Source of the DNA: Alicyclobacillus acidiphilus NBRC 100859
GTDB taxonomy: Bacteria > Bacillota > Bacilli > Alicyclobacillales > Alicyclobacillaceae
Reading direction: 5' to 3'
Length of the DNA: 64,000 nt
Assembly (NCBI RefSeq): GCF_001544355.1
Contig: NZ_BCQI01000012.1
Location: forward strand, 28,010 to 92,009
The position numbers and the translations under genes are program-made. The notes beneath the pieces are model-generated. The model did not search any database. It was not told the DNA's origin and was given only the letters and a program-made list of their open reading frames with translations. Of the stretch, positions 1-64,000 are shown piece by piece; position 1 is the stretch's first letter, and each line of letters opens with the position of its first letter.

Positions 1-46
1 CCGAAACGGCTAATCTCCGGCGAGGCCAACGACGATGGAGGAACAG

Positions 47-1153
47 ATGTTTACAACAGTGTTATTCGACATTGACGGCGTGATGTTGAGCGAAGAGCGA
101 TACTTCGACGCTTCCGCCCTGACGGTTCACGAACTGCTGACGAGTCCGCAATTTCTCGGGTTGCCCTCGATCTCACCCGACTACGCGCCGACTCCGGACG
201 ACGAGACGATTCAGCAAATCCGAAACCAGGTGTTCGCGGACAACCGAATTCTCGAAGCCTTGAAAAACGTCGGCGTGAACGCGAATTGGGATATGGTGTA
301 CTTCGTCTTTGCGGCCGAATTGGCAGCGTCCTTGCAGGAGGCTGTGCAGCTTCCCGAAGTATGGGAACAGGTGGTCGACGCGTTGAGCGGGGGGTGGACC
401 GTCGAGGCGCTTCGCCGCATCGGCCAATTGATCCGCGACGCTCGACCAAATCTTGTCGTAGGGTGGCGCGCGTACGACGCTTTGTATGACGGCTGCGGAT
501 CGCGCGCGGAACTCCTCGAACGCGCGGAGCAGGCGCTCGACGCCCATCTGCCCGGCGGCAACCATCACGCTCTCTGGAATATCGGCCACGACACGTTCCA
601 GACCTGGTACTTGGGGGACGAGTACTCGGGCAGATTGACGGGTAAGCGCGGGTTTTTGACGAACGAGTACCCGATTGTCGATCCCGCCGAATTCTCCGCA
701 TTTCTGGCGTCGCTGAGAGAACGCGGGTATCGTCTTGGCATCGCGACGGGCCGTCCGCAGACCGAGACCCATGTGCCGCTCGAGCATTTTGGGTGGCTCA
801 AGTATTTCGATTTGCGCTACGTCACGACGGCGTCCGACGTGGTGGAAGCGGAGCGCCAGATTCCATCCGCCCGCCCCTTGTCGAAGCCCCATCCATTTTC
901 CTATCTGCGCTCTCTCACTGGCGATCACGATGCGGCCAGTCTGCTCTCACGCACGCTTCCGCTACAGGGCGTTCGACAGAGCGTGCTGATTATCGGGGAT
1001 TCGATCGCAGACGCGCTGGCTGCTGAACGGCTTGGCGCATCGTTCGCGGCGGTGTTGACCGGATTGGAAGGGGAGGCGGCACGTCCGAAATTCGAGCGGC
1101 TGAACGCCGACTTCATCTTTTCTGATGTCCTCGCCGCCAAGGAATTATTTTAG
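47..1153 (+). CDS. HAD-superfamily hydrolase
   Basis: A 368-residue protein with the HAD fold signature. Motif I is near the N-terminus (VLFDIDGV, residues about 5-12, nucleophile Asp), a motif II-like IATGRP lies in the second half, and the C-terminal motif IV region IIGDSIADALAAERLGA is typical of phosphoglycolate-phosphatase-like enzymes. A long cap insertion separates motifs I and II, so the substrate cannot be named. The ATG at 47 is chosen because GGAGG lies just upstream; the in-frame ATG at 35 falls inside that ribosome site. The gene stands alone upstream of a tRNA cluster. The family call is secure; the role is unknown. Confidence 0.85.
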   Translation: MFTTVLFDIDGVMLSEERYFDASALTVHELLTSPQFLGLPSISPDYAPTPDDETIQQIRNQVFADNRILEALKNVGVNANWDMVYFVFAAELAASLQEAVQLPEVWEQVVDALSGGWTVEALRRIGQLIRDARPNLVVGWRAYDALYDGCGSRAELLERAEQALDAHLPGGNHHALWNIGHDTFQTWYLGDEYSGRLTGKRGFLTNEYPIVDPAEFSAFLASLRERGYRLGIATGRPQTETHVPLEHFGWLKYFDLRYVTTASDVVEAERQIPSARPLSKPHPFSYLRSLTGDHDAASLLSRTLPLQGVRQSVLIIGDSIADALAAERLGASFAAVLTGLEGEAARPKFERLNADFIFSDVLAAKELF

Positions 1154-1211
1154 GACTTGCGTGCGGTGAGCGACCGTGCTAAGATATCACATGTCGCGCC
1201 GCTTGCTTCAT

Positions 1212-1304
1212 GGAGAGATGTCCGAGTTGGCCGAAGGAGCACGATTGGAAATCGTGTAGGCGGGTTAAACCGTCTCGAGGGTTCGAATCCCTCTCTCTCC
1301 GCCA
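1212..1304 (+). tRNA. tRNA-Ser (anticodon GGA)
   Basis: The acceptor arms GGAGAGA and TCTCTCC pair, followed by encoded GCCA. The anticodon stem CACGA/TCGTG closes a loop holding GGA, there is a long variable arm as expected for tRNA-Ser, and the T-arm GGGTTCGAATCCC is canonical. Confidence 0.95.
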
Positions 1305-1370
1305 GATTTACTGACATTCGTCAGTAGTCGAAGTAGAATGTTTCTTCGATGCGCGAAAGCGACAACGGAC

Positions 1371-1447
1371 GGCGGCGTAGCTCAGGTGGTCAGAGCACAC
1401 GGTTCATACCCGTGGTGTCGGGGGTTCAAATCCCTCCGCCGCTACCA
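1371..1447 (+). tRNA. tRNA-Met (anticodon CAU, elongator type)
   Basis: The cloverleaf has acceptor GGCGGCG paired with CGCCGCT (a terminal G-U pair), anticodon loop TTCATAC, T-arm GGGGTTCAAATCCCT and encoded ACCA. It resembles Bacillus elongator tRNA-Met and lacks the C1-A72 mismatch of initiators. A lysidine-modified tRNA-Ile cannot be excluded by sequence inspection alone. Confidence 0.93.
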
Positions 1448-1462
1448 GACTTCCGCAGATTC

Positions 1463-1537
1463 GCCACCTTGGCTCAGGGGTAGAGCGGCTCACTCGTAAT
1501 GAGCAGGTCGTCGGTTCAAATCCGACAGGTGGCTCCA
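1463..1537 (+). tRNA. tRNA-Thr (anticodon CGU)
   Basis: The acceptor arms GCCACCT and AGGTGGC pair, followed by TCCA. The anticodon stem GCTCA/TGAGC encloses loop CTCGTAA (anticodon CGU), and the T-arm is TCGGTTCAAATCCGA. It is the last of three clustered tRNA genes, 15 bases after tRNA-Met. Confidence 0.95.
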
Positions 1538-1547
1538 TATGTACGAA

Positions 1548-1600
1548 GAAAAAGGACTGTTCCGTGCGTCGTCAGCGGCGACTTGGAACAGTCCTTTTCT
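1548..1600. terminator. Bidirectional terminator between tRNA cluster and acetate transporter
   Basis: The inverted repeat AAAAGGACTGTTCC / GGAACAGTCCTTTT has T-rich flanks on both strands. It can end the tRNA transcript on the plus strand and the acetate transporter transcript on the minus strand. Confidence 0.8.
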
Positions 1601-1605
1601 CACTA

Positions 1606-2166
1606 TCAAGTTCCTGATTTGGCGAAAGGCTTGCCCAGTGGCAAAATGGTCGTGCCGGCCGTGGCGTTGATGACAGTGGCGAAAGACGTATATAGTGCGA
1701 GAAGGCCGCACAGCAATCCAACCCAGCCTCCTGCGGTTGAACTAATCAGCCCAAAGCCGTTCAAGGCCAACAGGAGGAAAGCAATCCAGAGCGTCAGGAA
1801 AACAAAATTCAGCGCCTTGGTCAAATAGAATGAACCAAACCAGAGAAAGAGCGTTAAGATGCCGAAGAAGAGCAAGAATACACCGATGCCGGCTTGGGGG
1901 GCGGCTTTCTCAATGAAGTAGAACGCGATCCAGAAGGCTCCGTAGGAAGAAAAGGCGGTCGCCCCGAATGTGTTGCCCTTTCGAAACTCCCACATACCAG
2001 CGAGCAATTGGACGCCGCCGCCATACGCCAAGGCTAGGCCAAGGACGACACCGAGGGCATTGCTGCTGGTGACACCCGCGTTGACCAAACTGAGAACGCA
2101 CGTCGTGATCCCAAAACCGGCTAACCCCAAAGGACCAGGATCAGCAATTTTCGTCTCTCCCGCCAT
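1606..2166 (-). CDS. satP: Acetate uptake transporter, GPR1/FUN34/SatP (YaaH) family
   Basis: A 186-residue, six-helix membrane protein. The N-terminal ADPGPLGLAGFGITT matches the family signature NPxPLGLxxFxxTT (here DPGPLGLAGFGITT), and the six hydrophobic segments fill the rest. This family imports acetate or succinate with protons. It is directly downstream of acsA on the same strand (105 bases), so uptake and activation of acetate appear to form one module. The ATG at 2166 has GAAGG seven bases upstream; a TTG two codons earlier is less likely. The exact substrate is inferred from the neighbour. Confidence 0.88.
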   Translation of the reverse strand: MAGETKIADPGPLGLAGFGITTCVLSLVNAGVTSSNALGVVLGLALAYGGGVQLLAGMWEFRKGNTFGATAFSSYGAFWIAFYFIEKAAPQAGIGVFLLFFGILTLFLWFGSFYLTKALNFVFLTLWIAFLLLALNGFGLISSTAGGWVGLLCGLLALYTSFATVINATAGTTILPLGKPFAKSGT

Positions 2167-2270
2167 GGTCAATCCTTCTTTCCGCTCAAAATTGAAATGG
2201 TCGGCGAATTGAGTTCCATCAGCAGGTTGTTTTGCGAGCGGCCATCCCCCCTTTCAAGGGGCAGCGAATG

Positions 2271-4226
2271 TCATTCGCTGTCCTTGTATTGTGCTTTCAA
2301 GGCTTCGACGACGCTTGGATCCGCCAAGGTCGTCGTGTCGCCGAGAACCCGGCCCTCTGCGATGTCGCGCAGCAGTCGCCGCATGATCTTGGCGCTGCGC
2401 GTCTTCGGCAGCTCCGCGGTGAAGTGGATTTCCTCCGGTCTCGCCATCGCGCCAATCTTGTCGACGACATATTGCTTCAGTTCAGCGACGAGTTGATCGT
2501 TGACTTCGACGCCTTCCTTGACCGTGACGAACGCGGCAATCGCCTGGCCCTTCACTTCGTGGGAGCGGCCGATCACGGCGGCTTCCGCAACCGCTGGATG
2601 CGCGTCCAACGCGCTCTCGACTTCAGCCGTTCCGATGCGGTGCCCGGAGACGTTGATGACATCGTCGATCCGGCCGAGGATCCACAGGTAGCCGTCCTCG
2701 TCCCTGTGCGCGCCGTCACCCGGCAAATACACGCCTTCAAACTTTCCGAAGTACGTGTTGCGGAACCGTTCGTCGTCACCCCACACGGTGCGAAGCATGG
2801 AGGGCCAGGGTTTCTTGATGACCAAGTAGCCGCCGTTGTTGAAGTCGACCGATTCGCCGTTTTCGTCGACCACGTCGACATCGATGCCAGGCACAGGCCG
2901 CGTCGCCGATCCCGGTTTCGTCGCGACCAAACCCGGCAGCGGGGCAATCATCGCGCAGCCCGTCTCTGTCTGCCACCACGTATCAACGATTGGGCAGCGA
3001 TCTTGGCCCACATAGTGGTGGAACCACAACCAAGCGTCTGGATTGATGGGTTCGCCCACCGTGCCGAGCAGCCGCAACGTGCTGAGATCGTGGGATTCGA
3101 CGTGCTGCGTTCCCCACTTCATGCAAGTGCGGATTGACGTAGGCGCCGTATAGAAGATGGTGACGCCGTACTTTTCGATGATGGACCAGTAGCGATCCCG
3201 CTCCGGATAATCCGGCGAACCTTCGTACATGACGACTGTGCCGCCGGCGGACAGCGGTCCGTAGACAAGGTACGTGTGGCCCGTGATCCAACCGATATCG
3301 GCGCTGCAGAAGAAGACGTCGTTGTCCTTCAAATCGAACACGGAGCGAATCGACGTGTTGGCGCCGGTGAGGTAGCCTCCGGTCGAGTGCACGATGCCCT
3401 TTGGCTTGCCAGTCGTCCCAGACGTATAGAGGAGGAAGAGGATGTCTTCCGAATCCATCGGTTCGGCGGGGAAGGGGGTTTTCGGCGAGTTTTCGACGAG
3501 ATCGGACCACAGGATGTCGCGCCCTTCGTGCAGGGTGATATTCGCTGCCGCACCCACGCGTTCAACCACCAGCACTTTCTCGACTGGGGTGTCGATCACG
3601 GCCTCGTCCGCGTTCGCCTTGAGCGGGATGACTTTGCCGCGCCGCCAGCCGCCGTCGGCTGTGATCAACAGCTTCGAGTCCGCGTCCAAGATGCGCTCGC
3701 GAAGCGCTTTCGCAGAAAATCCACCGAAGACGACGGAGTGAATCGCGCCAATTTTCGCACATGCCAAAACAGAGATTGGCAGCTCTGGAATCATCGGAAG
3801 GTAGATGGTGACGCGATCGCCTTTCTTGACGCCCAGGCTCTTGAAGGCGTGCGCAGCTTTATCGACTTCTCGGCGCAACATGTCGTATGTCATGACGCGA
3901 TGGTCGCCAGGTTCGCCTTCCCAAATGATTGCGGCCTTGTTCTTGCGATGGTTGAGCGTATGGCGATCCACACAGTTATACGCGGCGTTTAGCTTTCCGC
4001 CAAGAAACCATTGGGCATGAGGGGGCTCCCACTTGCAAACGCTTTCAAATTCCTGGAACCAAGTCAAGTTGGACGCTTGCTGCGCCCAGTATGCTTCAGG
4101 ATTCGCGAGGGCTTCCTCATAAATGCGCTCATCGTTGAAATTCGCTTGATTTCGAAATGCTTCGTCAGGCTGGAACAAGCGCGACTCGTGAAGCAGCGTA
4201 TCCAACCGTTCACTCTTGACGTCCAT
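2271..4226 (-). CDS. acsA: Acetyl-CoA synthetase (AMP-forming)
   Basis: A 651-residue ANL-superfamily ligase of full length for Acs. It converts acetate, ATP and CoA to acetyl-CoA through acetyl-AMP. The P-loop-like motif [15 protein letters not shown] is at about residues 265-280, WWQTETG lies in the central region, and the C-terminal [14 protein letters not shown] carries the catalytic lysine that is a reversible acetylation site in this family. The start ATG at 4226 fits the family N-terminus. A cre-like sequence lies inside the coding region near the 5' end, suggesting carbon catabolite control as known for Bacillus acsA. It sits upstream of the SatP-type transporter. Confidence 0.97.
4034..4047 (-). 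promoter_or_regulatory. Candidate CcpA cre site inside acsA
   Basis: On the minus strand the sequence TGAAAGCGTTTGCA agrees with the cre consensus TGWAANCGNTNWCA at 13 of 14 positions. It lies about 180 bases into acsA. Intragenic cre repression of acsA is established in Bacillus; its use here is inference. Confidence 0.5.
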
Positions 4227-4430
4227 GGATGTTGCCCCTCTCCATCAAATGATTCAGACTGCAACAGAGTCTCTGAACAAATCATAGTGGACGAATAGGA
4301 AAATAACAACGTCACGTAGGTGCTAATAGATGCTATTCGAGAACGATCCGAATTTATCACTGCTTCGGAAAACAGTCACCCGGGGTGTTTTCATGGGGGC
4401 ATGAGAAGGGCCTTAAAGAGGTATAACAAA

Positions 4431-4456
4431 GGGACCCCAAGCGGGTCCCTCTCCGT
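4431..4456 (-). terminator. Terminator of the DUF1292 gene
   Basis: Read on the minus strand, GGGACCC and GGGTCCC form a perfect stem with a short loop followed by TTTGTT. It is placed about 30 bases after the stop of the DUF1292 gene. The rest of 4227-4486 shows no gene; it should hold the acsA promoter. Confidence 0.75.
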
Positions 4457-4486
4457 TGCGAAAACGATGGAAGAACTCAGGAGAAA

Positions 4487-4795
4487 TCAGTCCTCGTCCT
4501 CGTCTTCTTCGTCCTCATCAAACAGGTCGTCGTTATAGGCGTCGACAACTCGCTGCCATTCTTCGTCATTGTCGATCTCCGCAAGCACCATTTGGTCGCC
4601 TTCTTCACCGTCGATCCGGAAAATGACGCCTTCTTCCATATCTTCGTCAATCGGGAGGAGGACAGCGTAATCTTTCTCGTCCACCGTCAGAACTTCCCCG
4701 AGGACAAATTGGTGTTCTTCTCCGTTATCATCCTCGAGGACAATAATTTCGTCGTCGTGATCGTGGTCGTGGTCATGTTGATGCTCGTCCGCCAT
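4487..4795 (-). CDS. DUF1292 family small acidic protein (YrzB-like)
   Basis: A 102-residue, very acidic protein. The core EIIVLEDDNGEEHQFVLGEV followed by YAVLLPI and EEGVIFRI is the DUF1292 pattern. Unusual tails flank it: a His/Asp alternating N-terminus (HQHDHDHDHDD) that could bind metal, and a C-terminal run of Asp/Glu. In Bacillus this family sits near yrrK/yrzL, a context not kept here. Function is not established for the family. A terminator follows. Confidence 0.85.
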   Translation of the reverse strand: MADEHQHDHDHDHDDEIIVLEDDNGEEHQFVLGEVLTVDEKDYAVLLPIDEDMEEGVIFRIDGEEGDQMVLAEIDNDEEWQRVVDAYNDDLFDEDEEDEDED

Positions 4796-4948
4796 GCTCT
4801 TTCATTCCTATCCGCTATCCAAATTTGGCTGGTGCCATGTCTGCAAAAACATAACACCATACGATACGAGTGTCAACGAACGACTGCCGAATCATACCTC
4901 GACCGACACACTTTTTAGAAATTGGAGGTGTGTCAATACAAGCGCGAT

Positions 4949-5296
4949 TCACGAACGCTTTTCCACGGCATTTGCGAGCCGCGCTGTCACTTCCTCCAAC
5001 AACGTGTTCAAACTTGCCTGCGCGTCTTCAAATGCTTTGACAACCGGCATGCCTTCCAGTTGCTGCAGGATTTTGTCCGTTTCTTCAAGCAGATAGTGAT
5101 AATGCATCGGCGGCACGCGTCGAGCTTGAAATTCCGCAACCTGTTCGCGCAGTTCACGAAATCGGCGAAGCAGGTTGACTGCTTCAGGGTGTGCTTGCAG
5201 TTCGGCATCGGCCCTTTGATAGGCGTATGCTTCCGGGGAGTCGAGTATGAGATCAGCGAGTTCACCGGCGCGAAGCAACAGTTCCGTTCTATCCAT
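4949..5296 (-). CDS. YlbF/YmcA family regulator
   Basis: A 115-residue, mostly helical protein. The pattern ADLILDSPEAYAYQRADAELQAHPEAVNLLRRFRELREQV is the YlbF/YmcA (Com_YlbF) domain. In Bacillus subtilis such proteins form the Ric complex (YlbF, YmcA, YaaT) that acts with RNase Y and affects competence, sporulation and biofilm. Which paralogue this is cannot be told from sequence alone. Start at 5296 is chosen because GAGGTG lies six bases upstream; the GTG at 5305 overlaps that site. Confidence 0.85.
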   Translation of the reverse strand: MDRTELLLRAGELADLILDSPEAYAYQRADAELQAHPEAVNLLRRFRELREQVAEFQARRVPPMHYHYLLEETDKILQQLEGMPVVKAFEDAQASLNTLLEEVTARLANAVEKRS

Positions 5297-5451
5297 GGGC
5301 GACACCTCATCTATACAAAGCGTGATCGCGAATCGAACACCGTGATCACTCGACGGCCATCAGCTTCTCCAAGCCCGTTTGGCTTCATACCAAGTCATGG
5401 ACTCATGTCCCTGACGGCTCGATGTTGCGAAGCGGCGTCAATGACTGACTG

Positions 5452-5940
5452 CTACAGGAATCGGCGCGCGTTCCACACAGACTTGTCGTCGCCTCGCTGC
5501 AGTTCTTCGAGTTCTCGAATCGCCATGTCGAACAGTGCCCGATCACGGGTGTCCAACGCCTGATCGATTTGCATTCGAATTCGTTCCCGGCGCAATGCCC
5601 GCGCTTCCACCTCGGACAGGACTTCCTTCACTTCCGGTGGAATCGGTAGATCTGGGAGATTGACGAACACATAAAGCTTGTCGGACGACATGCTGTTCGC
5701 GAAGAACAACTGCAGCGTCTGCAGCACCTCATCCGGTTGGCTTACTTTCTTTATGCGACCATTGATAGGGATACGAGCAATCATTCCGTGCCGGCCGATA
5801 ATCAGCAACGGTACATTCTCCAACACGATGTTCGTGGCTTCCAATTGACCGTGTCGCGAAGCCAGAAAATCGATGACGCTATCTGCTCCAGCCGGCAGAA
5901 GCTTGGTCTTTAAAATCAAAAGATCGTCTTTCGTCATCAT
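5452..5940 (-). CDS. IDEAL-domain protein of unknown function
   Basis: A 162-residue protein. Residues about 1-110 form an unrecognised alpha/beta region. The C-terminal stretch IDQALDTRDRALFDMAIRELEEL (about residues 125-148) fits the IDEAL domain seen in YpiB and ComK-associated Bacillus proteins. The ATG at 5940 has AAGGAGTG six bases upstream, while the longer frame to 6306 lacks a ribosome site. It is on the same strand as the YlbF-family gene. Function unknown; a regulatory role is only suggested by the domain. Confidence 0.7.
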   Translation of the reverse strand: MMTKDDLLILKTKLLPAGADSVIDFLASRHGQLEATNIVLENVPLLIIGRHGMIARIPINGRIKKVSQPDEVLQTLQLFFANSMSSDKLYVFVNLPDLPIPPEVKEVLSEVEARALRRERIRMQIDQALDTRDRALFDMAIRELEELQRGDDKSVWNARRFL

Positions 5941-6203
5941 CGAAATCACTCCTTCGTCGGCGGAGTCAGCCAGTTGTGTTATCATACGCCGATGCGCCGT
6001 CAAGCTGTCACCAAAGCGGCACCCATCATTGCAACGTGGCTCACTTGCAGCCGTTCCATGCGCGTGAACTTCGAATGTGCAGTTATTGTAGCAAAAGTTA
6101 AAACGCGAGGAAAGTGAACGAAGCGGGAATTGGAAGGGCATGAACGGATTACCTCGGTTGTCTTCGACGACGGCGTTTGATACTACCCTTGGAGGGGATG
6201 CCG
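5941..6203. other. Divergent intergenic region
   Basis: This 263-base interval lies between two divergently read small genes and must contain both promoters. I see no convincing -35/-10 pair or RNA structure in it. Confidence 0.5.
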
Positions 6204-6407
6204 ATGGACGAGTGGGTGTACTTCGCGGGTTTGTACGATACGAAGTTCGAAGCGTATTGTGCTGTGATGTGGGTTGAAGCGGACGAACGGATTCGACGTT
6301 CGGCACGGCCTACGGAAGTGGAAATTTACCGTTCCCGCGGTGGTCGTTATGGCGTTCGATTCCGTCGGCAGGAAAACGCGTCGTCGTCGTCGTTGGCGAG
6401 AGTGTGA
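6204..6407 (+). CDS. Small basic hypothetical protein
   Basis: A 67-residue ORF starting MDEWVYFAGLYDTKFEAYCAV with a basic, Ser-rich C-terminus (RRQENASSSS). GGAGGGG lies six bases before the ATG, and a strong terminator follows 27 bases after the stop, which supports a real transcription unit. I do not recognise the family; no membrane segment or catalytic motif is visible. Confidence 0.6.
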   Translation: MDEWVYFAGLYDTKFEAYCAVMWVEADERIRRSARPTEVEIYRSRGGRYGVRFRRQENASSSSLARV

Positions 6408-6433
6408 TGGAGTACACGACAGCAATTGTAAAC

Positions 6434-6462
6434 AAAAGGCTGCCCAAGGCGGGCAGCCTTTT
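6434..6462. terminator. Bidirectional terminator
   Basis: Arms AAAAGGCTGCCC and GGGCAGCCTTTT enclose a five-base loop with A and T runs on either side. It serves the small plus-strand gene and the minus-strand DUF2892 gene that converge on it. Confidence 0.85.
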
Positions 6463-6472
6463 GCCTATAGGC

Positions 6473-6910
6473 TCAGTGACTGGTCGCGCGATACGCGTCG
6501 TCCGAATCCATGAGATAGGAAATCGTTTCGTTTGGTATTGATGCATCGCCTTCGTGTTTCCTGTCTCGGGATTCCTCCGATCTCGCTGACGAGTCTTTGC
6601 CGGATGTTTCCTTCCCAGACGAGTGGGAATGTTTTCCCTGGTTCTCCTTTTGTCCAGTCGGCGACTCGTTCTTCGCTGCCTGTTTACCCGATTCGCCGCT
6701 TTTCTTATCACCCGCTATGAGCGTCGTCGCGTATCTCATCGGACACCATCCGGTGACGCCTTCGGCCACCTTCATCGCGCCGTACGACAGGAGAAACGCC
6801 CTAGTCAATACGGATTGCCGACGCCCCCGCGTTGCGCTCGCAATGCTCAGGACTCCTGTGGCCAGGCGAAAGTATCGATCCGGCATCGACAGGTTGGCTT
6901 CCACACCCAT
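6473..6910 (-). CDS. DUF2892 (YgaP-like) membrane protein with charged tail
   Basis: A 145-residue protein. Residues about 8-70 match DUF2892: PDRYFRLATGVLSIASATR, then a second hydrophobic stretch ending EGVTGWCPMRYATTL, with the diagnostic GWCP. The remaining half is a low-complexity Lys/Ser/Glu-rich tail not usual for the family. The ATG at 6910 has AAGGAGG eight bases upstream; an ATG six bases earlier would be too close to that site. Function unknown. Confidence 0.75.
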   Translation of the reverse strand: MGVEANLSMPDRYFRLATGVLSIASATRGRRQSVLTRAFLLSYGAMKVAEGVTGWCPMRYATTLIAGDKKSGESGKQAAKNESPTGQKENQGKHSHSSGKETSGKDSSARSEESRDRKHEGDASIPNETISYLMDSDDAYRATSH

Positions 6911-7020
6911 TTCCATGTCCTCCTTCCATATTCGTAGGTTCAGTATCCGCAACGAGTTCAATGATCATCCAAGCCGGCATGGAATTTATTCGGATTTAGA
7001 CGCCCTTGAGGAAGGGCGGG

Positions 7021-7060
7021 GGCTGGCGGGGGCTGGCGGGGGCTGGCGGGGGCTGGCGGG
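7021..7060. repeat. Four tandem 10-bp units GGCTGGCGGG
   Basis: Four perfect consecutive copies of GGCTGGCGGG directly precede the first hairpin of the 7.06-kb array. Similar 10-bp G-rich tracts occur at 34.67 kb and at the right edge of the window. Confidence 0.95.
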
Positions 7061-7062
7061 CG

Positions 7063-7250
7063 AATAGGCGGCTTTCAGCCGCTTATTTCGGCGACATGGC
7101 GGGATCGAAGGCAAATAGGCGGCTCTCAGTCGCTTATTTACCTCCGATGCCCCGGAATGACGCGGTTTCAGTCAATTAAGCGGCTGTGGGCCCCTTATTC
7201 GGCGCTGATCAGACGATTCGACACATTTAAGCGGCCTGGGGCCGCTTATT
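7063..7250. repeat. Hairpin array, copy A (four 25-bp hairpins)
   Basis: Four imperfect palindromes of about 25 bases, each with arms of the type AATAGGCGGCT / AGCCGCTTATT, start near 7063, 7114, 7175 and 7226. The spacing is 51, 61, 51 bases. Non-hairpin spacers are 26-36 bases. No ORF with a ribosome site is present. The whole block recurs 381 bases downstream. Confidence 0.9.
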
Positions 7251-7443
7251 CGCCAACCCGCCCCCGCCCAATCACGCCACCCGCCCCCGCCCAGCTGCCC
7301 AAGACTCGCCGTTTGCCAGAATTATGCGGCAGGCCGGGCAGATAGCGCCGCGATCGCGGTGGGCGAGGGGCGAGTTGCCCGGCGCAATGGACAAAGTTCT
7401 GTTGTGGCGGCGCGATCGCGACGGGGGCGGAGGTTGGCGGGCG

Positions 7444-7631
7444 AATAGGCGGCTCTCAGCCGCTTATTTCGGCGACATGGCCCAAGCGAAGACAAATAGG
7501 CGGCCCGAGGCCGCTTATTTGCCTCCGATGCCTCGGAATGACGCGGTTTCAGTCGATTAAGCGGCTGTGGGCCCCTTATTTGGCGCTGATCAGACGATTC
7601 GACACATTTAAGCGGCCTGGGGCCGCTTATT
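7444..7631. repeat. Hairpin array, copy B
   Basis: A near-identical second copy of the 7063-7250 block, with hairpins near 7444, 7495, 7556 and 7607 and the same 51-61-51 spacing. Spacers are largely conserved (for example CGCTGATCAGACGATTCG in both). Between the copies lie G/C-rich stretches with CCCGCCCCCGCC and CGCGATCGCG motifs. No gene is seen anywhere in 6911-7832. Confidence 0.9.
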
Positions 7632-7748
7632 CGCCAACCCGCCAACCCGCCCCCGCCCAATCACGCCACCCGCCACGCGCCAACCCGCTGCCCAAGACTC
7701 GCCCCCGCCCGATCACGCCACCCGCCACGCGCCTCCGCTTCCCTTTAA

Positions 7749-7771
7749 TTTGACTTTGACTAATCTTGACT
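7749..7771. promoter_or_regulatory. Candidate CtsR operator upstream of clpP
   Basis: Heptads TTTGACT (7755-7761) and CTTGACT (7765-7771) are separated by three bases, the arrangement of the CtsR operator (inverse of RGTCAAA-N3-RGTCAAA). A third TTTGACT overlaps at 7749. CtsR control of clpP is established in Bacilli; here it is inferred from the site. GAGGAGG follows before the clpP ATG. Confidence 0.6.
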
Positions 7772-7832
7772 AAATGGTCTTTTTGATCGATAGTGGGTAT
7801 TGTAGTGTTATGACGATGAGGAGGTCTTCAGG

Positions 7833-8411
7833 ATGAGTCTCATTCCGTATGTGGTCGAGCAAACTTCGCGCGGTGAACGCAGTTATGACATCTACTCGCG
7901 CCTTTTGAAAGACCGTATCGTCTTTCTGGGAACCGCCATTGACGACGATGTTGCAAACGCGGTGGTTGCGCAGCTCTTGTTCTTGGCAGCGGATGATCCG
8001 GACAAGGATATTCAGATGTACATAAACAGCCCTGGCGGCTCGGTTTCGGCAGGTCTGGCGATTTACGACACGATGCAGCACATCAAACCGGACGTCAGCA
8101 CGATGTGCATCGGTATGGCTGCGAGCATGGGTGCGGTTTTGCTGGCGGCAGGTGCGAAGGGCAAACGCTACGCGTTGCCGAATTCCGAAGTGATGATTCA
8201 CCAGCCGTTGGGCGGCGCGCGTGGGCAAGCTTCGGATATCGAAATTCACGCGAAACACATTTTGCGTACGCGGGAACGTTTGAACAAAATTCTTGCGGAG
8301 CGTTCCGGGCAACCGATCGAGCGGGTGGCGCAGGACACGGACCGCGACAACTTCATGTCGGCCGAGGACGCGAAGGCGTACGGGCTCATTGACGAGGTAC
8401 TATATCGCTAA
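7833..8411 (+). CDS. clpP: ATP-dependent Clp protease proteolytic subunit
   Basis: A 192-residue serine peptidase of normal ClpP length. The catalytic triad is visible: Ser in [11 protein letters not shown] (about residue 98), His in [10 protein letters not shown] (about 123) and Asp in [13 protein letters not shown] (about 172). N-terminal [25 protein letters not shown] is the standard ClpP start. It works as a tetradecamer with ClpC or ClpX chaperones. GAGGAGG precedes the ATG, and CtsR-like heptads lie upstream, which implies heat and stress induction. Confidence 0.98.
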
Positions 8412-8448
8412 ATTTGGATGCGTTGGTTGAATTGATGGAGGGACGACG

Positions 8449-9603
8449 ATGGCAGACGTAATCTATCTGGACTGGGCGGCGACAGCGCCGCTGCATCCCG
8501 CGGTTCGCGAGAAAGTGCCAGAGTGGATGGACGTCTTTGGCAATCCGTCGTCCCTTCACCGTCTTGGCATGGAAGCGGAGAACGTGCTGTCGGAAGCCCG
8601 GCGGACGATGCTGGAGAGTCTGGGCGCCCGCGGTGGACAGTTCGTGTTCACTGGCGGCGGCACGGAAGCAAACAACCTTGCCATTTTTGGGAGTGTGTTT
8701 GCGCAGCGTGATCGACATGCGCACGTCGTGACGACTGCCGTGGAACACCCGGCCGTGCTGGAAGCGTACCGCCGGCTCGAACAGCTTGGGTACGAGGTAA
8801 GCTACGTACGGCCCCGGGAAGACGGGGATTTGGATTGGACTGACGTCATTCGCGCGGTTCGCGAAGACACCGTGCTGGTGAGCGTCATGCACGTGAACAA
8901 CGAAACGGGTGCGGTGTTTCCGATTGAGCGCCTGGCGCAGGAACTGGACAAGTTCCCGCGTGTCAGGTTTCATGTCGATGGCACGCAGGCATTCGGCAAG
9001 ATTCCGTTTTCCGTTGGTGATCACGCCATCGACCTGTACGCCTGTTCGGCGCACAAGGTGGGCGGGTTGAAAGGTGTCGGCGGACTGTACATCCGTCCGC
9101 GCGTGAAGTTGGATCCGCACGTGGTCGGCGGGGGACAGGAATTCGGTTTTCGATCCGGCACCGAAAATGTCCTCGGCGCCATCGCGTTCGCGACGGCCGC
9201 CAAGGCGTCGATGGACGCGGTGCATCGGCAATTGCCGTATGCCGGCGAGCGGCGAAGGCGTTTTGTGGAAGGGCTGCGGGCGATCCCTGGGTGGAACGTG
9301 ATTGATCCGCCCAATGTGTCACCGTATATTGTGTGTGCGACGCTTCCTGGGCTGAAAGGGGAAGTGATCGTTCACGCGTTTGAAGAGCAAGGTCTGTACG
9401 TTTCAGCCGGCAGCGCGTGTTCCAGTGCCCGCAGCCGCCAGAAGCGAAGCCATGTCCTCGAAGCGATGAACATTCGCCGAGAGTGGGCGGATGCGGCTGT
9501 TCGGTTTTCGTGGCACCCCACGACGACAGATGATGAACTGAACCAGGCGCTGCAGGTGGTTGAACGCCAGAGCACGTGGCTGTTGCGAATGTTGGGAAGA
9601 TAG
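8449..9603 (+). CDS. Cysteine desulfurase (NifS/IscS class, partner of ThiI)
   Basis: A 384-residue class-V PLP enzyme. The PLP lysine lies in CSAHKVGG (about residue 200) and the active Cys in the loop SAGSACSSARS (about residue 325). It removes sulfur from cysteine as an enzyme persulfide. Its stop is 11 bases before thiI, and the pair parallels Bacillus nifZ-thiI, in which this enzyme hands sulfur to ThiI for 4-thiouridine in tRNA. No scaffold or SufU gene is adjacent, which favours the tRNA role. Confidence 0.93.
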   Translation: MADVIYLDWAATAPLHPAVREKVPEWMDVFGNPSSLHRLGMEAENVLSEARRTMLESLGARGGQFVFTGGGTEANNLAIFGSVFAQRDRHAHVVTTAVEHPAVLEAYRRLEQLGYEVSYVRPREDGDLDWTDVIRAVREDTVLVSVMHVNNETGAVFPIERLAQELDKFPRVRFHVDGTQAFGKIPFSVGDHAIDLYACSAHKVGGLKGVGGLYIRPRVKLDPHVVGGGQEFGFRSGTENVLGAIAFATAAKASMDAVHRQLPYAGERRRRFVEGLRAIPGWNVIDPPNVSPYIVCATLPGLKGEVIVHAFEEQGLYVSAGSACSSARSRQKRSHVLEAMNIRREWADAAVRFSWHPTTTDDELNQALQVVERQSTWLLRMLGR

Positions 9604-9614
9604 TGGAGGGTACA

Positions 9615-10784
9615 ATGTACGATCACATTCTCGTTCGCTTCGGCGAACTAAGTACCAAGGGTCACAACCGATCGCAGCTTGAGCAGATTTTACAACGAAA
9701 TATTCAACAGGCGGTGCAGCCTTGGCCGACCATTCGGGTCGTCCGCAAAAGCAGCCGAATCGTGGTCGAGTTAGGGAATGTGCCCGTGAAGCCGGTCATG
9801 GACCGGCTTCGCCGCGTTTTTGGTATTTCGTCGCTGTCCGCGGTGGCGCGTACGGAGTTGAGTGTTCAGGCGATCCTCGATACCGCTGTCCGGGTGTATC
9901 GGCATGAAATGCCGACGCCGGGATCGTTCAAGGTCGAGGTCCGGCGCGGCAACAAGCAGTTCGAACTCGACAGTCCAACGCTGGCGCGGGAAGTCGGCGC
10001 TGCGATTCTGCGCGACGTCGAGGGTGCAACCGTAGACGTCCACCACCCGGAGGTTCAGGTGGAAGTGGATGTTCGGGACGCCGACGCCTACGTCTTTGCC
10101 GGCAGAGTGCAAGGCGCGGGTGGATTTCCGGTTTCGATGAGCGGACGCGTCGCAGGTCTGTTGTCGGGGGGCATCGATAGTCCTGTCGCTGTCTGGAAAG
10201 CGTTGAGGCGCGGTCTCGATGTCGATCTCGTCCATTTTCATTCGTTCCCGTTCACCAGCGAGCGCGCACAGCGGAAAGTCGAGGATTTGACGAGCCTGCT
10301 TGCCGACTGGGCGGGACCGCGACGGCTGTACCTGGTCTCGCTGACTGAGGTTCAAGCCGAAATCAGACGGGAATGCCCGGAAAGTTTGCGCACGGTTCTT
10401 TTGCGGCGCATGATGTTTCGGATCGTGACGGCGATGGCGGATCGAAACAACTGGGGTGGCATTGTCACCGGCGACAGCGTCGGCCAGGTTGCCAGCCAGA
10501 CGCTGGAGGCCCTGAACGCGGTGGACGCTGTCACGCCTCTGACGGTGATCCGGCCGCTCGCCGTCGAAGACAAAGTGGATATCATTCGCATGGCGCAAGC
10601 CATCCAAACGTACGACGTCTCGATATTGCCGTACGATGACTGTTGTTCTCTATTCGCTCCGAGACGGCCGAAAACACACCCAACGCTGAAGGAAGTTACC
10701 GAGGGCGAAGCCGCGCTCGATATCGAAGGTTTGGTGCAAAGAGCGATGGATACGGTAGAAGTGAAGACCATCGCGTCGGTTTGA
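9615..10784 (+). CDS. thiI: tRNA 4-thiouridine synthase ThiI
   Basis: A 389-residue protein: an N-terminal ferredoxin-like and THUMP region (residues about 1-165) that binds tRNA, then a PP-loop ATPase with SGGIDSPVA (about residues 183-191). The C-terminal rhodanese domain of enterobacterial ThiI is absent, as in Bacillus. It adenylates U8 of tRNA and inserts sulfur from the upstream desulfurase. The ATG at 9615 follows GGAGGG by four bases and lies 12 bases after the desulfurase stop, so the two are co-transcribed. Confidence 0.96.
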   Translation: MYDHILVRFGELSTKGHNRSQLEQILQRNIQQAVQPWPTIRVVRKSSRIVVELGNVPVKPVMDRLRRVFGISSLSAVARTELSVQAILDTAVRVYRHEMPTPGSFKVEVRRGNKQFELDSPTLAREVGAAILRDVEGATVDVHHPEVQVEVDVRDADAYVFAGRVQGAGGFPVSMSGRVAGLLSGGIDSPVAVWKALRRGLDVDLVHFHSFPFTSERAQRKVEDLTSLLADWAGPRRLYLVSLTEVQAEIRRECPESLRTVLLRRMMFRIVTAMADRNNWGGIVTGDSVGQVASQTLEALNAVDAVTPLTVIRPLAVEDKVDIIRMAQAIQTYDVSILPYDDCCSLFAPRRPKTHPTLKEVTEGEAALDIEGLVQRAMDTVEVKTIASV

Positions 10785-10934
10785 CCATTTGGATTCCGTA
10801 CGGAACAGGATGTGAATGGCGCGGCACTCGAGCGGCGAGAGGTACATTTTTTCGCCATGTCGGATGTCCGGGAGAAGATTAGGGCAGGCTAGACCTGATT
10901 CGATCACGACGAATCGATATCCCCGAGTCTCGAG

Positions 10935-11192
10935 GTGAGACGGTTGCGCACGATTCGCATCTTGTTTCGGCTGTTTCGATTCCTGTCTATCGGCTTTACC
11001 ATTTGGCGGGCGTCTCGGGCGACCCGCGCGTTTTACATTGGGAGTATGCTCTGGAAGTATTTCCGCAGACGATCCGTCACCACGCCTCCACGCGTTGTCT
11101 TCACGTTTGTCGATCCGCATACCGACGCGATTTATCGTCGTCGCGGATGGCGACGCATTGCGAAAAACGCCCCTGATGACACCGACTCGTGA
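10935..11192 (+). CDS. Short Arg-rich hypothetical protein
   Basis: An 85-residue ORF rich in Arg with one hydrophobic stretch (LFRFLSIGFTIW). A GTG at 10935 or a TTG at 10944 (six bases after GAGGTG) could start it. I do not recognise a family. The flanking sequence 10785-10934 and 11193-11327 holds no other gene; the latter must carry the rsfA promoter. It may be spurious. Confidence 0.35.
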   Translation: MRRLRTIRILFRLFRFLSIGFTIWRASRATRAFYIGSMLWKYFRRRSVTTPPRVVFTFVDPHTDAIYRRRGWRRIAKNAPDDTDS

Positions 11193-11327
11193 TTCTCACG
11201 TTTAAGCACTCTCAAATGTGGTTATAACAAATGATAGCGTCGTGATAAGCCATGTGTGGAGAACGTGAGGAAACGCCGACCTCTGCAATGAGGTCATGTC
11301 AAGAGGTCATTTGAGGAGGAAAACATC

Positions 11328-11969
11328 ATGCGTCAATCATCTAGAGCAATGCGCCAAGATGCTTGGACAACAGAAGACGACGAGATTCTAGCTGACATTG
11401 TCCTGAAACACATTAAACAAGGTAGCACACAGCTCGCAGGTTTCAACGAAGCTTCGCGACGCCTGGGAAGGACGGCCGCGGCTTGCGGATTTCGCTGGAA
11501 CGCGTGCGTGCGCAAGCAGCAGCGGCAGATCATCGAACTCGCCAAGGAAGAGCGCAAGAAGAGCAAGTCGGAGCGCGTTCAGGCGCAGATGGAAGGCGGA
11601 GATTTGGATCATCCGACCGCGACGTTGATGTCTTGGGCGCAAGTGCTCCGCTTCCTGCGCCAGGAAAAAAACACAGCGCAGGAATGGGCTTCGCGCTGGC
11701 GAAGTGCGGAACGCCAAAGCAACGAATGGAAAAACCGGTATCGCGAACTCCAGGAGGAATACCGGCAGACGCGGGAAGAACTGAATCGTGTCAAGGCGAA
11801 TTACGAAACCATCGCGCAGGACTACAAAGTGCTTGTCCAAATCATGGAGCGCGCCCGCAAAGCCGCTTTGTTGGACGAAACACAACTCGGCGAAGGGTTC
11901 ATGTACCAGATCGACGAATACGGCAATTTGGAACGTGTCGAACACGAACCGGTGGAGCGAGCTGAATAA
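11328..11969 (+). CDS. rsfA: RsfA family prespore transcription regulator
   Basis: A 213-residue protein with an N-terminal Myb/SANT-like segment (DAWTTEDDEILADIVLKHIKQGSTQLAGFNEASRRLGRT, then FRWN) and a long C-terminal coiled coil (about residues 110-185). This is the RsfA organisation. In Bacillus subtilis RsfA is made in the forespore under SigF and tunes SigF-dependent genes. GAGGAGG lies seven bases before the ATG. A terminator overlaps the stop codon, so it is monocistronic. Confidence 0.9.
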   Translation: MRQSSRAMRQDAWTTEDDEILADIVLKHIKQGSTQLAGFNEASRRLGRTAAACGFRWNACVRKQQRQIIELAKEERKKSKSERVQAQMEGGDLDHPTATLMSWAQVLRFLRQEKNTAQEWASRWRSAERQSNEWKNRYRELQEEYRQTREELNRVKANYETIAQDYKVLVQIMERARKAALLDETQLGEGFMYQIDEYGNLERVEHEPVERAE

Positions 11970-11983
11970 GCTCGCTCTTTTTC
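11954..11983 (+). terminator. Terminator of rsfA
   Basis: GAGCGAGCT and AGCTCGCTC form a stem with a short loop followed by TTTTTC. The stem includes the rsfA stop codon at 11967-11969. Confidence 0.85.
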
Positions 11984-12036
11984 ATGCATTTCAGCCTCTC
12001 TTGTGAGCCACCCTACATCCAGGATGGTGAGAAGAG

Positions 12037-13347
12037 ATGTTCCTCAAGTGGGTAAGGAATTATTGGCGTGGGATACGGAACCAAGACCGTCGCAAGTTGA
12101 CATCCAGCAAATGCGGTCGGATTGGCCTCGTGGGTTTGTTGGCCCTACTCCCCTTTGGCACGAGCGGGTGTTTTGACAGACAGGAGCTGGAACAGCAGGC
12201 TTTTGTGTCGGTATTAGGGCTTGACAAAGCGCCAGGCAACCTCTTGGACTGCACGTTCCGCATCGCGCAGCCCTCCAATCCGTCAGGGGGAGGCGATAAA
12301 GGCGGAATGGAACCACTTGCGGGCAAAGAGCCGGTCACAATCCGCGCGCGCAGCATCAGCGAGGCCATGGTGCTGGCCAGCGGATCGATTGAGCGCACCA
12401 TCACGTTCTCGCATCTTTCCTTGATTATCCTGGGTGCCGATCTCGCCAAATCAGGGGTACGGCAGTACGTCGAACCGCTGACTAGGTACAGGGAATTTCG
12501 CCGGACGGTTCCTGTATCGGTGTCCACGACAACGGCAAAAGATGTGATCGACGCGTTTCAACCGATGCTCGATACGTCGATCACGCGAATCGCCGACGGC
12601 ATCGCGTTGGTTTCGCAGCGCAGTGGCATTGCGCCCATGTGCAGAATTCAGGACCTCATGGCGGGGATGGAACAACCGCACGAGAACGCGATCGCGCCGC
12701 TGTACGGCATGAACCAATATGTATCCAAGCAGGAACAGCAGCTGCCGGACAAGGCGAACGTCGACTACCAGCCCGGTGGTGTGGAGCGCCTCGGCGGCAA
12801 CCCTGTCGATTGGATGGGCGCGGCGGTGTTTCAGTCGGATCGGGTGGTTGACACGATTACGGGCGAAGACAACATCTACTTGCGCCTGCTCCAGGGAAGT
12901 GTACGCCATGCCATGCTGAACCTGGAGGATCCAAACAATCCGTCGCAGCCGGTGGGCATTGAATTGCACAAGGAACGTCCAGCTACATACCGCGTCACGC
13001 TAGGCAACCCTGTGAAGATTCGCGTATTGCTGCCGCTGGACGTCGACGTCGTCGGGATCGCGAGCGGGATCGACTATTCGGACAGGCGTATCCGCATGCA
13101 ATTCCAACAGGATTTGAAGAAGCAGTTTGACCAGCACGCGGAAGCGTTGTTGGATCGCTTGCTGCGCAAAGATCAATCGGACGTCGTTCCGATCTCGCGG
13201 GCCATCCGGGGGCAATTTTCAACATACGCGAAGTTTGCGGATTACCCGTGGGAAGATCACCTCAAAACCGCGGAGATTTCCGTCGACTCCGACATTCACG
13301 TGCGCCGCTTTGGCGTTCAAATTGAATCTATCCAGAAGAAGGGCTGA
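12037..13347 (+). CDS. Ger(x)C family spore germination lipoprotein
   Basis: A 436-residue lipoprotein. A basic N-terminus and hydrophobic stretch end in the lipobox FGTSGC (Cys about residue 46), followed by the family signature DRQELEQQAFVSVLGLDK. In Bacillus, GerAC/GerBC subunits form germinant receptors with A and B membrane subunits. No A or B subunit gene is adjacent, so this is an orphan C subunit. The start is ATG 12037, although the spacing to GAGAAG is short. Confidence 0.9.
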   Translation: MFLKWVRNYWRGIRNQDRRKLTSSKCGRIGLVGLLALLPFGTSGCFDRQELEQQAFVSVLGLDKAPGNLLDCTFRIAQPSNPSGGGDKGGMEPLAGKEPVTIRARSISEAMVLASGSIERTITFSHLSLIILGADLAKSGVRQYVEPLTRYREFRRTVPVSVSTTTAKDVIDAFQPMLDTSITRIADGIALVSQRSGIAPMCRIQDLMAGMEQPHENAIAPLYGMNQYVSKQEQQLPDKANVDYQPGGVERLGGNPVDWMGAAVFQSDRVVDTITGEDNIYLRLLQGSVRHAMLNLEDPNNPSQPVGIELHKERPATYRVTLGNPVKIRVLLPLDVDVVGIASGIDYSDRRIRMQFQQDLKKQFDQHAEALLDRLLRKDQSDVVPISRAIRGQFSTYAKFADYPWEDHLKTAEISVDSDIHVRRFGVQIESIQKKG

Positions 13348-13348
13348 A

Positions 13349-13864
13349 TTACCAAAGCGGATATTGCGGCGGCAACTGCCCGTATCGATGCTCCGCACCT
13401 TGCGGGGCCCTTTGCGGTGTGCCTTGCGGTGCGGGCGGAGCTTGGTACATCGGCTTTGGCGGATAGGGTACGGCATAGTGCGGAAACGGCTGGTTCGGCA
13501 TCGGATGACGGGCTGGCGGCTGACTCACTGGCGGCACTGGCGGTTGCCCATGTTCTGGTTTGGCTTCTTTGCTGTCGGTCGTGTCGCCGGCGTCGCTGGA
13601 GCCGGATTGGAGTCCCGTGACGACGGTCGACAGCATCGATCGGATGAGAGTTCCTACAATCGGCGAATCGAACAACCCGAGCACATCTTTGGCGGACATG
13701 CCCGACTCTGTGATGGCGGATCGCAATGTCTTTGAAATGGCCAGCGTCAGGCGGTAGTACTCGCGTTCCGTGAGATTCAACGCTCTCGCTTCTTCTCGAA
13801 TCTCTCGCGCCAGCTTGCTCAGTTTCTTGCCAGATCGCTTGGATTTTGCAGAGGTCTGAGCCAT
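13349..13864 (-). CDS. Hypothetical protein with Pro-rich C-terminus
   Basis: A 171-residue protein. The N-terminal half is helical and charged (KLAREIREEARALNLTEREYYRLTLAISKTLR) and the C-terminal half is rich in Pro, Gln and Tyr, probably disordered. GGAGGG lies eight bases before the ATG. It is 32 bases downstream of the SDR gene on the same strand and converges on gerC with a one-base gap. I do not recognise the family. Confidence 0.65.
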   Translation of the reverse strand: MAQTSAKSKRSGKKLSKLAREIREEARALNLTEREYYRLTLAISKTLRSAITESGMSAKDVLGLFDSPIVGTLIRSMLSTVVTGLQSGSSDAGDTTDSKEAKPEHGQPPVPPVSQPPARHPMPNQPFPHYAVPYPPKPMYQAPPAPQGTPQRAPQGAEHRYGQLPPQYPLW

Positions 13865-13896
13865 GGACGATTTCCCTCCCTGAATTTGGACCGAGA

Positions 13897-14679
13897 CTAC
13901 GTCGACAAACCTCCGTTCGGACTGATATTTTGACCCGTAATGAAACTTGCTTCAGGGGACGCCAAGAAGGTGACGAGCGCCGCGACGTCTTCTGGCTGCC
14001 CCAGTCGGCCAATCGGTGTCGATTCCGCGATGGCCAATCGCTCCGCGTCGTCAAATTGGGCCATCATGTCGGTATCGATGGCGCCTGGCGAAACGGCGTT
14101 GACGGTGATGCCAAGCGTCGCCAATTCCTTGGCGACCGCTTTCGTCCAGGCGATCACGCCGCCCTTTGTCGCGGAATATGCCGCTTCCATGGCGGCGCCG
14201 TCCATTCCGTGGATCGATGCGAGATTGACGATGCGGCCATGTTCCACGCGCCTCAAGTAAGGAATGGCCTCGCGCGTGCAAAGGAACATCGACGTCAAAT
14301 TGACATCGACGAGTGTCCGCCATCGCTCGAGCGTCATGTCAATGACCAAACCGTAGTCGCTCACGCCGGCATTGTTGACGAGAATGCTTGGAATGCCAAG
14401 CTGCGTACTTTCTATAAATAGGCGCTTTACGTCGCCTTCGTCGCGTACATCGGCCTGTATCGCCACGGCCTGCACATCGTGGGCCTCGCATTCGCGAACG
14501 ACCTGTTCAGCGAGTTCCCGCTCGCGATGATAGTGGACAGCGACATTCGCGCCCGCCTTCGCAAGCGTGATTGCGATGGCGCGCCCAATGCCGCGCGACG
14601 CGCCCGTCACAATCGCGTTGCGGCCCGCGAGATTTCGTGCATTCGGATATGGATGGTTGGTCGTTTGGTAACACGTCAC
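13897..14679 (-). CDS. Short-chain dehydrogenase/reductase (FabG-like)
   Basis: A 260-residue classical SDR. TGASRGIG (about residues 25-32) binds NAD(P), NNAG is in the centre, and the catalytic Ser (NLASIHG) and YxxxK (YSATK) are present, so it should be active. It resembles YmfI and other FabG-like reductases, but no fatty-acid gene is nearby, so the substrate is unknown. Start GTG 14679; the ribosome site AGGAG is 12 bases upstream, rather far. Confidence 0.85.
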   Translation of the reverse strand: MTCYQTTNHPYPNARNLAGRNAIVTGASRGIGRAIAITLAKAGANVAVHYHRERELAEQVVRECEAHDVQAVAIQADVRDEGDVKRLFIESTQLGIPSILVNNAGVSDYGLVIDMTLERWRTLVDVNLTSMFLCTREAIPYLRRVEHGRIVNLASIHGMDGAAMEAAYSATKGGVIAWTKAVAKELATLGITVNAVSPGAIDTDMMAQFDDAERLAIAESTPIGRLGQPEDVAALVTFLASPEASFITGQNISPNGGLST

Positions 14680-14819
14680 GTTTGTTCTACACTCCTATGC
14701 CAGCCGCTGCGCATCCGTGTGCGCGAGCGGGAAATCGATCTCGGGAAAGTCACTTGGCTTCTTCTCGCAGCCTGAGGCGTTCCGCCGGACAGGCCTCATA
14801 GGCAACGACAACTACTTAT

Positions 14820-14848
14820 TTTACTTTAGCGCCAACTTGTTGTTATGA
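14820..14848 (+). promoter_or_regulatory. Candidate promoter of bshC
   Basis: TTTACT (14820-14825) and TTATGA (14843-14848) are 17 bases apart in the 340-base gap between the divergent SDR gene and bshC. This is a plausible SigA-type promoter. Nothing else is evident in that gap. Confidence 0.35.
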
Positions 14849-15019
14849 TGAGTCTGGTCCTCGATCTCGTCGGCCATCTGGCAGCCCTTCGCTATCAGAG
14901 TCGACGAGGTGTGGTACGATGTCGAGGCCTAAGAAAATCTTGTGTCGATCCCGCCACACAAAACGGCCCGTTCCAGATGGTCCGGCGGATCGTGGAGCGT
15001 TCGAAGGGACTGTTACTCC

Positions 15020-16657
15020 TTGAAATGTACCATCTATCAGGCACCGACTGGTAATCCATTGACAGACGCGTACCTGTTTCAATTTCAGAGCGTTTCCAAT
15101 CTCTATGATGATCAAAATCCGACCGATCCGACGACGTTCCAACGCCGTGCGGAAAAAGTGCTGCCGTGGTTTGACGATACGCACAGACAGCAGTTGGTGA
15201 AGGCGTTGTCCGCATACCACGAGCGCATCGGAGCGACGCCCGCGCAGATGAACGGCATTCAACGCTTGCTCGACCCTGAAAGCGTCGTTGTCGTGACTGG
15301 CCAGCAGGCGGGTCTGTTGACGGGGCCGCTGTACTCTCTGAGCAAAGCCTTGTCCGCGATTGGCGTCGCCGCGGAAATGGAGCGCCTGTTGGGGCGGCCC
15401 GTCGTACCCGTGTTCTGGGTGGCGTCCGAAGATCACGATTTCGCCGAAGTCGATCACGCCTACGTGATCGATCACGTGAATGTTCCCGCCCGCATCGAAC
15501 TGGATCATTCGTTCGATCCGCACCAGATGGTATACCATGCGTCGCTCAGCCGATCCCAGGTCGACCACGTCATCCAGCAAGTGCAACGAACCCTCCATGA
15601 AACACCCTACAAGGTCGATTTGCTGCATACCCTTAAGGACACGTGGCGGGAGGGGGATTCGCTGGCGGTCTGGTACACTCGGCTGATGTCGCGGATGTTG
15701 GCGAATCACCCGATTGTCTTCGTCGATCCCTGTCTTCCCGAACTGCGCCGCCTCGTCGCGCCCGTCTTCGAACGGACGCTCGCCAACGCGGACGAAGTGC
15801 AGGCGCGTCTGTCCGACGCGTATGCGGCTGTCGAAGCGGCTGGATTTGCGCCAGAGGTGATTCGCGATGATCGCCACACGACCGTGTTTCGCGTCGTCGA
15901 CGGACGGCGGTATGTCATCGAGCGAACGGAGGACGGCCAGTTGCGCTTGCGGAGCCACGGCGAAACGCGTACGCTCGCAGATTGGCTGCAACTTTGTCGA
16001 GATGATCCTGCCGGCTTCAGCTCCAACGTCCTGCTGCGTCCAGTCGTTCAAGATCATCTGCTGCCGACACTCGCTTACGTGGGCGGCCCATCGGAACTGG
16101 CGTATCACAGCTTGTCCAAGGCCATCTTCCACGCGCACGGCCGCTCGCTGCCGCCGCTTGTGATGCGTCAGCGCATGCGCATTGCGTCGCCAGGTGTATG
16201 GCGGGCGATGAACGCGTGGGGGATCGGGTTTGCCGATGTCCGACAACCGGCGGATCTGGTCGCCCTTCGCGCGTTGCGCGACATGACAGAGACGCTGCAA
16301 GCCGACATGGACGAATTCTCCGGCATGCTGCAACAACACATGAAGCGTTTCACCGCGACCTACGAACACCTCGGCCCACAGGTTCAGGATATCGTGGCGC
16401 GTCATCAAACGCAGCAGCGCCAGCTCCTCGAACGCTTGCACCGCAAAGTCTATCAGTTGGCAGAGCGCCGCCGCCACGACGATGTCCAGCAATTGCGACG
16501 CATCGAGACGTGGTTCTGGACCGACGGCCACGAGCAAGAGCGCAGGCTCTCCCCGATGAACCTCTGGGCCGAACTCAGCCTTGAGTGGTTTCATCAGTTG
16601 CCTGTGTGGGGTGATTTCCGCCAGCCTGGCGCCGTCCTCGAACTGGTTGCTGAGTAA
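15020..16657 (+). CDS. bshC: Putative cysteine ligase BshC (bacillithiol biosynthesis)
   Basis: A 545-residue protein, the normal BshC length. Diagnostic stretches are VVTGQQAGLLTGPLYSLSKA (about residues 85-105) and PVFWVASEDHDFAEVDHAYV (about 130-150), with a long C-terminal coiled coil. BshC adds cysteine to GlcN-malate, the last step of bacillithiol synthesis. The TTG at 15020 gives an N-terminus aligning with the family; an ATG-initiated extension to 14942 has no homology. It lies just upstream of the mraZ operon, as in several Bacilli. Confidence 0.93.
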   Translation: MKCTIYQAPTGNPLTDAYLFQFQSVSNLYDDQNPTDPTTFQRRAEKVLPWFDDTHRQQLVKALSAYHERIGATPAQMNGIQRLLDPESVVVVTGQQAGLLTGPLYSLSKALSAIGVAAEMERLLGRPVVPVFWVASEDHDFAEVDHAYVIDHVNVPARIELDHSFDPHQMVYHASLSRSQVDHVIQQVQRTLHETPYKVDLLHTLKDTWREGDSLAVWYTRLMSRMLANHPIVFVDPCLPELRRLVAPVFERTLANADEVQARLSDAYAAVEAAGFAPEVIRDDRHTTVFRVVDGRRYVIERTEDGQLRLRSHGETRTLADWLQLCRDDPAGFSSNVLLRPVVQDHLLPTLAYVGGPSELAYHSLSKAIFHAHGRSLPPLVMRQRMRIASPGVWRAMNAWGIGFADVRQPADLVALRALRDMTETLQADMDEFSGMLQQHMKRFTATYEHLGPQVQDIVARHQTQQRQLLERLHRKVYQLAERRRHDDVQQLRRIETWFWTDGHEQERRLSPMNLWAELSLEWFHQLPVWGDFRQPGAVLELVAE

Positions 16658-16687
16658 CCGAACTCTGCCTGGCCCACCTGCCGCAAA

Positions 16688-16717
16688 GTGGGTTCGATCC
16701 CGCCGGATCGAACCCAC
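16688..16717. repeat. Perfect 13-bp inverted repeat after bshC
   Basis: Arms GTGGGTTCGATCC and GGATCGAACCCAC are fully complementary around the loop CGCC, 31 bases after the bshC stop. There is no immediate T run, so it is not a typical intrinsic terminator, though TGATTTTT follows 14 bases later. Confidence 0.9.
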
Positions 16718-16827
16718 CCACCACCATCCCTGATTTTTCCCCACTTCGTCCCACCATCGTTGAACCGGTCGTTCCATTCCCTTCGAATGTCTCGGAATCC
16801 CATTCATCGTGCGGGTTTTTGAGTGTG

Positions 16828-16834
16828 TGTCGAA
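16828..16834 (+). promoter_or_regulatory. Candidate Spo0A box upstream of mraZ
   Basis: TGTCGAA, a perfect 0A-box heptamer within GTGTGTCGAAAATTTG, lies 110 bases before mraZ. A heptamer is expected by chance several times per window, so it matters only together with similar boxes upstream of ftsA and divIVA. Confidence 0.35.
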
Positions 16835-16896
16835 AATTTGCAAAATCCTCAGGAGGTCGGCAGGAAAATAGATCGGAGGAGCGAAATGCTATAAAT

Positions 16897-16926
16897 GTGG
16901 TGAGTAGTGGGTCAAAGTGGGGAATA
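16897..16926 (+). promoter_or_regulatory. MraZ operator repeats
   Basis: Three 10-bp direct repeats begin GTGGT, GTGGG and GTGGG, giving TGGTG, TGGGT and TGGGG at one helical turn spacing. MraZ is known to bind TGGGN direct repeats with 5-bp spacers upstream of its own gene, so this is the expected autoregulatory site for the dcw operon. Confidence 0.75.
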
Positions 16927-16944
16927 CGAACAGGCCGGTGGTGA

Positions 16945-17382
16945 ATGTCGTTGTTCATGGGAGAATTCGAGCATTCGCTCGACACGAAGGGGCGGTTGAC
17001 CGTACCGGCCAAGTTCCGGGACGAGTTGGGCGAGTCGTTCGTGGTGACCCGTGGGCTGGACAAGTGCTTGTTTGTTTACCCGCATGAAGAGTGGCAAATC
17101 CTCGAGGCCAAGTTGAAGGCGCTCCCTATGACGCGATCGGATGCCCGATCGTTCGTACGCTTCTTCTTCTCCGGGGCAAGTGAATGCGAATTGGATAGGC
17201 AAGGACGAATCCTGTTGCCGCAGAAGCTTCGCGACTACGCTGGACTGGAGAAAGACTGTACGCTTCTCGGTGTGTCGAATCGTGTGGAAATTTGGGATTC
17301 GAACATTTGGGCAAACTACTCGAATGACGCTGAGGCATCGTTCGCGGACATCGCAGAAAATCTGGTGGACTTTGCGTTTTGA
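16945..17382 (+). CDS. mraZ: Transcriptional regulator MraZ
   Basis: A 145-residue protein with two AbrB-like MraZ domains: [25 protein letters not shown] (N-terminal) and [24 protein letters not shown] (C-terminal), each with the DxxGR signature. It forms a ring that binds repeats upstream of the dcw operon, three of which end 18 bases before this gene. The ATG at 16945 or the TTG two codons later could start it. It is the first gene of the cluster. Confidence 0.95.
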
Positions 17383-17456
17383 CGCGCAGCGACGCGTTGG
17401 CGTGAGTAGGCGTGCGAGAAGAAGTGGTTTTCGTCCGATCGCGATGGGGTGAGGAT

Positions 17457-18419
17457 TTGGAATTTCAGCATGAGACCGTACTGTTGAACGAAACCGTGAA
17501 CGCGTTGCTCCCTCATTCCGGCGGCGTTTACGTGGACGCAACGCTCGGGGGAGCGGGACATACTCGGTTGCTTCTTGAGTTGTCGGCACCGGCAGGCAAG
17601 GTGTTCGCCTTCGATCAAGACGCGGCTGCCATTGAGCATGCCAAGCTGCTGCTGGCCGATGCGCCGGCGGATCGCTTGACTATCATACACAGCAATTTTT
17701 CCGAAATGGGTTCGCGCCTGGAAGCGTACGGCGTTCGGGAAGTGGACGGCGTACTGTTCGATCTCGGCGTGTCCTCACCGCAGTTTGACGTTCCGTTGCG
17801 AGGTTTCAGTTATCGCCATGAAGGTCCGCTGGATATGCGGATGGACACACGGCAAACGTTGACGGCGGAGACGGTTGTCAACGAATGGGAACCGTCGGAA
17901 CTGGAACGGATATTCTTTCGATACGGCGAGGAGAAGTTCAGCAAGAGCATCGTGAGGCGGATCGTCGAGGCGAGAGGAACACATCGCATCACGACGACCA
18001 CGGAACTCGCGGATATCGTGAAATCGGCGATTCCGGCCGCGGCTCGGCGCAGTGGCCCGCACCCGGCTCGGCGCAGTGGCCCGCACCCGGCTCGGCGCGT
18101 GTTCCAGGCGATTCGAATCGCGGTGAACGACGAGTTGTCCGTGCTCGAACAGGGGATTGCAGAGGCGTTTGCGCTGCTGCGCAGCGGAGGACGGTTGGCG
18201 GTGATCAGTTTTCATTCGCTTGAGGACCGCATGGTCAAGGTGATGTTTCGCGATTTTGCGACAGGATGCATATGTCCGCCGGAACTGCCGATTTGCCGGT
18301 GTGGGCGGGAGCCTGAAGGCAAGCTCGTTACACGCAAGCCCATCGAGCCGACGGAGGGCGAAGTCGAGGCGAACCCCAGGGCGAGATCGGCGAAATTGCG
18401 AGTCATTGAAAAGTTGTAG
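17457..18419 (+). CDS. rsmH: 16S rRNA m4C1402 methyltransferase RsmH
   Basis: About 320 residues. The SAM motif DATLGGAGH is near the N-terminus, and GVLFDLGVSSPQFD and VISFHSLEDRMVK are RsmH signatures. It methylates N4 of C1402 in 16S rRNA. TTG 17457 gives MEFQHETVLLNETV, aligning with the family start; GTG 17412 is the alternative. Odd: the conserved segment normally reading RxGPHPARRxFQAxRIxVN carries an in-frame 24-bp tandem duplication that repeats ARRSGPHP. Confidence 0.95.
   Translation: MEFQHETVLLNETVNALLPHSGGVYVDATLGGAGHTRLLLELSAPAGKVFAFDQDAAAIEHAKLLLADAPADRLTIIHSNFSEMGSRLEAYGVREVDGVLFDLGVSSPQFDVPLRGFSYRHEGPLDMRMDTRQTLTAETVVNEWEPSELERIFFRYGEEKFSKSIVRRIVEARGTHRITTTTELADIVKSAIPAAARRSGPHPARRSGPHPARRVFQAIRIAVNDELSVLEQGIAEAFALLRSGGRLAVISFHSLEDRMVKVMFRDFATGCICPPELPICRCGREPEGKLVTRKPIEPTEGEVEANPRARSAKLRVIEKL
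18042..18098 (+). repeat. 24-bp in-frame tandem duplication inside rsmH
   Basis: Two identical 24-bp units begin at 18042 and 18066 and nine bases of a third follow at 18090. Each encodes ARRSGPHP. Homologues have this motif once, so the second unit is an insertion of eight residues next to the RNA-binding loop. Confidence 0.95.
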
Positions 18420-18494
18420 GTCGGATTTGCTTGAGATGCTGTGAGGCAGCGATGTTCAAGACAGATGTTCAAGACATAAGGGGGAACTGAACAG

Positions 18495-18878
18495 ATGGCG
18501 GCAGTGCAGGAACAGATTCGAGCAACGCGAGCAGGGGCGCTCGCCAAAGCTCCGCAAATTCGCGAGCGGCAACATGGCCGCCCAGAGACAAAACAGTCGA
18601 AAGTCGGCGTTTGGGCGAATGGAATCAGTCTTGCCGTATGCTGTCTGCTTGCCTTTGCGGCTGTCTGGATGGTCGCAAGCAAGGGCGCGGAAGTCTATGC
18701 GCTCAATCAAAAAAATGTTCAATTGCAGACAGAAATTCAACAGCAACAGGCCATCAACGCGACGTTGTCGACGCAAGTCGACGAGTTGAAACAACCTTCG
18801 CGAATTCTTGAGGAAGCGAACAAGTTGGGCATGCAGTACAAGACCCCTATCGAAATCCCCAGCACACACGCGGAGTAG
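18495..18878 (+). CDS. ftsL: Cell division protein FtsL
   Basis: A 127-residue bitopic protein: a basic cytoplasmic N-terminus (residues 1-40), one membrane segment (ISLAVCCLLAFAAVWMVA) and an extracytoplasmic leucine-zipper-like coiled coil ending in LGMQY. It is between rsmH and pbpB, the standard dcw position. It forms a complex with DivIC and DivIB. AAGGGGG precedes the ATG by nine bases. Sequence conservation is low, so the call rests on topology and position. Confidence 0.9.
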   Translation: MAAVQEQIRATRAGALAKAPQIRERQHGRPETKQSKVGVWANGISLAVCCLLAFAAVWMVASKGAEVYALNQKNVQLQTEIQQQQAINATLSTQVDELKQPSRILEEANKLGMQYKTPIEIPSTHAE

Positions 18879-18887
18879 TGATATTCG

Positions 18888-21101
18888 ATGAAATACAGCG
18901 GCCAAGGCGGTAGATCTCTCAACTCAAAGACGAGTCCAAAGGCGATTCGGCGTAAGAAGGCGCGTATTTGGACACTCCAAGTCGTCATGGTCGCCACGCT
19001 GTCCACGGTTGTCTGGCGCGTCTACGATGTCCAGCACGTGTACGGTAGGCAATTGGAGAAGTCGGCCAATGGGGTCGTCGACGTGACGAAACCTCTGCTG
19101 GCGCCTCGCGGAGCGATTCTCGATGCGCAAGGCAATGAGCTCGCGTACGACGTTCCGGCCTATTACGTCGATATCCAACTTCAGTACCTGCGGCAGTACG
19201 CGACGACCGCCGCGAGTATCCTGGCACCTATCCTCGGCACGTCGCAGTCGGATTTGACAAAGCTGCTTTCGGAGGATGAGCAGAAGGACGAGTGGATAGA
19301 ACTGCCGACGCCTGTTCAAGAACCTGTTCAGGCAAAGCTGCAGCAGGCGTTTGCCACGCACGCTTGGGCGCCGGGAAAAAGCTCCATCGCGTGGTCGAAC
19401 CAGATCACCTTCAGCCCGACCGAGCAGCGGGTCTATCCATATGGCTCGTTTGCCGCCAACACGATCGGCTACGTTTCGAAGGGCACTGGCCAGAGCGGAG
19501 TCGAGTTGGAGTACAACAAAGTGCTTTCGGGTACGAATGGAGAACTCACCTACAAACAGGATCCGACGGGCGTTCCTTTGCCGGGAACCGTCAAGGTGGT
19601 CAAACCGTCCAAGCCGGGCGACACGGTGCAATTGACCATCGACGACACCATCCAAGGCTACGTCGAAAATCAAATGGACGAACTGATTAAGGAATACCAT
19701 CCGGAACACGCGGCTATCATCGTGGAAAATCCGCAAACCGGCGCGATTTTGGCGATATCGAGCCGACCCACGTTCGATCCGAACGAGTACTGGGACGCGT
19801 CATCCACCGCGTTGTCGCAGAACTGGGCGGTGAGCAGCGCGTTTGAGCCGGGATCGACCTTCAAGCCGTTTGTGCTGTCGGCGGCGCTCGCCACCAATTC
19901 CATCAACCTGTACGCAACGTTCCAATCGGGCGAAACGGTCGTGGACGGACAGACGATTCACGATTGGCTGTGGGGCGGTTGGGGAACGCTCACGTACCAA
20001 GAGGCCTTGGAGAAATCGTCCAACGTCGGATTTTCGAAAATCGCCCTGGCCTTGGGCTGGCCGAACATGAACAAATATCTCAATCTGTTCGGTTTTACGC
20101 AGCCCACTGGGATCGATCTCCCGAATGAAGCCACCTCTCTGCTCTTTCCGAAGTCGTACCAAAATTCCATCGAGCTCGCGACGACAGGTTTCGGTCAAGG
20201 TATTGCCGTCACGCCGCTGCAACAGGTCGCCGCGATGGGGGTTATCGCGAACGGCGGCAAGCTGATGCGCCCCTATATCATGCAGAAAGTGATCGCGCCA
20301 AACGGCAAGGTCGTCGAGCAAACGTCGCCGAAAGTGGTGCGGCAAGGTTTTCTGCCGCAGAATGTGATCCAAGAGGTCAGTCACACCATGGTGTTGGATG
20401 TTTCGGGGCCGCAGGGCATTGACACGGGTGCCGCAATCAAGGGCTATGAAATTGCGGGTAAGACAGGTACGGCGCAGATTGTCGATCCACAAACCGGACA
20501 GTACTATCAGAATCGCTTCGAGACTTCGTTCATTGGATTTGCGCCTGCAAACGATCCGAAAGTGCTTGTGTACGTCACGCTGTATTGGCCAAAGACTGCC
20601 CCGGACGAACAGTGGGGAAGCACGGTCGCCATTCCTCCTGCCAGAGCGATCATCCAGGATTGCCTCAACTATTACCACATTCCGCCGACTGGCGCGGTGA
20701 GTTCGCTAGCGGACGAGACAAAGGGCGCTGGACAGGTGAAGTACGTGGAGACGCCGAGCATCGTGGGCATGTCTTCAAGTGAAGCTGAGGCCAAACTGCA
20801 ATCGCTCGGATTGAAAGCGACGATTTCCGGCGACGGGGGCGTCGTCACGAAACAGTGGCCGCAGCCAGGTATCGAGGTGGCGGAGGGATCGAAGATGTAC
20901 GGCGTTCTGCAGTCCGGGACGGGCAGCCAGATTGCGGTTCCCAACCTGCAAGGATTGTCGCTGCGCGATGCCACGGATCTTCTCGCGGCGCTTGGACTTA
21001 CGATCGATCCGCAAGGTTCGGGCTATGTGACGAGCCAGAGCGTGGCGGCGGGGCAGACGGTTTCGGCGGGATCGACGGTTAGGGTGACACTGCAGCCGTA
21101 A
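18888..21101 (+). CDS. pbpB: Penicillin-binding protein 2B (septal transpeptidase, FtsI type)
   Basis: A 737-residue class B PBP: one N-terminal membrane helix (about 25-45), PBP dimerisation domain, and transpeptidase domain with active serine in GSTFK (about 323), SSN (about 376) and KTGTAQ (about 524). Two C-terminal PASTA domains follow (about 620-737). It cross-links septal peptidoglycan with FtsW. It begins nine bases after ftsL. The tandem arrangement with spoVD is as in Bacillus. Confidence 0.95.
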   Translation: MKYSGQGGRSLNSKTSPKAIRRKKARIWTLQVVMVATLSTVVWRVYDVQHVYGRQLEKSANGVVDVTKPLLAPRGAILDAQGNELAYDVPAYYVDIQLQYLRQYATTAASILAPILGTSQSDLTKLLSEDEQKDEWIELPTPVQEPVQAKLQQAFATHAWAPGKSSIAWSNQITFSPTEQRVYPYGSFAANTIGYVSKGTGQSGVELEYNKVLSGTNGELTYKQDPTGVPLPGTVKVVKPSKPGDTVQLTIDDTIQGYVENQMDELIKEYHPEHAAIIVENPQTGAILAISSRPTFDPNEYWDASSTALSQNWAVSSAFEPGSTFKPFVLSAALATNSINLYATFQSGETVVDGQTIHDWLWGGWGTLTYQEALEKSSNVGFSKIALALGWPNMNKYLNLFGFTQPTGIDLPNEATSLLFPKSYQNSIELATTGFGQGIAVTPLQQVAAMGVIANGGKLMRPYIMQKVIAPNGKVVEQTSPKVVRQGFLPQNVIQEVSHTMVLDVSGPQGIDTGAAIKGYEIAGKTGTAQIVDPQTGQYYQNRFETSFIGFAPANDPKVLVYVTLYWPKTAPDEQWGSTVAIPPARAIIQDCLNYYHIPPTGAVSSLADETKGAGQVKYVETPSIVGMSSSEAEAKLQSLGLKATISGDGGVVTKQWPQPGIEVAEGSKMYGVLQSGTGSQIAVPNLQGLSLRDATDLLAALGLTIDPQGSGYVTSQSVAAGQTVSAGSTVRVTLQP

Positions 21102-21199
21102 GACTCGCTTCAGACGTGTCGATCACGCTGGTTTGCAATACTATTTCAGGAGTTGTCCGCATAGGTTAGTCTCGACGAACGAGCTTGGAGGCGAACCTG

Positions 21200-23173
21200 T
21201 TGCGAGTGACTCCTGGAATGATCCGACGGCGCCTGGTTTGGCTGATGATTCTCTTATTTATCGCCATCCTGGGGTTAGTGGGGCGTTTGTTTTTCGTACA
21301 AGTACTGCAGTCGAGTTGGTTGTCCAATCTCGCGAAGGGATCGTGGGACAGAACGGTGCCTTTGGCAGGCGTCCGCGGGAGCATCCTGGCTTCGAACGGC
21401 GAGCCGTTGACCTACACGGCGACAGCGCCCACGGTGCTGGCGGTTCCGAGTCAGATCAAGGACAAGCCAGGTACAGCCGCGAAGCTTGCGCCGATTTTGA
21501 AGATGTCGACGGAGTCCGTGCTCAAACAGATTTCCAAGAATGAACTGATGGTGTACATCCGGCCCGGCGGACGGCAGATGTCGGAAGAGCAGGCCAACCA
21601 AATCCGGGCGCTCGAACTGCCAGGCATCTATCTGACGGAGGACGGCAAACGTGCGTATCCGTACGGCAACCTCGCCGCGCAGGTGCTCGGCATCACGGGC
21701 TACGAGAACGTCGGTCTCACCGGGTTGGAGAAACAGTACAACCAAGTGCTCACGGGAAAAAAGGGCGGCATCACATTCTACGCCAAGGCCAACGGCGAAC
21801 TGATTCCTGGCGAAGGGCAGTCGGTTGTCGAACCGACTGATGGCGACGACATCAAGACGACCATCAATCTCGCCATTCAGCAGTACGTACAGCGGGAAAT
21901 CGAGACGGCAGTCGCGGAGTACAAGCCTGACAGTGTAACGGCCATCGTCGAGAACCCGAATACCGGCGCCATACTTGCGATGGCGAATTATCCAACGTTC
22001 AACCCTTCTGACTGGAAGCAAGCCGATCCGTCGACCTACAACCACAATCTTGCAATTTGGCAGACGTTTGAGCCAGGTTCGACGTTTAAGATCGTGACAC
22101 TCGCCGCGGCCATGCAAGAAAACAAGGTGAACTTGAACGACCGTTTCTACGATCCCGGCTACTACGAGGTCGCAGGCCACCGAATTCGCTGCTGGAAGGC
22201 GGGAGGACACGGATCGGAATCGTTCCTCAACGTGGTCGAGAACTCCTGTAACCCAGGATTTATCGCGCTTGGCGAACGCTTGGGCAAAACGACGTTGTTC
22301 TCGTACATCAAGAAATTCGGTTTTGGGCAAAAAACCGGGATCGATCTCCCTGGCGAAGGCAACGGCATCCTCTTCAAGCTGAATCAAGTTGGGCCGCTGG
22401 AGTTGGCGACGACCGCGTTCGGTCAAGGCGTTTCAGTGACGCCCATTCAGCAGGTGATGGCAGTCGGGGCGGTCGCGAACGGCGGCAAACTGATGAAGCC
22501 GTATGTCGTATCCGAGGTGTTGAACCACGACACCGGCGCGGTCATCTCGCGGACCAAGCCGACGGTCGTCCGGCAGGTCATTTCTGCCAACACCGCGGCG
22601 CAAGTGCGCTCGGCGCTCGAGAGCGTCGTCGCGAACGGCAGCGGCGGCAAGGCGTACCGCGACGGCTACCGGATCGCCGGCAAGACAGGCACGGCCCAGG
22701 TCGCCAAGAACGGCCACTATGAATCGGGTCACTACATCGTGTCGTTCATGGGGCTGGCGCCAGCGAATCATCCCAAACTGGTCGCGTATATCGCCATCGA
22801 CAATCCGCACCCGAAACACGGTGTGGTGTTTGGCGGCGTCATTGCGGCGCCCATCGTCGGCAACATCCTGGCGGACAGTCTCCACGAACTCGGCGTGCAG
22901 CCGACCACGACGGGATTGGCCAAGAAGTACAGGTATCCCGATCCGGTTCCGGTCACTGTTCCGAACTTCCAGGGCCTTACGTTGAAGCAGGCCCAGAATC
23001 TCGCGTTGCAGAACACGGCGAATCTTCGTGTCGAGATCAAAGGGAGCGGGACACACGTGATTGCGCAATCTCCGGCTGGAGGAACCAGGGTCGACTCCGG
23101 CTCGACGATCCGGTTGCTTTTGGGCAACGCGCCGGCGAACAGCGCAATTGACAACCAGAAGCAAAACCAATAG
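21200..23173 (+). CDS. spoVD: Sporulation penicillin-binding protein SpoVD
   Basis: A 657-residue class B PBP with an N-terminal membrane helix, active serine in GSTFKIV (about residue 294), SCN (about 347), KTGTAQ (about 495) and a single C-terminal PASTA domain. SpoVD makes spore cortex peptidoglycan in Bacillus and works with SpoVE. The call SpoVD over a second FtsI rests on its position after pbpB and the single PASTA. TTG 21200 follows TTGGAGG by eight bases; the in-frame TTG at 21185 is part of that site. Confidence 0.9.
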   Translation: MRVTPGMIRRRLVWLMILLFIAILGLVGRLFFVQVLQSSWLSNLAKGSWDRTVPLAGVRGSILASNGEPLTYTATAPTVLAVPSQIKDKPGTAAKLAPILKMSTESVLKQISKNELMVYIRPGGRQMSEEQANQIRALELPGIYLTEDGKRAYPYGNLAAQVLGITGYENVGLTGLEKQYNQVLTGKKGGITFYAKANGELIPGEGQSVVEPTDGDDIKTTINLAIQQYVQREIETAVAEYKPDSVTAIVENPNTGAILAMANYPTFNPSDWKQADPSTYNHNLAIWQTFEPGSTFKIVTLAAAMQENKVNLNDRFYDPGYYEVAGHRIRCWKAGGHGSESFLNVVENSCNPGFIALGERLGKTTLFSYIKKFGFGQKTGIDLPGEGNGILFKLNQVGPLELATTAFGQGVSVTPIQQVMAVGAVANGGKLMKPYVVSEVLNHDTGAVISRTKPTVVRQVISANTAAQVRSALESVVANGSGGKAYRDGYRIAGKTGTAQVAKNGHYESGHYIVSFMGLAPANHPKLVAYIAIDNPHPKHGVVFGGVIAAPIVGNILADSLHELGVQPTTTGLAKKYRYPDPVPVTVPNFQGLTLKQAQNLALQNTANLRVEIKGSGTHVIAQSPAGGTRVDSGSTIRLLLGNAPANSAIDNQKQNQ

Positions 23174-23223
23174 AGTGGCAGTGGACTTCAGGGGTTCATG
23201 AATGACGCCGGGAGGGACATCAT

Positions 23224-24711
23224 ATGCGGCTACGGCAACTCGTGCAACCGCTCTTGACCTACACGATTCACGGGGATGCAAACCCCGATATTCTCGATAT
23301 CACAACCGATTCTCGCAAGGTCGTCCCGGGAAGCTTGTTTGTCGCTGTTCCCGGGTTCACCGTCGATGGTCACGCATTCGTCCCGCAGGCGATCCAGCAA
23401 GGCGCGGTCGCGGTGCTGGTGCAACGCGTCGTCGAGGACGCGCCGAGCGAGATTCCGCAGATCGTCGTCGACGATACGCGATATGTGTCCGCGCGGCTCG
23501 CGGACGCGCTGTTTGGCCATCCGTCGCGATCATTGCGCACGATTGGCGTGACGGGCACCAACGGTAAGACCACCGTCACGCACCTCATCCGCCACATTCT
23601 CGAACACGCGGGCCATCCGACAGGCTTGATTGGCACGGTCGGGGCCAAGTACCGCGACGTTGAAATCCCACTCCCGAATACGACGCCGGAGGCTGTGTCG
23701 GTGCACAGTCTGCTTCGGACGTTTGTTCAGGAAAAGTGCACGCACGCGGCGATGGAAGTGTCCTCCCACGCACTCGTGGAACGGCGTGTGGCAGGCGTCG
23801 ATTTTGGGATCGCCGTGTTCACCAACCTTTCCCAGGACCACCTGGACTATCACGGGACGATGGATGCGTACGCGGCTGCCAAGTCGCTGCTGTTTGCGCG
23901 CCTCGGCAACCGGTTCACGGACGGCGCCGGGAGGCCGCTGTGCGCAATCGTCAACGCGGACGACGCCTATGCGAAGGTGATGACGCAGGCCACCACGGCG
24001 CCGATTTTGACGTACGGGATCGATCAGCCTGCGGATGTGCGGGCGACACAGGTGAATCTGACGTCGGCGGGCCTTTCGATGCGCGTGGTGACGCCGCAGG
24101 GCGAGGTGGATCTCGCGTCGTCCTGCATCGGCCGTTTCAACGTGTACAATGTGCTCGCCGCGTGCTCGGTGGCATTGGCGGAAGGCGTTCCGCTGTCGGC
24201 CATTGCGTCGGCCGTCGCGACGTATGAAGGGGTACCGGGCCGATGTGAACGCGTGGACGCAGGACAGCCGTTTGGCGTGTTCGTCGATTACGCGCATACG
24301 CCGGACGGTTTGGAGAACGTGCTGCGTACAATACGGGAGTTCGCGCGGAGGAGGCTGATCGTGGTGGTCGGCTGCGGCGGCGATCGCGATCGGACAAAGC
24401 GCCCCCTGATGGCCGCCACGACGCTGAAATGGGCGGACGAAGCGTATTTTACGAGTGACAATCCGCGAACGGAGGATCCGAACCGGATCTTGGACGATAT
24501 GTTCGAGGGGCTCCCCGCGGGCCGTGAAGATCGGGTGCACCGAATCGTCGATCGCCGCGAGGCGATTGAGACAGCCATCAAGTCGGCGGGCCCCGACGAC
24601 ATTGTCGTGATCGCCGGGAAGGGCCATGAGGATTATCAGATGATCGGCAGGGACAAGATTCACTTCGATGATCGCGAAGAAGCGCGAAGGGCAATCAAGC
24701 AAGCGCTTTGA
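23224..24711 (+). CDS. murE: UDP-MurNAc-tripeptide synthetase MurE (meso-DAP adding)
   Basis: A 495-residue Mur ligase. The ATP P-loop is GVTGTNGKTTVTHL (about residues 107-120), the central Mur ligase signature is present, and SDNPRTEDPNRI is the motif that selects meso-diaminopimelate. It adds meso-DAP to UDP-MurNAc-L-Ala-D-Glu in the cytoplasm, which predicts A1-gamma peptidoglycan. It sits between spoVD and mraY, with GGGAGG upstream of the ATG. Confidence 0.97.
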   Translation: MRLRQLVQPLLTYTIHGDANPDILDITTDSRKVVPGSLFVAVPGFTVDGHAFVPQAIQQGAVAVLVQRVVEDAPSEIPQIVVDDTRYVSARLADALFGHPSRSLRTIGVTGTNGKTTVTHLIRHILEHAGHPTGLIGTVGAKYRDVEIPLPNTTPEAVSVHSLLRTFVQEKCTHAAMEVSSHALVERRVAGVDFGIAVFTNLSQDHLDYHGTMDAYAAAKSLLFARLGNRFTDGAGRPLCAIVNADDAYAKVMTQATTAPILTYGIDQPADVRATQVNLTSAGLSMRVVTPQGEVDLASSCIGRFNVYNVLAACSVALAEGVPLSAIASAVATYEGVPGRCERVDAGQPFGVFVDYAHTPDGLENVLRTIREFARRRLIVVVGCGGDRDRTKRPLMAATTLKWADEAYFTSDNPRTEDPNRILDDMFEGLPAGREDRVHRIVDRREAIETAIKSAGPDDIVVIAGKGHEDYQMIGRDKIHFDDREEARRAIKQAL

Positions 24712-24737
24712 GATGAAGCGTTTTGGGGGGAGAACCG

Positions 24738-25706
24738 TTGGACTTACAGGCCTTATTTTTCACCGCGATCGCGGCGTTCGCAATCGGACTCTTGCTTGGA
24801 CCCATCGCGATTCCAATTCTTCGTCGACTGAAGTTTGGACAAACCATTCGCGAAGAAGGACCAAAGCACCACCAGACGAAAGCTGGCACCCCGACGATGG
24901 GCGGCGTCATCATCGTCATTGCGGTGCTTTTGACGACCGTCAAATTCGCGTTCGGGTCGCTCGACACGGCGATGCTGCTGCTTGGCACCGTGGGCTTTGG
25001 CTTGATTGGTTTCGCGGATGACTTCATCAAAGTGGTCAAGAAGCGCAACTTGGGTTTGACGGCCCGACAAAAAATCCTGTTTCAAAGCTTGTTGACGATC
25101 CTGCTGTTTGGACTCCTGTGCGTCGAACAAGGAAACGTGTCTTCGTTTTCGATTCACGTCCCGTTTTCGAACTGGGCGCTCACCGTCGGCATATTCTATG
25201 TTCTCTTTCTTCTTGTCGTCCTGGTTGGCACCACGAACGCGGTCAACTTGACGGACGGCTTGGACGGCTTGCTGTCCGGCTGCGCCATCATGGTGTTCGC
25301 CGCGTACGCGGTGTACGCCTACTGGAATACCGATTACGACGTCGCTCTCTTCTGCGCGGCCATGGTCGGGGCCTTGGGCGGCTTTTTGGCGTTCAATCGG
25401 CACCCGGCGCGCGTGTTCATGGGAGATACGGGTTCGCTTGCGATAGGCGGGGGGCTTGCGATGGTCGCCGTCTTGACGCATAGTGAATTGGCACTGATTT
25501 TATTCGGTCTCGTGTTTGTCCTGGAGGCATTGTCGGTCATGATTCAGGTGTTTTCGTTCAAGACGTTCGGCAGACGCGTCTTTCGCATGAGCCCGCTCCA
25601 TCACCACTTTGAGCTCGGTGGGTGGTCTGAATGGGAAGTGGTCCTGCTCTTTTGGTTAGGTTCGTTTATTTGCGCGTTTGGAACGCTTGCCGTACTTTCG
25701 CATTGA
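24738..25706 (+). CDS. mraY: Phospho-MurNAc-pentapeptide transferase MraY
   Basis: A 322-residue polytopic membrane enzyme with about ten helices. The motifs KAGTPTMGG, FADDFIK, NAVNLTDGLDGL and MGDTGSLAIGG, and the loop MSPLHHHFE, are all present. It transfers phospho-MurNAc-pentapeptide to undecaprenyl phosphate, making lipid I. The start is TTG 24738 behind GGGGGAG; the TTG at 24723 is upstream of that site. Confidence 0.97.
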   Translation: MDLQALFFTAIAAFAIGLLLGPIAIPILRRLKFGQTIREEGPKHHQTKAGTPTMGGVIIVIAVLLTTVKFAFGSLDTAMLLLGTVGFGLIGFADDFIKVVKKRNLGLTARQKILFQSLLTILLFGLLCVEQGNVSSFSIHVPFSNWALTVGIFYVLFLLVVLVGTTNAVNLTDGLDGLLSGCAIMVFAAYAVYAYWNTDYDVALFCAAMVGALGGFLAFNRHPARVFMGDTGSLAIGGGLAMVAVLTHSELALILFGLVFVLEALSVMIQVFSFKTFGRRVFRMSPLHHHFELGGWSEWEVVLLFWLGSFICAFGTLAVLSH

Positions 25707-25722
25707 GAAGGTGAATGACGCG

Positions 25723-27108
25723 ATGGGTAGTGAATCGCGCTTGGCGGGATGGCTGAGTTCTCCCGGGGATGTGCTGGTGGTTGGATTTGCAAAGAGTGGA
25801 GCGGCGGCGGCGACCCTGCTTCATGCGCACGGCTTTCGCGTGACAGTGACAGATAGCAGCGTTCGTCCTGAAGGAAATTCGGGTGTCGACGCCCTGGAGA
25901 GCCAGGGCGTTCAATTCGTGTTCGGAGGGCATCCGGACGCCTTATTGGATCGGCCATGGCAATTCGTCGTGAAAAATCCCGGGATACCCTATCAGAACTC
26001 GTTCATCGAATCGCTCGTGAATCGCGGGTATGTGGTGTTCACCGAGATCGAAATCGCGTCTTGGTTCGCCAAAGGGCCTATCTATGCCATCACGGGCTCC
26101 AACGGCAAGACGACCACGACGACCCTCGTCGGCGAAATGCTGCGGGCGAGCGGCCAGGATGTGCCTGTCGCGGGCAACATCGGGACAGCCGTATCCGGCC
26201 TCGTGGAGACGCTGCCGCAGCGCCTGCCGCTGGTTCTGGAAGTATCGAGCTTTCAGTTGATGGGGACATGGCGGTTTCGCCCGCGGATCGCGGCGCTGCT
26301 CAATTTCTATCCGGCCCATTTGGATTACCACGGTTCGTATGAAGCGTACCAACAGGCGAAGTGGCGCTTATTTGAGAACATGCGGGACACGGACGTCGCC
26401 GTCCTCAACCACGATCAGCCCTTGGTCCGCGATGGAGCGGCGGCGTTGCGTTCGCAGATCCACTACTTTTCCGTTGAGGAACCGTCATTTCCAAACGGTG
26501 CGGCTGTTCGCGACCATCACGTCGTGCTCGTGCGCGACGGTGTCTCCCGTCCGCTCTTGCCGGTGGGGGATGTCTCCCTCCCAGGTCCGCACAATCTCCA
26601 GAACGTGCTCGCGGCGGCAGCCGTGGCGCAAGCGGCAGGCGCGAGCGATGAAGCCATCGCGAGCGTCGCGCGTTCATTCGCAGGCGTCGAACACCGCATG
26701 GAGCTGGTACGCGAACTGGCGGGTGTGCGCTACTACAACGATTCTAAGGCCACCAACCCGGACGCCACGATTCAGGCGTTGCGCGGGTTTGCAAGCAATC
26801 TCGTCTGGATTGCCGGCGGATTGGACCGCGGGATTTCGTTCGACTCGCTCATCCCAGATGTGCGCCAACGCGTCCGCGTCGCGATTCTGTTGGGCCAGAC
26901 CCGGGAGAAATTGCGCGACGTCTGCCAACGGGCCGGGGTACCGGACGTCCGGGTTGTCGAGTCGCTCGAGGATGCGGTCGCCATGGCCCATCTACTCGCC
27001 CAACCCGGTGATACCGTCCTGTTGTCGCCCGCGTGTGCGAGTTGGGACATGTTTACGTCGTTTGAGGTTCGGGGAAGCATGTTCAAAGAGGCTGTGCATA
27101 GACTGTAG
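25723..27108 (+). CDS. murD: UDP-MurNAc-L-Ala--D-Glu ligase MurD
   Basis: A 461-residue Mur ligase. An N-terminal Rossmann-like domain (VVGFAKSGAAAATLL) precedes the P-loop ITGSNGKTTTTTL (about residue 112 on), followed by HLDYHGS and the C-terminal DSKATNPDATIQAL. It adds D-glutamate. ATG 25723 follows GAGAAGGTGA by eight bases and lies just after the mraY stop (the mraY frame ends 25706). Confidence 0.96.
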   Translation: MGSESRLAGWLSSPGDVLVVGFAKSGAAAATLLHAHGFRVTVTDSSVRPEGNSGVDALESQGVQFVFGGHPDALLDRPWQFVVKNPGIPYQNSFIESLVNRGYVVFTEIEIASWFAKGPIYAITGSNGKTTTTTLVGEMLRASGQDVPVAGNIGTAVSGLVETLPQRLPLVLEVSSFQLMGTWRFRPRIAALLNFYPAHLDYHGSYEAYQQAKWRLFENMRDTDVAVLNHDQPLVRDGAAALRSQIHYFSVEEPSFPNGAAVRDHHVVLVRDGVSRPLLPVGDVSLPGPHNLQNVLAAAAVAQAAGASDEAIASVARSFAGVEHRMELVRELAGVRYYNDSKATNPDATIQALRGFASNLVWIAGGLDRGISFDSLIPDVRQRVRVAILLGQTREKLRDVCQRAGVPDVRVVESLEDAVAMAHLLAQPGDTVLLSPACASWDMFTSFEVRGSMFKEAVHRL

Positions 27109-27252
27109 GAGCGTGTCCACTCGGACAAGACGGTTCGTTTCGCGAACCGCGCGCTCACACAGTCTGTGCCGGCTCCCGCTGTTCGGAGTGTCGCTGTTTG
27201 ACCGTTCCGAAGGCTTGGACGCCGGGCAGGCGTCTGAGGAGGGGCATATACA

Positions 27253-28371
27253 TTGCTTCGAACCCGCGCCAGTTTTACACCTCGGCAAGCTGGGGACATC
27301 GTGATTGTCGGCGTCATATTGTTGTTGCTCGTGTTCGGTCTGACGATGGTTCACAGCGCGTCATCCGTCATCTCGGCCCAGAAGTATGGCGATCCGTTCT
27401 ATTTCGCCAAGCGGCAGCTGATTTGGTCGGTGATCGGCGTCTTGTGCATGTGGTGGTTTTCGCGTGTGGACTATCACAGTTGGCGCCGCCACGCGCCGAA
27501 ACTCGCCATCGCGAGCTTCGCGATGCTGGTGCTCGTGCTGATCGTCGGCGAAAATCGCGGCGGATCGAAGGCGTGGCTCGGCATCGGCTCGCTTGGCATC
27601 CAGCCGTCGGAGTTTGCGAAGCTCGGACTGATTGTGTTTCTCGCGCACATGTTGAGCGAATCCGGAGACCGGATGCATTCCTTCTGGAAAGGGTTCGTGC
27701 CGCCGATGGGGCTTGCCGTGGTCGCCGTAGGCCTCATCATGTTGGAACCGGACTTGGGCCAGAGCGTCGTGATTATGGGCACCACCGTCATCATGCTGTT
27801 TGCTGCAGGCACTCGACTCTCCCACCTAGGCAGTCTGTTTGGCGTAGGCTTGCTTGGCTTCGGCGGTCTCGTCGCGGTCGCGCCGTATCGCATGGATCGG
27901 ATCACGGCTTTCATCGATCCATGGAAGGATCCACTGGGCAAAGGCTATCAGGTCATCCAGTCGCTGTACGCCTTGGGCTCAGGCGGCATTCTGGGCCTTG
28001 GGCTCGGCAACAGCCGACAGAAGTTTCTCTATCTGCCCGAGCCGCAGACCGATTTCATCTTTTCGATCATCGGCGAAGAACTCGGCATGCTGGGCGGGGT
28101 CTCAGTTCTCCTGCTGTTTGGCGTACTGGTGTGGCGAGGCATTCGAACCGCGCTCTATGCGCCGGACGAATTTGGGACTTTACTGGCCGTAGGAATCACT
28201 GGCATGATTGCGGTACAAGTGCTGATCAACATCGGCGTCGTGACCGGTTCCATTCCCGCCACCGGCATCACCTTGCCGTTCATTTCCTACGGTGGTTCTT
28301 CACTGACGTTGATGCTGAGCGGCGTCGGCATTCTACTCAACATATCGAAGCAGGCTGGAGTGGTTCGATGA
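27253..28371 (+). CDS. ftsW: SEDS glycosyltransferase FtsW/SpoVE
   Basis: A 372-residue SEDS-family protein with about ten membrane helices. Motifs AWLGIGSLGIQPSEFAKLGL and TGSIPATGITLPFISYGGSS are characteristic. SEDS proteins polymerise lipid II with a partner class B PBP. By position after murD it matches Bacillus spoVE, but the same protein may serve vegetative division here, as no second ftsW is visible. Start TTG 27253, eight bases after GAGGAGGGG. The gap after murD (27109-27252) may hold a promoter. Confidence 0.95.
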   Translation: MLRTRASFTPRQAGDIVIVGVILLLLVFGLTMVHSASSVISAQKYGDPFYFAKRQLIWSVIGVLCMWWFSRVDYHSWRRHAPKLAIASFAMLVLVLIVGENRGGSKAWLGIGSLGIQPSEFAKLGLIVFLAHMLSESGDRMHSFWKGFVPPMGLAVVAVGLIMLEPDLGQSVVIMGTTVIMLFAAGTRLSHLGSLFGVGLLGFGGLVAVAPYRMDRITAFIDPWKDPLGKGYQVIQSLYALGSGGILGLGLGNSRQKFLYLPEPQTDFIFSIIGEELGMLGGVSVLLLFGVLVWRGIRTALYAPDEFGTLLAVGITGMIAVQVLINIGVVTGSIPATGITLPFISYGGSSLTLMLSGVGILLNISKQAGVVR

Positions 28372-29465
28372 AGGTCGTGTTCACGGGCGGCGGCACGGGT
28401 GGTCATATCTATCCCGCGCTTTCGCTCTGGCGATACATGAAAGAGCGTGAAAGCGAGTTGGAAGCGCACTATATCGGAACGCGAGAAGGGTTGGAGAGCA
28501 CTATCGTCGGCCCGTTGGACTTGCCCTTTGCCACCGTGGAGGCGGCAGGTTTGCGGCGCCAAATTTCGATTGCGGCCGTCCGCACGCTGCTGAAGACGAC
28601 TCGCGGTTTCTTCCAGGCGCGCCGCCTGTTGCGCTCCTGGAAGCCGGATATCGTGGTGGGAACGGGCGGTTTCGTCACCCTGCCAGTCGTGTTTGCGGCG
28701 AGATCGCTCGGCATCCCGAGTGTGGTCTGGGAGGGAAACGCGCGCCCTGGACTGACCAACCAACTGTGCGCACGGCGGTGTGACGCTGTCGCCATTTGTT
28801 TCGAAGAGAGCCGCCGTTATTTCCCGGGCGCTCGAAACGTGGTCCTGACAGGCAATCCGCGCGCTAGCGAGGTCGTCTCTGTCGACGTCAGGCAGAAGCG
28901 CGAAGCACTCGATACGTATCGTATTTTGCGCGATCAAAAAGTGATCCTCATCTTTACTGGCAGCCGTGGATCGGAATCGGTCAACGAAGTGGTTGTCAGG
29001 GTGCTGCCAAAGTTTGCGGAACATCCCGAGTGGCGCTGCCTGTTTGTCACCGGCGAAAAACACTATGAGTCTTTCGTGAGCAAACTCGGCAATCTTCCGC
29101 GCAACGTCTCCGTGTATCCGTTCATTCACGACATGCCGAGCCTGTTGCCCAATGTGGACCTGCTGATCAGCCGGGCTGGAAGCAGCACGTTGGCGGAGAT
29201 TTGCACGGTCGGCATCGGATCCATTCTGATTCCCAGTCCCTACGTGACCGCGAATCACCAAGAAGCGAACGCGGCCGGCTTGGTCCGCGAGGGCGCGGCG
29301 AAGATGATCCGCGAGGCGGACCTCACCGAAGAGTTGCTGTGGCAGAGCATTGTCGAAGCCCTGGACGACAAGCGATTGGCCGACATGAAACAGCGGGCGA
29401 AGCAGTTTGGAACGCCAGACGCCGTCGTTCGGCTCTACGATCTCGTCAAAGGCCTCGTCAAGTAA
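28368..29465 (+). CDS. murG: UDP-GlcNAc:lipid I N-acetylglucosaminyltransferase MurG
   Basis: A 365-residue GT28 enzyme that makes lipid II. FTGGGTGGHIYPAL is at the N-terminus, and LISRAGSSTLAEI with NHQEANA lies in the C-terminal donor domain. The ATG overlaps the ftsW stop (ATGA), indicating coupled translation. The homologue usually reads RAGAST; here it is RAGSST, a mild change. Confidence 0.97.
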   Translation: MKVVFTGGGTGGHIYPALSLWRYMKERESELEAHYIGTREGLESTIVGPLDLPFATVEAAGLRRQISIAAVRTLLKTTRGFFQARRLLRSWKPDIVVGTGGFVTLPVVFAARSLGIPSVVWEGNARPGLTNQLCARRCDAVAICFEESRRYFPGARNVVLTGNPRASEVVSVDVRQKREALDTYRILRDQKVILIFTGSRGSESVNEVVVRVLPKFAEHPEWRCLFVTGEKHYESFVSKLGNLPRNVSVYPFIHDMPSLLPNVDLLISRAGSSTLAEICTVGIGSILIPSPYVTANHQEANAAGLVREGAAKMIREADLTEELLWQSIVEALDDKRLADMKQRAKQFGTPDAVVRLYDLVKGLVK

Positions 29466-29587
29466 TGGCTCACGGTCGCGATGGTGTGCCGATTCGCACC
29501 CTTCCTGGCTGATCGCATATGATGCCATGCGGAACCTGGGCGTAGGCTGCTGCGATAGAAATGATCGATGATAATGGAGGTTCTCGC

Positions 29588-30511
29588 ATGGTCGCAAACG
29601 AAGTGCTGTCCGTCTTGTCTGCGTACGGTATCGACGACGCGCGCGTCGATGAACCGATGGCCCGTCATACGACATGGCGGATCGGCGGAACAGCGGATTA
29701 TTTCGTCATGCCGGACTCGCTTGCCAAGTTGCAAGGCGTCGTCCGTGCAGCAAGAGATTTGAAGCTCCCGATCACGGTGATTGGCAGGGGGTCAAACGCG
29801 CTCGTTCTCGACGGCGGCATTCGCGGTATCGTCGTGAAGCTTCATGATGGATTCGCGGATATCACGGTGGACGGCACCTCCGTGATCGCAGAGGCTGGAC
29901 GATCTTACCAGTCGGCGGCGTATATCGCGATACGCCATGGATTGGCTGGTCTGGAATTCGCCACGGGCATTCCGGGATCGGTCGGCGGGGCGGTGATGAT
30001 GAACGCCGGCGCGTATGGCAAGGAGACGTGCGAGGTGCTCGAATGGGCGGACGTCATGGACATGGACGGCGAAGTCCATCGTTACACCAACGCGGATCTT
30101 CGGTTCGGTTATCGCTACAGTATTTTAAAGGACCAGTTCGGCATCGTGACGCGGGCGAAGTTTGCGCTTGTCGAAGGCGATAAGACCGCACTCTCCAACC
30201 AAGTCAAGATCTGGTCTGTCCGGCGCGCGGAGTCGCAGCCGCTGTCTTGGCCCAATTGCGGGTCCGTCTTTCGGAATCCAAATGGGACGCACGCGGGCCG
30301 GTTGATTGAAGAGGCTGGCCTGAAAGGGTTCGAACACGGTGGCGCGCAAATCAGCGAGAAACATGCAAACTTCATTATCAACGTGAAAGACGCAAAAGCC
30401 GAGGACGTTCTTTGGTTGATCCGCTACGCCCAGAACACGATCCGCGAGAAATACGGGATCGAATTAGAGACTGAGGTTCGCGTTCTCGGAGAACCGATCT
30501 CGGGGAGGTGA
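29588..30511 (+). CDS. murB: UDP-N-acetylenolpyruvoylglucosamine reductase MurB
   Basis: A 307-residue FAD enzyme of the Gram-positive type. FAD-binding segments VIGRGSNALV and GIPGSVGGAVMMNAGAYG are visible, as are PNCGSVFRNP with the catalytic Ser and the C-terminal Glu region. It reduces the enolpyruvyl product of MurA, so it acts directly after the gene that is interrupted just downstream. ATG 29588 lies behind GGAGG. Confidence 0.97.
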   Translation: MVANEVLSVLSAYGIDDARVDEPMARHTTWRIGGTADYFVMPDSLAKLQGVVRAARDLKLPITVIGRGSNALVLDGGIRGIVVKLHDGFADITVDGTSVIAEAGRSYQSAAYIAIRHGLAGLEFATGIPGSVGGAVMMNAGAYGKETCEVLEWADVMDMDGEVHRYTNADLRFGYRYSILKDQFGIVTRAKFALVEGDKTALSNQVKIWSVRRAESQPLSWPNCGSVFRNPNGTHAGRLIEEAGLKGFEHGGAQISEKHANFIINVKDAKAEDVLWLIRYAQNTIREKYGIELETEVRVLGEPISGR

Positions 30512-30516
30512 CGGGT

Positions 30517-30807
30517 GTGGATACATTACGAATTGTCGGCGGCACGCCTTTGACCGGCGAGACTCGCGTGTACGGCGCCAAAAACGCCGCGTTGCCGATC
30601 TTGGCCGCGACGGTGATGGCTTCGGGCACGAGCGTGATCGAAGACGTTCCCGAACTGGAGGATGTCCAGGTCATGCTGGAAATTCTCCAACAGTTGGGCG
30701 CCCAAGTCCACAGCCCACAAGAGAATGTGATTGAAGTCGACGCGTCGACGATTACGAGTACCAATGTTCCAGCCGATTTGATGAGAAAAATGCGTTCCCC
30801 CATGTAG
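30517..30807 (+). pseudogene. murA: murA 5' fragment (interrupted by the recombinase element)
   Basis: Codons 1-94 are typical MurA: LRIVGGTPLTGETRVYGAKNAALPILAA with the substrate-binding KN pair, ending PADLMRKMRS. The frame then enters the element and stops after PM. GTG 30517 is six bases after GGGGAGGTG and five bases after the murB stop. MurA transfers enolpyruvate to UDP-GlcNAc, the first committed step of peptidoglycan synthesis. As it stands it would make a 96-residue fragment lacking the catalytic Cys. Joined to the fragment at 37839 it gives a complete 418-residue MurA, so this is an interrupted gene rather than a decayed one. Confidence 0.93.
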
Positions 30808-30822
30808 TGTAAAGTGATTTCC
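30775..30822. other. attL: left junction of the murA element
   Basis: The core TTCC is at 30795-30798 within ATGCGTTCCCCCAT. The bases to the left are murA coding (half of attB) and those to the right are element (half of attP). Outward from the TTCC centre, the left arm pairs with the right arm found at attR, giving 10 matches in 12 positions for attB. Confidence 0.85.
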
Positions 30823-30972
30823 GCAATCTTCCCTCCTGCCCGTTTGACGACATTGAGCCGAATAGACTATCAAAATTAGTCCGATTGAACTGCGCGCATT
30901 TCAAAACCCCGCCGTATGATATGTTCCGTGACAATTCCAAGGTATGCCACGTTGGCTAGGTCAGGTGAACGT

Positions 30973-32879
30973 ATGTTAAGCGCGCACTTTGTGTTTATCG
31001 CCGTCGTAGAGACATGGTTGCTGTCCGCACAAGTGTTTTCCACACGCGAGTTCTCTCAGCTCGTGATCCAGCGATTCGCACCAGGTTTGGCATCTTGGTT
31101 CACGATTGTCCTCTTGCCATTCGGGTTTGCCGTCGATGGAGCTATCCTCAACTTCCATGTGTCGGTTGGCATACTCGGCGTGTTGTACACGACATTTTTT
31201 GTGTTGAGGACAAAGAGTTGGGAAGATACCGCGTTTGCCGTCGCGGTAAGCTACACGCTGTCGATTCTGCTTGGCTTGTTGACGAGTTTCGATGCAGCAG
31301 ACCGTTATAGCGATTTGGCGGTGTCCATCCTCACCGCAGTCATGTCCGGAATGTACGTGAACTATCGATCCGTTCACGAGAAAGCGATCCGGGACACGCA
31401 TCAGGCTGTGGAACACGATGCCTTGACCAATGCGTTAACCCGCCGCGGACTGGCGAATTGGTTAGAGCGCAGCAAATCGAGAGGCGACGACGAAGGAGTG
31501 ATTGTCTTTTGCGATCTCGACAATTTCAAATGGATCAACGACACCTGGGGTCACGACGCGGGGGATCGGGTGCTGCAAGAGTTCGTGCGGCGAATTGGCC
31601 AGGGATTGCGGGAGACTGACGCAATCGCTCGATTTGGCGGTAACGAGTATCAGATCTGGATCCCGATGAAGGATGCCGGTACGGCCGAACACATCGTCCA
31701 AACGCTGCACGCTCTTGCTACGTATGGCGCGTATCATGTTCTTCCGGAACATAAGGGCATTCATATTGGCGTGTCGATGGGTTGGACGTACGGCGCGTTT
31801 TCGGAAGAACGGGTATTTGAAGCAGATTCTGCGCTCTTGTCTGCAAAAAAGGCGGGAAAGAATCGCGTGGCCCGTTCGATGATGTCTGATACCAATCGGG
31901 TGGAAATCGACGACGCTTGCGATCCCAATCTGTACTGGCTGACCAACGTATCTCAAGCCTTGTGGAGCGGTGTTCACTATCCGTTCGTGTTGACGGACAA
32001 GTCTGGACGCATTCTTGTGGCGAATGAGGCGTACGAACATCTTGTGGGCCGCACATTCGACGAATTGCGCGGCAACAAACCGGGCATCAACAGCGCGAAG
32101 AAGACGCCCGTCAAAGTGGTGCAAGAATTGGACAATGGGAATTTCCCGACCGCGCCAACGCGAAACGAATATCGATGGCACGGCGAGATCGAATGGGCTT
32201 TTCAGCCAATTGTGAATACATACCTGCAACAGATTATCGGATTCGAAGCGCTTGTCCGACCAACATGGGGAAATGAACCGGTTGCCCTCGATACCTTTTT
32301 CCGGATTGCCGAGAAGTTTGACTTCATTTTGCAAGCGGTTGGCTGTGTTTGGAGAGCTTGTTGGACAAGCTTGAAACAATCGATTTGGCGCAGGACGTTC
32401 GGCTGTTTGTCAATGTGTACGCGAAGACCTTTGAGCAGAAGGAGCGCATGTGTTTGTGGCTGGAGCGGTTTTATCGGATGTTTCCACATACGACCTGCGT
32501 TTTTGAGATTTTGGAACACCATTTGGGCAACGTGGAGCTCGCGGCGTGGACTGATTTGAAACGTGAATTCCCGTTGATCGAACTTGCTCAGGACGATTTC
32601 GGGATTGGGGAACAAGACCTCATCCGCTTCCTGGAGGTCAAGCCCGACTGGTTGAAATTGGACAGCAGTTGGATGACGACGCTGTCGAGACATCCGGAAA
32701 GCGTATCTCTCTTGCAGGCTATTGTCGATTGGGCTGGGGCAGAGGGAATCAAGCTGATCGCAGAAGGCATCGAAACCTCGGAACAATCCTATTTTTATTC
32801 ATCGATTGGGATTGAGTACGAACAGGGGTATTTCTGGAGCGTACCGCAACGGGAAGCAGTACTGAGCGCGATACCGTAA
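30973..32879 (+). pseudogene. Membrane GGDEF-PAS-EAL protein, frameshifted within EAL
   Basis: Residues about 1-135 hold four to six membrane helices, then a GGDEF domain (about 145-310) whose motif is the degenerate GGNEY, a PAS-like region (about 330-400) and an EAL domain with EALVR, DDFG and AEGIET. The frame ends at 32559, but the EAL domain continues in another frame from 32349 to 32879. Adding one base to the T run at 32348-32350 would restore GCVLESLLDKLE and a product of about 635 residues. The cyclase is probably inactive; the EAL could hydrolyse c-di-GMP if the frame were restored. ATG 30973 follows AGGTGA. Sequencing error and phase variation are alternatives to decay. Confidence 0.85.
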
Positions 32880-32927
32880 CGACGGATCCGTCCGATTGCG
32901 ATCGCGATTTGACAAGGAGGCCATGAG

Positions 32928-34268
32928 ATGGTGCAGTTCATCAGGGGCTTGTCGATCAAAGTGAAGCTGATTGTCACCATTGGGACGTTTCTCTTCTTTT
33001 CTTCAACCGCTTTGGGTACGATCAGTTTCAATTACGCGGTGGGCAATTTTTCGAATCTCTTTCACGGACATGGCGTTGGCCTGTTCAACCAAACGTTGCA
33101 CGCGAACGCCAATCAACTGCTCACGGTCATGCTCGTCACGATCGCCGTGGAATTGATCGTTGGAGGAATTGGCGCCTATTGGATATCTTTGCAAATTACG
33201 AAGCCGATGTCAGAACTGCTGTCCAGAGTCGACAGGGTGTCGTCCGGCGATTTGACGGGCGACTTGTTGACCCTGAAACAGCGGGACGAAATCGGTCGGC
33301 TGGCCGAAGGATTTAATCATATGTTCGTCAGTCTGAAAACCGTGATCGGCGATGCGATTCGAGCTTCCCAGCATCTCGCCTCATCGTCCGAACAATTGTC
33401 GGCCAGTGCGGATCAAAGCAGCAAGGCGGCTGAACATGCTGCGGTCACGATTCAGGACCTGGCCAGCGGAATCGACGACCAATCGCGGAGTGTCAAGCAA
33501 AGCAAGGAGGCCATTCTCCATATCACCGACGAGATGACCCGAATCGCAGAAAACAGCACACAGGTGTCTGTTTCGGCAGCTGACGCGTCGGAGAAAGTAA
33601 TGGAGGGGACGCATGCCGTCGCGATCGCCCGCCAGCAAGTGGATACCATTCACGACTCCGTGGCTGACTTGGCGACCATCGCGGGAGAATTGGACGATGG
33701 TTCGAAAGAAATCGGACATATCGTGGAGATGATCACGGGTATTGCCAGTCAGACCAAGCTGCTTTCGCTCAATTCGGCGATTGAAGCCGCCCGGGCCGGG
33801 GAATATGGACGCGGCTTTGCGGTGGTGGCGAACGAAGTCCGAAAGCTGGCGGATCAGTCCGGGGAATCCGCAAAACAAATTGAAACCCTCATTCGCAAAA
33901 TTCAAGAGCAGGTGGGGCACATCGCCAATTTCGTGACCGGGTTGAAGGGGCAAATGGCTCGGGGGCTCTCTGCCATGTCCGACGCCAGCGATTCGTTTGA
34001 GCAAATCAGGTGGGCGATTGACGTTGTCTCTTGCCAGATTTCCGAAGTCAGTACGGCCGTTCAGAACACGACCGCGGACACGCAGCGACTGAAGCAGGCG
34101 TTCGTCCAGGTCGCGGAAGTCACAGAACAGACGGCAACCGCCATGCAGGAGATCGCCGCGGCGTCCGAAGAGCAGCTGGCCTCCATGGAGGAAATCGCCG
34201 CGTCGGCGTCGACATTGACCAGCATGGCGGAGCAATTGGAGGATGATATCGGGAAGTTCACTCTCTAG
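32928..34268 (+). CDS. Methyl-accepting chemotaxis-like protein
   Basis: A 446-residue protein: membrane helix at about 12-35, a very short outside loop (about 35-60) with almost no sensor domain, a second helix (about 62-88), HAMP (about 88-140) and a long MCP signalling coiled coil. The hairpin tip has [36 protein letters not shown] (split here only by description), with Lys where most have Asn in QTNLL. AAGGAGG precedes the ATG by seven bases. It lies 48 bases after the c-di-GMP gene, so the two may be co-transcribed. With such a small loop it may sense membrane or cytoplasmic state. Confidence 0.92.
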
Positions 34269-34313
34269 TTCTCTCGATCCCGCCGCCGAGATCGGGCCGC
34301 GGGAGAGGAAGGG

Positions 34314-34338
34314 AATAGGGGGCTGAAATCCCCCTATA
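34314..34338. repeat. Hairpin related to the 7-kb array, inside the murA element
   Basis: Arms ATAGGGGG and CCCCCTAT enclose the loop CTGAAAT, 45 bases after the MCP stop. Aligned with the reverse complement of the first hairpin at 7063, about 20 of 25 positions agree, including AATA, GGCTGAAA and CTAT. It could act as a transcript end but lacks a T run. Confidence 0.75.
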
Positions 34339-34385
34339 TGCCTTGAATCCACCTGGACCATCCGTCACCTGGGTTGGCTTCGTGT

Positions 34386-34662
34386 AAGGGAAGATTTGAC
34401 CGCTATGGCGTGGCAGTTGGTGGCGTGGGCGGGTCTGCGTGGTGCCATAAGGGAAGATTTGACCGCTATGGCGTGGCAGATGGTGGCGTGGGCGGGTCTG
34501 CGTGGTGCCATAAGGGAAGATTTGACCGCTATGGCGTGGCAGATGGTGGCGTGGGCGGGTCCGCGTGGTGCCATAAGGGAAGATTTGACCGCTATGGCGT
34601 GGCAGATGGTGGCGTGGGCGGGTCCGCGTGGTGCCATAAGGGAAGATTTGACCGCTATGGCG
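34386..34662. repeat. 63-bp tandem repeat, 4.4 copies
   Basis: Units start at 34386, 34449, 34512, 34575 and 34638 (the last partial), each beginning AAGGGAAGATTTGACCGC. Copies differ at only a few bases (for example CAGTTGG or CAGATGG; GGTCTGC or GGTCCGC). Since 63 is a multiple of three, open frames run through on both strands, but none has a ribosome site. Confidence 0.95.
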
Positions 34663-34670
34663 CCACCCCA

Positions 34671-34740
34671 CGCCAACTCGCGTCAACTCGCGCCAACTCG
34701 CGCCAACTCGCGCCAACCCGCGCCAACTCGCGCCAACCCG
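34671..34740. repeat. 10-bp tandem repeat CGCCAACTCG, seven copies
   Basis: Seven contiguous 10-bp units vary only at CGCC/CGTC and ACTCG/ACCCG. The period is one helical turn, like the tracts at 7021 and at the right end of the window. Confidence 0.95.
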
Positions 34741-34848
34741 CGCCTCCTCCGCCTCCTCCGCCTCCTCCGCTTCCTCCGCCTCCTCCGCTTCCTCCGCTTC
34801 CTCCGCTTCCTCCGCTTCCTCCGCTTCCTCCGCTTCCTCCGCCTCCCG
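34741..34848. repeat. 9-bp tandem repeat CGCYTCCTC, about twelve copies
   Basis: Eleven units of CGCCTCCTC or CGCTTCCTC follow without a gap and a degraded twelfth ends near 34848. The strand is strongly purine/pyrimidine asymmetric. No gene is present in 34269-34916. Confidence 0.95.
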
Positions 34849-34916
34849 TCCGCGTCCGGAAAGATGACCAAGCGGTCGCGCATAGGGTAGATACACGGAA
34901 GGGGAGTGGACGATCC

Positions 34917-35072
34917 GTGAAATCAAGGCCCTCTCTCATCTATGTGGAAGCCAACAACGTGTTTGTGCCCTTTGACGATCGCGCATCCGACTTCAAGGCC
35001 AAGTCGGCCAAGGTGTTAGGTGAGATCATCAGACGGGCGGCGACGCTGGATGATCGCGCCCACCGGTCGTAA
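34917..35072 (+). CDS. 51-residue ORF directly upstream of the recombinase
   Basis: A GTG-started ORF (residues RPSLIYVEANNVFVPF near the start, C-terminal helix-like KAKSAKVLGEIIRRAATLDDR) lies ten bases after GGAAGGGGAG. Its stop TAA overlaps the recombinase ribosome site TAAGGGGTGG, which suggests coupled translation. I recognise no family. Its size and place would fit a recombination directionality factor or other accessory protein, but this is inference only. Confidence 0.6.
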   Translation: MKSRPSLIYVEANNVFVPFDDRASDFKAKSAKVLGEIIRRAATLDDRAHRS

Positions 35073-35084
35073 GGGGTGGTTCCT

Positions 35085-36593
35085 TTGGGATTCACACAGA
35101 AGATGGACAAGGACGAGCGCACGCTCGCGCTGTACATACGCGTATCGACTGAAGAGCAGGCATCGGACGGCAACAGTCTTGCAGAACAAGAGGAGCAGTT
35201 GATCAAGTACGCTGTCGGCAACGGCTTCAACCGATACAAGGTGTATCGAGACGACGGCTACAGCGCGAAACATCTCGATCGCCCAGCCATGAGGGAGTTG
35301 CGAAACGATATCGCGAACGGCCTGATTGCCGGGGTCGTCACGACCCGCCTGGATCGCTTGACCAGGAAAGTCAGCGATTTTGCCCGCATGGTTGACGAAA
35401 TGAACGATCACGACGTGTTCTACCGTGCCACGCGACAGAACTTCGAAATCAGCACGGCGATGGGCAAACTGATGGCCAATATCCTATCCGCGATCGCGGA
35501 GTTTGAACGAGAGTTGATTGCGGAGCGCGTCTACGAGAACCTCTATGCGATGGCGAAGTCCGCCAAGCTGCCGATGAAGCCTGCTTTCGGCTACGATTCC
35601 GTCGACGGACAGCTGGTAGTGAATCCTGAAGAGGCAAAATGGGTGCGCAAGATGGCTGATATGCTGCTCTCGGGACGCGGCACCATGGACGTCGTTCAGA
35701 TGCTGAACAAACATGGCGTCCTGTCGAAGACGGGGAGGTTGTGGAACCCGAATTCCATCCGCACGTTGTTCCGCAATGAAAGCCTCATCGGCAAGTACGT
35801 GTGGAATCAGCGCGCGGGAACCGGCAAAGGTCGCAAGCGTCGTGACGAACGGGATTGGATAGAGATTGAGCAGCATCACGAGCCGTTGCTCTCTGTGGAA
35901 GAGTTCGAACGGATCAACGAAATCATTTCGTCGCGCCGCGCGTTGCCTGCCCGTTCGCGCGGCAGGGCGCGTTTATTGAGCGGGATCGCGAAGTGCGGCT
36001 TCTGCGGCGGACCGATGCATGGCACGTGGCATGTTTACAACGTCGCCTCTGGAAAAAAACGCGTGAAGACGTATAAATGCGGAACCTATTTGGCCAATCG
36101 TTCATGCCCATACATCAACCGTGTCTCATGCGACGATCTCGACGCCTACGTGATCGCTCAGTTGATGAAGATGGCCGATTCGGGTCCTGCCACGTTCGAA
36201 GCGTCCATTCCGCCGGACGACGCCCCTTGGCAGGACAGGATCGCGCAGATGAAACGGTCCATCAAGCAAGACGACGAACGCGTGCAACGATTGTTTGACG
36301 CGCTGGCTCTCGGCGTGATTCGACCGGACGAGTTCTCGTCGCAGAAGGCCCGAATCGAAATCCAGCGGAACCAAAAGGAGGCGGAGTTGGAACGGCTTCT
36401 TCGGTTGTCCGAGAACAATGACCCGGGACTCTTCCAACATGAATTCAAAAACCGCCTGCAGCGCCTGCGGGAAAACCTGGATGGGGATTTTGATCTCCAG
36501 CGGCTGGCGGTCCTGCAATTGGTTCACGAAGTGCGCGTATTCCGCGAGGACTTTCGGAAGGAGCCGGAAGTCCAGATTGTGTATAAACTATAA
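35085..36593 (+). CDS. Large serine recombinase (SpoIVCA/integrase type)
   Basis: About 502 residues. The N-terminal resolvase domain starts ALYIRVSTEEQA with catalytic Ser (about residue 21), and DRLTRKVSD and AEFERELIAERV are family motifs. A recombinase domain follows (PAFGYD, then LFRNESLIGKYVWN), then a zinc ribbon (KCGFCGG and YKCGTYLANRSCP, about 305-345) and a C-terminal coiled coil (about 385-470). It cuts with a two-base stagger and joins att sites without homology. It should act on the dyads at 30795 and 37835. TTG 35085 follows AAGGGGTGG by five bases; GTG 35076 and ATG 35103 are alternatives. Confidence 0.95.
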   Translation: MGFTQKMDKDERTLALYIRVSTEEQASDGNSLAEQEEQLIKYAVGNGFNRYKVYRDDGYSAKHLDRPAMRELRNDIANGLIAGVVTTRLDRLTRKVSDFARMVDEMNDHDVFYRATRQNFEISTAMGKLMANILSAIAEFERELIAERVYENLYAMAKSAKLPMKPAFGYDSVDGQLVVNPEEAKWVRKMADMLLSGRGTMDVVQMLNKHGVLSKTGRLWNPNSIRTLFRNESLIGKYVWNQRAGTGKGRKRRDERDWIEIEQHHEPLLSVEEFERINEIISSRRALPARSRGRARLLSGIAKCGFCGGPMHGTWHVYNVASGKKRVKTYKCGTYLANRSCPYINRVSCDDLDAYVIAQLMKMADSGPATFEASIPPDDAPWQDRIAQMKRSIKQDDERVQRLFDALALGVIRPDEFSSQKARIEIQRNQKEAELERLLRLSENNDPGLFQHEFKNRLQRLRENLDGDFDLQRLAVLQLVHEVRVFREDFRKEPEVQIVYKL

Positions 36594-36700
36594 TTCCGCA
36601 TCCATGTTCTGAGCGGCCCATTCGGAGCGAGGGGTGCTTCGGTGGTATACTGTGTATCGACGAATATGGAAGCAGACATATAGAGCTAGGAGAGATTCCG

Positions 36701-37684
36701 ATGTACGAAGTCTGTGTAATTGGTGCCGGTCCATGCGGATTGGCTGTTTCGGCCGCTTTGCAGCAGCGCAATATCGAACATGTAGTCTTGGAAAAATCAT
36801 GCATCGCTTCGACGATATATCGTTTTCCGACTCAAATGATTTTTAATTCATCGCCAAATCTCTTGGAAATTGGCGGTATACCTTTTTATACGAACGCGAC
36901 GAAACCGACCAGGCAGGAGGCGTTGACATACTATCGCACCGTTGTCGATCGCCTAAACCTGCCTGTCCGACAGTACGAGACCGTGACGCAAGTATCGCGC
37001 GATGAATCGACAGGGTACTTTCACATCTCATCGAAGACCGCGTCGGGCTTGGAGCGCGAGCTTCTGGCGAAACGCGTGGTCGTCGCGACTGGCTACTTCG
37101 ACAATCCGAACCTTCTCGGCGTCGAAGGTGAAGACCTGCCGCACGTGCATCACTATTACTCTGACCCGCACCTGTTTTACGGACAGCGGGTGGTTGTCGT
37201 CGGAGGCACGAATTCTGCCGCGGAAGCCGTGATCGAACTGTATCGCGTCGGGGCGAATGTCAGGCTCGTTCACCGCGGCGAAGGATTGTCGCCGAAGATT
37301 AAACCGTGGGTGCTGCCGGAGATCAACAGTCTCATCAACAAAAATCTCATCGAGTACGACTTTCAATCGAGGGTCGTCCGCATTACGCCGACGTCAGTTC
37401 ATGTTCATACACCCTCTGGAGCGAAGGAATTCGAGGTCGATCACGTTCTCGCCTTGACCGGATTTCATCCGAACGTGTCCTTTCTGCAGCAGATGGGAGT
37501 CCACGTCGATTCGGAAACCGGTGTTCCCGAACACGATGAACGCACCTACGAGACGAACGTACCAGGGCTGTTCGTGGCTGGTGTCGTCGTATCTGGATAC
37601 GACGCAAACCGGATTTTTATCGAAACAGGGCGTTTTCACGGAGAAGCTATCGTCCAGTCGATTGTTGAAGCGGTGACAATCTGA
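36701..37684 (+). CDS. Bdr/YpdA-type bacillithiol disulfide reductase flavoprotein
   Basis: A 327-residue FAD/NAD(P) oxidoreductase. FAD-binding GAGPCG at the N-terminus carries the Cys (residue 12) conserved in YpdA/Bdr, NAD(P)-binding GGTNSAAEA is at about 170, and the C-terminal FAD segment GLFVAGVVVSGYDANRIFIETGRFHG is intact. Bdr reduces oxidised bacillithiol with NADPH. GGAGAG precedes the ATG by eight bases, and TATACT at 36646 could be its -10. It lies inside the element as the last gene before attR, while bshC for the same thiol lies at 15 kb. Confidence 0.88.
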   Translation: MYEVCVIGAGPCGLAVSAALQQRNIEHVVLEKSCIASTIYRFPTQMIFNSSPNLLEIGGIPFYTNATKPTRQEALTYYRTVVDRLNLPVRQYETVTQVSRDESTGYFHISSKTASGLERELLAKRVVVATGYFDNPNLLGVEGEDLPHVHHYYSDPHLFYGQRVVVVGGTNSAAEAVIELYRVGANVRLVHRGEGLSPKIKPWVLPEINSLINKNLIEYDFQSRVVRITPTSVHVHTPSGAKEFEVDHVLALTGFHPNVSFLQQMGVHVDSETGVPEHDERTYETNVPGLFVAGVVVSGYDANRIFIETGRFHGEAIVQSIVEAVTI

Positions 37685-37722
37685 GGCATCGGCCTGCTGC
37701 CAAGCGACCGCAGGACGACGGC

Positions 37723-37756
37723 TCCTTTCCCACTGGTCCAGCGGGAAAGGGGCTGT
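37723..37756 (+). terminator. Terminator-like hairpin after the flavoprotein gene
   Basis: GCTCCTTTCCC and GGGAAAGGGGC pair around a ten-base loop, followed by a weak T run (TGTTTGCGTT). It would close the element's last transcript 80 bases before the murA 3' fragment. Confidence 0.55.
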
Positions 37757-37807
37757 TTGCGTTGCGGCTGACAATGGCCGACGAACGTGGTGGCTCAACG
37801 CGCATGG

Positions 37808-37856
37808 TGCACGAATCTGTTTAGCGCAGATGCCTTCCTCCATATTTCTGATGGGC
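37808..37856. other. attR: right junction of the murA element
   Basis: The core TTCC is at 37835-37838 within ATGCCTTCCTCCAT. The left side (ACGAATCTGTTTAGCGCAG) is element and pairs imperfectly with the element bases right of attL, giving 12 matches in positions 5-23 from the TTCC centre for attP. The right side is murA coding (half of attB). Confidence 0.85.
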
Positions 37857-38813
37857 CCGTTGTTGGCCCGGTTCGGCGAAGTCATCCTCAGCAAGCCAGG
37901 CGGCTGTGTGATTGGACAGCGCCCAATCGATTTCCATTTGCGAGGAATGCGCGCACTTGGCGCCGACATTCGCGAAGAGCACGGCTACATCCAGTGTACG
38001 GCTCGCCGACTGGCGGGCACTTCCATCACGCTCGATTTCCCGTCGGTTGGCGCGACGGAAAATATGCTGATGGCGGCGGCATTGGCCGACGGCGAGACCG
38101 TGATCGAGAATGCTGCGCGGGAGCCCGAAGTGGAGGACCTGGCAAATTATCTGATTGCGTGCGGAGCGAAGATCGAAGGAGCCGGCAGGGACACCGTGGT
38201 GGTGCGCGGGTGTTCTCGATTGTCCGGAACGCGCTACCGGATCATACCGGATCGGATTGTCACTGGCACCATCATGCTTGCCGCAGCGGCGACGCGCGGC
38301 GATGTGACGCTCTATGGCACGTGTCCGGAGCACCTGGGCGCCGTCATTCAGAAACTCCGGGATTCGGGTGTCCGAGTGGACGTCGACCGTGATATAATCA
38401 GGGTCAGATGTGAGGATACCCCGAATGCGGTCGATTTTCGCACGGCCCCGTTTCCTGGATTCCCAACCGATTTACAAGCGCCGTTCATGGCCTTCTTGGC
38501 GACTGCGCGTGGCACGAGCGTCATTCACGAGAGTGTTTTCGAAGCCCGATTCAAACATGTCGACGAACTGCTTCGCATGGGCGCAGATATCTCGGTGGAT
38601 CTGCGAACGGCCATTGTCCGCGGAGTTCGCCAACTGTCTGGAGCGACCGTGAAGGCGTCCGATCTTCGCGGGGGCGCAGCCCTCCTGGTGGCGGCTTTGG
38701 CCGCGCAAGGGGAGTCGGAGGTCGAAGGCGTCTACCATATCGATCGCGGTTATCAATTCATAGAGACACAGTTGTCTGCGCTTGGCGCAAACGTGGAGCG
38801 AATAGACGTCTAG
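37830..38813 (+). pseudogene. murA: murA 3' fragment (codons 95-418)
   Basis: From the core onward the frame reads SSIFLMGPLLARFGEVILSKPGGCVIGQRPIDFH, here described as the normal MurA continuation with the catalytic Cys in GGCVIG, and runs to a normal C-terminus (HIDRGYQFIETQLSALGANVE). The ATG at 37830 comes from the element side and has no ribosome site, so separate expression is unlikely. The frame is fully open with no decay over 324 codons, which implies either recent interruption or selection through periodic re-joining. In the joined gene the Cys is residue 117, as in Bacillus MurA. Confidence 0.93.
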
Positions 38814-38898
38814 AATTGACGCTTTGACAGGTTGGGTGAGGGGTGCTGTGGTGGCGGCACCCCTGCGCTCCATACTGTCGTTGATGAGAGAGAGGCCT

Positions 38899-39747
38899 AT
38901 GTCCATGCCGCAAGCTACGCTGACGCCAGAAGCGCGCGAACGCCGAAAGTCGCGCAATCGCAAAATTGTCATGGGCTTTTTTGTGTTCATTGGCTTGATT
39001 GTCCTGTTGGAATCGCCGTTGGCTCGCGTTCGTCGAGTGGCGGTCTCAGGCAATACGACGATTCAAAGCAGCGTCTTGGTGTCGGCGAGCGGGCTGCGCT
39101 CGGGTCAGAGCCTCTGGCAAGTCAATCCGAACTACACAAGCAGGCGGATCGTGAACGCTGTACCTATGGTACAATCGTCTAATGTTCATACGGACTGGCT
39201 GAACGGTACGGTGTACATCCAGGTTCAAGAGCGCCACGTCGTCGCTATCTACGAAGTCTCTGGGAAATTTTACGAGTTGCTGAACAATGGATACGTGTAC
39301 GATGAGATCACGCCGAATCAGGGATTCTCGTTCCCGGTGATCACGGGGGCAAAACCCGCCGTGCAAGTTCACGAAATCGTATCGCCCGACGTCGCGCAAG
39401 TGTGCAGGCAACTCGCGAAGATGAACGCGGAGTATTTGGCCGAGGTGTCCGAGTTTCACGTCAACGGAGACGGCACTGTGTCGATATACCTCGACAACGG
39501 CTTCGTCGTCGACGCCGACATCTCGACGCTATTGGGCGCGATGAACGCGATGACGACCGCGGTCAATTATTTTGTGCAAAAGGGGTACAAGCCCGGAACG
39601 GTGGATCTGACTGGACAGCCGCCGTATCGATATACACCGTTCTCCGCCAATTCCACGCAGGCATCCGCAGATGATACATCAGGCTCGTCCAATGGGACCG
39701 CCAACCAGACCGATAGTCAGTCGACCACGTCAAATACGACACCGTAG
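38899..39747 (+). CDS. divIB: Cell division protein DivIB/FtsQ
   Basis: A 282-residue bitopic protein: a basic cytoplasmic N-terminus, one membrane helix (IVMGFFVFIGLIVLLESPLA), a POTRA domain (VRRVAVSGNTTIQSSVLVSASGLRSGQSLW) and a beta domain, with a Ser/Thr-rich tail. It stabilises the FtsL-DivIC complex at the septum. AGAGAGG lies upstream; ATG 38899 or 38905 may be used. It follows murA by 85 bases and would be co-transcribed with intact murA. Confidence 0.93.
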   Translation: MSMPQATLTPEARERRKSRNRKIVMGFFVFIGLIVLLESPLARVRRVAVSGNTTIQSSVLVSASGLRSGQSLWQVNPNYTSRRIVNAVPMVQSSNVHTDWLNGTVYIQVQERHVVAIYEVSGKFYELLNNGYVYDEITPNQGFSFPVITGAKPAVQVHEIVSPDVAQVCRQLAKMNAEYLAEVSEFHVNGDGTVSIYLDNGFVVDADISTLLGAMNAMTTAVNYFVQKGYKPGTVDLTGQPPYRYTPFSANSTQASADDTSGSSNGTANQTDSQSTTSNTTP

Positions 39748-39785
39748 CGGTAAAGGAAGCAACGATATGCAGGGAGAGATCGAAT

Positions 39786-40502
39786 TTGCGCACCAAAACC
39801 AAACTGATGTTGTCGCTGACGACTGTGTCACTGGTTCTAGGATTTATGGTTTCTTTAGGCTATCGCCAAAACCGCGTCGCGTCGTCGCTCGGTGTGCTGG
39901 TCACCGGGAGTTCGGCCGTCAACAAGCAGTTGACGCAGCGGTTGACGGCGCTCAAGGAGTCTAACCAAGAGGCCGATCAGCAGTTGGCCGCTGTCACCGA
40001 GGAGATCAATCAATTTGAAGAGAAGTCGGCGGGATCGAGCCAAGCGCTCAAGAATCTCCAGACCAGGCTCACCGCCGAGCGGATTTTGGCTGGAATCACG
40101 CCAGTCCACGGACCGGGCATTTCGCTCACGATGACAGATGGAGGAAGCAATGGTTCCGATGTTGAACAAATCCTAACACACGACTGGAACGTCCGGAGTG
40201 TTGTGAATGAACTGTTCACCGCAGGAGCTGAGGCCGTCACCATCAACGATTATCGCGTGGTAGCGACGTCTGCGGTCGAGTGCCAGGGGCCTGTCGTCTC
40301 CGTCAACGGCCACCGGTTGGGTGCGCCGTTTCAAATCGAAGCCATCGGAGATCCAACCACGTTGAAGTCCGCGCTTGATATCCCTGGCGGCATTCTCGAC
40401 GCTTTGCGTCAGCAGGGACTTCAGGTGTCGGAGCCGCAGATTGAGACGGATATAGATATGCCAGCTTATACCAATGCTTTGGAAGCGACAGGGACGAATT
40501 GA
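39786..40502 (+). CDS. ylxW: DUF881 family protein (YlxW-like)
   Basis: A 238-residue protein with an N-terminal signal anchor, a coiled coil (about 40-95) and the DUF881 core (GPGISLTMTDG, VVNELFTAGAEAVTINDYRVVATSAVEC, GAPFQIEAIGDPTTL). TTG start behind AGGGAGAG. It is the first of two adjacent DUF881 genes between divIB and sbp, the Bacillus order. Function is not established. Confidence 0.88.
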   Translation: MRTKTKLMLSLTTVSLVLGFMVSLGYRQNRVASSLGVLVTGSSAVNKQLTQRLTALKESNQEADQQLAAVTEEINQFEEKSAGSSQALKNLQTRLTAERILAGITPVHGPGISLTMTDGGSNGSDVEQILTHDWNVRSVVNELFTAGAEAVTINDYRVVATSAVECQGPVVSVNGHRLGAPFQIEAIGDPTTLKSALDIPGGILDALRQQGLQVSEPQIETDIDMPAYTNALEATGTN

Positions 40503-40511
40503 GGTGATGAC

Positions 40512-41243
40512 ATGAACCGGCGAAGTTTAATATGGGGCGCGACGTTCACCACCATGGCACTTGGGTTCATGATCACGCTCGAGCTCACGTCCCAACCATC
40601 GTACGACAGCGGGCAGACGAGTTACATCGACCTGCGTACGCAGGTCGAAGAGCAGGCTCAAGAGCACCAGTTGCTCGAACAGGAAGTGTCCAAGGAAAAC
40701 GCGCAGCTGGCCGAGTACAAAGCCGCCAGCGGCAGTTTGTCAGCGATGCGGGCGGTTCTGCTCAAGGATGAACGATCCGTGCAGCAACAGGCGGGCATCC
40801 TGCCAGCGACTGGACCAGGCATCACGATTACCATCCAACCTGATGCGAAACTTGGTGCGACCGCCCAGGAGGAGGCGCTTTTCCCGCAGCAAGCGGATCA
40901 ATGGCTGCAGGAAGTGGTCAACGTGTTGTTCGGCAACGGTGCGACGGCGATTTCCATCAACGACAATCGATTGGTCACGACCTCGTCCATTCGGCTGGTA
41001 TCGGTCGACAACATTGGGGGCGTCCACGTCAACGGACACCCGATTGACTATCCGTACATCATCAAAGCGGTCGGCAATATCTCCGATATGCAACAAGCCT
41101 TGCAGGTGCAGGTCTTGCAGGGATATTTTGAAGCGATGGGCGAGGACTTTATTGTCAAACAGTATCCCAGCAAATCCGGCGTCACCGTCCCCGGCTATAC
41201 GGGGCCGTTGCCTGGACAGTACGCGAAGGAGGGGAATGGCTAA
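40512..41243 (+). CDS. ylxX: DUF881 family protein (YlxX-like)
   Basis: A 243-residue paralogue of the preceding gene with signal anchor, coiled coil (about 45-85) and DUF881 core (GPGITITIQPD, VVNVLFGNGATAISINDNRLVTTSSIRLV, IDYPYIIKAVGN). GAGGTGATGAC precedes the ATG. Its stop overlaps the start of sbp (TAATG). The pair is extracytoplasmic and probably linked to division, but no activity is known. Confidence 0.88.
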   Translation: MNRRSLIWGATFTTMALGFMITLELTSQPSYDSGQTSYIDLRTQVEEQAQEHQLLEQEVSKENAQLAEYKAASGSLSAMRAVLLKDERSVQQQAGILPATGPGITITIQPDAKLGATAQEEALFPQQADQWLQEVVNVLFGNGATAISINDNRLVTTSSIRLVSVDNIGGVHVNGHPIDYPYIIKAVGNISDMQQALQVQVLQGYFEAMGEDFIVKQYPSKSGVTVPGYTGPLPGQYAKEGNG

Positions 41244-41626
41244 TGATATGGCTGCCTGTATTAGGTCTGGTGGTGGGCGTTGCGCTGGGGCTTGTCACAA
41301 ACGTGACGATTCCGGTGGCGTTTTCCAGTTACTTGTCCATTGCGATTCTTGCGGCGCTCGATACGGTCTTTGGAGGAATTCGCGCAAGTCTCGAGAAATC
41401 GTTTGACAGCCCCGTGTTTTTGACAGGCTTCTTTACCAACACGCTCGTTGCCGCACTGTTGGCTTACATCGGCAACCAGCTCGGCGTCGACCTGTATCTC
41501 GCCGCGGTCGTCGCTTTTGGTGTTCGCCTCTTCCAGAACATCGCCGCAATTCGCCGCAACGTCTTTCTGTTGCTCAGGCAACGGAAGATCGAGCGCGAAG
41601 TTGCAGCGCGTCAGGTACAACCATGA
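41243..41626 (+). CDS. sbp: Small basic protein Sbp (DUF1290)
   Basis: A 127-residue membrane protein with three to four helices (WLPVLGLVVGVALGLVTNVTIP, YLSIAILAALDTVFGGIRA, FFTNTLVAALLAYIGNQLG) and a basic tail. This is DUF1290/Sbp, found just upstream of ftsA in Bacillus. It starts within the ylxX stop codon. Function unknown. Confidence 0.9.
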   Translation: MIWLPVLGLVVGVALGLVTNVTIPVAFSSYLSIAILAALDTVFGGIRASLEKSFDSPVFLTGFFTNTLVAALLAYIGNQLGVDLYLAAVVAFGVRLFQNIAAIRRNVFLLLRQRKIEREVAARQVQP

Positions 41627-41645
41627 ATATTTTTCGAATGGATAG

Positions 41646-41660
41646 AGGATTGTCGAAAAA
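41646..41660 (+). promoter_or_regulatory. Candidate Spo0A box upstream of ftsA
   Basis: TTGTCGAAAAA contains the 0A heptamer TGTCGAA (41651-41657), 60 bases before the ftsA start in a 90-base gap that should hold the ftsAZ promoter. Extended A-richness on the 3' side fits good 0A boxes. Chance occurrence is possible. Confidence 0.4.
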
Positions 41661-41716
41661 CGTGTGGAAATAGATAGAGAATCGCAGTCTGGGCGCTCTA
41701 GGGAGGTGCCACTTGG

Positions 41717-42952
41717 TTGGCCAAAGAAGATTACATCGTCAGTCTTGACATCGGCACTTCGAAAATTCGAGCCATTATCGGAGAGCCAACGGGCAACACC
41801 ATAAACGTCATTGGAGTGGGCTCCGCCTCTGGGGAGGGACTGCGCCACGGATCCATTGTCGACATAGATTTAACGGTTGAGTCGATTCGAGAGGCGGTCG
41901 ACCATGCGGAGCGCATGGTGGGTATCCATATTTCGTCCGCGTACGTTGGCATTTCGGGCAATCACATTCAGCTCCACAGTTCTCATGGCGTGGTGGCTGT
42001 TTCGTCTGCGGATCGGGAAATTACCGACGAAGACATTGAACGCGTTTTGCAGCAAGCGCGAGTGGTGGCATTGCCGCCTGAACGCGAGGTCATCGACGTG
42101 GTTGCGAAGGAGTTTGTCGTCGACGGACTGCGGGGTATCATGGATCCTCGCGGAATGCTCGGCGTTCGCCTAGAAGTGGAAGCCTATCTCATCACAGGCA
42201 GCCGCACCGCAATCCACAATGTCGTTCGCTGCGTGGAACGCGCAGGCATCGAAGTCGCCAACCTTGTGCTGGCTCCGATGGCCGCAAGTCATATCGCTCT
42301 TTCGCAAGACGAGCGTCGGCTCGGCGTCGCGCTTGTCGATGTAGGCGCTGGAGACACGTCGGTCACCGTTTTTTCCAACGGCGTGCTGATGGGGACCAGC
42401 ATTATTCCGATGGGCGGCGACTACGTCACGCACGATATCGCCATCGGTCTACGTACGAGTACGACATCGGCGGAGCAGGTCAAACTTAGACACGCGTGCG
42501 CGCTTGTGTCCCAAGCCTCGGAGCATGAAACATTTCATGTGCCTCGCATGGGAAGCAACAAAGAGACGGAGTATACGCAATACGATTTGGCAACAATCGT
42601 CGAGCCGCGTATGCAGGAGATATTCGCCTTAGTGCGAAAAGAGATAGAAAAGATGGGCTACGCAGACGATTTGCCTGCGGGATACGTGTTTCATGGAGGC
42701 GTGATGTCGACGCCGGGAGCAGCAGATCTCGCCAGCGAAGAGTTACAATCCCCTGTTCGAATTGCCATCCCAGAGTTTTTAGGCGTTCGCGATCCGTCCT
42801 TCGTCAACGGGGTAGGCACTATCGCCTATGCCGCACGGACGGGCCTTCGCGCTGTTCCCTCGGAGATTGGCCCAAATAATAGACCAATTCGAGCCGCAAA
42901 TAGCGTCGGTATGTTTTCACGCATCAAGGATTGGCTACGCGATTTCGTGTGA
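41717..42952 (+). CDS. ftsA: Cell division protein FtsA
   Basis: A 411-residue actin-like ATPase: phosphate-1 motif SLDIGTSKIRAIIGE at the N-terminus, SHI-2 domain, phosphate-2 LVDVGAGDTSVTVF, adenosine motif GYVFHGGVMSTPGAADLA, and a C-terminal amphipathic helix (SRIKDWLRDFV) that anchors FtsZ to the membrane. TTG start behind GGGAGGTG. It is upstream of ftsZ as in all Bacilli. Confidence 0.97.
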   Translation: MAKEDYIVSLDIGTSKIRAIIGEPTGNTINVIGVGSASGEGLRHGSIVDIDLTVESIREAVDHAERMVGIHISSAYVGISGNHIQLHSSHGVVAVSSADREITDEDIERVLQQARVVALPPEREVIDVVAKEFVVDGLRGIMDPRGMLGVRLEVEAYLITGSRTAIHNVVRCVERAGIEVANLVLAPMAASHIALSQDERRLGVALVDVGAGDTSVTVFSNGVLMGTSIIPMGGDYVTHDIAIGLRTSTTSAEQVKLRHACALVSQASEHETFHVPRMGSNKETEYTQYDLATIVEPRMQEIFALVRKEIEKMGYADDLPAGYVFHGGVMSTPGAADLASEELQSPVRIAIPEFLGVRDPSFVNGVGTIAYAARTGLRAVPSEIGPNNRPIRAANSVGMFSRIKDWLRDFV

Positions 42953-43033
42953 TGCGGACGAGTCGTCATCGCGTGGCCCGACCGCAACGTGACGCAGGGG
43001 AAATCGGAGCCATAGAGATTAGGAGGAGCCATC

Positions 43034-44155
43034 ATGCTGGAATTTGATTTCGAATCGGATTCCCTTGCCCACATCAAGGTAATCGGCGTCGGCGGCGGCG
43101 GATGCAACGCGGTCAACCGGATGATTGAGTCTGGCGTCAAGGGCGTTGAATTTATCGTCGTCAACACGGACGCGCAAGCGTTGAAATTGGCGAAGGCGGA
43201 AACGAGACTTCAAATCGGCGAAAAATTGACCAGAGGTCTCGGGGCCGGGGCAAATCCGGAGATTGGCAAAAAGGCCGCCGAAGAGAGCCGTGAAATGCTT
43301 GCCAATGCCTTGCGCGGGGCAGACATGGTGTTTGTCACCGCAGGTATGGGTGGAGGAACGGGCACAGGCGCTGCGCCCGTGATCGCGGAGATTTCCAAAG
43401 AGTTGGGCGCTCTGACCGTCGGTGTCGTGACCAAGCCTTTCCGCTTCGAACAACGCCGCCGCATGCATCAAGCCGAACAAGGTGTCGCAGAACTGAAGGA
43501 CAAGGTCGATACGTTAATCGTGATTCCGAATGATCGGCTGTTGGAAATCGTCGACCGCAATACGCCTGTGCTGGAAGCGTTCCGCGAGGCGGACAACGTG
43601 TTGCGGCAGGGTGTGTCCGGAATCTCGGAATTGATTGCGACGCCGGCTCTTATCAACGTCGACTTTGCGGACGTAAAAGCGATTATGACAGAGCGCGGTT
43701 CCGCATTGATGGGCATCGGAATTGCGTCGGGCGAGAACAGGGCTGCAGAGGCGGCCAAGAAGGCTATCTCGTCTCCTTTGCTGGAGACGTCTATCGACGG
43801 TGCGCGCGGCGTCTTGATGCATGTTGCTGGCGGGACGAACCTGAGCTTGTGGGAAGTCAACGAGGCAGCCGATATCGTGTCGACCACCGCAGACGCGGAG
43901 GTCAACATGATTTTCGGTGCGGCGATTGATCCGGATCTGCAGGACGAAATTGTCGTGACTGTGATTGCCACAGGATTTGAAGGAAACCAGCAGCGCGAAG
44001 ACGGGCCTGCCAACATCGAGCATGTTTCGCGCGGTTCGGTACAGCGTCATTCGCTGTTGAACGATACGCCGCCGAATGTTCCGAACACGGGCAATGCATG
44101 GGATGTCCCTGCATTTATGCGGCGCCAAAATGGCCATAAATTTGGAAGAGACTGA
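43034..44155 (+). CDS. ftsZ: Cell division GTPase FtsZ
   Basis: A 373-residue tubulin homologue. GTP contacts [11 protein letters not shown] and the tubulin signature [12 protein letters not shown] are intact, and the T7 loop [11 protein letters not shown] holds the catalytic acids. The C-terminal conserved peptide DVPAFMRRQ, which binds FtsA and other partners, is preceded by a short linker of about 50 residues. TTAGGAGG lies upstream. A terminator follows. Confidence 0.98.
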
Positions 44156-44228
44156 CACCGCTTCGACAGACCTTCGGCTTCTGGTCGTTCGCTGTGGGTC
44201 GACAACGGTTGATCATAGGTCGTGTTTA

Positions 44229-44273
44229 CTGCCCCGAGTGCATTCCGGACTCCAGGGGCAGTCTTTTTTTTAT
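44229..44273 (+). terminator. Terminator of ftsAZ
   Basis: CTGCCCC and GGGGCAG form a stem around a long loop, followed by TCTTTTTTTT. It separates the division genes from the spoIIG operon. The remainder of 44156-44505 carries no gene. Confidence 0.85.
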
Positions 44274-44373
44274 ACGAAATCCGTCGAGCGTCGCCCGCCG
44301 CCTTGTGATTCCTCGCCTTTCTTACATTTCTCTCGCTGAATCTACAAAAACTCTATGGGATTTCAGGCAAGTT

Positions 44374-44406
44374 CCGACAGGCTTCGTAATAGAGATACAC
44401 TATACT
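44374..44406 (+). promoter_or_regulatory. Candidate spoIIG-type promoter
   Basis: CCGACA (44374-44379, inside the 0A-like TTCCGACA) and TATACT (44401-44406) are separated by 21 bases. The Bacillus subtilis spoIIG promoter is known for an over-long spacer near 22 bases and for Spo0A activation, so this arrangement fits. A perfect TTCGACA also occurs at 44162, just after ftsZ. Confidence 0.45.
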
Positions 44407-44505
44407 GTCACCCAAGAGGGACTGGTTATCGGCGCGTAGCCAAATGGCCAGCCACTCTGCGGAAATTTCGTGGGACACGCCGTGGCCCATCCCTGGGGTG
44501 ATGGT

Positions 44506-45507
44506 GTGCGTGCGGTACCAGTCGTCTACATCGACGTCGTCTGGTTTCTCAACTTTGTCATGGATTCCATTTTGCTGTGGACCACTGGCTGGTTGATGAA
44601 ACGTCGCGTCACATGGAGCCGCATTCTTCTCGGTGGTTTGCTCGGGGCATGTTACGCATTGCTGCTTTTCTTTCCCACTTTGTCCATGCTCACCACATGG
44701 CCGGGTAAGGCAGTCGTGTCTGTAATCATGGTCTGGATCTCTATCCCTCGGAAGAACATGCTGGATCTTGCCCGACTCGTTGGTGCTTATTACATTGTGT
44801 CCTTTGTGCTCGCGGGCGCTTCCATCGCGCTAGGCTTCGCCATTCCCGGCACTTCGTTGGGGAAAGCGGTTGACAGTTCCAGTCACGGCCTGATGTTTGC
44901 GACTTCTGGTGAAACCTTGGCGATGATGGTGGGGATACCGGTGTCGCTCTACGGTATCAACCGCATGGTGGCTCATCTGCGCAAAGCTGGCAGAATGGCC
45001 AATTACGCTTGCCAGGTTGAGGCCGCCTTTGGTCAGACCACGGTGACATTCACGGGGTTGTTTGACTCAGGGAATCAATTGACGGATCCAGTGTCAAAGC
45101 GCCCGGTCTCCTTCGTGGACCTGGAAGTCCTGCTGCCTGTCCTGCCTGACCAGCTTCGTGCGGAATTGGAACGAGGGGGCGACATGTTCAGCGCGATCGC
45201 GAATGTCGCTTCGTCGAACGCGTTTACGCTCGTGCCGTTTCGCGGCGCCAGCGGGCAGGGGTTGACGGTCGCCATTCGTCCAGACGAGATCGTGATCAGC
45301 CGCAACGGCTTGAGACAGCCTGTCGCACAAAAGTGTTTGTTTGCAGTGTACCCTGGACGATTAAGCGCAGATGGCTCATTCCAAGCGATTTTACATATGG
45401 ACATGGTGAATGGAGATGACAACTTTGAAGGCTTTCAAATCGCTCGGGGAAGTCAATCGCCTGCTTCGACTACGCCTGCGGTTGCTGTTCCTCCAAATTC
45501 GGATTAA
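44506..45507 (+). CDS. spoIIGA: Pro-SigE processing protease SpoIIGA
   Basis: A 333-residue aspartic protease: about five N-terminal membrane helices (from [18 protein letters not shown]) and a cytoplasmic protease domain with catalytic Asp in [11 protein letters not shown]. It cleaves pro-SigE in the mother cell upon signalling from SpoIIR. GTG 44506 follows GGGGTG by six bases. Its last 98 bases overlap the annotated sigE start, an unusually long overlap. Confidence 0.93.
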
Positions 45508-46174
45508 GATTCACGGCGCGCCCGACGAAGTCTACTATGTCGGCGGCAGCGAGGCGCTTCCGCCGCCGTTGAGCCGGGAAGAGGAGCAGTATTTGCTCGA
45601 ACGGCTTCCGTCCGGGGACGAATCCGTGAGAGCCATGTTGATTGAACGCAATCTCCGGCTCGTCGTCTATATCGCTCGCAAGTTCGAGAATACCGGTATC
45701 AATATCGAGGATTTGGTATCGATTGGCACCATCGGTCTGATCAAGGCCGTCAATACGTTTGATCCAACGAAGAAGATCAAGTTGGCCACCTACGCCTCCA
45801 GGTGTATCGAAAACGAAATTCTGATGTATCTCCGCCGCAACAATAAAATTCGCTCCGAAGTGTCGTTCGATGAACCGCTGAATGTGGATTGGGACGGAAA
45901 CGAGTTGCTGCTGTCGGATGTGCTCGGAACGGAGTCGGATACCATCTACCGGAACCTCGAAGATGAGGTGGACCGTGAAATTCTCTATGACGCCTTGGAG
46001 AAACTGTCGGATCGGGAGCGAAAGATCATGCAGCTTCGCTTCGGATTGGGCACAGGCCAGGAGATGACACAGAAGGATGTCGCGGATCTGCTTGGCATCT
46101 CGCAATCCTACATCTCGCGCTTGGAAAAGCGCATTCTCAAACGACTGCAGCGGGAATTCAACAAGATGATTTGA
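45410..46174 (+). CDS. sigE: Mother-cell sigma factor SigE (pro-form)
   Basis: A 254-residue sigma-70 family protein. After a basic, hydrophobic pro-sequence comes the cleavage region [17 protein letters not shown], then region 2 ([34 protein letters not shown], shown in segments) and region 4 with [14 protein letters not shown]. It drives early mother-cell genes. The pro-sequence from ATG 45410 is about 42 residues, longer than the 27 in Bacillus subtilis; no better start codon exists downstream except rare CTG/TTG. It overlaps spoIIGA, implying coupled translation. Confidence 0.95.
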
Positions 46175-46210
46175 GACCTTGAGGAGAAGAGTGTTCACCC
46201 CCCCGAAGCG

Positions 46211-46240
46211 TGCATAAGTTGGCGTCGCCCGGACATACTG
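46211..46240 (+). promoter_or_regulatory. SigF/SigG-type promoter of sigG
   Basis: TGCATA (46211-46216) and CATACTG (46234-46240) are 17 bases apart. They match the SigG consensus TGAATA and CATACTA in all but two positions. Forespore transcription and autoregulation of sigG are established in Bacillus. Confidence 0.7.
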
Positions 46241-46296
46241 AAGACGAATTCTGGAAATTCGGTTTAGGCGAGCAGGCACCTTTTGGGGGGACTTCT

Positions 46297-47076
46297 TTGA
46301 AACGCAACAAGGTTGAAATCTGCGGCGTCAACACTTCGCAGTTACCCGTTCTGACCAACGCCCAAATGCGAGATCTGTTTGCGAGGCTTCAGTCGGGTGA
46401 ACTGTCCGCGCGAGAAAAACTGGTCAATGGCAATCTTCGTCTTGTTCTGTCTGTGATTCAGCGGTTTAACAACCGCGGCGAATATGTGGACGACTTGTTT
46501 CAAGTTGGTTGCATCGGACTCATGAAGGCCATCGATAATTTCGATCTCGGACAAAATGTGCGCTTCTCGACCTACGCTGTTCCCATGATCGTCGGTGAAA
46601 TCCGACGATACCTACGTGACAACAATCCCATTCGAGTCAGTCGATCGCTTCGTGATATCGCCTACAAGGCGCTGCAAGTTCGTGATATGCTCACGACCCG
46701 GCATCTGCGTGAGCCAACCATCGTGGAAATTGCCAAGGAAATGGACGTTCCGAAAGAAGACGTGGTGTTCGCGTTGGACGCCATTCAGGATCCCGTATCG
46801 ATGTTTGAACCCATCTACCACGACGGCGGCGATCCGATTTATGTGATGGATCAGATTCACGACGATCGCGAAAAGGATTCAAGTTGGGTGGAGGGCATCG
46901 CATTGCGCGAAGCCATGCACAAGTTGACGGATCGAGAAAAGAAGATCTTATCCATGCGCTTCTATGAAGGCAAGACGCAAATGGAAGTCGCCGACGAGAT
47001 TGGCATATCTCAAGCACAGGTGTCGCGTCTCGAGAAGGCGGCAATCAATCGGATGCACAAGCATATTCAGTCGTAA
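46297..47076 (+). CDS. sigG: Forespore sigma factor SigG
   Basis: A 259-residue sigma factor starting MKRNKVEICGVNTSQLPVL, the conserved SigG N-terminus that binds anti-sigma factor Gin/CsfB. Regions 2 (NLRLVLSVIQRFNNRGEYVDD), 3 and 4 (GISQAQVSRLEKAAI) are complete. It drives late forespore genes. TTG 46297 follows GGGGGG by six bases; longer frames reach the promoter at 46211-46240 and are rejected. Confidence 0.96.
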   Translation: MKRNKVEICGVNTSQLPVLTNAQMRDLFARLQSGELSAREKLVNGNLRLVLSVIQRFNNRGEYVDDLFQVGCIGLMKAIDNFDLGQNVRFSTYAVPMIVGEIRRYLRDNNPIRVSRSLRDIAYKALQVRDMLTTRHLREPTIVEIAKEMDVPKEDVVFALDAIQDPVSMFEPIYHDGGDPIYVMDQIHDDREKDSSWVEGIALREAMHKLTDREKKILSMRFYEGKTQMEVADEIGISQAQVSRLEKAAINRMHKHIQS

Positions 47077-47089
47077 ACGAATCTAGTGT

Positions 47090-47112
47090 GGTCATATAAC
47101 TGATATATGACC
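47090..47112. promoter_or_regulatory. Perfect palindrome upstream of ylmC
   Basis: GGTCATATA (47090-47098) and TATATGACC (47104-47112) are perfect inverted repeats with a 5-base spacer, in the 55-base gap between sigG and ylmC. It looks like an operator for a dimeric regulator; there is no T run, so it is not a terminator. Confidence 0.6.
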
Positions 47113-47131
47113 TACTGGAGGCGATTAGGCT

Positions 47132-47428
47132 GTGATGCGAATATCCGAACTACAATCCAAGGACGTCGTGAATGTCGAAGACGGCAAACGGCTCGGGACC
47201 ATTGGCGATATGGAGATCGATCTCGACAGCGGTCTGATTCGCTCCATCGTCATTCCAGCGCAAGGGCGATTTTTCGGAATGGTGAGCAGTGGTCAGGACT
47301 ACATTATTGCCTGGAATCAAATTGTCAAAATTGGCACGGATGTCATTCTCGTCGATCTTCGCTCACCTCATGAATCGGAGTATTATTTGCCTCCTCAGTC
47401 CGGCAAGCGGGGAACAGGCGGATTCTGA
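47132..47428 (+). CDS. ylmC: YlmC/YmxH family PRC-barrel sporulation protein
   Basis: A 98-residue PRC-barrel protein (MRISELQSKDVVNVEDGKRLGTIGDMEIDL, then GLIRSIVIPAQGRFFG and WNQIVKIGTDVILVDL). The family is widespread in spore formers; ylmC is in this place in Bacillus and YmxH is near dipicolinate genes. GTG 47132 follows CTGGAGG by ten bases. Function unknown. Confidence 0.9.
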   Translation: MMRISELQSKDVVNVEDGKRLGTIGDMEIDLDSGLIRSIVIPAQGRFFGMVSSGQDYIIAWNQIVKIGTDVILVDLRSPHESEYYLPPQSGKRGTGGF

Positions 47429-47515
47429 GCGGGCATATGCCACCGGCTGGAATTCGCCACTTCACATAGCCAACGTTTTGTCCTCTCCTGTATGATGGGA
47501 GTGGGGGGATGCGCG

Positions 47516-48322
47516 TTGCTGACAAATATCTTTGGACGACATGGCGGCATCGGCGTTCGCCCAACCTGGGCAACACCAGAGGTGCGCGCCATGTTTTCGT
47601 GTCGTCACGACGATTCCGATAAAATGGCGGATCTCGATGTCGGCTTTCACGGCAGAGTAGCCGTCGAGCGCGCCGTCGCCAATCGCGATCGCGTCGCTCA
47701 CGCGCTCGGGATGACACTGGATGCGTTCGTCTTTGTCCGCCAAGTGCACGGTTCGCATATTTTCCACGCAGGCGTGGAGCATCGCGGCCTTGGAGCCCGC
47801 GCCGTCGCCGGCGATCGCCCTGAAGCGGATGCCATCGTGACGAACGCACCAGGCGTGGCCTTGGCCGTTCTGGTTGCAGACTGCGTTCCCGTGTTGTTTT
47901 TCGATCCCGTCCAACGCGTTGTCGCAGCAGCCCACTCCGGTTGGCGGGGAACGGTTGCCGGCATCTCGGGACGCGTCGTCTCGGACATGCAGACGCGCTA
48001 CGGATCGAATCCGGCGGACATCCGCGTCGCCATCGGTCCGGCCATGCGCCAGTGCTGCTACGAAGTGGACGATCACGTTGCCAGCCGCGTGATCGGCACG
48101 GACATGGAGCTGGCCCTGCGGTCGCGCTTTGGCCGACCGGGCAAGTATTGGTTCAGCATGCCCGATGCGATTCGCGCCGATTTGGCCCACCATGGCATTG
48201 AGCCAAGTCATGTCGACGACACGGGCCTCTGTACCTCGTGCCGAGTGGAACATTTCTTTTCACACCGAGTGGAACAAGGGCAATCGGGTCGTCAGATGGC
48301 CGTCATCGCGTTGGCCGAATAA
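47516..48322 (+). CDS. ylmD: Multicopper/laccase-like purine nucleoside phosphorylase YlmD (PgeF family)
   Basis: A 268-residue member of the YfiH/PgeF family. Metal ligands are visible in RQVHGSHI, VLVADCVPVLFFDP, AAAHSGWRGTV and CTSCRVEHFFSHR (shown in part). Family members cleave purine nucleosides and edit peptidoglycan precursors with the wrong amino acid. TTG 47516 follows GGGGGGAT; the ATG at 47492 coincides with a TATGAT that could be a -10 box. It begins the ylm run. Confidence 0.88.
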   Translation: MLTNIFGRHGGIGVRPTWATPEVRAMFSCRHDDSDKMADLDVGFHGRVAVERAVANRDRVAHALGMTLDAFVFVRQVHGSHIFHAGVEHRGLGARAVAGDRPEADAIVTNAPGVALAVLVADCVPVLFFDPVQRVVAAAHSGWRGTVAGISGRVVSDMQTRYGSNPADIRVAIGPAMRQCCYEVDDHVASRVIGTDMELALRSRFGRPGKYWFSMPDAIRADLAHHGIEPSHVDDTGLCTSCRVEHFFSHRVEQGQSGRQMAVIALAE

Positions 48323-48336
48323 GGGGAGCGTCTCAC

Positions 48337-49047
48337 GTGGGAGAATCGTATATCGCACAGAACGCAGCTAGAATTCGCACATCGATCCAAGCCGCCGCGG
48401 AACGCGGCCATCGCCACCCGAACGACGTTCGCATCGTCGCGGTCACCAAAACCGCTGGACCGGATGTGCTGCCTCTCCTTTTGGAGGAAGGGATTCAGGA
48501 CGCTGGGGAAAATCGGTGGCAGGTGGCCAGGGAGAAATTCGAACATCCGAAGTCGACCGAGTTCACCTGGCACTTCATCGGAACACTTCAAACGAATAAA
48601 GTGAAGTATATCGCGCCGAGGTTCGATTGGGTCCATTCGGTGGACTCGGTTGAACTCGCCGAAGCCTTGGCGAAAGCGGCTGTCAAATTGAATCGCAACA
48701 TCAATCTATTGCTTCAGGTCAATGTGGCTGAAGAACCGCAAAAGCACGGTTTTGCGGCGGCGGCTTGTTTGGACGCTGTTCGCCGCATCCGCGAGTTGCC
48801 TGGTGTGACGTTGCGGGGCCTGATGACGATGGCTCCCATCGTCCAGCGGGCTGAGGATACGCGCTGGGTATTTCGGGAACTTCGGCTGCTGCGGGACCGG
48901 ATCCGCGGTGACCTGGATCTGGTGGATTTCGATCAACTGTCGATGGGCATGTCCGACGATTTTCCCGTCGCAATCGAAGAAGGCGCGACCATGATCCGCA
49001 TCGGGCGCAGTCTGGTCAATCCTCCTGAAGCCGCGGAGGAGGTATAG
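48337..49047 (+). CDS. ylmE: PLP homeostasis protein YggS family (YlmE)
   Basis: A 236-residue single-domain PLP-binding barrel. VAVTKTAGPDVLPLLLEEG carries the PLP lysine, and GENRWQ, WHFIGTLQTNKVKYI and SMGMSDDF are family signatures. It maintains pyridoxal phosphate balance. GTG 48337 follows AAGGGGAG by eight bases. Its stop is three bases before ylmG; in Bacillus sepF lies here and is missing. Confidence 0.93.
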   Translation: MGESYIAQNAARIRTSIQAAAERGHRHPNDVRIVAVTKTAGPDVLPLLLEEGIQDAGENRWQVAREKFEHPKSTEFTWHFIGTLQTNKVKYIAPRFDWVHSVDSVELAEALAKAAVKLNRNINLLLQVNVAEEPQKHGFAAAACLDAVRRIRELPGVTLRGLMTMAPIVQRAEDTRWVFRELRLLRDRIRGDLDLVDFDQLSMGMSDDFPVAIEEGATMIRIGRSLVNPPEAAEEV

Positions 49048-49050
49048 GCT

Positions 49051-49338
49051 GTGTCGTTCATGGCGGAGTTTGCCGAAGGCTTGTTTTCGGCGTATTGGTA
49101 CCTGTTGCTGATTGTCGCGCTGATCCGGATCGTTCCCGACCTTTCCAGCAACGCAGTGGGTCAACTGCTGCTTCGATTGACGGATCCCTATCTCTATATT
49201 TTTCGCCGGTACATACCCCCTCTGCCGATTGGGCAGATTTCGCTGGACATTTCGTGGATCGTCGGGGTCGGCGTTTTCTACGTCATTGAGACTGCCGTGT
49301 CGTCCGCTTTCGCACAATTGTTGACGGCGGCGCGGTAG
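49051..49338 (+). CDS. ylmG: YggT family membrane protein (YlmG)
   Basis: A 95-residue protein with two membrane segments (WYLLLIVALIRIVPDL and DISWIVGVGVFYVIETAV) and the family motif DPYLYIFRRYIPPLPIGQIS. YggT proteins are linked to division and membrane organisation. GTG start, coupled to ylmE. Confidence 0.9.
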   Translation: MSFMAEFAEGLFSAYWYLLLIVALIRIVPDLSSNAVGQLLLRLTDPYLYIFRRYIPPLPIGQISLDISWIVGVGVFYVIETAVSSAFAQLLTAAR

Positions 49339-49349
49339 CAGGAGGAAAC

Positions 49350-50126
49350 ATGAGTTCAGAGTCGTGGGTTCGAGAACAAGAACGCCCTTTTTTGAGATCG
49401 GTACAAGATTGGACAGGCCAAGTTCACGCGCGCGGCAGGTGGTATTTGACGGACTTCTTGACGCCGCGCGAACAGTTCATCGCGACGAGCGCCGCGCGCG
49501 CCGAGGGACTCGTCGTGGCGGCTTCCGGAGGATATCCGCACGCGGAACGCCAGCGCATGCTGATGATGCCAGACGATTGGCAGCCATCCATCGAGGACTT
49601 CCAGCTGACCTGCCTGTCCATCGAGGCCATCGACGGCGAGATTCGCCACAAGGACGTGTTGGGCACGTTGCTCGGCATGGGTATTCAGAGGAAGACCCTG
49701 GGCGACGTGATCATAGAGTCGCGTGGCCGAGCATATGTTTTTCTGACAGCCAATATGGGTGCCTTCGTCTCGGGAAACTTCCATCGGGCGGGACGGACGA
49801 CCGTCTCGGTCACAACGCTCGATCCCGCCGATGTACCTTCGTTGCCCGCCCCGGTTTACGAAGACGCGACGATCTTCGTGGCCTCTCTGCGGGTCGACAG
49901 TGTCATCGCCCAAGCCTGTCATTTTTCTCGGGGCCGTGCGCAGGAGGAAGTGGAAAAGGGCAATGTGACGCTGAATTTTGCGGATGCGTCGCAACGCGAT
50001 GAGGTGGCAAAAGGGGACATCATTTCCGTCCGAGGTTTTGGGCGTGTCAAAATACTTGAGCTGCTTGGAGCGTCGAAATCACAACGGATCCGCCTGCGTG
50101 TGGGTATTTTGCGCTCAAATGCTTGA
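49350..50126 (+). CDS. ylmH: S4-domain RNA-binding protein YlmH
   Basis: A 258-residue protein: an N-terminal region with FLTPREQFIATSAA and SGGYPHAERQRMLM, then a C-terminal S4 domain (IAQACHFSRGRAQEEVEKGNVTLNFA, then VAKGDIISVRGFGRVKIL). YlmH binds stalled 50S subunits with peptidyl-tRNA in Bacillus quality control. It starts 11 bases after ylmG with AGGAGG. Confidence 0.92.
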   Translation: MSSESWVREQERPFLRSVQDWTGQVHARGRWYLTDFLTPREQFIATSAARAEGLVVAASGGYPHAERQRMLMMPDDWQPSIEDFQLTCLSIEAIDGEIRHKDVLGTLLGMGIQRKTLGDVIIESRGRAYVFLTANMGAFVSGNFHRAGRTTVSVTTLDPADVPSLPAPVYEDATIFVASLRVDSVIAQACHFSRGRAQEEVEKGNVTLNFADASQRDEVAKGDIISVRGFGRVKILELLGASKSQRIRLRVGILRSNA

Positions 50127-50164
50127 TTTTGTCCGTCCATCACAGGAAGGAAATTATATTCGAC

Positions 50165-50225
50165 TGTCGAATTAGCCAAGCACGGATATGTCGATTGATC
50201 GGATGTCTCCGGGCTTGCTGTCGAA
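50165..50225 (+). promoter_or_regulatory. Cluster of Spo0A-box-like sites before divIVA
   Basis: TGTCGAA occurs at 50165-50171 and 50219-50225, with a one-mismatch TGTCGAT at 50189-50195. The first lies within the perfect palindrome ATTCGAC-T-GTCGAAT (50158-50172). Three such heptamers in 61 bases directly upstream of the divIVA ribosome site is unlikely by chance; Spo0A control is inference. Confidence 0.5.
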
Positions 50226-50240
50226 TAAGGAGGATATGAA

Positions 50241-50744
50241 ATGCCCCTGTCACCCATTGACATTCACAATAAAGAGTTTCGCCGCTCGTGGCGAGGCTAC
50301 AATGAGGATGAGGTCGACGATTTTCTTGAGCGCATTATTCAGGATTACGAAGCGCTGATCCGCCAGAACAAGCAATTGGAAGAAGAAATTGCTCGCATCA
50401 ACGATAGGCTCGCACACTATGACAGCCTTGAGGACAGCCTGAGCAAATCGATCCTCGTCGCGCAAGAGACGGCCGAAGAAGTGAAAGGCAACGCTCGCAA
50501 GGAAGCCCAACTCATCATTCGCGAAGCGGAGAAGAATGCGGACCGAATTGTCAGCGAAGCGTTGAACAAGGCGCGCAAGATGGCGCTTGAAGTCGAAGAG
50601 ATGCAAAAACAGGCGTCGCTGTTCCGGGCGCGCTTCCGTTCATTGGTTCAGTCACAGTTGGAAATGATGGATTCCGGCGAGTGGGAGGCCTTCGAAAAAG
50701 AATTGGCCCGCCGCGAAGCGTCTGTCTCTGAATCAGGATTGTAG
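50241..50744 (+). CDS. divIVA: Cell division/polarity protein DivIVA
   Basis: A 167-residue coiled-coil protein. The N-terminal lipid-binding domain reads LSPIDIHNKEFRRSWRGYNEDEVDDFLERII (a clear DivIVA signature), followed by two long coiled coils (about 30-70 and 85-150). It binds curved membranes at septa and poles and positions Min and chromosome anchoring during sporulation. AAGGAGG precedes the ATG. ileS, which usually follows, is not here. Confidence 0.96.
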   Translation: MPLSPIDIHNKEFRRSWRGYNEDEVDDFLERIIQDYEALIRQNKQLEEEIARINDRLAHYDSLEDSLSKSILVAQETAEEVKGNARKEAQLIIREAEKNADRIVSEALNKARKMALEVEEMQKQASLFRARFRSLVQSQLEMMDSGEWEAFEKELARREASVSESGL

Positions 50745-50844
50745 ACCGCTCGCTGGCCGGAAGTGTATGAGGGCTTTCGGAATGGTTTGTTTCGGAACGG
50801 TTTGTTTGTGACATGTCGTTCAGGGTTGTTTCCACGCAGCGAGA

Positions 50845-50870
50845 GGCTGCGCAAGGAGGCAGCCTTTTTT
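50845..50870 (+). terminator. Terminator after divIVA
   Basis: GGCTGC and GCAGCC form a stem followed by TTTTTT, about 100 bases past the divIVA stop. No T-box motifs were found in the sequence before it. Confidence 0.8.
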
Positions 50871-50941
50871 GATGCCGACCGTAGAGGGAGCGGAGTTGGC
50901 CGTCCAAGCGATTCGCTGGCGTGATCACCCCTGCCCCCACG

Positions 50942-51124
50942 CTACCGTCCGAATCTGCGCGCGACCCATATCAAGATCAAGCCGCAGATGATGCCTGCAA
51001 TGCAGGGGACTTCGAGTTGAATCACCAACTGCATCCATAACCGCAGGACCACACATGCTGTCAACATGGTGATGCCAATCCACACGATGGTCCACGCAAT
51101 CATATTGATGTAACTTCTTCGCAT
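50942..51124 (-). CDS. Small two-helix membrane protein
   Basis: A 60-residue ORF with two hydrophobic stretches (MIAWTIVWIGITMLTACVVL and CIAGIICGLILIWVA) and basic ends. GGAGCG lies six bases before the ATG. It is divergent from the ylyA-like gene. No family is recognised. Confidence 0.6.
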   Translation of the reverse strand: MRRSYINMIAWTIVWIGITMLTACVVLRLWMQLVIQLEVPCIAGIICGLILIWVARRFGR

Positions 51125-51404
51125 GTCGTTCGCTCCAGTTGGACAACCACGTGTGATCGAAATCTATCTCTCGTATCTACAAACTCGTACCTATGTGAAC
51201 CCCAAATGCGATGCGTCTCTCTATAGTCGTTTTCTATCATACACCCCAAATTGTGACATTCGTGTGACCGAATCGCCGGATTCGCGACAGAACTATGAAT
51301 CATGCTCTTCTTCATGGGAACAGGTTGAACGGGATACACTACTGCTCATTGGAGAAACAGCGTCTGCTGCAGTTCCACGAATCGGTTCAGGTGGGGGCGA
51401 AACG

Positions 51405-52064
51405 ATGAATTTCGAACAATTGCGCGCAGAATTGACGGCGGCGCGGGAAGACGCGCGCGAGCGAATTGCGAAGCACCGCGAATCCGCCGATCTCGGTGAC
51501 AGCATGCCCGATGAAATCTCCGAGTTATCCATGTACGACAATCACCCGGCGGACGTCGCCAGCGAGTTGTTTCTTCGCGGCATGGCCGTGGGCGACACCG
51601 TTCGCGACGAGGCGCATCTCGAAGAGATTGAGGCGGCGCTTCGACGGATGGACGAGGGCACGTACGGTCAATGCGTGGATTGCGGAGAGACCATACCGAT
51701 GGATCGCCTGCAGGCGATGCCGACGACCAAGTATTGCATCGACTGTCAGAAGGCTGAGGAAGTGGTCAAGAAGGAGCGTCACCGTCCAATTGAGGAGGAA
51801 GTTTTGGCGCCTGGATTCGGGGCGGTTTGGCGGGACGGGGAGGACCAAACCGCCTTCGACGGCGAGGACGCGTATCAGGCGGTCGCCCGCTTCGAAGAAC
51901 CGGCGTTCGGCGAGGAGTACTACGAACAGCCGGAACTGGACGACAACGTCGGCTATGTCGACAGGATGGACGGCATTTCCCAAGAAATGTACGAACGCAC
52001 CTTGCCGTCGTCCGCTATTTACCTTCCGGACTATGATGAGGGTGCTCAGGAAGCGTCAGAGTAA
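51405..52064 (+). CDS. ylyA: TraR/DksA-type zinc-finger protein (YlyA-like)
   Basis: A 219-residue protein: a coiled coil N-terminus (MNFEQLRAELTAAREDARERI), then a DksA/TraR zinc finger (CVDCGETI and YCIDC, about residues 95-120), and an acidic C-terminal tail of the YteA type. In Bacillus ylyA lies between ileS and lspA, matching this place. It may bind RNA polymerase. ATG 51405 follows GGTGGGGGCG. The gap 51125-51404 shows no gene. Its last 50 bases overlap comA on the other strand. Confidence 0.85.
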   Translation: MNFEQLRAELTAAREDARERIAKHRESADLGDSMPDEISELSMYDNHPADVASELFLRGMAVGDTVRDEAHLEEIEAALRRMDEGTYGQCVDCGETIPMDRLQAMPTTKYCIDCQKAEEVVKKERHRPIEEEVLAPGFGAVWRDGEDQTAFDGEDAYQAVARFEEPAFGEEYYEQPELDDNVGYVDRMDGISQEMYERTLPSSAIYLPDYDEGAQEASE

Positions 52065-52848
52065 AGGTGTCCGCGCGAAATCCTTGGCGCAAGCACTCCA
52101 GCGCGATCACGTCGGAAGGCGGAATGTTGCCAAGGTTGACCGTTGGCCCAATCCGCTGGATAAACGCGACTTGTTGGGCCTTCTTTGGGGCTTCCCAGAT
52201 GACCTTTTCTTGAGCCCAAGTAGGTAATTCGACCAGGAAGGTGTCGACGAGATCGTCTTGAACTGTGCCGGACGCGTCGAATACACCGACGCCTTCTCCG
52301 GACTCGCGGCCCTCAACGACAACGTAATCCGCGCCTGCGTCCAAATCGGCGAGAACACCTCTTGCGTAGGCGACGATGTCGACGTCGCCTTGCAGTTTTT
52401 TGCCGACCTCAGAGATGACGAGCGGCATCTCCGCTTTTGCGTGGGCGATAAGTCGACGCCGCTCATCGGCTGCAAGTTCAATCGTTCCGTCGGAAATCTC
52501 AACGGCGTTGAAACCCAGTTTTCTGCAGAGCCTGACGTACGCCTCAAATACGTCTTGTGTGTAGGCGATCTCGGCAAGTGTTCCACCAGGCATGACCGAC
52601 ACCGCCATGTCTTCGAGCAGACAGAGCTTGCGACGGAGAATGTGCTCTGGGTACATAGGACTTGTACCGAAACCAAATTTGACCACGTCGATATACGACG
52701 AGGCGACTTCGAGGACGTCCCGCAACTCGTAAAAACCAAGGCCTTTATCGATCACCATCGTGAAACCTGTCTTCCGTGGTTTCTCCGGGCGCCCACCGAT
52801 CGGTGCCTTGAGAATTTGTGAGAACGGTCCACGGTCTGATAAAATCAC
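52015..52848 (-). CDS. Phosphosulfolactate synthase (ComA family)
   Basis: About 277 residues with a TIM-barrel ComA pattern: TMVIDKGLGFYELRDVLEVA, VKFGFGTSPMYPE, GFNAVEISDGTIEL, EVGKK, YVVVEGRESGEGVG and LGNIPPSDVIALECLRQG. It joins sulfite to phosphoenolpyruvate to give phosphosulfolactate. In Bacillus the homologue supports 3-sulfolactate made in spores, which suggests sporulation use here. GTG 52848 is ten bases after AAGGAG; GTG 52857 is nearer. It is inserted antisense between ylyA and lspA. Confidence 0.9.
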   Translation of the reverse strand: MILSDRGPFSQILKAPIGGRPEKPRKTGFTMVIDKGLGFYELRDVLEVASSYIDVVKFGFGTSPMYPEHILRRKLCLLEDMAVSVMPGGTLAEIAYTQDVFEAYVRLCRKLGFNAVEISDGTIELAADERRRLIAHAKAEMPLVISEVGKKLQGDVDIVAYARGVLADLDAGADYVVVEGRESGEGVGVFDASGTVQDDLVDTFLVELPTWAQEKVIWEAPKKAQQVAFIQRIGPTVNLGNIPPSDVIALECLRQGFRADTFTLTLPEHPHHSPEGK

Positions 52849-52942
52849 GGTGTTCACACTCCTTCGGACGCTGTCCTTTCACGGTATGCGAAGAGGGTCA
52901 CGGTGGGTGCGGGCAAGAAGCGACTCGAGGAGAATTTGTGTA

Positions 52943-53434
52943 TTGAAGCGATCAAAATACGGACTATATCTGGTTGCTGCCGCGGTCATTGCGGCAGATC
53001 AATTGCTGAAGTGGTTGATTCGTGCCGCATTGCCGGTGGGGCAAGCGGCTGTGGTGATTCCGCACGTGGTTGAGTTCCTGCATTTGCAAAACCCAGGGGC
53101 GGCATTCAGTATTTTCCCAAATCAGTGGTGGTTTTTCGTGTTGATTGCCGTGGTGGTGGCTATCGTCGTTCTGTATTTTCACCACCGGTACAGGTTGGAA
53201 ACGCTGACCCAGGTTGGGCTCGGACTATTGCTCGGCGGGGCTTTGGGCAATATGACGGATCGGCTCGCATTGCCTGGACATACAGTGACCGACTACGTGG
53301 ACTTTTACACCATTCATTTCGCCATTTTTAACCTTGCGGACGCGTCTATCGACATCGGGGTCCTGCTTTTGCTGATCAGCTCCTTCCGTTCAGGTTCATC
53401 CCAAGCGAGCGAAAGTGAGGACATGAAGCGATGA
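52943..53434 (+). CDS. lspA: Lipoprotein signal peptidase LspA
   Basis: A 163-residue aspartyl protease with four membrane helices. QNPGAAFSIF, GNMTDRL, VTDYVDFYTIHFAIFNLADASID carry the conserved residues including both catalytic Asp. It removes signal peptides of lipoproteins such as the Ger(x)C protein in this window. TTG 52943 lies ten bases after GAGGAG. It overlaps the next gene by ATGA. Confidence 0.95.
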   Translation: MKRSKYGLYLVAAAVIAADQLLKWLIRAALPVGQAAVVIPHVVEFLHLQNPGAAFSIFPNQWWFFVLIAVVVAIVVLYFHHRYRLETLTQVGLGLLLGGALGNMTDRLALPGHTVTDYVDFYTIHFAIFNLADASIDIGVLLLLISSFRSGSSQASESEDMKR

Positions 53435-54372
53435 GACCAGCGATACGAACCATCTACGATGTCGCGGAGGGCGACGTTGGAGAGCGCCTGGACAAATGGT
53501 TGACTGAGCGGCTGCAGGAAGACGACGTCGACGTGTCTCGCAACGTTGTTCAGACGTGGGTCAAGGATGGGTTGGTCCGCCGAACCCCTGCGGGCAAGAT
53601 CAAGCCATCCGATCCGATTGAAGCGGGACAATCCTACGAGGTCGAGATTCCGAGTGAGGAACCTTTCGAGATTGAGCCGGACGATTTGCCGCTTTCGATT
53701 GTCTTCGAAGACGACGATGTCGTGGTGGTCGACAAGCCTCGCGGCCTGGTCGTCCATCCTGGCGCCGGTCACCCGCGCAACACGGTGATCAACGCGCTCG
53801 TGGCTCGCGGCATTCGGCTCTCGCAACTGGGCGGCGAGATGAGGCCGGGTGTCGTCCATCGGATCGACAAGGATACGAGCGGCCTGGTCATGTTCGCGAA
53901 GACGGACAAGGCGTACTACGCGCTGACTGAGCAACTGCGCCTGCACACGGTCGAACGCCAATATATCGCGATTGTCCACGGGACCCTGGAACATCGCACA
54001 GGGACCATTGACATGCCGATTGCGCGGGATCCGCAAGATCGCCAAAAGATGAAGGCGATGCTTGAAGGCAAGCGCGCGGTTACACACTTCTCCGTGATCC
54101 GGCAGTATCCCAACTACGCCTTGGTCGAGTGCCGGTTGGAGACGGGACGGACCCACCAAATACGTGTGCATTTCGCGCAGATTGGCCATCCATTGGCGGG
54201 AGATCACGTCTACGGTAGGCGGCACACGCTTCCTATCGACGGACAGGCGCTTCACGCGCAGACGCTTGGCTTTGTCCATCCAACGACGGGTGAGGCCGTT
54301 CGTCTCACCTCTCCGCTGCCGCCGGATATGGAGGACCTCATCCAGCATCTCGAGACGGGACGGATGGGCTGA
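53431..54372 (+). CDS. ylyB: RluA-family 23S rRNA pseudouridine synthase (YlyB)
   Basis: A 313-residue protein: N-terminal S4 domain (GERLDKWLTERLQEDDVDVSRNVVQTWVKDG, described by its start and end) and an RluA catalytic domain with HRIDKDTSGL carrying the catalytic Asp, plus ETGRTHQIRVH. It isomerises uridine in rRNA, most like RluD. ATG overlaps the lspA stop. Position before pyrR matches Bacillus ylyB. Confidence 0.94.
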   Translation: MRPAIRTIYDVAEGDVGERLDKWLTERLQEDDVDVSRNVVQTWVKDGLVRRTPAGKIKPSDPIEAGQSYEVEIPSEEPFEIEPDDLPLSIVFEDDDVVVVDKPRGLVVHPGAGHPRNTVINALVARGIRLSQLGGEMRPGVVHRIDKDTSGLVMFAKTDKAYYALTEQLRLHTVERQYIAIVHGTLEHRTGTIDMPIARDPQDRQKMKAMLEGKRAVTHFSVIRQYPNYALVECRLETGRTHQIRVHFAQIGHPLAGDHVYGRRHTLPIDGQALHAQTLGFVHPTTGEAVRLTSPLPPDMEDLIQHLETGRMG

Positions 54373-54435
54373 GATGTTTGGTTCTATTGACAGGCGGGAT
54401 CGAACCTGATAGGCTACAAGAAAATGCACTGCCTT

Positions 54436-54545
54436 TAATCCAATCCTGTGAGGTTGGAAAGGAGTCGGGATAGTTGGCTAAGTCTACCCTCGTGTGGACT
54501 TAGTGTAAACGGCTGCTTCCTTCCAGGGAGGCGGCCGTTTTTAGC
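54436..54545 (+). promoter_or_regulatory. PyrR-binding pyr leader and attenuator
   Basis: The leader has AATCCTGTGAGGTTGG (54442-54457), matching the PyrR-binding loop consensus ARUCCNGNGAGGYU. A second hairpin CTAAGTC/GACTTAG follows (54478-54502). A terminator at 54508-54545 has arms AAACGGC and GCCGTTT with a T run. With UMP, PyrR should bind and promote termination. Only this one attenuator is seen; pyrB has none. Confidence 0.85.
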
Positions 54546-54587
54546 TTCCAGGACTCGTTTCCAGAAAGGGCGGTAAGGATGACACAT

Positions 54588-55112
54588 ATGACGCAAATTA
54601 TGGATGATGCGGCGATGCGCAGATCCCTGACGAGGATGGCGCACGAAATCCTGGAGCGCAACAAGGGCCTCGACAATGTGATTCTCGCGGGCATTGTGAC
54701 GCGCGGTGTCGTGCTGGCCGAGCGGATCGCCGCGAAATTGGAAGAGATTGAAGGGCAGCGTGTGGCCTGTGTCACCATTGATCCGACGCCGTTTCGCGAC
54801 GACCGCGACCTGTCCGCGGAACGCAGCCGGGCAAAGCTTGAGGTGGATGTCGCCCGGAGGAAAGTGATTCTGGTTGACGATGTGCTGTACACCGGCCGCA
54901 CGGTGCGCGCTGCGTTGGACGCCATCATGCAGGCTGGCAGGGCGCAATCGGTCCAATTGGCGGCCTTGGTGGATCGGGGGCACCGGGAATTGCCGATTCG
55001 CCCGGATTTTATTGGCAAGAATGTGCCGACTGCGCGCGATGAGCAGGTTGTCGTTCGGCTGAAGGAGGTTGACGGTGCTGATGGCGTCTGGATTCAAAGC
55101 AACCGTGCTTGA
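54588..55112 (+). CDS. pyrR: pyr operon attenuation protein / uracil phosphoribosyltransferase PyrR
   Basis: A 174-residue PRTase fold. RSLTRMAHEILERN near the N-terminus, VILVDDVLYTGRTVRAALDA (PRPP site) and LVDRGHRELPIRPDFIGKNVPT match PyrR. It binds the leader RNA just upstream and also has uracil PRTase activity. ATG 54588 is nine bases after AAGG; the in-frame ATG at 54579 abuts it. Confidence 0.95.
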   Translation: MTQIMDDAAMRRSLTRMAHEILERNKGLDNVILAGIVTRGVVLAERIAAKLEEIEGQRVACVTIDPTPFRDDRDLSAERSRAKLEVDVARRKVILVDDVLYTGRTVRAALDAIMQAGRAQSVQLAALVDRGHRELPIRPDFIGKNVPTARDEQVVVRLKEVDGADGVWIQSNRA

Positions 55113-55188
55113 GCGAACGGCCCTCGATAGTCAAGGGTATGAGAAAAGTGGAACCGTAGACGCTGGCAAGAGGACGGAGGGTGGTCTC

Positions 55189-56109
55189 ATGATGCACGCG
55201 TTGACCATCGATCAATTCGACGTCGAGCGGACGATGCGGTTGGTGGATTTGGCCGAACAAATGCGACGAATGCCGCGTCGGGAGGCATTGACCCGGTTGA
55301 CGGGACGGATTGTCGCGACGCTGTTCTACGAGCCAAGTACGCGTACGCGTCTATCTTTCGAAGCTGCCGTATATCGTTTGGGAGGGCAAGTGATCAGCGC
55401 GGAGAACGCGCGGGAGAATTCGTCTTCCAAGAAGGGTGAAACGCTCGCGGACGTGTTTCGAGTGGTAGGTACGTATGCGGATGCCATCGTGATTCGGCAC
55501 CACAGCGACGCGGAGATGGATGAGGCGGCACCGTACTCCCCTGTGCCGATTATCAATGCAGGCGCCGGAGCGGGCGAGCACCCGACACAGGCCTTGCTCG
55601 ACGTATACACCATTTGGCGCGAGCTTGGACGGGTCGATGATCTGACCGTCGCTGTGCTCGGCGACTTGAAATACGGACGAACCGTTCACTCGCTCCTGAA
55701 GCTGCTGTCCAAGATGAAAGGGATCCGCGTTCGCCTGTTCCACCCCGAACCGCTTGGATTGCCTCTGGATCTCGAACGGCAAATCGTCGCAAGCGGCGTT
55801 CACGTGGAACATGCCGCGGATGTCGACAGTGCGGTTCGCGACGCCGACGTCGTATATCAGACGCGCATCCAAGCCGAGCGATTGATGGCCGATGGTGAAC
55901 TGTGCGCGTCCGACGACTACGCCATCCGTCAGCAGCACGTGCTTTCGATGCCGTCGCACGCTCGAATTTTGCACCCGCTGCCGCGCGTCGGTGAAATCGA
56001 CCCAGCCATCGATCCGGATCATCGAGCCGCCTACTTCCGGCAAGCGGAAAACGGGCTGTATATGCGTATGGCTCTGCTGGACGATCTGCTGAAGGGGGAA
56101 CTGATATGA
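55189..56109 (+). CDS. pyrB: Aspartate carbamoyltransferase catalytic subunit
   Basis: A 306-residue transcarbamylase. FYEPSTRTRLSFE is the carbamoyl phosphate motif, GAGEHPTQALLD and HPLPRVGEIDPA follow. It condenses carbamoyl phosphate and aspartate. No regulatory subunit is present, as in Bacillus. ATG 55189 lies eight bases after GGAGGG. pyrP, normally between pyrR and pyrB, is absent. Confidence 0.96.
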   Translation: MMHALTIDQFDVERTMRLVDLAEQMRRMPRREALTRLTGRIVATLFYEPSTRTRLSFEAAVYRLGGQVISAENARENSSSKKGETLADVFRVVGTYADAIVIRHHSDAEMDEAAPYSPVPIINAGAGAGEHPTQALLDVYTIWRELGRVDDLTVAVLGDLKYGRTVHSLLKLLSKMKGIRVRLFHPEPLGLPLDLERQIVASGVHVEHAADVDSAVRDADVVYQTRIQAERLMADGELCASDDYAIRQQHVLSMPSHARILHPLPRVGEIDPAIDPDHRAAYFRQAENGLYMRMALLDDLLKGELI

Positions 56110-57398
56110 TCATCCGTCTTGACGGCGGCAGACTGTACGACACCGGTCGAGGTTCGTTCGAACAAGCCAGCGTCACCTACGATTCGAATCACGGCCGGAT
56201 CCTGGCCATCGGCCAGGGCGATTTGCCTGCCGATCACGTCGTTCCACTTGACGGTGCCGCCATCCTGCCGGGCTTCATCGATATGCACGTGCATCTTCGG
56301 GATCCGGGGCTGACCGAAAAGGAATCACTGGCGAGCGGCCTGCAATCGGCAGCGGCAGGCGGCTTCACGCAGGTTGCGTGTATGCCGAACACCAAGCCGC
56401 CGACCGATACTGCCGAGATCGTCGAGGATATCGTCCGGCGCGGACGGGACGTGGGGAAGACGCAAGTCCATCCCATCGCCTGCATCACGCGCGGTCAGGC
56501 AGGGGAAGAACTCACCGACTTCGCAAGTTTGAAAGCGGCTGGCGCAGTCGGCTTGTCCGACGACGGCAAAGGTGTCCAGCACGGCGGACGGATGCTGCAA
56601 GCGATGGGAATTGCGGGAGAGCTGGGCATGCCCATCATCATCCACTCGGAAGACGAAACGCTCTCCGGCCGCGGGGTGCTCCATCCCGAGGCGGCGAAGC
56701 GCCTGGGGCTCGAAGGGATTCCCGTCGAAGCGGAGGCGGCGATGATCGCTCGCGACGTACTCTTGGCCCAGGCCACCGGCGCCCATTTGCACGTCTGCCA
56801 CGTGTCGACCGAACCGTCGGTCGCCATCATCCGCTGGGCGAAAGCTCGTGGAATCCGCGTGACAGCCGAAGTGACTCCGCACCATCTGCTCTTGGACGAA
56901 TCCATCATCGACACGGACGATGCTCGCTTCAAGGTCAATCCGCCTTTGCAGAGCGAGCGGGATCGGGCGGCGTGCCTGGAAGGGTTTCTCGACGGCACGC
57001 TCGACATCATCGCGACCGATCACGCCCCGCACACCGCGGCTGAGAAGGCACAGGGCATCGCCTTGGCACCCTTTGGAATGGTCGGATTTGAGACAGCATT
57101 TTCGCTTCTTTATACCTATCTCGTGGTGCCGGGGATCGTCCCGCTTCGCCGGTTGATGGAAGGGATGACTTCCAGGCCGGCCGAGATCTTCGGCCTTGAA
57201 GGAGGAGCCATCTATCCCGGCGGCCGCGCGGATTTGACGATTGTCGATTTGACTGCGGAAGAGGCTGTCGATCCGGATCGATTCTATTCAAAGGGAAGAA
57301 ATACACCGTTCGCGGGATGGCGAGTGACAGGGCTTGTGCGCCGGACCATCCAAGCGGGTCGGACGATTTTTGAAGCTGGAGAGGAGAGACTCGCATGA
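56106..57398 (+). CDS. pyrC: Dihydroorotase
   Basis: A 430-residue class I amidohydrolase. DMHVHLRDPG gives the metal His ligands, HICHVS-like HLHVCHVST and HSED lie in the centre, and ATDHAPHT carries the catalytic Asp. It cyclises carbamoyl aspartate. It overlaps pyrB by four bases (ATGA). Confidence 0.96.
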   Translation: MIIRLDGGRLYDTGRGSFEQASVTYDSNHGRILAIGQGDLPADHVVPLDGAAILPGFIDMHVHLRDPGLTEKESLASGLQSAAAGGFTQVACMPNTKPPTDTAEIVEDIVRRGRDVGKTQVHPIACITRGQAGEELTDFASLKAAGAVGLSDDGKGVQHGGRMLQAMGIAGELGMPIIIHSEDETLSGRGVLHPEAAKRLGLEGIPVEAEAAMIARDVLLAQATGAHLHVCHVSTEPSVAIIRWAKARGIRVTAEVTPHHLLLDESIIDTDDARFKVNPPLQSERDRAACLEGFLDGTLDIIATDHAPHTAAEKAQGIALAPFGMVGFETAFSLLYTYLVVPGIVPLRRLMEGMTSRPAEIFGLEGGAIYPGGRADLTIVDLTAEEAVDPDRFYSKGRNTPFAGWRVTGLVRRTIQAGRTIFEAGEERLA

Positions 57399-58510
57399 GT
57401 GGGATGTATAGGCCAACAGAACGCCGCGTGCGTTTGATACTCGAAAACGGATTGACGTTCGAGGGAGAAAACTTTGGAGCGGCGGGCGAGCGCTTTGGGG
57501 AAGTCGTGTTTAACACGGGTATGACTGGGTACCAGGAAATTTTGACGGATCCGTCGTACTACGGACAAATCGTCACCATGACCTATCCGTTGATTGGCAA
57601 CTACGGCGTCAACGTCGACGACGTCGAATCGCGCCATCCTTACGTGCGAGGCTTCGTCGTACGGACGTTTTCCGAGAATCCTTCACACTTCAAACTGACG
57701 GATCAGCTCTCGGCGTACTTGGAGAAGCATCGCATCATCGGGATCGCCGGGATCGACACGCGCCAGTTGACGAAAGCCATCCGCAACGTCGGCGCCATGC
57801 GCGCGGTCATCACCACGGAAGATACGCCAACTTCTGAACTTCTCGCCCGCATGCACGAGGGGGCCTTGCCAGACGCGGTTAAGCACGTGACGACCCAGAC
57901 CGTCTATCGTTCGCCAGGGCCTGGGCACCGCGTCGTTCTCATCGACTATGGCATGAAGGCTGGCATTCTGCGCGGTTTGCTGGATCGAGGCTGCGACGTG
58001 ATCGTGGTTCCGGCGACGACGACCGCCGAAGACGTCCTGGCGTGGCACCCTCACGGCGTCATGTTGAGCAACGGACCGGGCAATCCGGAAGATGTGCCGT
58101 TCGCCATCGAAGCCCTGCGCAGCTTGATTGGCAAGGTTCCCATCTTTGGCATTTGCCTTGGCCACCAGCTGATTGCGCTCGCTTGCGGCGCGAAGACATC
58201 CAAGATGAAATTCGGACATCGGGGTTCCAACCATCCGGTGAAGAATCTGAGAACAGGCAAGATCGACATCACTTCACAAAACCACGGCTACATGGTCGAC
58301 GCTGATTCGCTGTCCGACACGCCGCTCGAATTGACGCATGTCAACTTGAACGATGGAACGGTGGAAGGGCTCGCCCACAAGACGGAACCGGTCTTTTCGG
58401 TACAGTATCACCCAGAGTCGCGGCCGGGCCCGACCGATTCCAATTATCTGTTTGACGAGTTCATGGCCATGATGACAGCAGTGCGAGAGGGGCGGTTTGC
58501 GCATGCCTAA
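57395..58510 (+). CDS. carA: Carbamoyl phosphate synthase small (glutaminase) subunit
   Basis: A 371-residue protein with an N-terminal CPSase domain ([21 protein letters not shown]) and C-terminal class I glutamine amidotransferase with nucleophile Cys in [10 protein letters not shown] and His/Glu in [10 protein letters not shown]. It supplies ammonia to CarB. Overlaps pyrC by ATGA and carB by eight bases. Confidence 0.96.
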
Positions 58511-61500
58511 ACGGACAGACATTAAGAAGATTCTTGTGATTGGCAGCGGTCCCATCATCATCGGGCAGGCTGCGGAATTCGACTACGCAGGCACACAGGC
58601 TTGTCAGGCCTTGAAGGAAGAAGGCTACGAAGTCGTCCTGGTCAATTCAAACCCGGCAACCATCATGACGGATCAGGACATCGCGGACAGGGTCTACATC
58701 GAACCCATCAAACTCGACTTCGTGGCGCAAATCATTCGCAAGGAGCGCCCAGATGGCTTATTGGCGACGCTTGGCGGCCAAACGGGCTTGAATATGGCCG
58801 TCGAACTGGCAAAGAGCGGCATTTTGGAACAGGAGGGCGTGGAACTCCTCGGGACGCCGCTCGAAGCGATTGAAAAGGCGGAAGACCGCCAGTTGTTCCG
58901 CAAATTGATGGGTGAAATCGGCCAGCCTGTGCCGAAGAGCGAGATCGTTCACACCGAGGCGGAGGCGAAGTCGTTTGCCGAAGAGGTCGGCTTCCCCATT
59001 ATCATCCGGCCAGCGTACACTTTGGGCGGCACCGGCGGCGGTATCGCCTACAATTGGCGGGAGTACGGCGAGATTGTCGAACGCGGTTTGACCCTGTCGC
59101 CGATTCACCAGGTGCTCGTGGAGCAGAGTATCGCGGGCTACAAAGAAATTGAGTACGAAGTGATGCGCGACAGCAACGGCACGGCGATTGTCGTCTGCAA
59201 CATGGAAAATTTCGATCCCGTCGGCGTACATACTGGCGACTCTATCGTCGTCGCGCCGAGCCAGACGCTGTCCGATCAAGACTATCAGATGCTGCGCAAC
59301 GCCAGCCTCGACATCATCAACGCGCTTGGCATCGAAGGCGGCTGCAACGTGCAGCTCGCGCTCGATCCGGATTCGTCCAATTACTATGTGATTGAGGTCA
59401 ATCCGCGCGTAAGTCGGTCCAGCGCGCTGGCGTCGAAAGCAACTGGCTATCCGATTGCCCGGATTGCGACGAAGATTGCGGTTGGGTATCGCCTGGACGA
59501 ATTGCAAAATCCGGTGACCAGAGAAGCCTATGCGGCGTTTGAACCGGCCTTGGACTACATCGTGACGAAAATTCCGCGTTGGCCGTTTGACAAATTCCGT
59601 TCGGCCAATCGGGCCCTGGGCACGCAGATGAAGGCGACGGGCGAAGTCATGGCCATCGGCCGAACGTTCGGCGAGTCGTTGATGAAAGCCATCCGAAGCC
59701 TCGAAATCGGGACGTACTCCTTGTGGATGAAGGGCGCTGGCCAATGGTCCGACACGGAACTGGAGAAGAAGATCACCGTCGCGGACGACGACCGCATCTT
59801 CGCCATCGCCGAAGCCTTGCGGCGCGGCATCACGGTGGAACAAATTCACCGATGGAGCAAGATCGATCGCTGGTTCCTGTGGCATCTTGAAAGCCTCATC
59901 GGGATCGAGCGCGAGCTGGGCCAACTCGGCAAGTCAGGCGTTGCGCTCCCGACCGTGTTCGAGAACCATGCCGAATTGTTGACCATCGCCAAGCGCAACG
60001 GCTTCCCAGATCGGGAAATCGCCCGCCTGCTCGGCACGGACGCCATGACCATCCGAGCTTGGCGCAAGGAACGCGGATTGGTTCCTGTCTACAAGATGGT
60101 CGATACCTGCGCGGGCGAGTTTGAGGCGTCGACGCCGTATTACTACAGTACGTACGAACGCGAGGACGAGGTCGCAGCGTCGAACAGGAAGAAAATCCTC
60201 GTGCTTGGCTCCGGACCCATCCGCATCGGTCAAGGGATCGAGTTCGACTACTGCACCGTGCATGCGGTGTGGGCGTTGCGGCGGGAGGGCTACGAAGCCA
60301 TCATCGTCAACAATAATCCGGAGACCGTATCGACGGACTTCAGCACGTCGGATCGGCTGTACTTCGAGCCGCTCGATATCGAGGATGTGTTGAACGTGAT
60401 CGATCGCGAGCAGCCGGAAGGGGTCATCGTCCAGTTTGGCGGACAGACGGCCATCAACCTCGCCGGTCCGCTGGCTGACGCGGGTGTGAAGATCTTCGGC
60501 ACGTCGCGTGAAAGTATCGACGCGGCGGAAGATCGGGAGAAGTTTGACGAACTGCTGACTCGACTCGATATTCCAAGGCCGCTCGGAAAGACGGTCACCA
60601 CGGTGGAACAGGCGGTGGAGGCGGCGGAATCACTGGGCTATCCGGTATTGGTGCGCCCGTCGTACGTCCTTGGCGGCCGCGCCATGCAGATTATCTCGAA
60701 CACCGACGAACTCTTGCAGTACATGGACGAAGCTGTGGAAGTGTCAGATCAGCACCCGGTGCTGATTGATCGGTATGTCGCCGGGATCGAAGCGGAGGTG
60801 GACGCCATCTCCGACGGCGACACCGTGATTATCCCAGGCATCATGGAGCACGTGGAGCGGGCCGGCGTTCACTCCGGCGATTCCATCGCGGTCTATCCGC
60901 CTCAGCACCTGTCGGAGCGGGTGAAGACGATCATCGACGATTACACGATGCGAATCGCCCGGGCGCTGAAAGTTCGCGGATTGATGAATATCCAATTTAT
61001 CGTGCATGACGATGTCGTCGAAGTGATTGAGGTCAACCCGCGTTCGTCGAGAACGGTTCCGTTCCTCTCCAAGGTGACGGGTGTTCCGATGGTCCGCGCC
61101 GCGATGCACGCGGTGTGCGGCGGTTCGCTCAAACAACTGGGGTACGAGGACGGGCGCGTGGCCGAAGCGGATACCGTCGCGGTCAAGGTGCCGGTGTTCT
61201 CGTTTGCGAAGCTGCATCGCGTGGACATCAGTCTTGGGCCTGAAATGAAGTCGACGGGCGAGGTGATGGGGCGCGACACACACTACGAAAAGGCGCTCTA
61301 CAAAGGCATGCTCGCCGCGGGGACGAACATTCCCGCACACGGCACCGTCCTTGCCACGATTGCCGACAAGGACAAGGAGGAAGCGTTCCCGCTGCTCTCG
61401 GAATTCGCCCGACTGGGCTATCGGCTGGCCGCGACGGAAGGCACCGCGAAGTACCTGCGGGATCGGGGACTCGAAGTCCGTATCGTCAACAAGCTGGCCC

Positions 61501-61757
61501 AAGGCACGCCGAATCTCGCGGACGACATTCGCCAAGGGAAAATCCAACTCGTCATCAACACCTTGACGAAAGGTTTGAAACCAGAGAGGGATGGATTCCG
61601 CATCCGGCGCACGGCGGTTGAGCATGGCGTCCCGTGTCTGACGTCGCTCGATACGGTCCGATCCGTCCTCGACATCATGAAATTGATTCACTTTCAAACA
61701 TTGGCGTTGGGCGATCACCCAACGAATGAGATTCCGGCGAGCGGGTGGCGGGCATGA
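58503..61757 (+). CDS. carB: Carbamoyl phosphate synthase large subunit
   Basis: A 1084-residue protein of two homologous ATP-grasp halves: [25 protein letters not shown] at the start and [25 protein letters not shown] at about residue 563, then an MGS-like allosteric domain at the C-terminus (about 935-1084). It makes carbamoyl phosphate from bicarbonate, ammonia and two ATP. It follows carA with GAGAGGGGCGG. One copy serves pyrimidines here; no arginine genes are nearby. Confidence 0.97.
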
Positions 61758-62524
61758 CGGCCGATTTGCGGACGCAACTGATGGCTCCCGAATACGACGA
61801 CGTCCGCAAAGCGACCTATATTGGCCTGGATGTGGACAGTCCAGACGCGGCGATGACCTTGGTCGACAGGTTGTCGCCCGTCGTCGACGGTTTCAAGATC
61901 GGGCTCGAGATGTTTCATCGCGCAGGCATGCCGTTCGTCGAAACGCTGTTGAAACGCGATTTGCGCATCTTTCTCGACATGAAGCTGCACGACATTCCCA
62001 ATACCGTCGCCGGTGCGCTCAAAGCCATTTGCCAATACCCGATTGAGATGGTCAACGTCCACGCCTTGGGCGGCCGGGCGATGCTGGAAGCCGCCCGCCG
62101 GGCGGTTGACGACAGCCCGTACCAGCCGCTGTTGATTGGCGTGACGGTCCTCACCAGTCTGGACGATCACGATATCAACCAACTCGGCCTGCTCGGCTCG
62201 GCGTCAGGCGCTGTGCTGCGCCTGGCCGATCTGGTTCAGGCGTCCGGTTTGGATGGCATCGTCTGCTCTGCGCAAGAACTGGATCTTCTGAAAGAGCGCG
62301 TCGCGCCCAACTTTGAACGCGTTGTGCCCGGGACTCGTCTCGCGAGCGCGGATACCCACGATCAGGCGCGCACCCGCACACCATACGAAGCCTTGGCGGC
62401 TGGCGCAACTCGGCTTGTGTTCGCGCGGGCTGTTTTGCAGGCGCCGGATCCGCTCGTCGCGCTTGCAGACCACTGGCACAATATGAAATGCAGGAGTGAT
62501 TCCAATCATGAACTCGATGCATGA
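61754..62524 (+). CDS. pyrF: Orotidine 5'-phosphate decarboxylase
   Basis: A 256-residue TIM barrel. [31 protein letters not shown] (catalytic Asp-Lys-Asp) and VPGTR are present. It forms UMP from OMP. ATG 61754 overlaps the carB stop. The N-terminal 20 residues are longer than in Bacillus. Confidence 0.95.
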
Positions 62525-63161
62525 ACCCATTGATGAAGTTTCGTACACGATTGCCCGCGGACTGCTGCAAATCGGCGCTGTCGAGCTGCGCCCGAATCAG
62601 CCGTTCACGTGGTCCAGCGGTTGGAAATCTCCTATTTACTGCGACAATCGGCTCATTCTCGGCTATCCGATTCTGCGCGACACCGTCATCGCTGGGTTCG
62701 AGTCCATCGTCACGACGGAACTTCCGGCTGTGGAATTGATTGCGGGGGCGGCGACGGGCGGTATCCCACACGCTTCGATTCTCGCCGATCGCCTCGGATT
62801 GCCGAACGCCTACGTCCGATCCGAAGCGAAAGCACATGGCCGCGGCAAGCAGATTGAAGGCTATGCCCGTCCGGGGATGAAGGCGATTGTCGTCGAAGAC
62901 ACGCTATCCACTGGCAAGTCCGCCTACAATGCCGCGCAAGCCCTCCGCGACGCAGGGGTGGATGTGATGGCGATATTGACCATTCTCTCCTACGATTTTT
63001 CCATCGCGCAGCAGAAATCCGATGAGACAGGCATTCCGGCCTATCGTCTGGTGCCGTATGAGGCGTTGCTGCAAGTCGCGCTGGAGCGGGGAGATATCGA
63101 GGAGTCGGAGATTCCCTTGCTGATGAAATGGCGGGAGGCGCCGGACAAGTTCGGTGTCTGA
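62508..63161 (+). CDS. pyrE: Orotate phosphoribosyltransferase
   Basis: A 217-residue PRTase: WSSGWKSPIYCDNR, GAATGGIPHASILAD, and PRPP loop AIVVEDTLSTGKSAYNAA (usually VVEDTISTG). It converts orotate to OMP. ATG 62508 lies behind CAGGAGTGATT and overlaps pyrF by 17 bases. pyrD/pyrK, which feed it orotate, are not in the operon, so dihydroorotate dehydrogenase must be encoded elsewhere. Confidence 0.96.
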   Translation: MNSMHEPIDEVSYTIARGLLQIGAVELRPNQPFTWSSGWKSPIYCDNRLILGYPILRDTVIAGFESIVTTELPAVELIAGAATGGIPHASILADRLGLPNAYVRSEAKAHGRGKQIEGYARPGMKAIVVEDTLSTGKSAYNAAQALRDAGVDVMAILTILSYDFSIAQQKSDETGIPAYRLVPYEALLQVALERGDIEESEIPLLMKWREAPDKFGV

Positions 63162-63191
63162 TTCTCGCAAAACGTCAGGGGGGATTGCCGC

Positions 63192-63782
63192 ATGGAGAGG
63201 CGTGGAGACTGGACCATCACCCAAACCCGGGAGGCTTACCGGAATCCATGGATTCGCGTCGTCGAGCACCAGGTGATTCGGCCCGACGGCAGTGAAGGGA
63301 TCTATGGCGTGATCGACGCCGGCCATAACGCGGGGACAGTGGTCATCGACGACGATGACAACATCGTCCTGCTCGAAGAATTCGTCTTCCCGCTGGGCGT
63401 GACGACTCTGCAGATTCCAAGCGGTCAGTATCGCGACGGCGAATCGCCGCTCGCCGCGGCCAAACGGGAACTCGCGGAAGAGACCGGAATTGCCGCCGCG
63501 AACTGGATCGACCTGGGCAAATTCGCGCTCAGCGGCGGCATTTCGACGCAAATGAGCCACGTATTTTTGGCCCGCGAACTGTCCTACGGCGAGAGCCATC
63601 TCGAAGAGACCGAGCAGATTGTGGTGCGGAAGGTGCCGCTCTGCGACGCGATCGACATGTGCATGACGTCGCACATCGTCGACTCTGTTTCACTCGTCGG
63701 GATTTTTCGAGCGGCAGCGTGGCTGCGCAAGAACGACAATCAAGTGAATTCGGGTAATACCAGCTTCGGGAGTCAAGTGTAG
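63192..63782 (+). CDS. Nudix hydrolase (ADP-ribose pyrophosphatase-like)
   Basis: A 196-residue protein with the Nudix box G-x5-E-x7-REUxEExGU as GQYRDGE then RELAEETGI. The N-terminal VIDAGHNAGTVVIDDDDNIVLLEEFVFPLG resembles ADP-ribose pyrophosphatases (NudF). It starts 30 bases after pyrE and is followed by a terminator, so it is the last gene of the pyr transcript. Substrate is not certain. Confidence 0.88.
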   Translation: MERRGDWTITQTREAYRNPWIRVVEHQVIRPDGSEGIYGVIDAGHNAGTVVIDDDDNIVLLEEFVFPLGVTTLQIPSGQYRDGESPLAAAKRELAEETGIAAANWIDLGKFALSGGISTQMSHVFLARELSYGESHLEETEQIVVRKVPLCDAIDMCMTSHIVDSVSLVGIFRAAAWLRKNDNQVNSGNTSFGSQV

Positions 63783-63822
63783 TCCAAGCTTAGGATGGCT
63801 GCGTATATGGCACAAGGCGAAT

Positions 63823-63847
63823 GAGCGTCCGACGGACGCTTTTTTGC
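63823..63847 (+). terminator. Terminator of the pyr operon
   Basis: AGCGTCC and GGACGCT form a tight hairpin around GAC, followed by TTTTTT. Confidence 0.9.
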
Positions 63848-63912
63848 TTTGAAATCGGGCGGGTGCTGGCGCGATGGCGGAGGACGCAGGCCGAGTTGCG
63901 CGGCGCGATCGC

Positions 63913-64000
63913 GCTGCCGGGTGCTGACCGCCGGGCGCTGACCGCCGGGCGCTGCCGGGCACTGCCGGGTGCTGCCGGGTGCTGCCGGGTGCTGCCGGGT
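63913..64000. repeat. 10-bp tandem repeat GCTGCCGGGT, running off the window
   Basis: Units of GCTGCCGGGT, two variant units (GCTGACCGCCGGGC), then GCTGCCGGGC and three or more perfect copies continue to the edge. The preceding 63850-63912 contains GAGTTGC and GGCGCGATCGCG, motifs also seen beside the 7-kb array. Confidence 0.9.

Follow-up and report, generated by a model that had tools for sequence, protein, structure and literature searches.

The murA gene in the dcw cluster of Alicyclobacillus acidiphilus NBRC 100859 is cut by a 7,040-bp unit that encodes its own large serine recombinase, and this unit is probably an intervening element which the recombinase cuts out again, restoring the dcw murA, with the mother cell during sporulation as the likely setting. 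The DNA analysed is a stretch of 64,000 nucleotides, called the window below, and all positions are counted from its first letter. The features of the split gene and of the element are as follows:

30517–30798, + strand: murA 5′ part, through the shared TTCC (GTG start; alternative start at 30508)
30771–30822, + strand: attL region (shared TTCC at 30795–30798; predicted crossover TC at 30796–30797)
30916–32879, + strand: cargo GGDEF-EAL (diguanylate cyclase/phosphodiesterase-like) gene in two frames (30916–32559 and 32349–32879)
32928–34268, + strand: cargo methyl-accepting chemotaxis protein (HAMP and MCPsignal)
34854–34884, + strand: conserved block GTCCGGmAA-N18-CATA, candidate promoter (predicted function) upstream of the small ORF and the recombinase
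34917–35072, + strand: 51-aa ORF, candidate recombination directionality factor; each of the 10 elements has a counterpart immediately before the recombinase
35076–36593, + strand: large serine recombinase, 505 aa (Resolvase, Recombinase and Zn-ribbon domains; an ATG start at 35103 is possible)
36701–37684, + strand: ypdA, putative bacillithiol disulfide reductase of the YpdA family; no other ypdA was found in the genome
37811–37862, + strand: attR region (shared TTCC at 37835–37838; predicted crossover TC at 37836–37837)
37835–38813, + strand: murA 3′ part (the ORF is listed from ATG 37830, an ATG belonging to the end of the element)

The Split murA Gene and Its Junction

The murA frame that begins at 30517 reaches the TTCC at 30795 and resumes at the TTCC at 37835, with the element spanning 30795–37834. 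When the two sides are merged at the shared bases, 418 codons with no internal stop are obtained (seam MRKMRSSIFLMGPLL), in which the catalytic Cys is residue 117 and the shared TTCC corresponds to the last base of codon 93 plus codon 94. Both parts belong to the EPSP synthase/MurA family, and their profile positions abut each other (Pfam 3–89 and 90–415; NCBIfam 2–95 and 94–416). The sequence-only reading had described a 7,040-bp unit with its own large serine recombinase cutting murA, and an exact 418-codon gene with Cys at 117 on joining at TTCC, and both the frames and the junction were confirmed as described. It had also claimed that there was no decay, which is correct for murA and the recombinase and incorrect for the cargo as a whole, since the GGDEF-EAL gene lies in two frames. 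An assembly artefact is ruled out by the fact that the same codon is split in 10 genomes, some of them on contigs of about 3 Mb.

Distribution and Contents of the Element in Relatives

The genus set consisted of 15 genomes including that of the window, and weaker recombinase matches (26–34%) were kept outside the carrier count. A related recombinase was located in the same murA codon in 8 of the 14 other genus genomes (A. acidocaldarius, A. mali, A. fructus, A. hesperidum, A. sacchari, A. vulcanalis, G002 and G004) and in one genome of another genus (G029), with identities to the recombinase of the window of 44–53% overall, 45–53% in the genus search and 48% in G029; together with the window this gives the 10 split genomes. 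In all eight genus relatives the recombinase stands between the two parts of the dcw murA with ypdA adjoining, and their elements are only 2.8–2.9 kb long, containing ypdA, a conserved ORF of about 52 aa and the recombinase. The G029 element, found in a family search of 41 genomes, is 9 kb long and carries other cargo, including a large P-type-ATPase-like ORF, and no ypdA match was found in its stretch. The recombinase is intact in all 10 elements, and the joined murA frame is open in all 10 split genomes. The sequence-only reading had named decay of a murA half in related strains as a finding that would speak against it; this was sought, and no decayed half was seen among 11 split or broken copies. 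In five other genus genomes (G003, G005, G006, G007 and G013) the dcw murA is uninterrupted.

In a class-level draw of 398 genomes, in which three candidates were scored per genome, four further genomes had a recombinase at 34–38%, and tblastn detected no murA near the distant recombinases in the stretches of G326, G220, G075 and the Brevibacillus locus L101. Among the 80 named loci listed, three (L098–L100, all Alicyclobacillus) have murA parts flanking the recombinase on both sides, L135 has an intact murA nearby, and the other 76 have no murA match. Databases enter the 3′ part as a 329-aa MurA (P0040, P0043), and so the split has apparently escaped notice in known genomes, that of A. acidocaldarius among them.

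As for the origin of the unit, no phage structural or replication genes were recognised in the element of the window or in the 2.8-kb elements beyond the integrase-type recombinase itself. A phage origin was considered and rejected: no close viral or phage recombinase was found, the best viral match reaching 25% (4 loci), and none of 1,347 records came to at least 60% identity with the recombinase (28.5% among the best matches listed).

Recombination Sites and Possible Traces of Excision

The uninterrupted block shared by attL and attR differs by species (TTCC, GGTC, GGTCC or TCC), and its common part is TC, the first two bases of codon 94. The rebuilt attP and attB sites are imperfect dyads centred on this 2-bp core. 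In the window the dyads pair at 12 of 25 positions in attP as well as in attB, and shifts of the centre by 1–4 bases gave 2–7 of 22; dyads centred on TC in the nine elements that were scored pair at 9–18 of 25 positions, the core of G029 having been read by eye, and for the attP of G009 a neighbouring register scored one higher than the TC-centred dyad.

Probable traces of recombination exist in two assemblies. In A. sacchari (G011), an exact attP links two copies of the element that do not differ over 2,805 bp, and after the second copy come 96 N and a repeated end; this junction would be the product of a circle or of its re-insertion. In the A. sendaiensis assembly (G012), one contig ends at the left core and another begins at the right core, and both the recombinase and ypdA are absent from the assembly. 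One A. sendaiensis recombinase (P0006) lies on a contig of 2,857 bp, about the size of the elements of sister species (2,843–2,877 bp), and this contig and the broken ones presumably come from the same assembly. Another recombinase labelled A. sendaiensis (P0003) lies on a contig of 129,775 bp, so the broken assembly is not the rule in this species.

In the protein search, the best approximately 8,000 candidates by shared words were scored per query and 60 entries were compared with all composites, and no full-length MurA close to the composite of a split species was found. The nearest entries to the A. acidocaldarius composite are 3′ parts of 318–329 aa at 92–96%, and full-length proteins reach at most 72%, the best of them from A. 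acidoterrestris; for the composite of the window, its own 327-aa part is in the list and full-length proteins reach at most 78%. Since no composite-like full-length MurA was retrieved, sequenced cells appear mostly to contain the element. This is what one would expect of excision limited to cells that leave no descendants, and equally of excision that is merely rare.

Phylogeny and Selection

The host tree was built from ftsA and the MurA 3′ part. In this tree a branch (93/92) separates the five intact genomes from all others. The split genomes of the genus, ten with A. sendaiensis counted as split, group at 81/85 and the nine of them other than the window at 96/96, and G029 is a long branch at the drawn root. 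In the recombinase tree, the acidocaldarius and hesperidum groups come together (100/99), and the window and G029 stand outside them with open forks. That is to say, the two trees appear to agree in outline, the recombinase tree repeating the host groups, which fits one acquisition before the groups of the genus parted, an acquisition that G029 may share. Synonymous distances of murA and the recombinase are of similar magnitude within each pair, from 0.36 versus 0.37 (G001–G002) to the widest gap, 0.45 versus 0.84 (G004–G011), and such similar distances are expected of shared descent.

The dN/dS of the joined murA is 0.056–0.122 (18 pairs of split species, within two groups), and that of the two halves, within the same two groups, is 0.036–0.126 and 0.046–0.124; among intact species murA has 0.027–0.088 (8 of 10 pairs with finite dS). 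The recombinase has 0.107–0.146 and ypdA 0.074–0.135 (13 pairs each), and the small ORF, at 0.13–0.50 (11 pairs), is under weaker constraint. For the murA of the window dS is saturated (joined dN/dS of 0.063 against G011 at a dS of 2.8). Both murA halves, the recombinase and ypdA are thus under purifying selection in the two measurable groups. From this selection together with the agreeing trees, the composite murA is very likely made and used; a split and unused murA would not be expected to leave such a pattern, and a simple disruption of murA is made unlikely by it. The claim that the unit is an excisable serine-recombinase element is strongly supported by comparison, that is, by the same codon in 10 genomes, the trees agreeing in outline, the purifying selection on both murA halves and the attP junction in one assembly.

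The Second murA and ypdA

A second intact murA of A. acidiphilus is found on another contig (C73, L001), adjoining a DUF1779 (ywmB-like) gene, so the split copy is not the sole source of MurA. Of the three ways out of the essentiality of MurA that the sequence-only reading had suggested, the paralogue thus exists, and excision at a defined time, as for cortex synthesis, is likely. By our own reading, C27 also encodes a third MurA-like protein, with Asp where the catalytic Cys would be, and C15 an aroA-like gene. All 15 genus genomes have a second murA besides the dcw-type match, with 47–50% identity to the 3′ part of the window, and in 13 of the 15 spoIIID is on the contig of this second copy, no more than about 8 kb away. 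A neighbourhood with ywmB and spoIIID is also that of murAA in B. subtilis.

In all nine genus genomes that have both the element and ypdA, the element is the only place of ypdA (the two copies in A. sacchari being the tandem); ypdA lies elsewhere in the genome in G003 and G013, and none was found in G005, G006, G007 and G012. The sole ypdA within the element may bind the host to it. The gene order is recombinase then ypdA in the window and ypdA, small ORF, recombinase in the relatives, and this swap could have arisen if the element was once a tandem, as in A. sacchari, and then underwent a deletion.

The Small ORF and Its Upstream Block

The small ORF lies just upstream of the recombinase in all 10 elements and abuts or overlaps it in most of them, and no PHROGs or Pfam family reached a meaningful score in the 3 of 10 that were scanned. 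By its place and size it is predicted to be a candidate directionality factor; small partners of similar place and size are described in the accessible part of PMC5595907, namely GirX and the factors for SP-beta and for the skin element of C. difficile. A hairpin that would hide the Shine-Dalgarno sequence of the small ORF is clear in G001, G008, G010, G014 and G011, and is weak, different or absent in the window, G002 (a short stretch), G004, G009 and G029.

Upstream of the small ORF, the block GTCCGGmAA-N18-CATA occurs at the same spacing in all 10 elements (GTTCGG in G014). The exact pattern was found at 26 places in 51 genomes, 10 in elements and 16 outside them, and the reversed control gave 6. 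In B. subtilis, spoIIID, dpaA and the SASP genes depend on sigma-E, sigma-K and sigma-G, respectively. In the genus studied here, the dpaA site is CACC-N16-CATAnnnTA, spoIIID has two CATA boxes 15 apart, and the SASP genes have CACAmTA or CATACTA boxes. The block contains a CATA box and has no full-length match to these spoIIID, dpaA or SASP sites; it is possibly a sporulation promoter.

Proposed Mechanism and Rival Explanations

During growth the element would remain integrated, with MurA for the cell wall coming from the second gene. At a defined stage, attL and attR would be recombined at the TC core by the recombinase with the help of the small protein encoded upstream of it. The products would be attB, which means an uninterrupted murA in the dcw operon, and an attP-bearing circle, and the additional MurA would then feed the synthesis of the cortex and the germ cell wall. 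If excision takes place only in a cell that is going to die, the element is preserved in the germ line. A permanent loss would cost the host its only ypdA, and this may be why no precise loss is seen among the split species. We regard it as highly probable that a recombinase system restores murA, and the sporulation timing, suggested by analogy and by the pattern of retention, as reasonably likely. That excision happens in vivo, what the small ORF does, and in which cell type and when the element is cut out are our inferences.

Another explanation is a random and reversible switch, in which excision and re-insertion at a low rate in any cell would give a mixed population with one or two active MurA proteins and no link to sporulation. 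The attP tandem of A. sacchari and the broken contigs of A. sendaiensis are indeed junctions from cultures of undefined stage, the promoter block fits no sporulation sigma factor fully, and the second murA makes either state viable. However, the protein search found no composite MurA of a split species, the deposited assemblies examined from this clade contain the element, excised lines would lose their only ypdA, and known elements of this build in spore formers are timed to sporulation, as far as the accessible parts of PMC4191935 and PMC5595907 describe them. We consider a random switch unlikely.

Far less probable is a split protein, whose two parts would be translated separately and assemble into an active enzyme with no need of excision. 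It is true that each of the 10 split genomes has an in-frame ATG two codons before SSIFL, that a split protein would also keep both halves under selection, and that the 329-aa 3′ part bears the name MurA in databases. However, this ATG belongs to the attP dyad (CATGGGG-TC-CCCCATG in G001) and is thus explained by the recombination site. A normally spaced Shine-Dalgarno sequence is absent in nine sequences; the GGAG of G002 and G010 lies one base before the ATG, which is too close. The 5′ fragment varies in its tail and its stop, and an intact recombinase under selection would have no role. Slightly more improbable still is plain integration, by which a mobile element would use murA as its attB and be tolerated by virtue of the second murA, the restored gene having no function. 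Such an element could well have a varying cargo, as is seen here (GGDEF-EAL and the chemotaxis protein in the window, the P-type-ATPase-like ORF in G029, ypdA in the genus elements), and the second murA is present in 15 of 15 genus genomes; what argues against it is that both halves have kept open frames and show purifying selection, although the recombinases of these species can differ by as much as half, with no decayed half among the 11 split or broken copies.

Under programmed excision, which we prefer, the element may go further and constitute a DNA switch: a domesticated 2.8-kb element would silence the dcw murA in growth and release it only in terminal cells for the spore wall, its inheritance being secured by the only ypdA; for this fuller proposal we see the case for and against as evenly balanced. 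MurA serves the synthesis of all peptidoglycan; to our knowledge, murA is not known as a sporulation-specific gene, and we know of no developmental excision unit smaller than 2.8 kb. Known cases of programmed excision concern sporulation regulators and spore-envelope or dipicolinate genes. If the proposal is true, excision here acts on a gene of the division and cell-wall cluster whose enzyme catalyses the first committed step of peptidoglycan synthesis, and a DNA rearrangement separates the precursor supply for the growth wall from that for the spore wall. Moreover, a near-minimal unit of recombinase, small partner and one host enzyme would be a simple test bed for the domestication and upkeep of such elements.

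Comparison with Known Intervening Elements

In B. subtilis, skin interrupts sigK, and both its excision and its timing are proven. Like skin, the murA element lies in a host gene, has a very short core and brings a serine recombinase of its own, and the interrupted gene can be restored in frame. Unlike skin, which the accessible part of PMC13141910 describes as a 48-kb prophage-like element in the sigma-factor gene sigK, it is 2.8–7 kb long (9 kb in G029) with no phage genes seen, and its target is a cell-wall enzyme gene with a paralogue; excision is proven for skin and predicted here. SP-beta in spsM, vfbin in spoVFB and vrin in spoVR are excised in the mother cell and rebuild the host gene, the SP-beta recombinase needing a small partner, and they differ from the murA element in being prophages or prophage-derived and in lying in spore-envelope or sporulation genes (PMC4191935, accessible part).

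Within the same genus, the phage integrated in sigK of A. acidoterrestris resembles the murA element in having a serine recombinase beside its site and a short core, and differs from it in being a phage and in its target, sigK; the accessible text of that report (PMC13141910) makes no mention of a split murA. The dcw MurA of G013 is 99.8% identical to an A. acidoterrestris entry, and the dcw murA of G013 is uninterrupted.

The gin element in gerE of B. cereus ATCC 10987 is likewise not a prophage, has a serine recombinase (GirC) and rebuilds a sporulation gene, and its small directionality factor (GirX) parallels the candidate small ORF of the murA element; unlike the latter, gin is 28.6 kb long, has three recombinases and interrupts a 225-bp regulator gene (PMC5595907, accessible part). 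No intervening element in murA was listed by searches of open PMC papers, a set outside which most subscription papers lie. The murA unit is thus of a known kind of intervening element, in which its target gene is new and its size unusually small.

Repeats and Cargo of the murA Elements

Features discussed in this part
Window 34374-34850: direct repeats, GGAAGATTTGACCGCTATGGCG-type first and CCTCCGC-type runs after, immediately 5′ of the small ORF
Window 30916-32879: the element's GGDEF-EAL gene, spread over two frames that overlap, one at 30916-32559 and the other at 32349-32879
L028 (A. sacchari locus), about 8090-11097, reversed strand coordinates: element tandem
L084 (locus of G029, another genus), 13432-18045: murA element with a 1538-codon ORF and no ypdA
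L003 (contig C27 of the window's own genome), 95-1390: MurA-like protein, the third match in this genome

An inverted repeat (e.g., CCCTCCCG...CGGGAGGG) is located 5′ of the small ORF in the relatives' elements L029, L030, L031 and L033 and in that of A. sacchari (L028); it is absent from the window's element, whose direct repeats were not seen in the relatives' elements. In read-through mRNA, the inverted repeat would mask the Shine-Dalgarno of the small ORF, which would stay unmasked in a transcript starting inside the loop, and the operon could be silenced in this way under dcw transcription. In the A. sacchari assembly, attP joins two identical element copies, and a 96-N gap precedes attR.

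The two-frame GGDEF-EAL gene is either frameshifted cargo or a sequencing error; the recombinase of the same element is intact. The long ORF of the G029 element reads as P-type-ATPase-like. Since ypdA was not found in the genomes G005, G006 and G007, all with intact dcw murA, the enzyme is not required throughout the genus.

Third MurA-like Protein

In the C27 protein, PGGD replaces the catalytic PGGC, a replacement seen in naturally fosfomycin-insensitive MurA.
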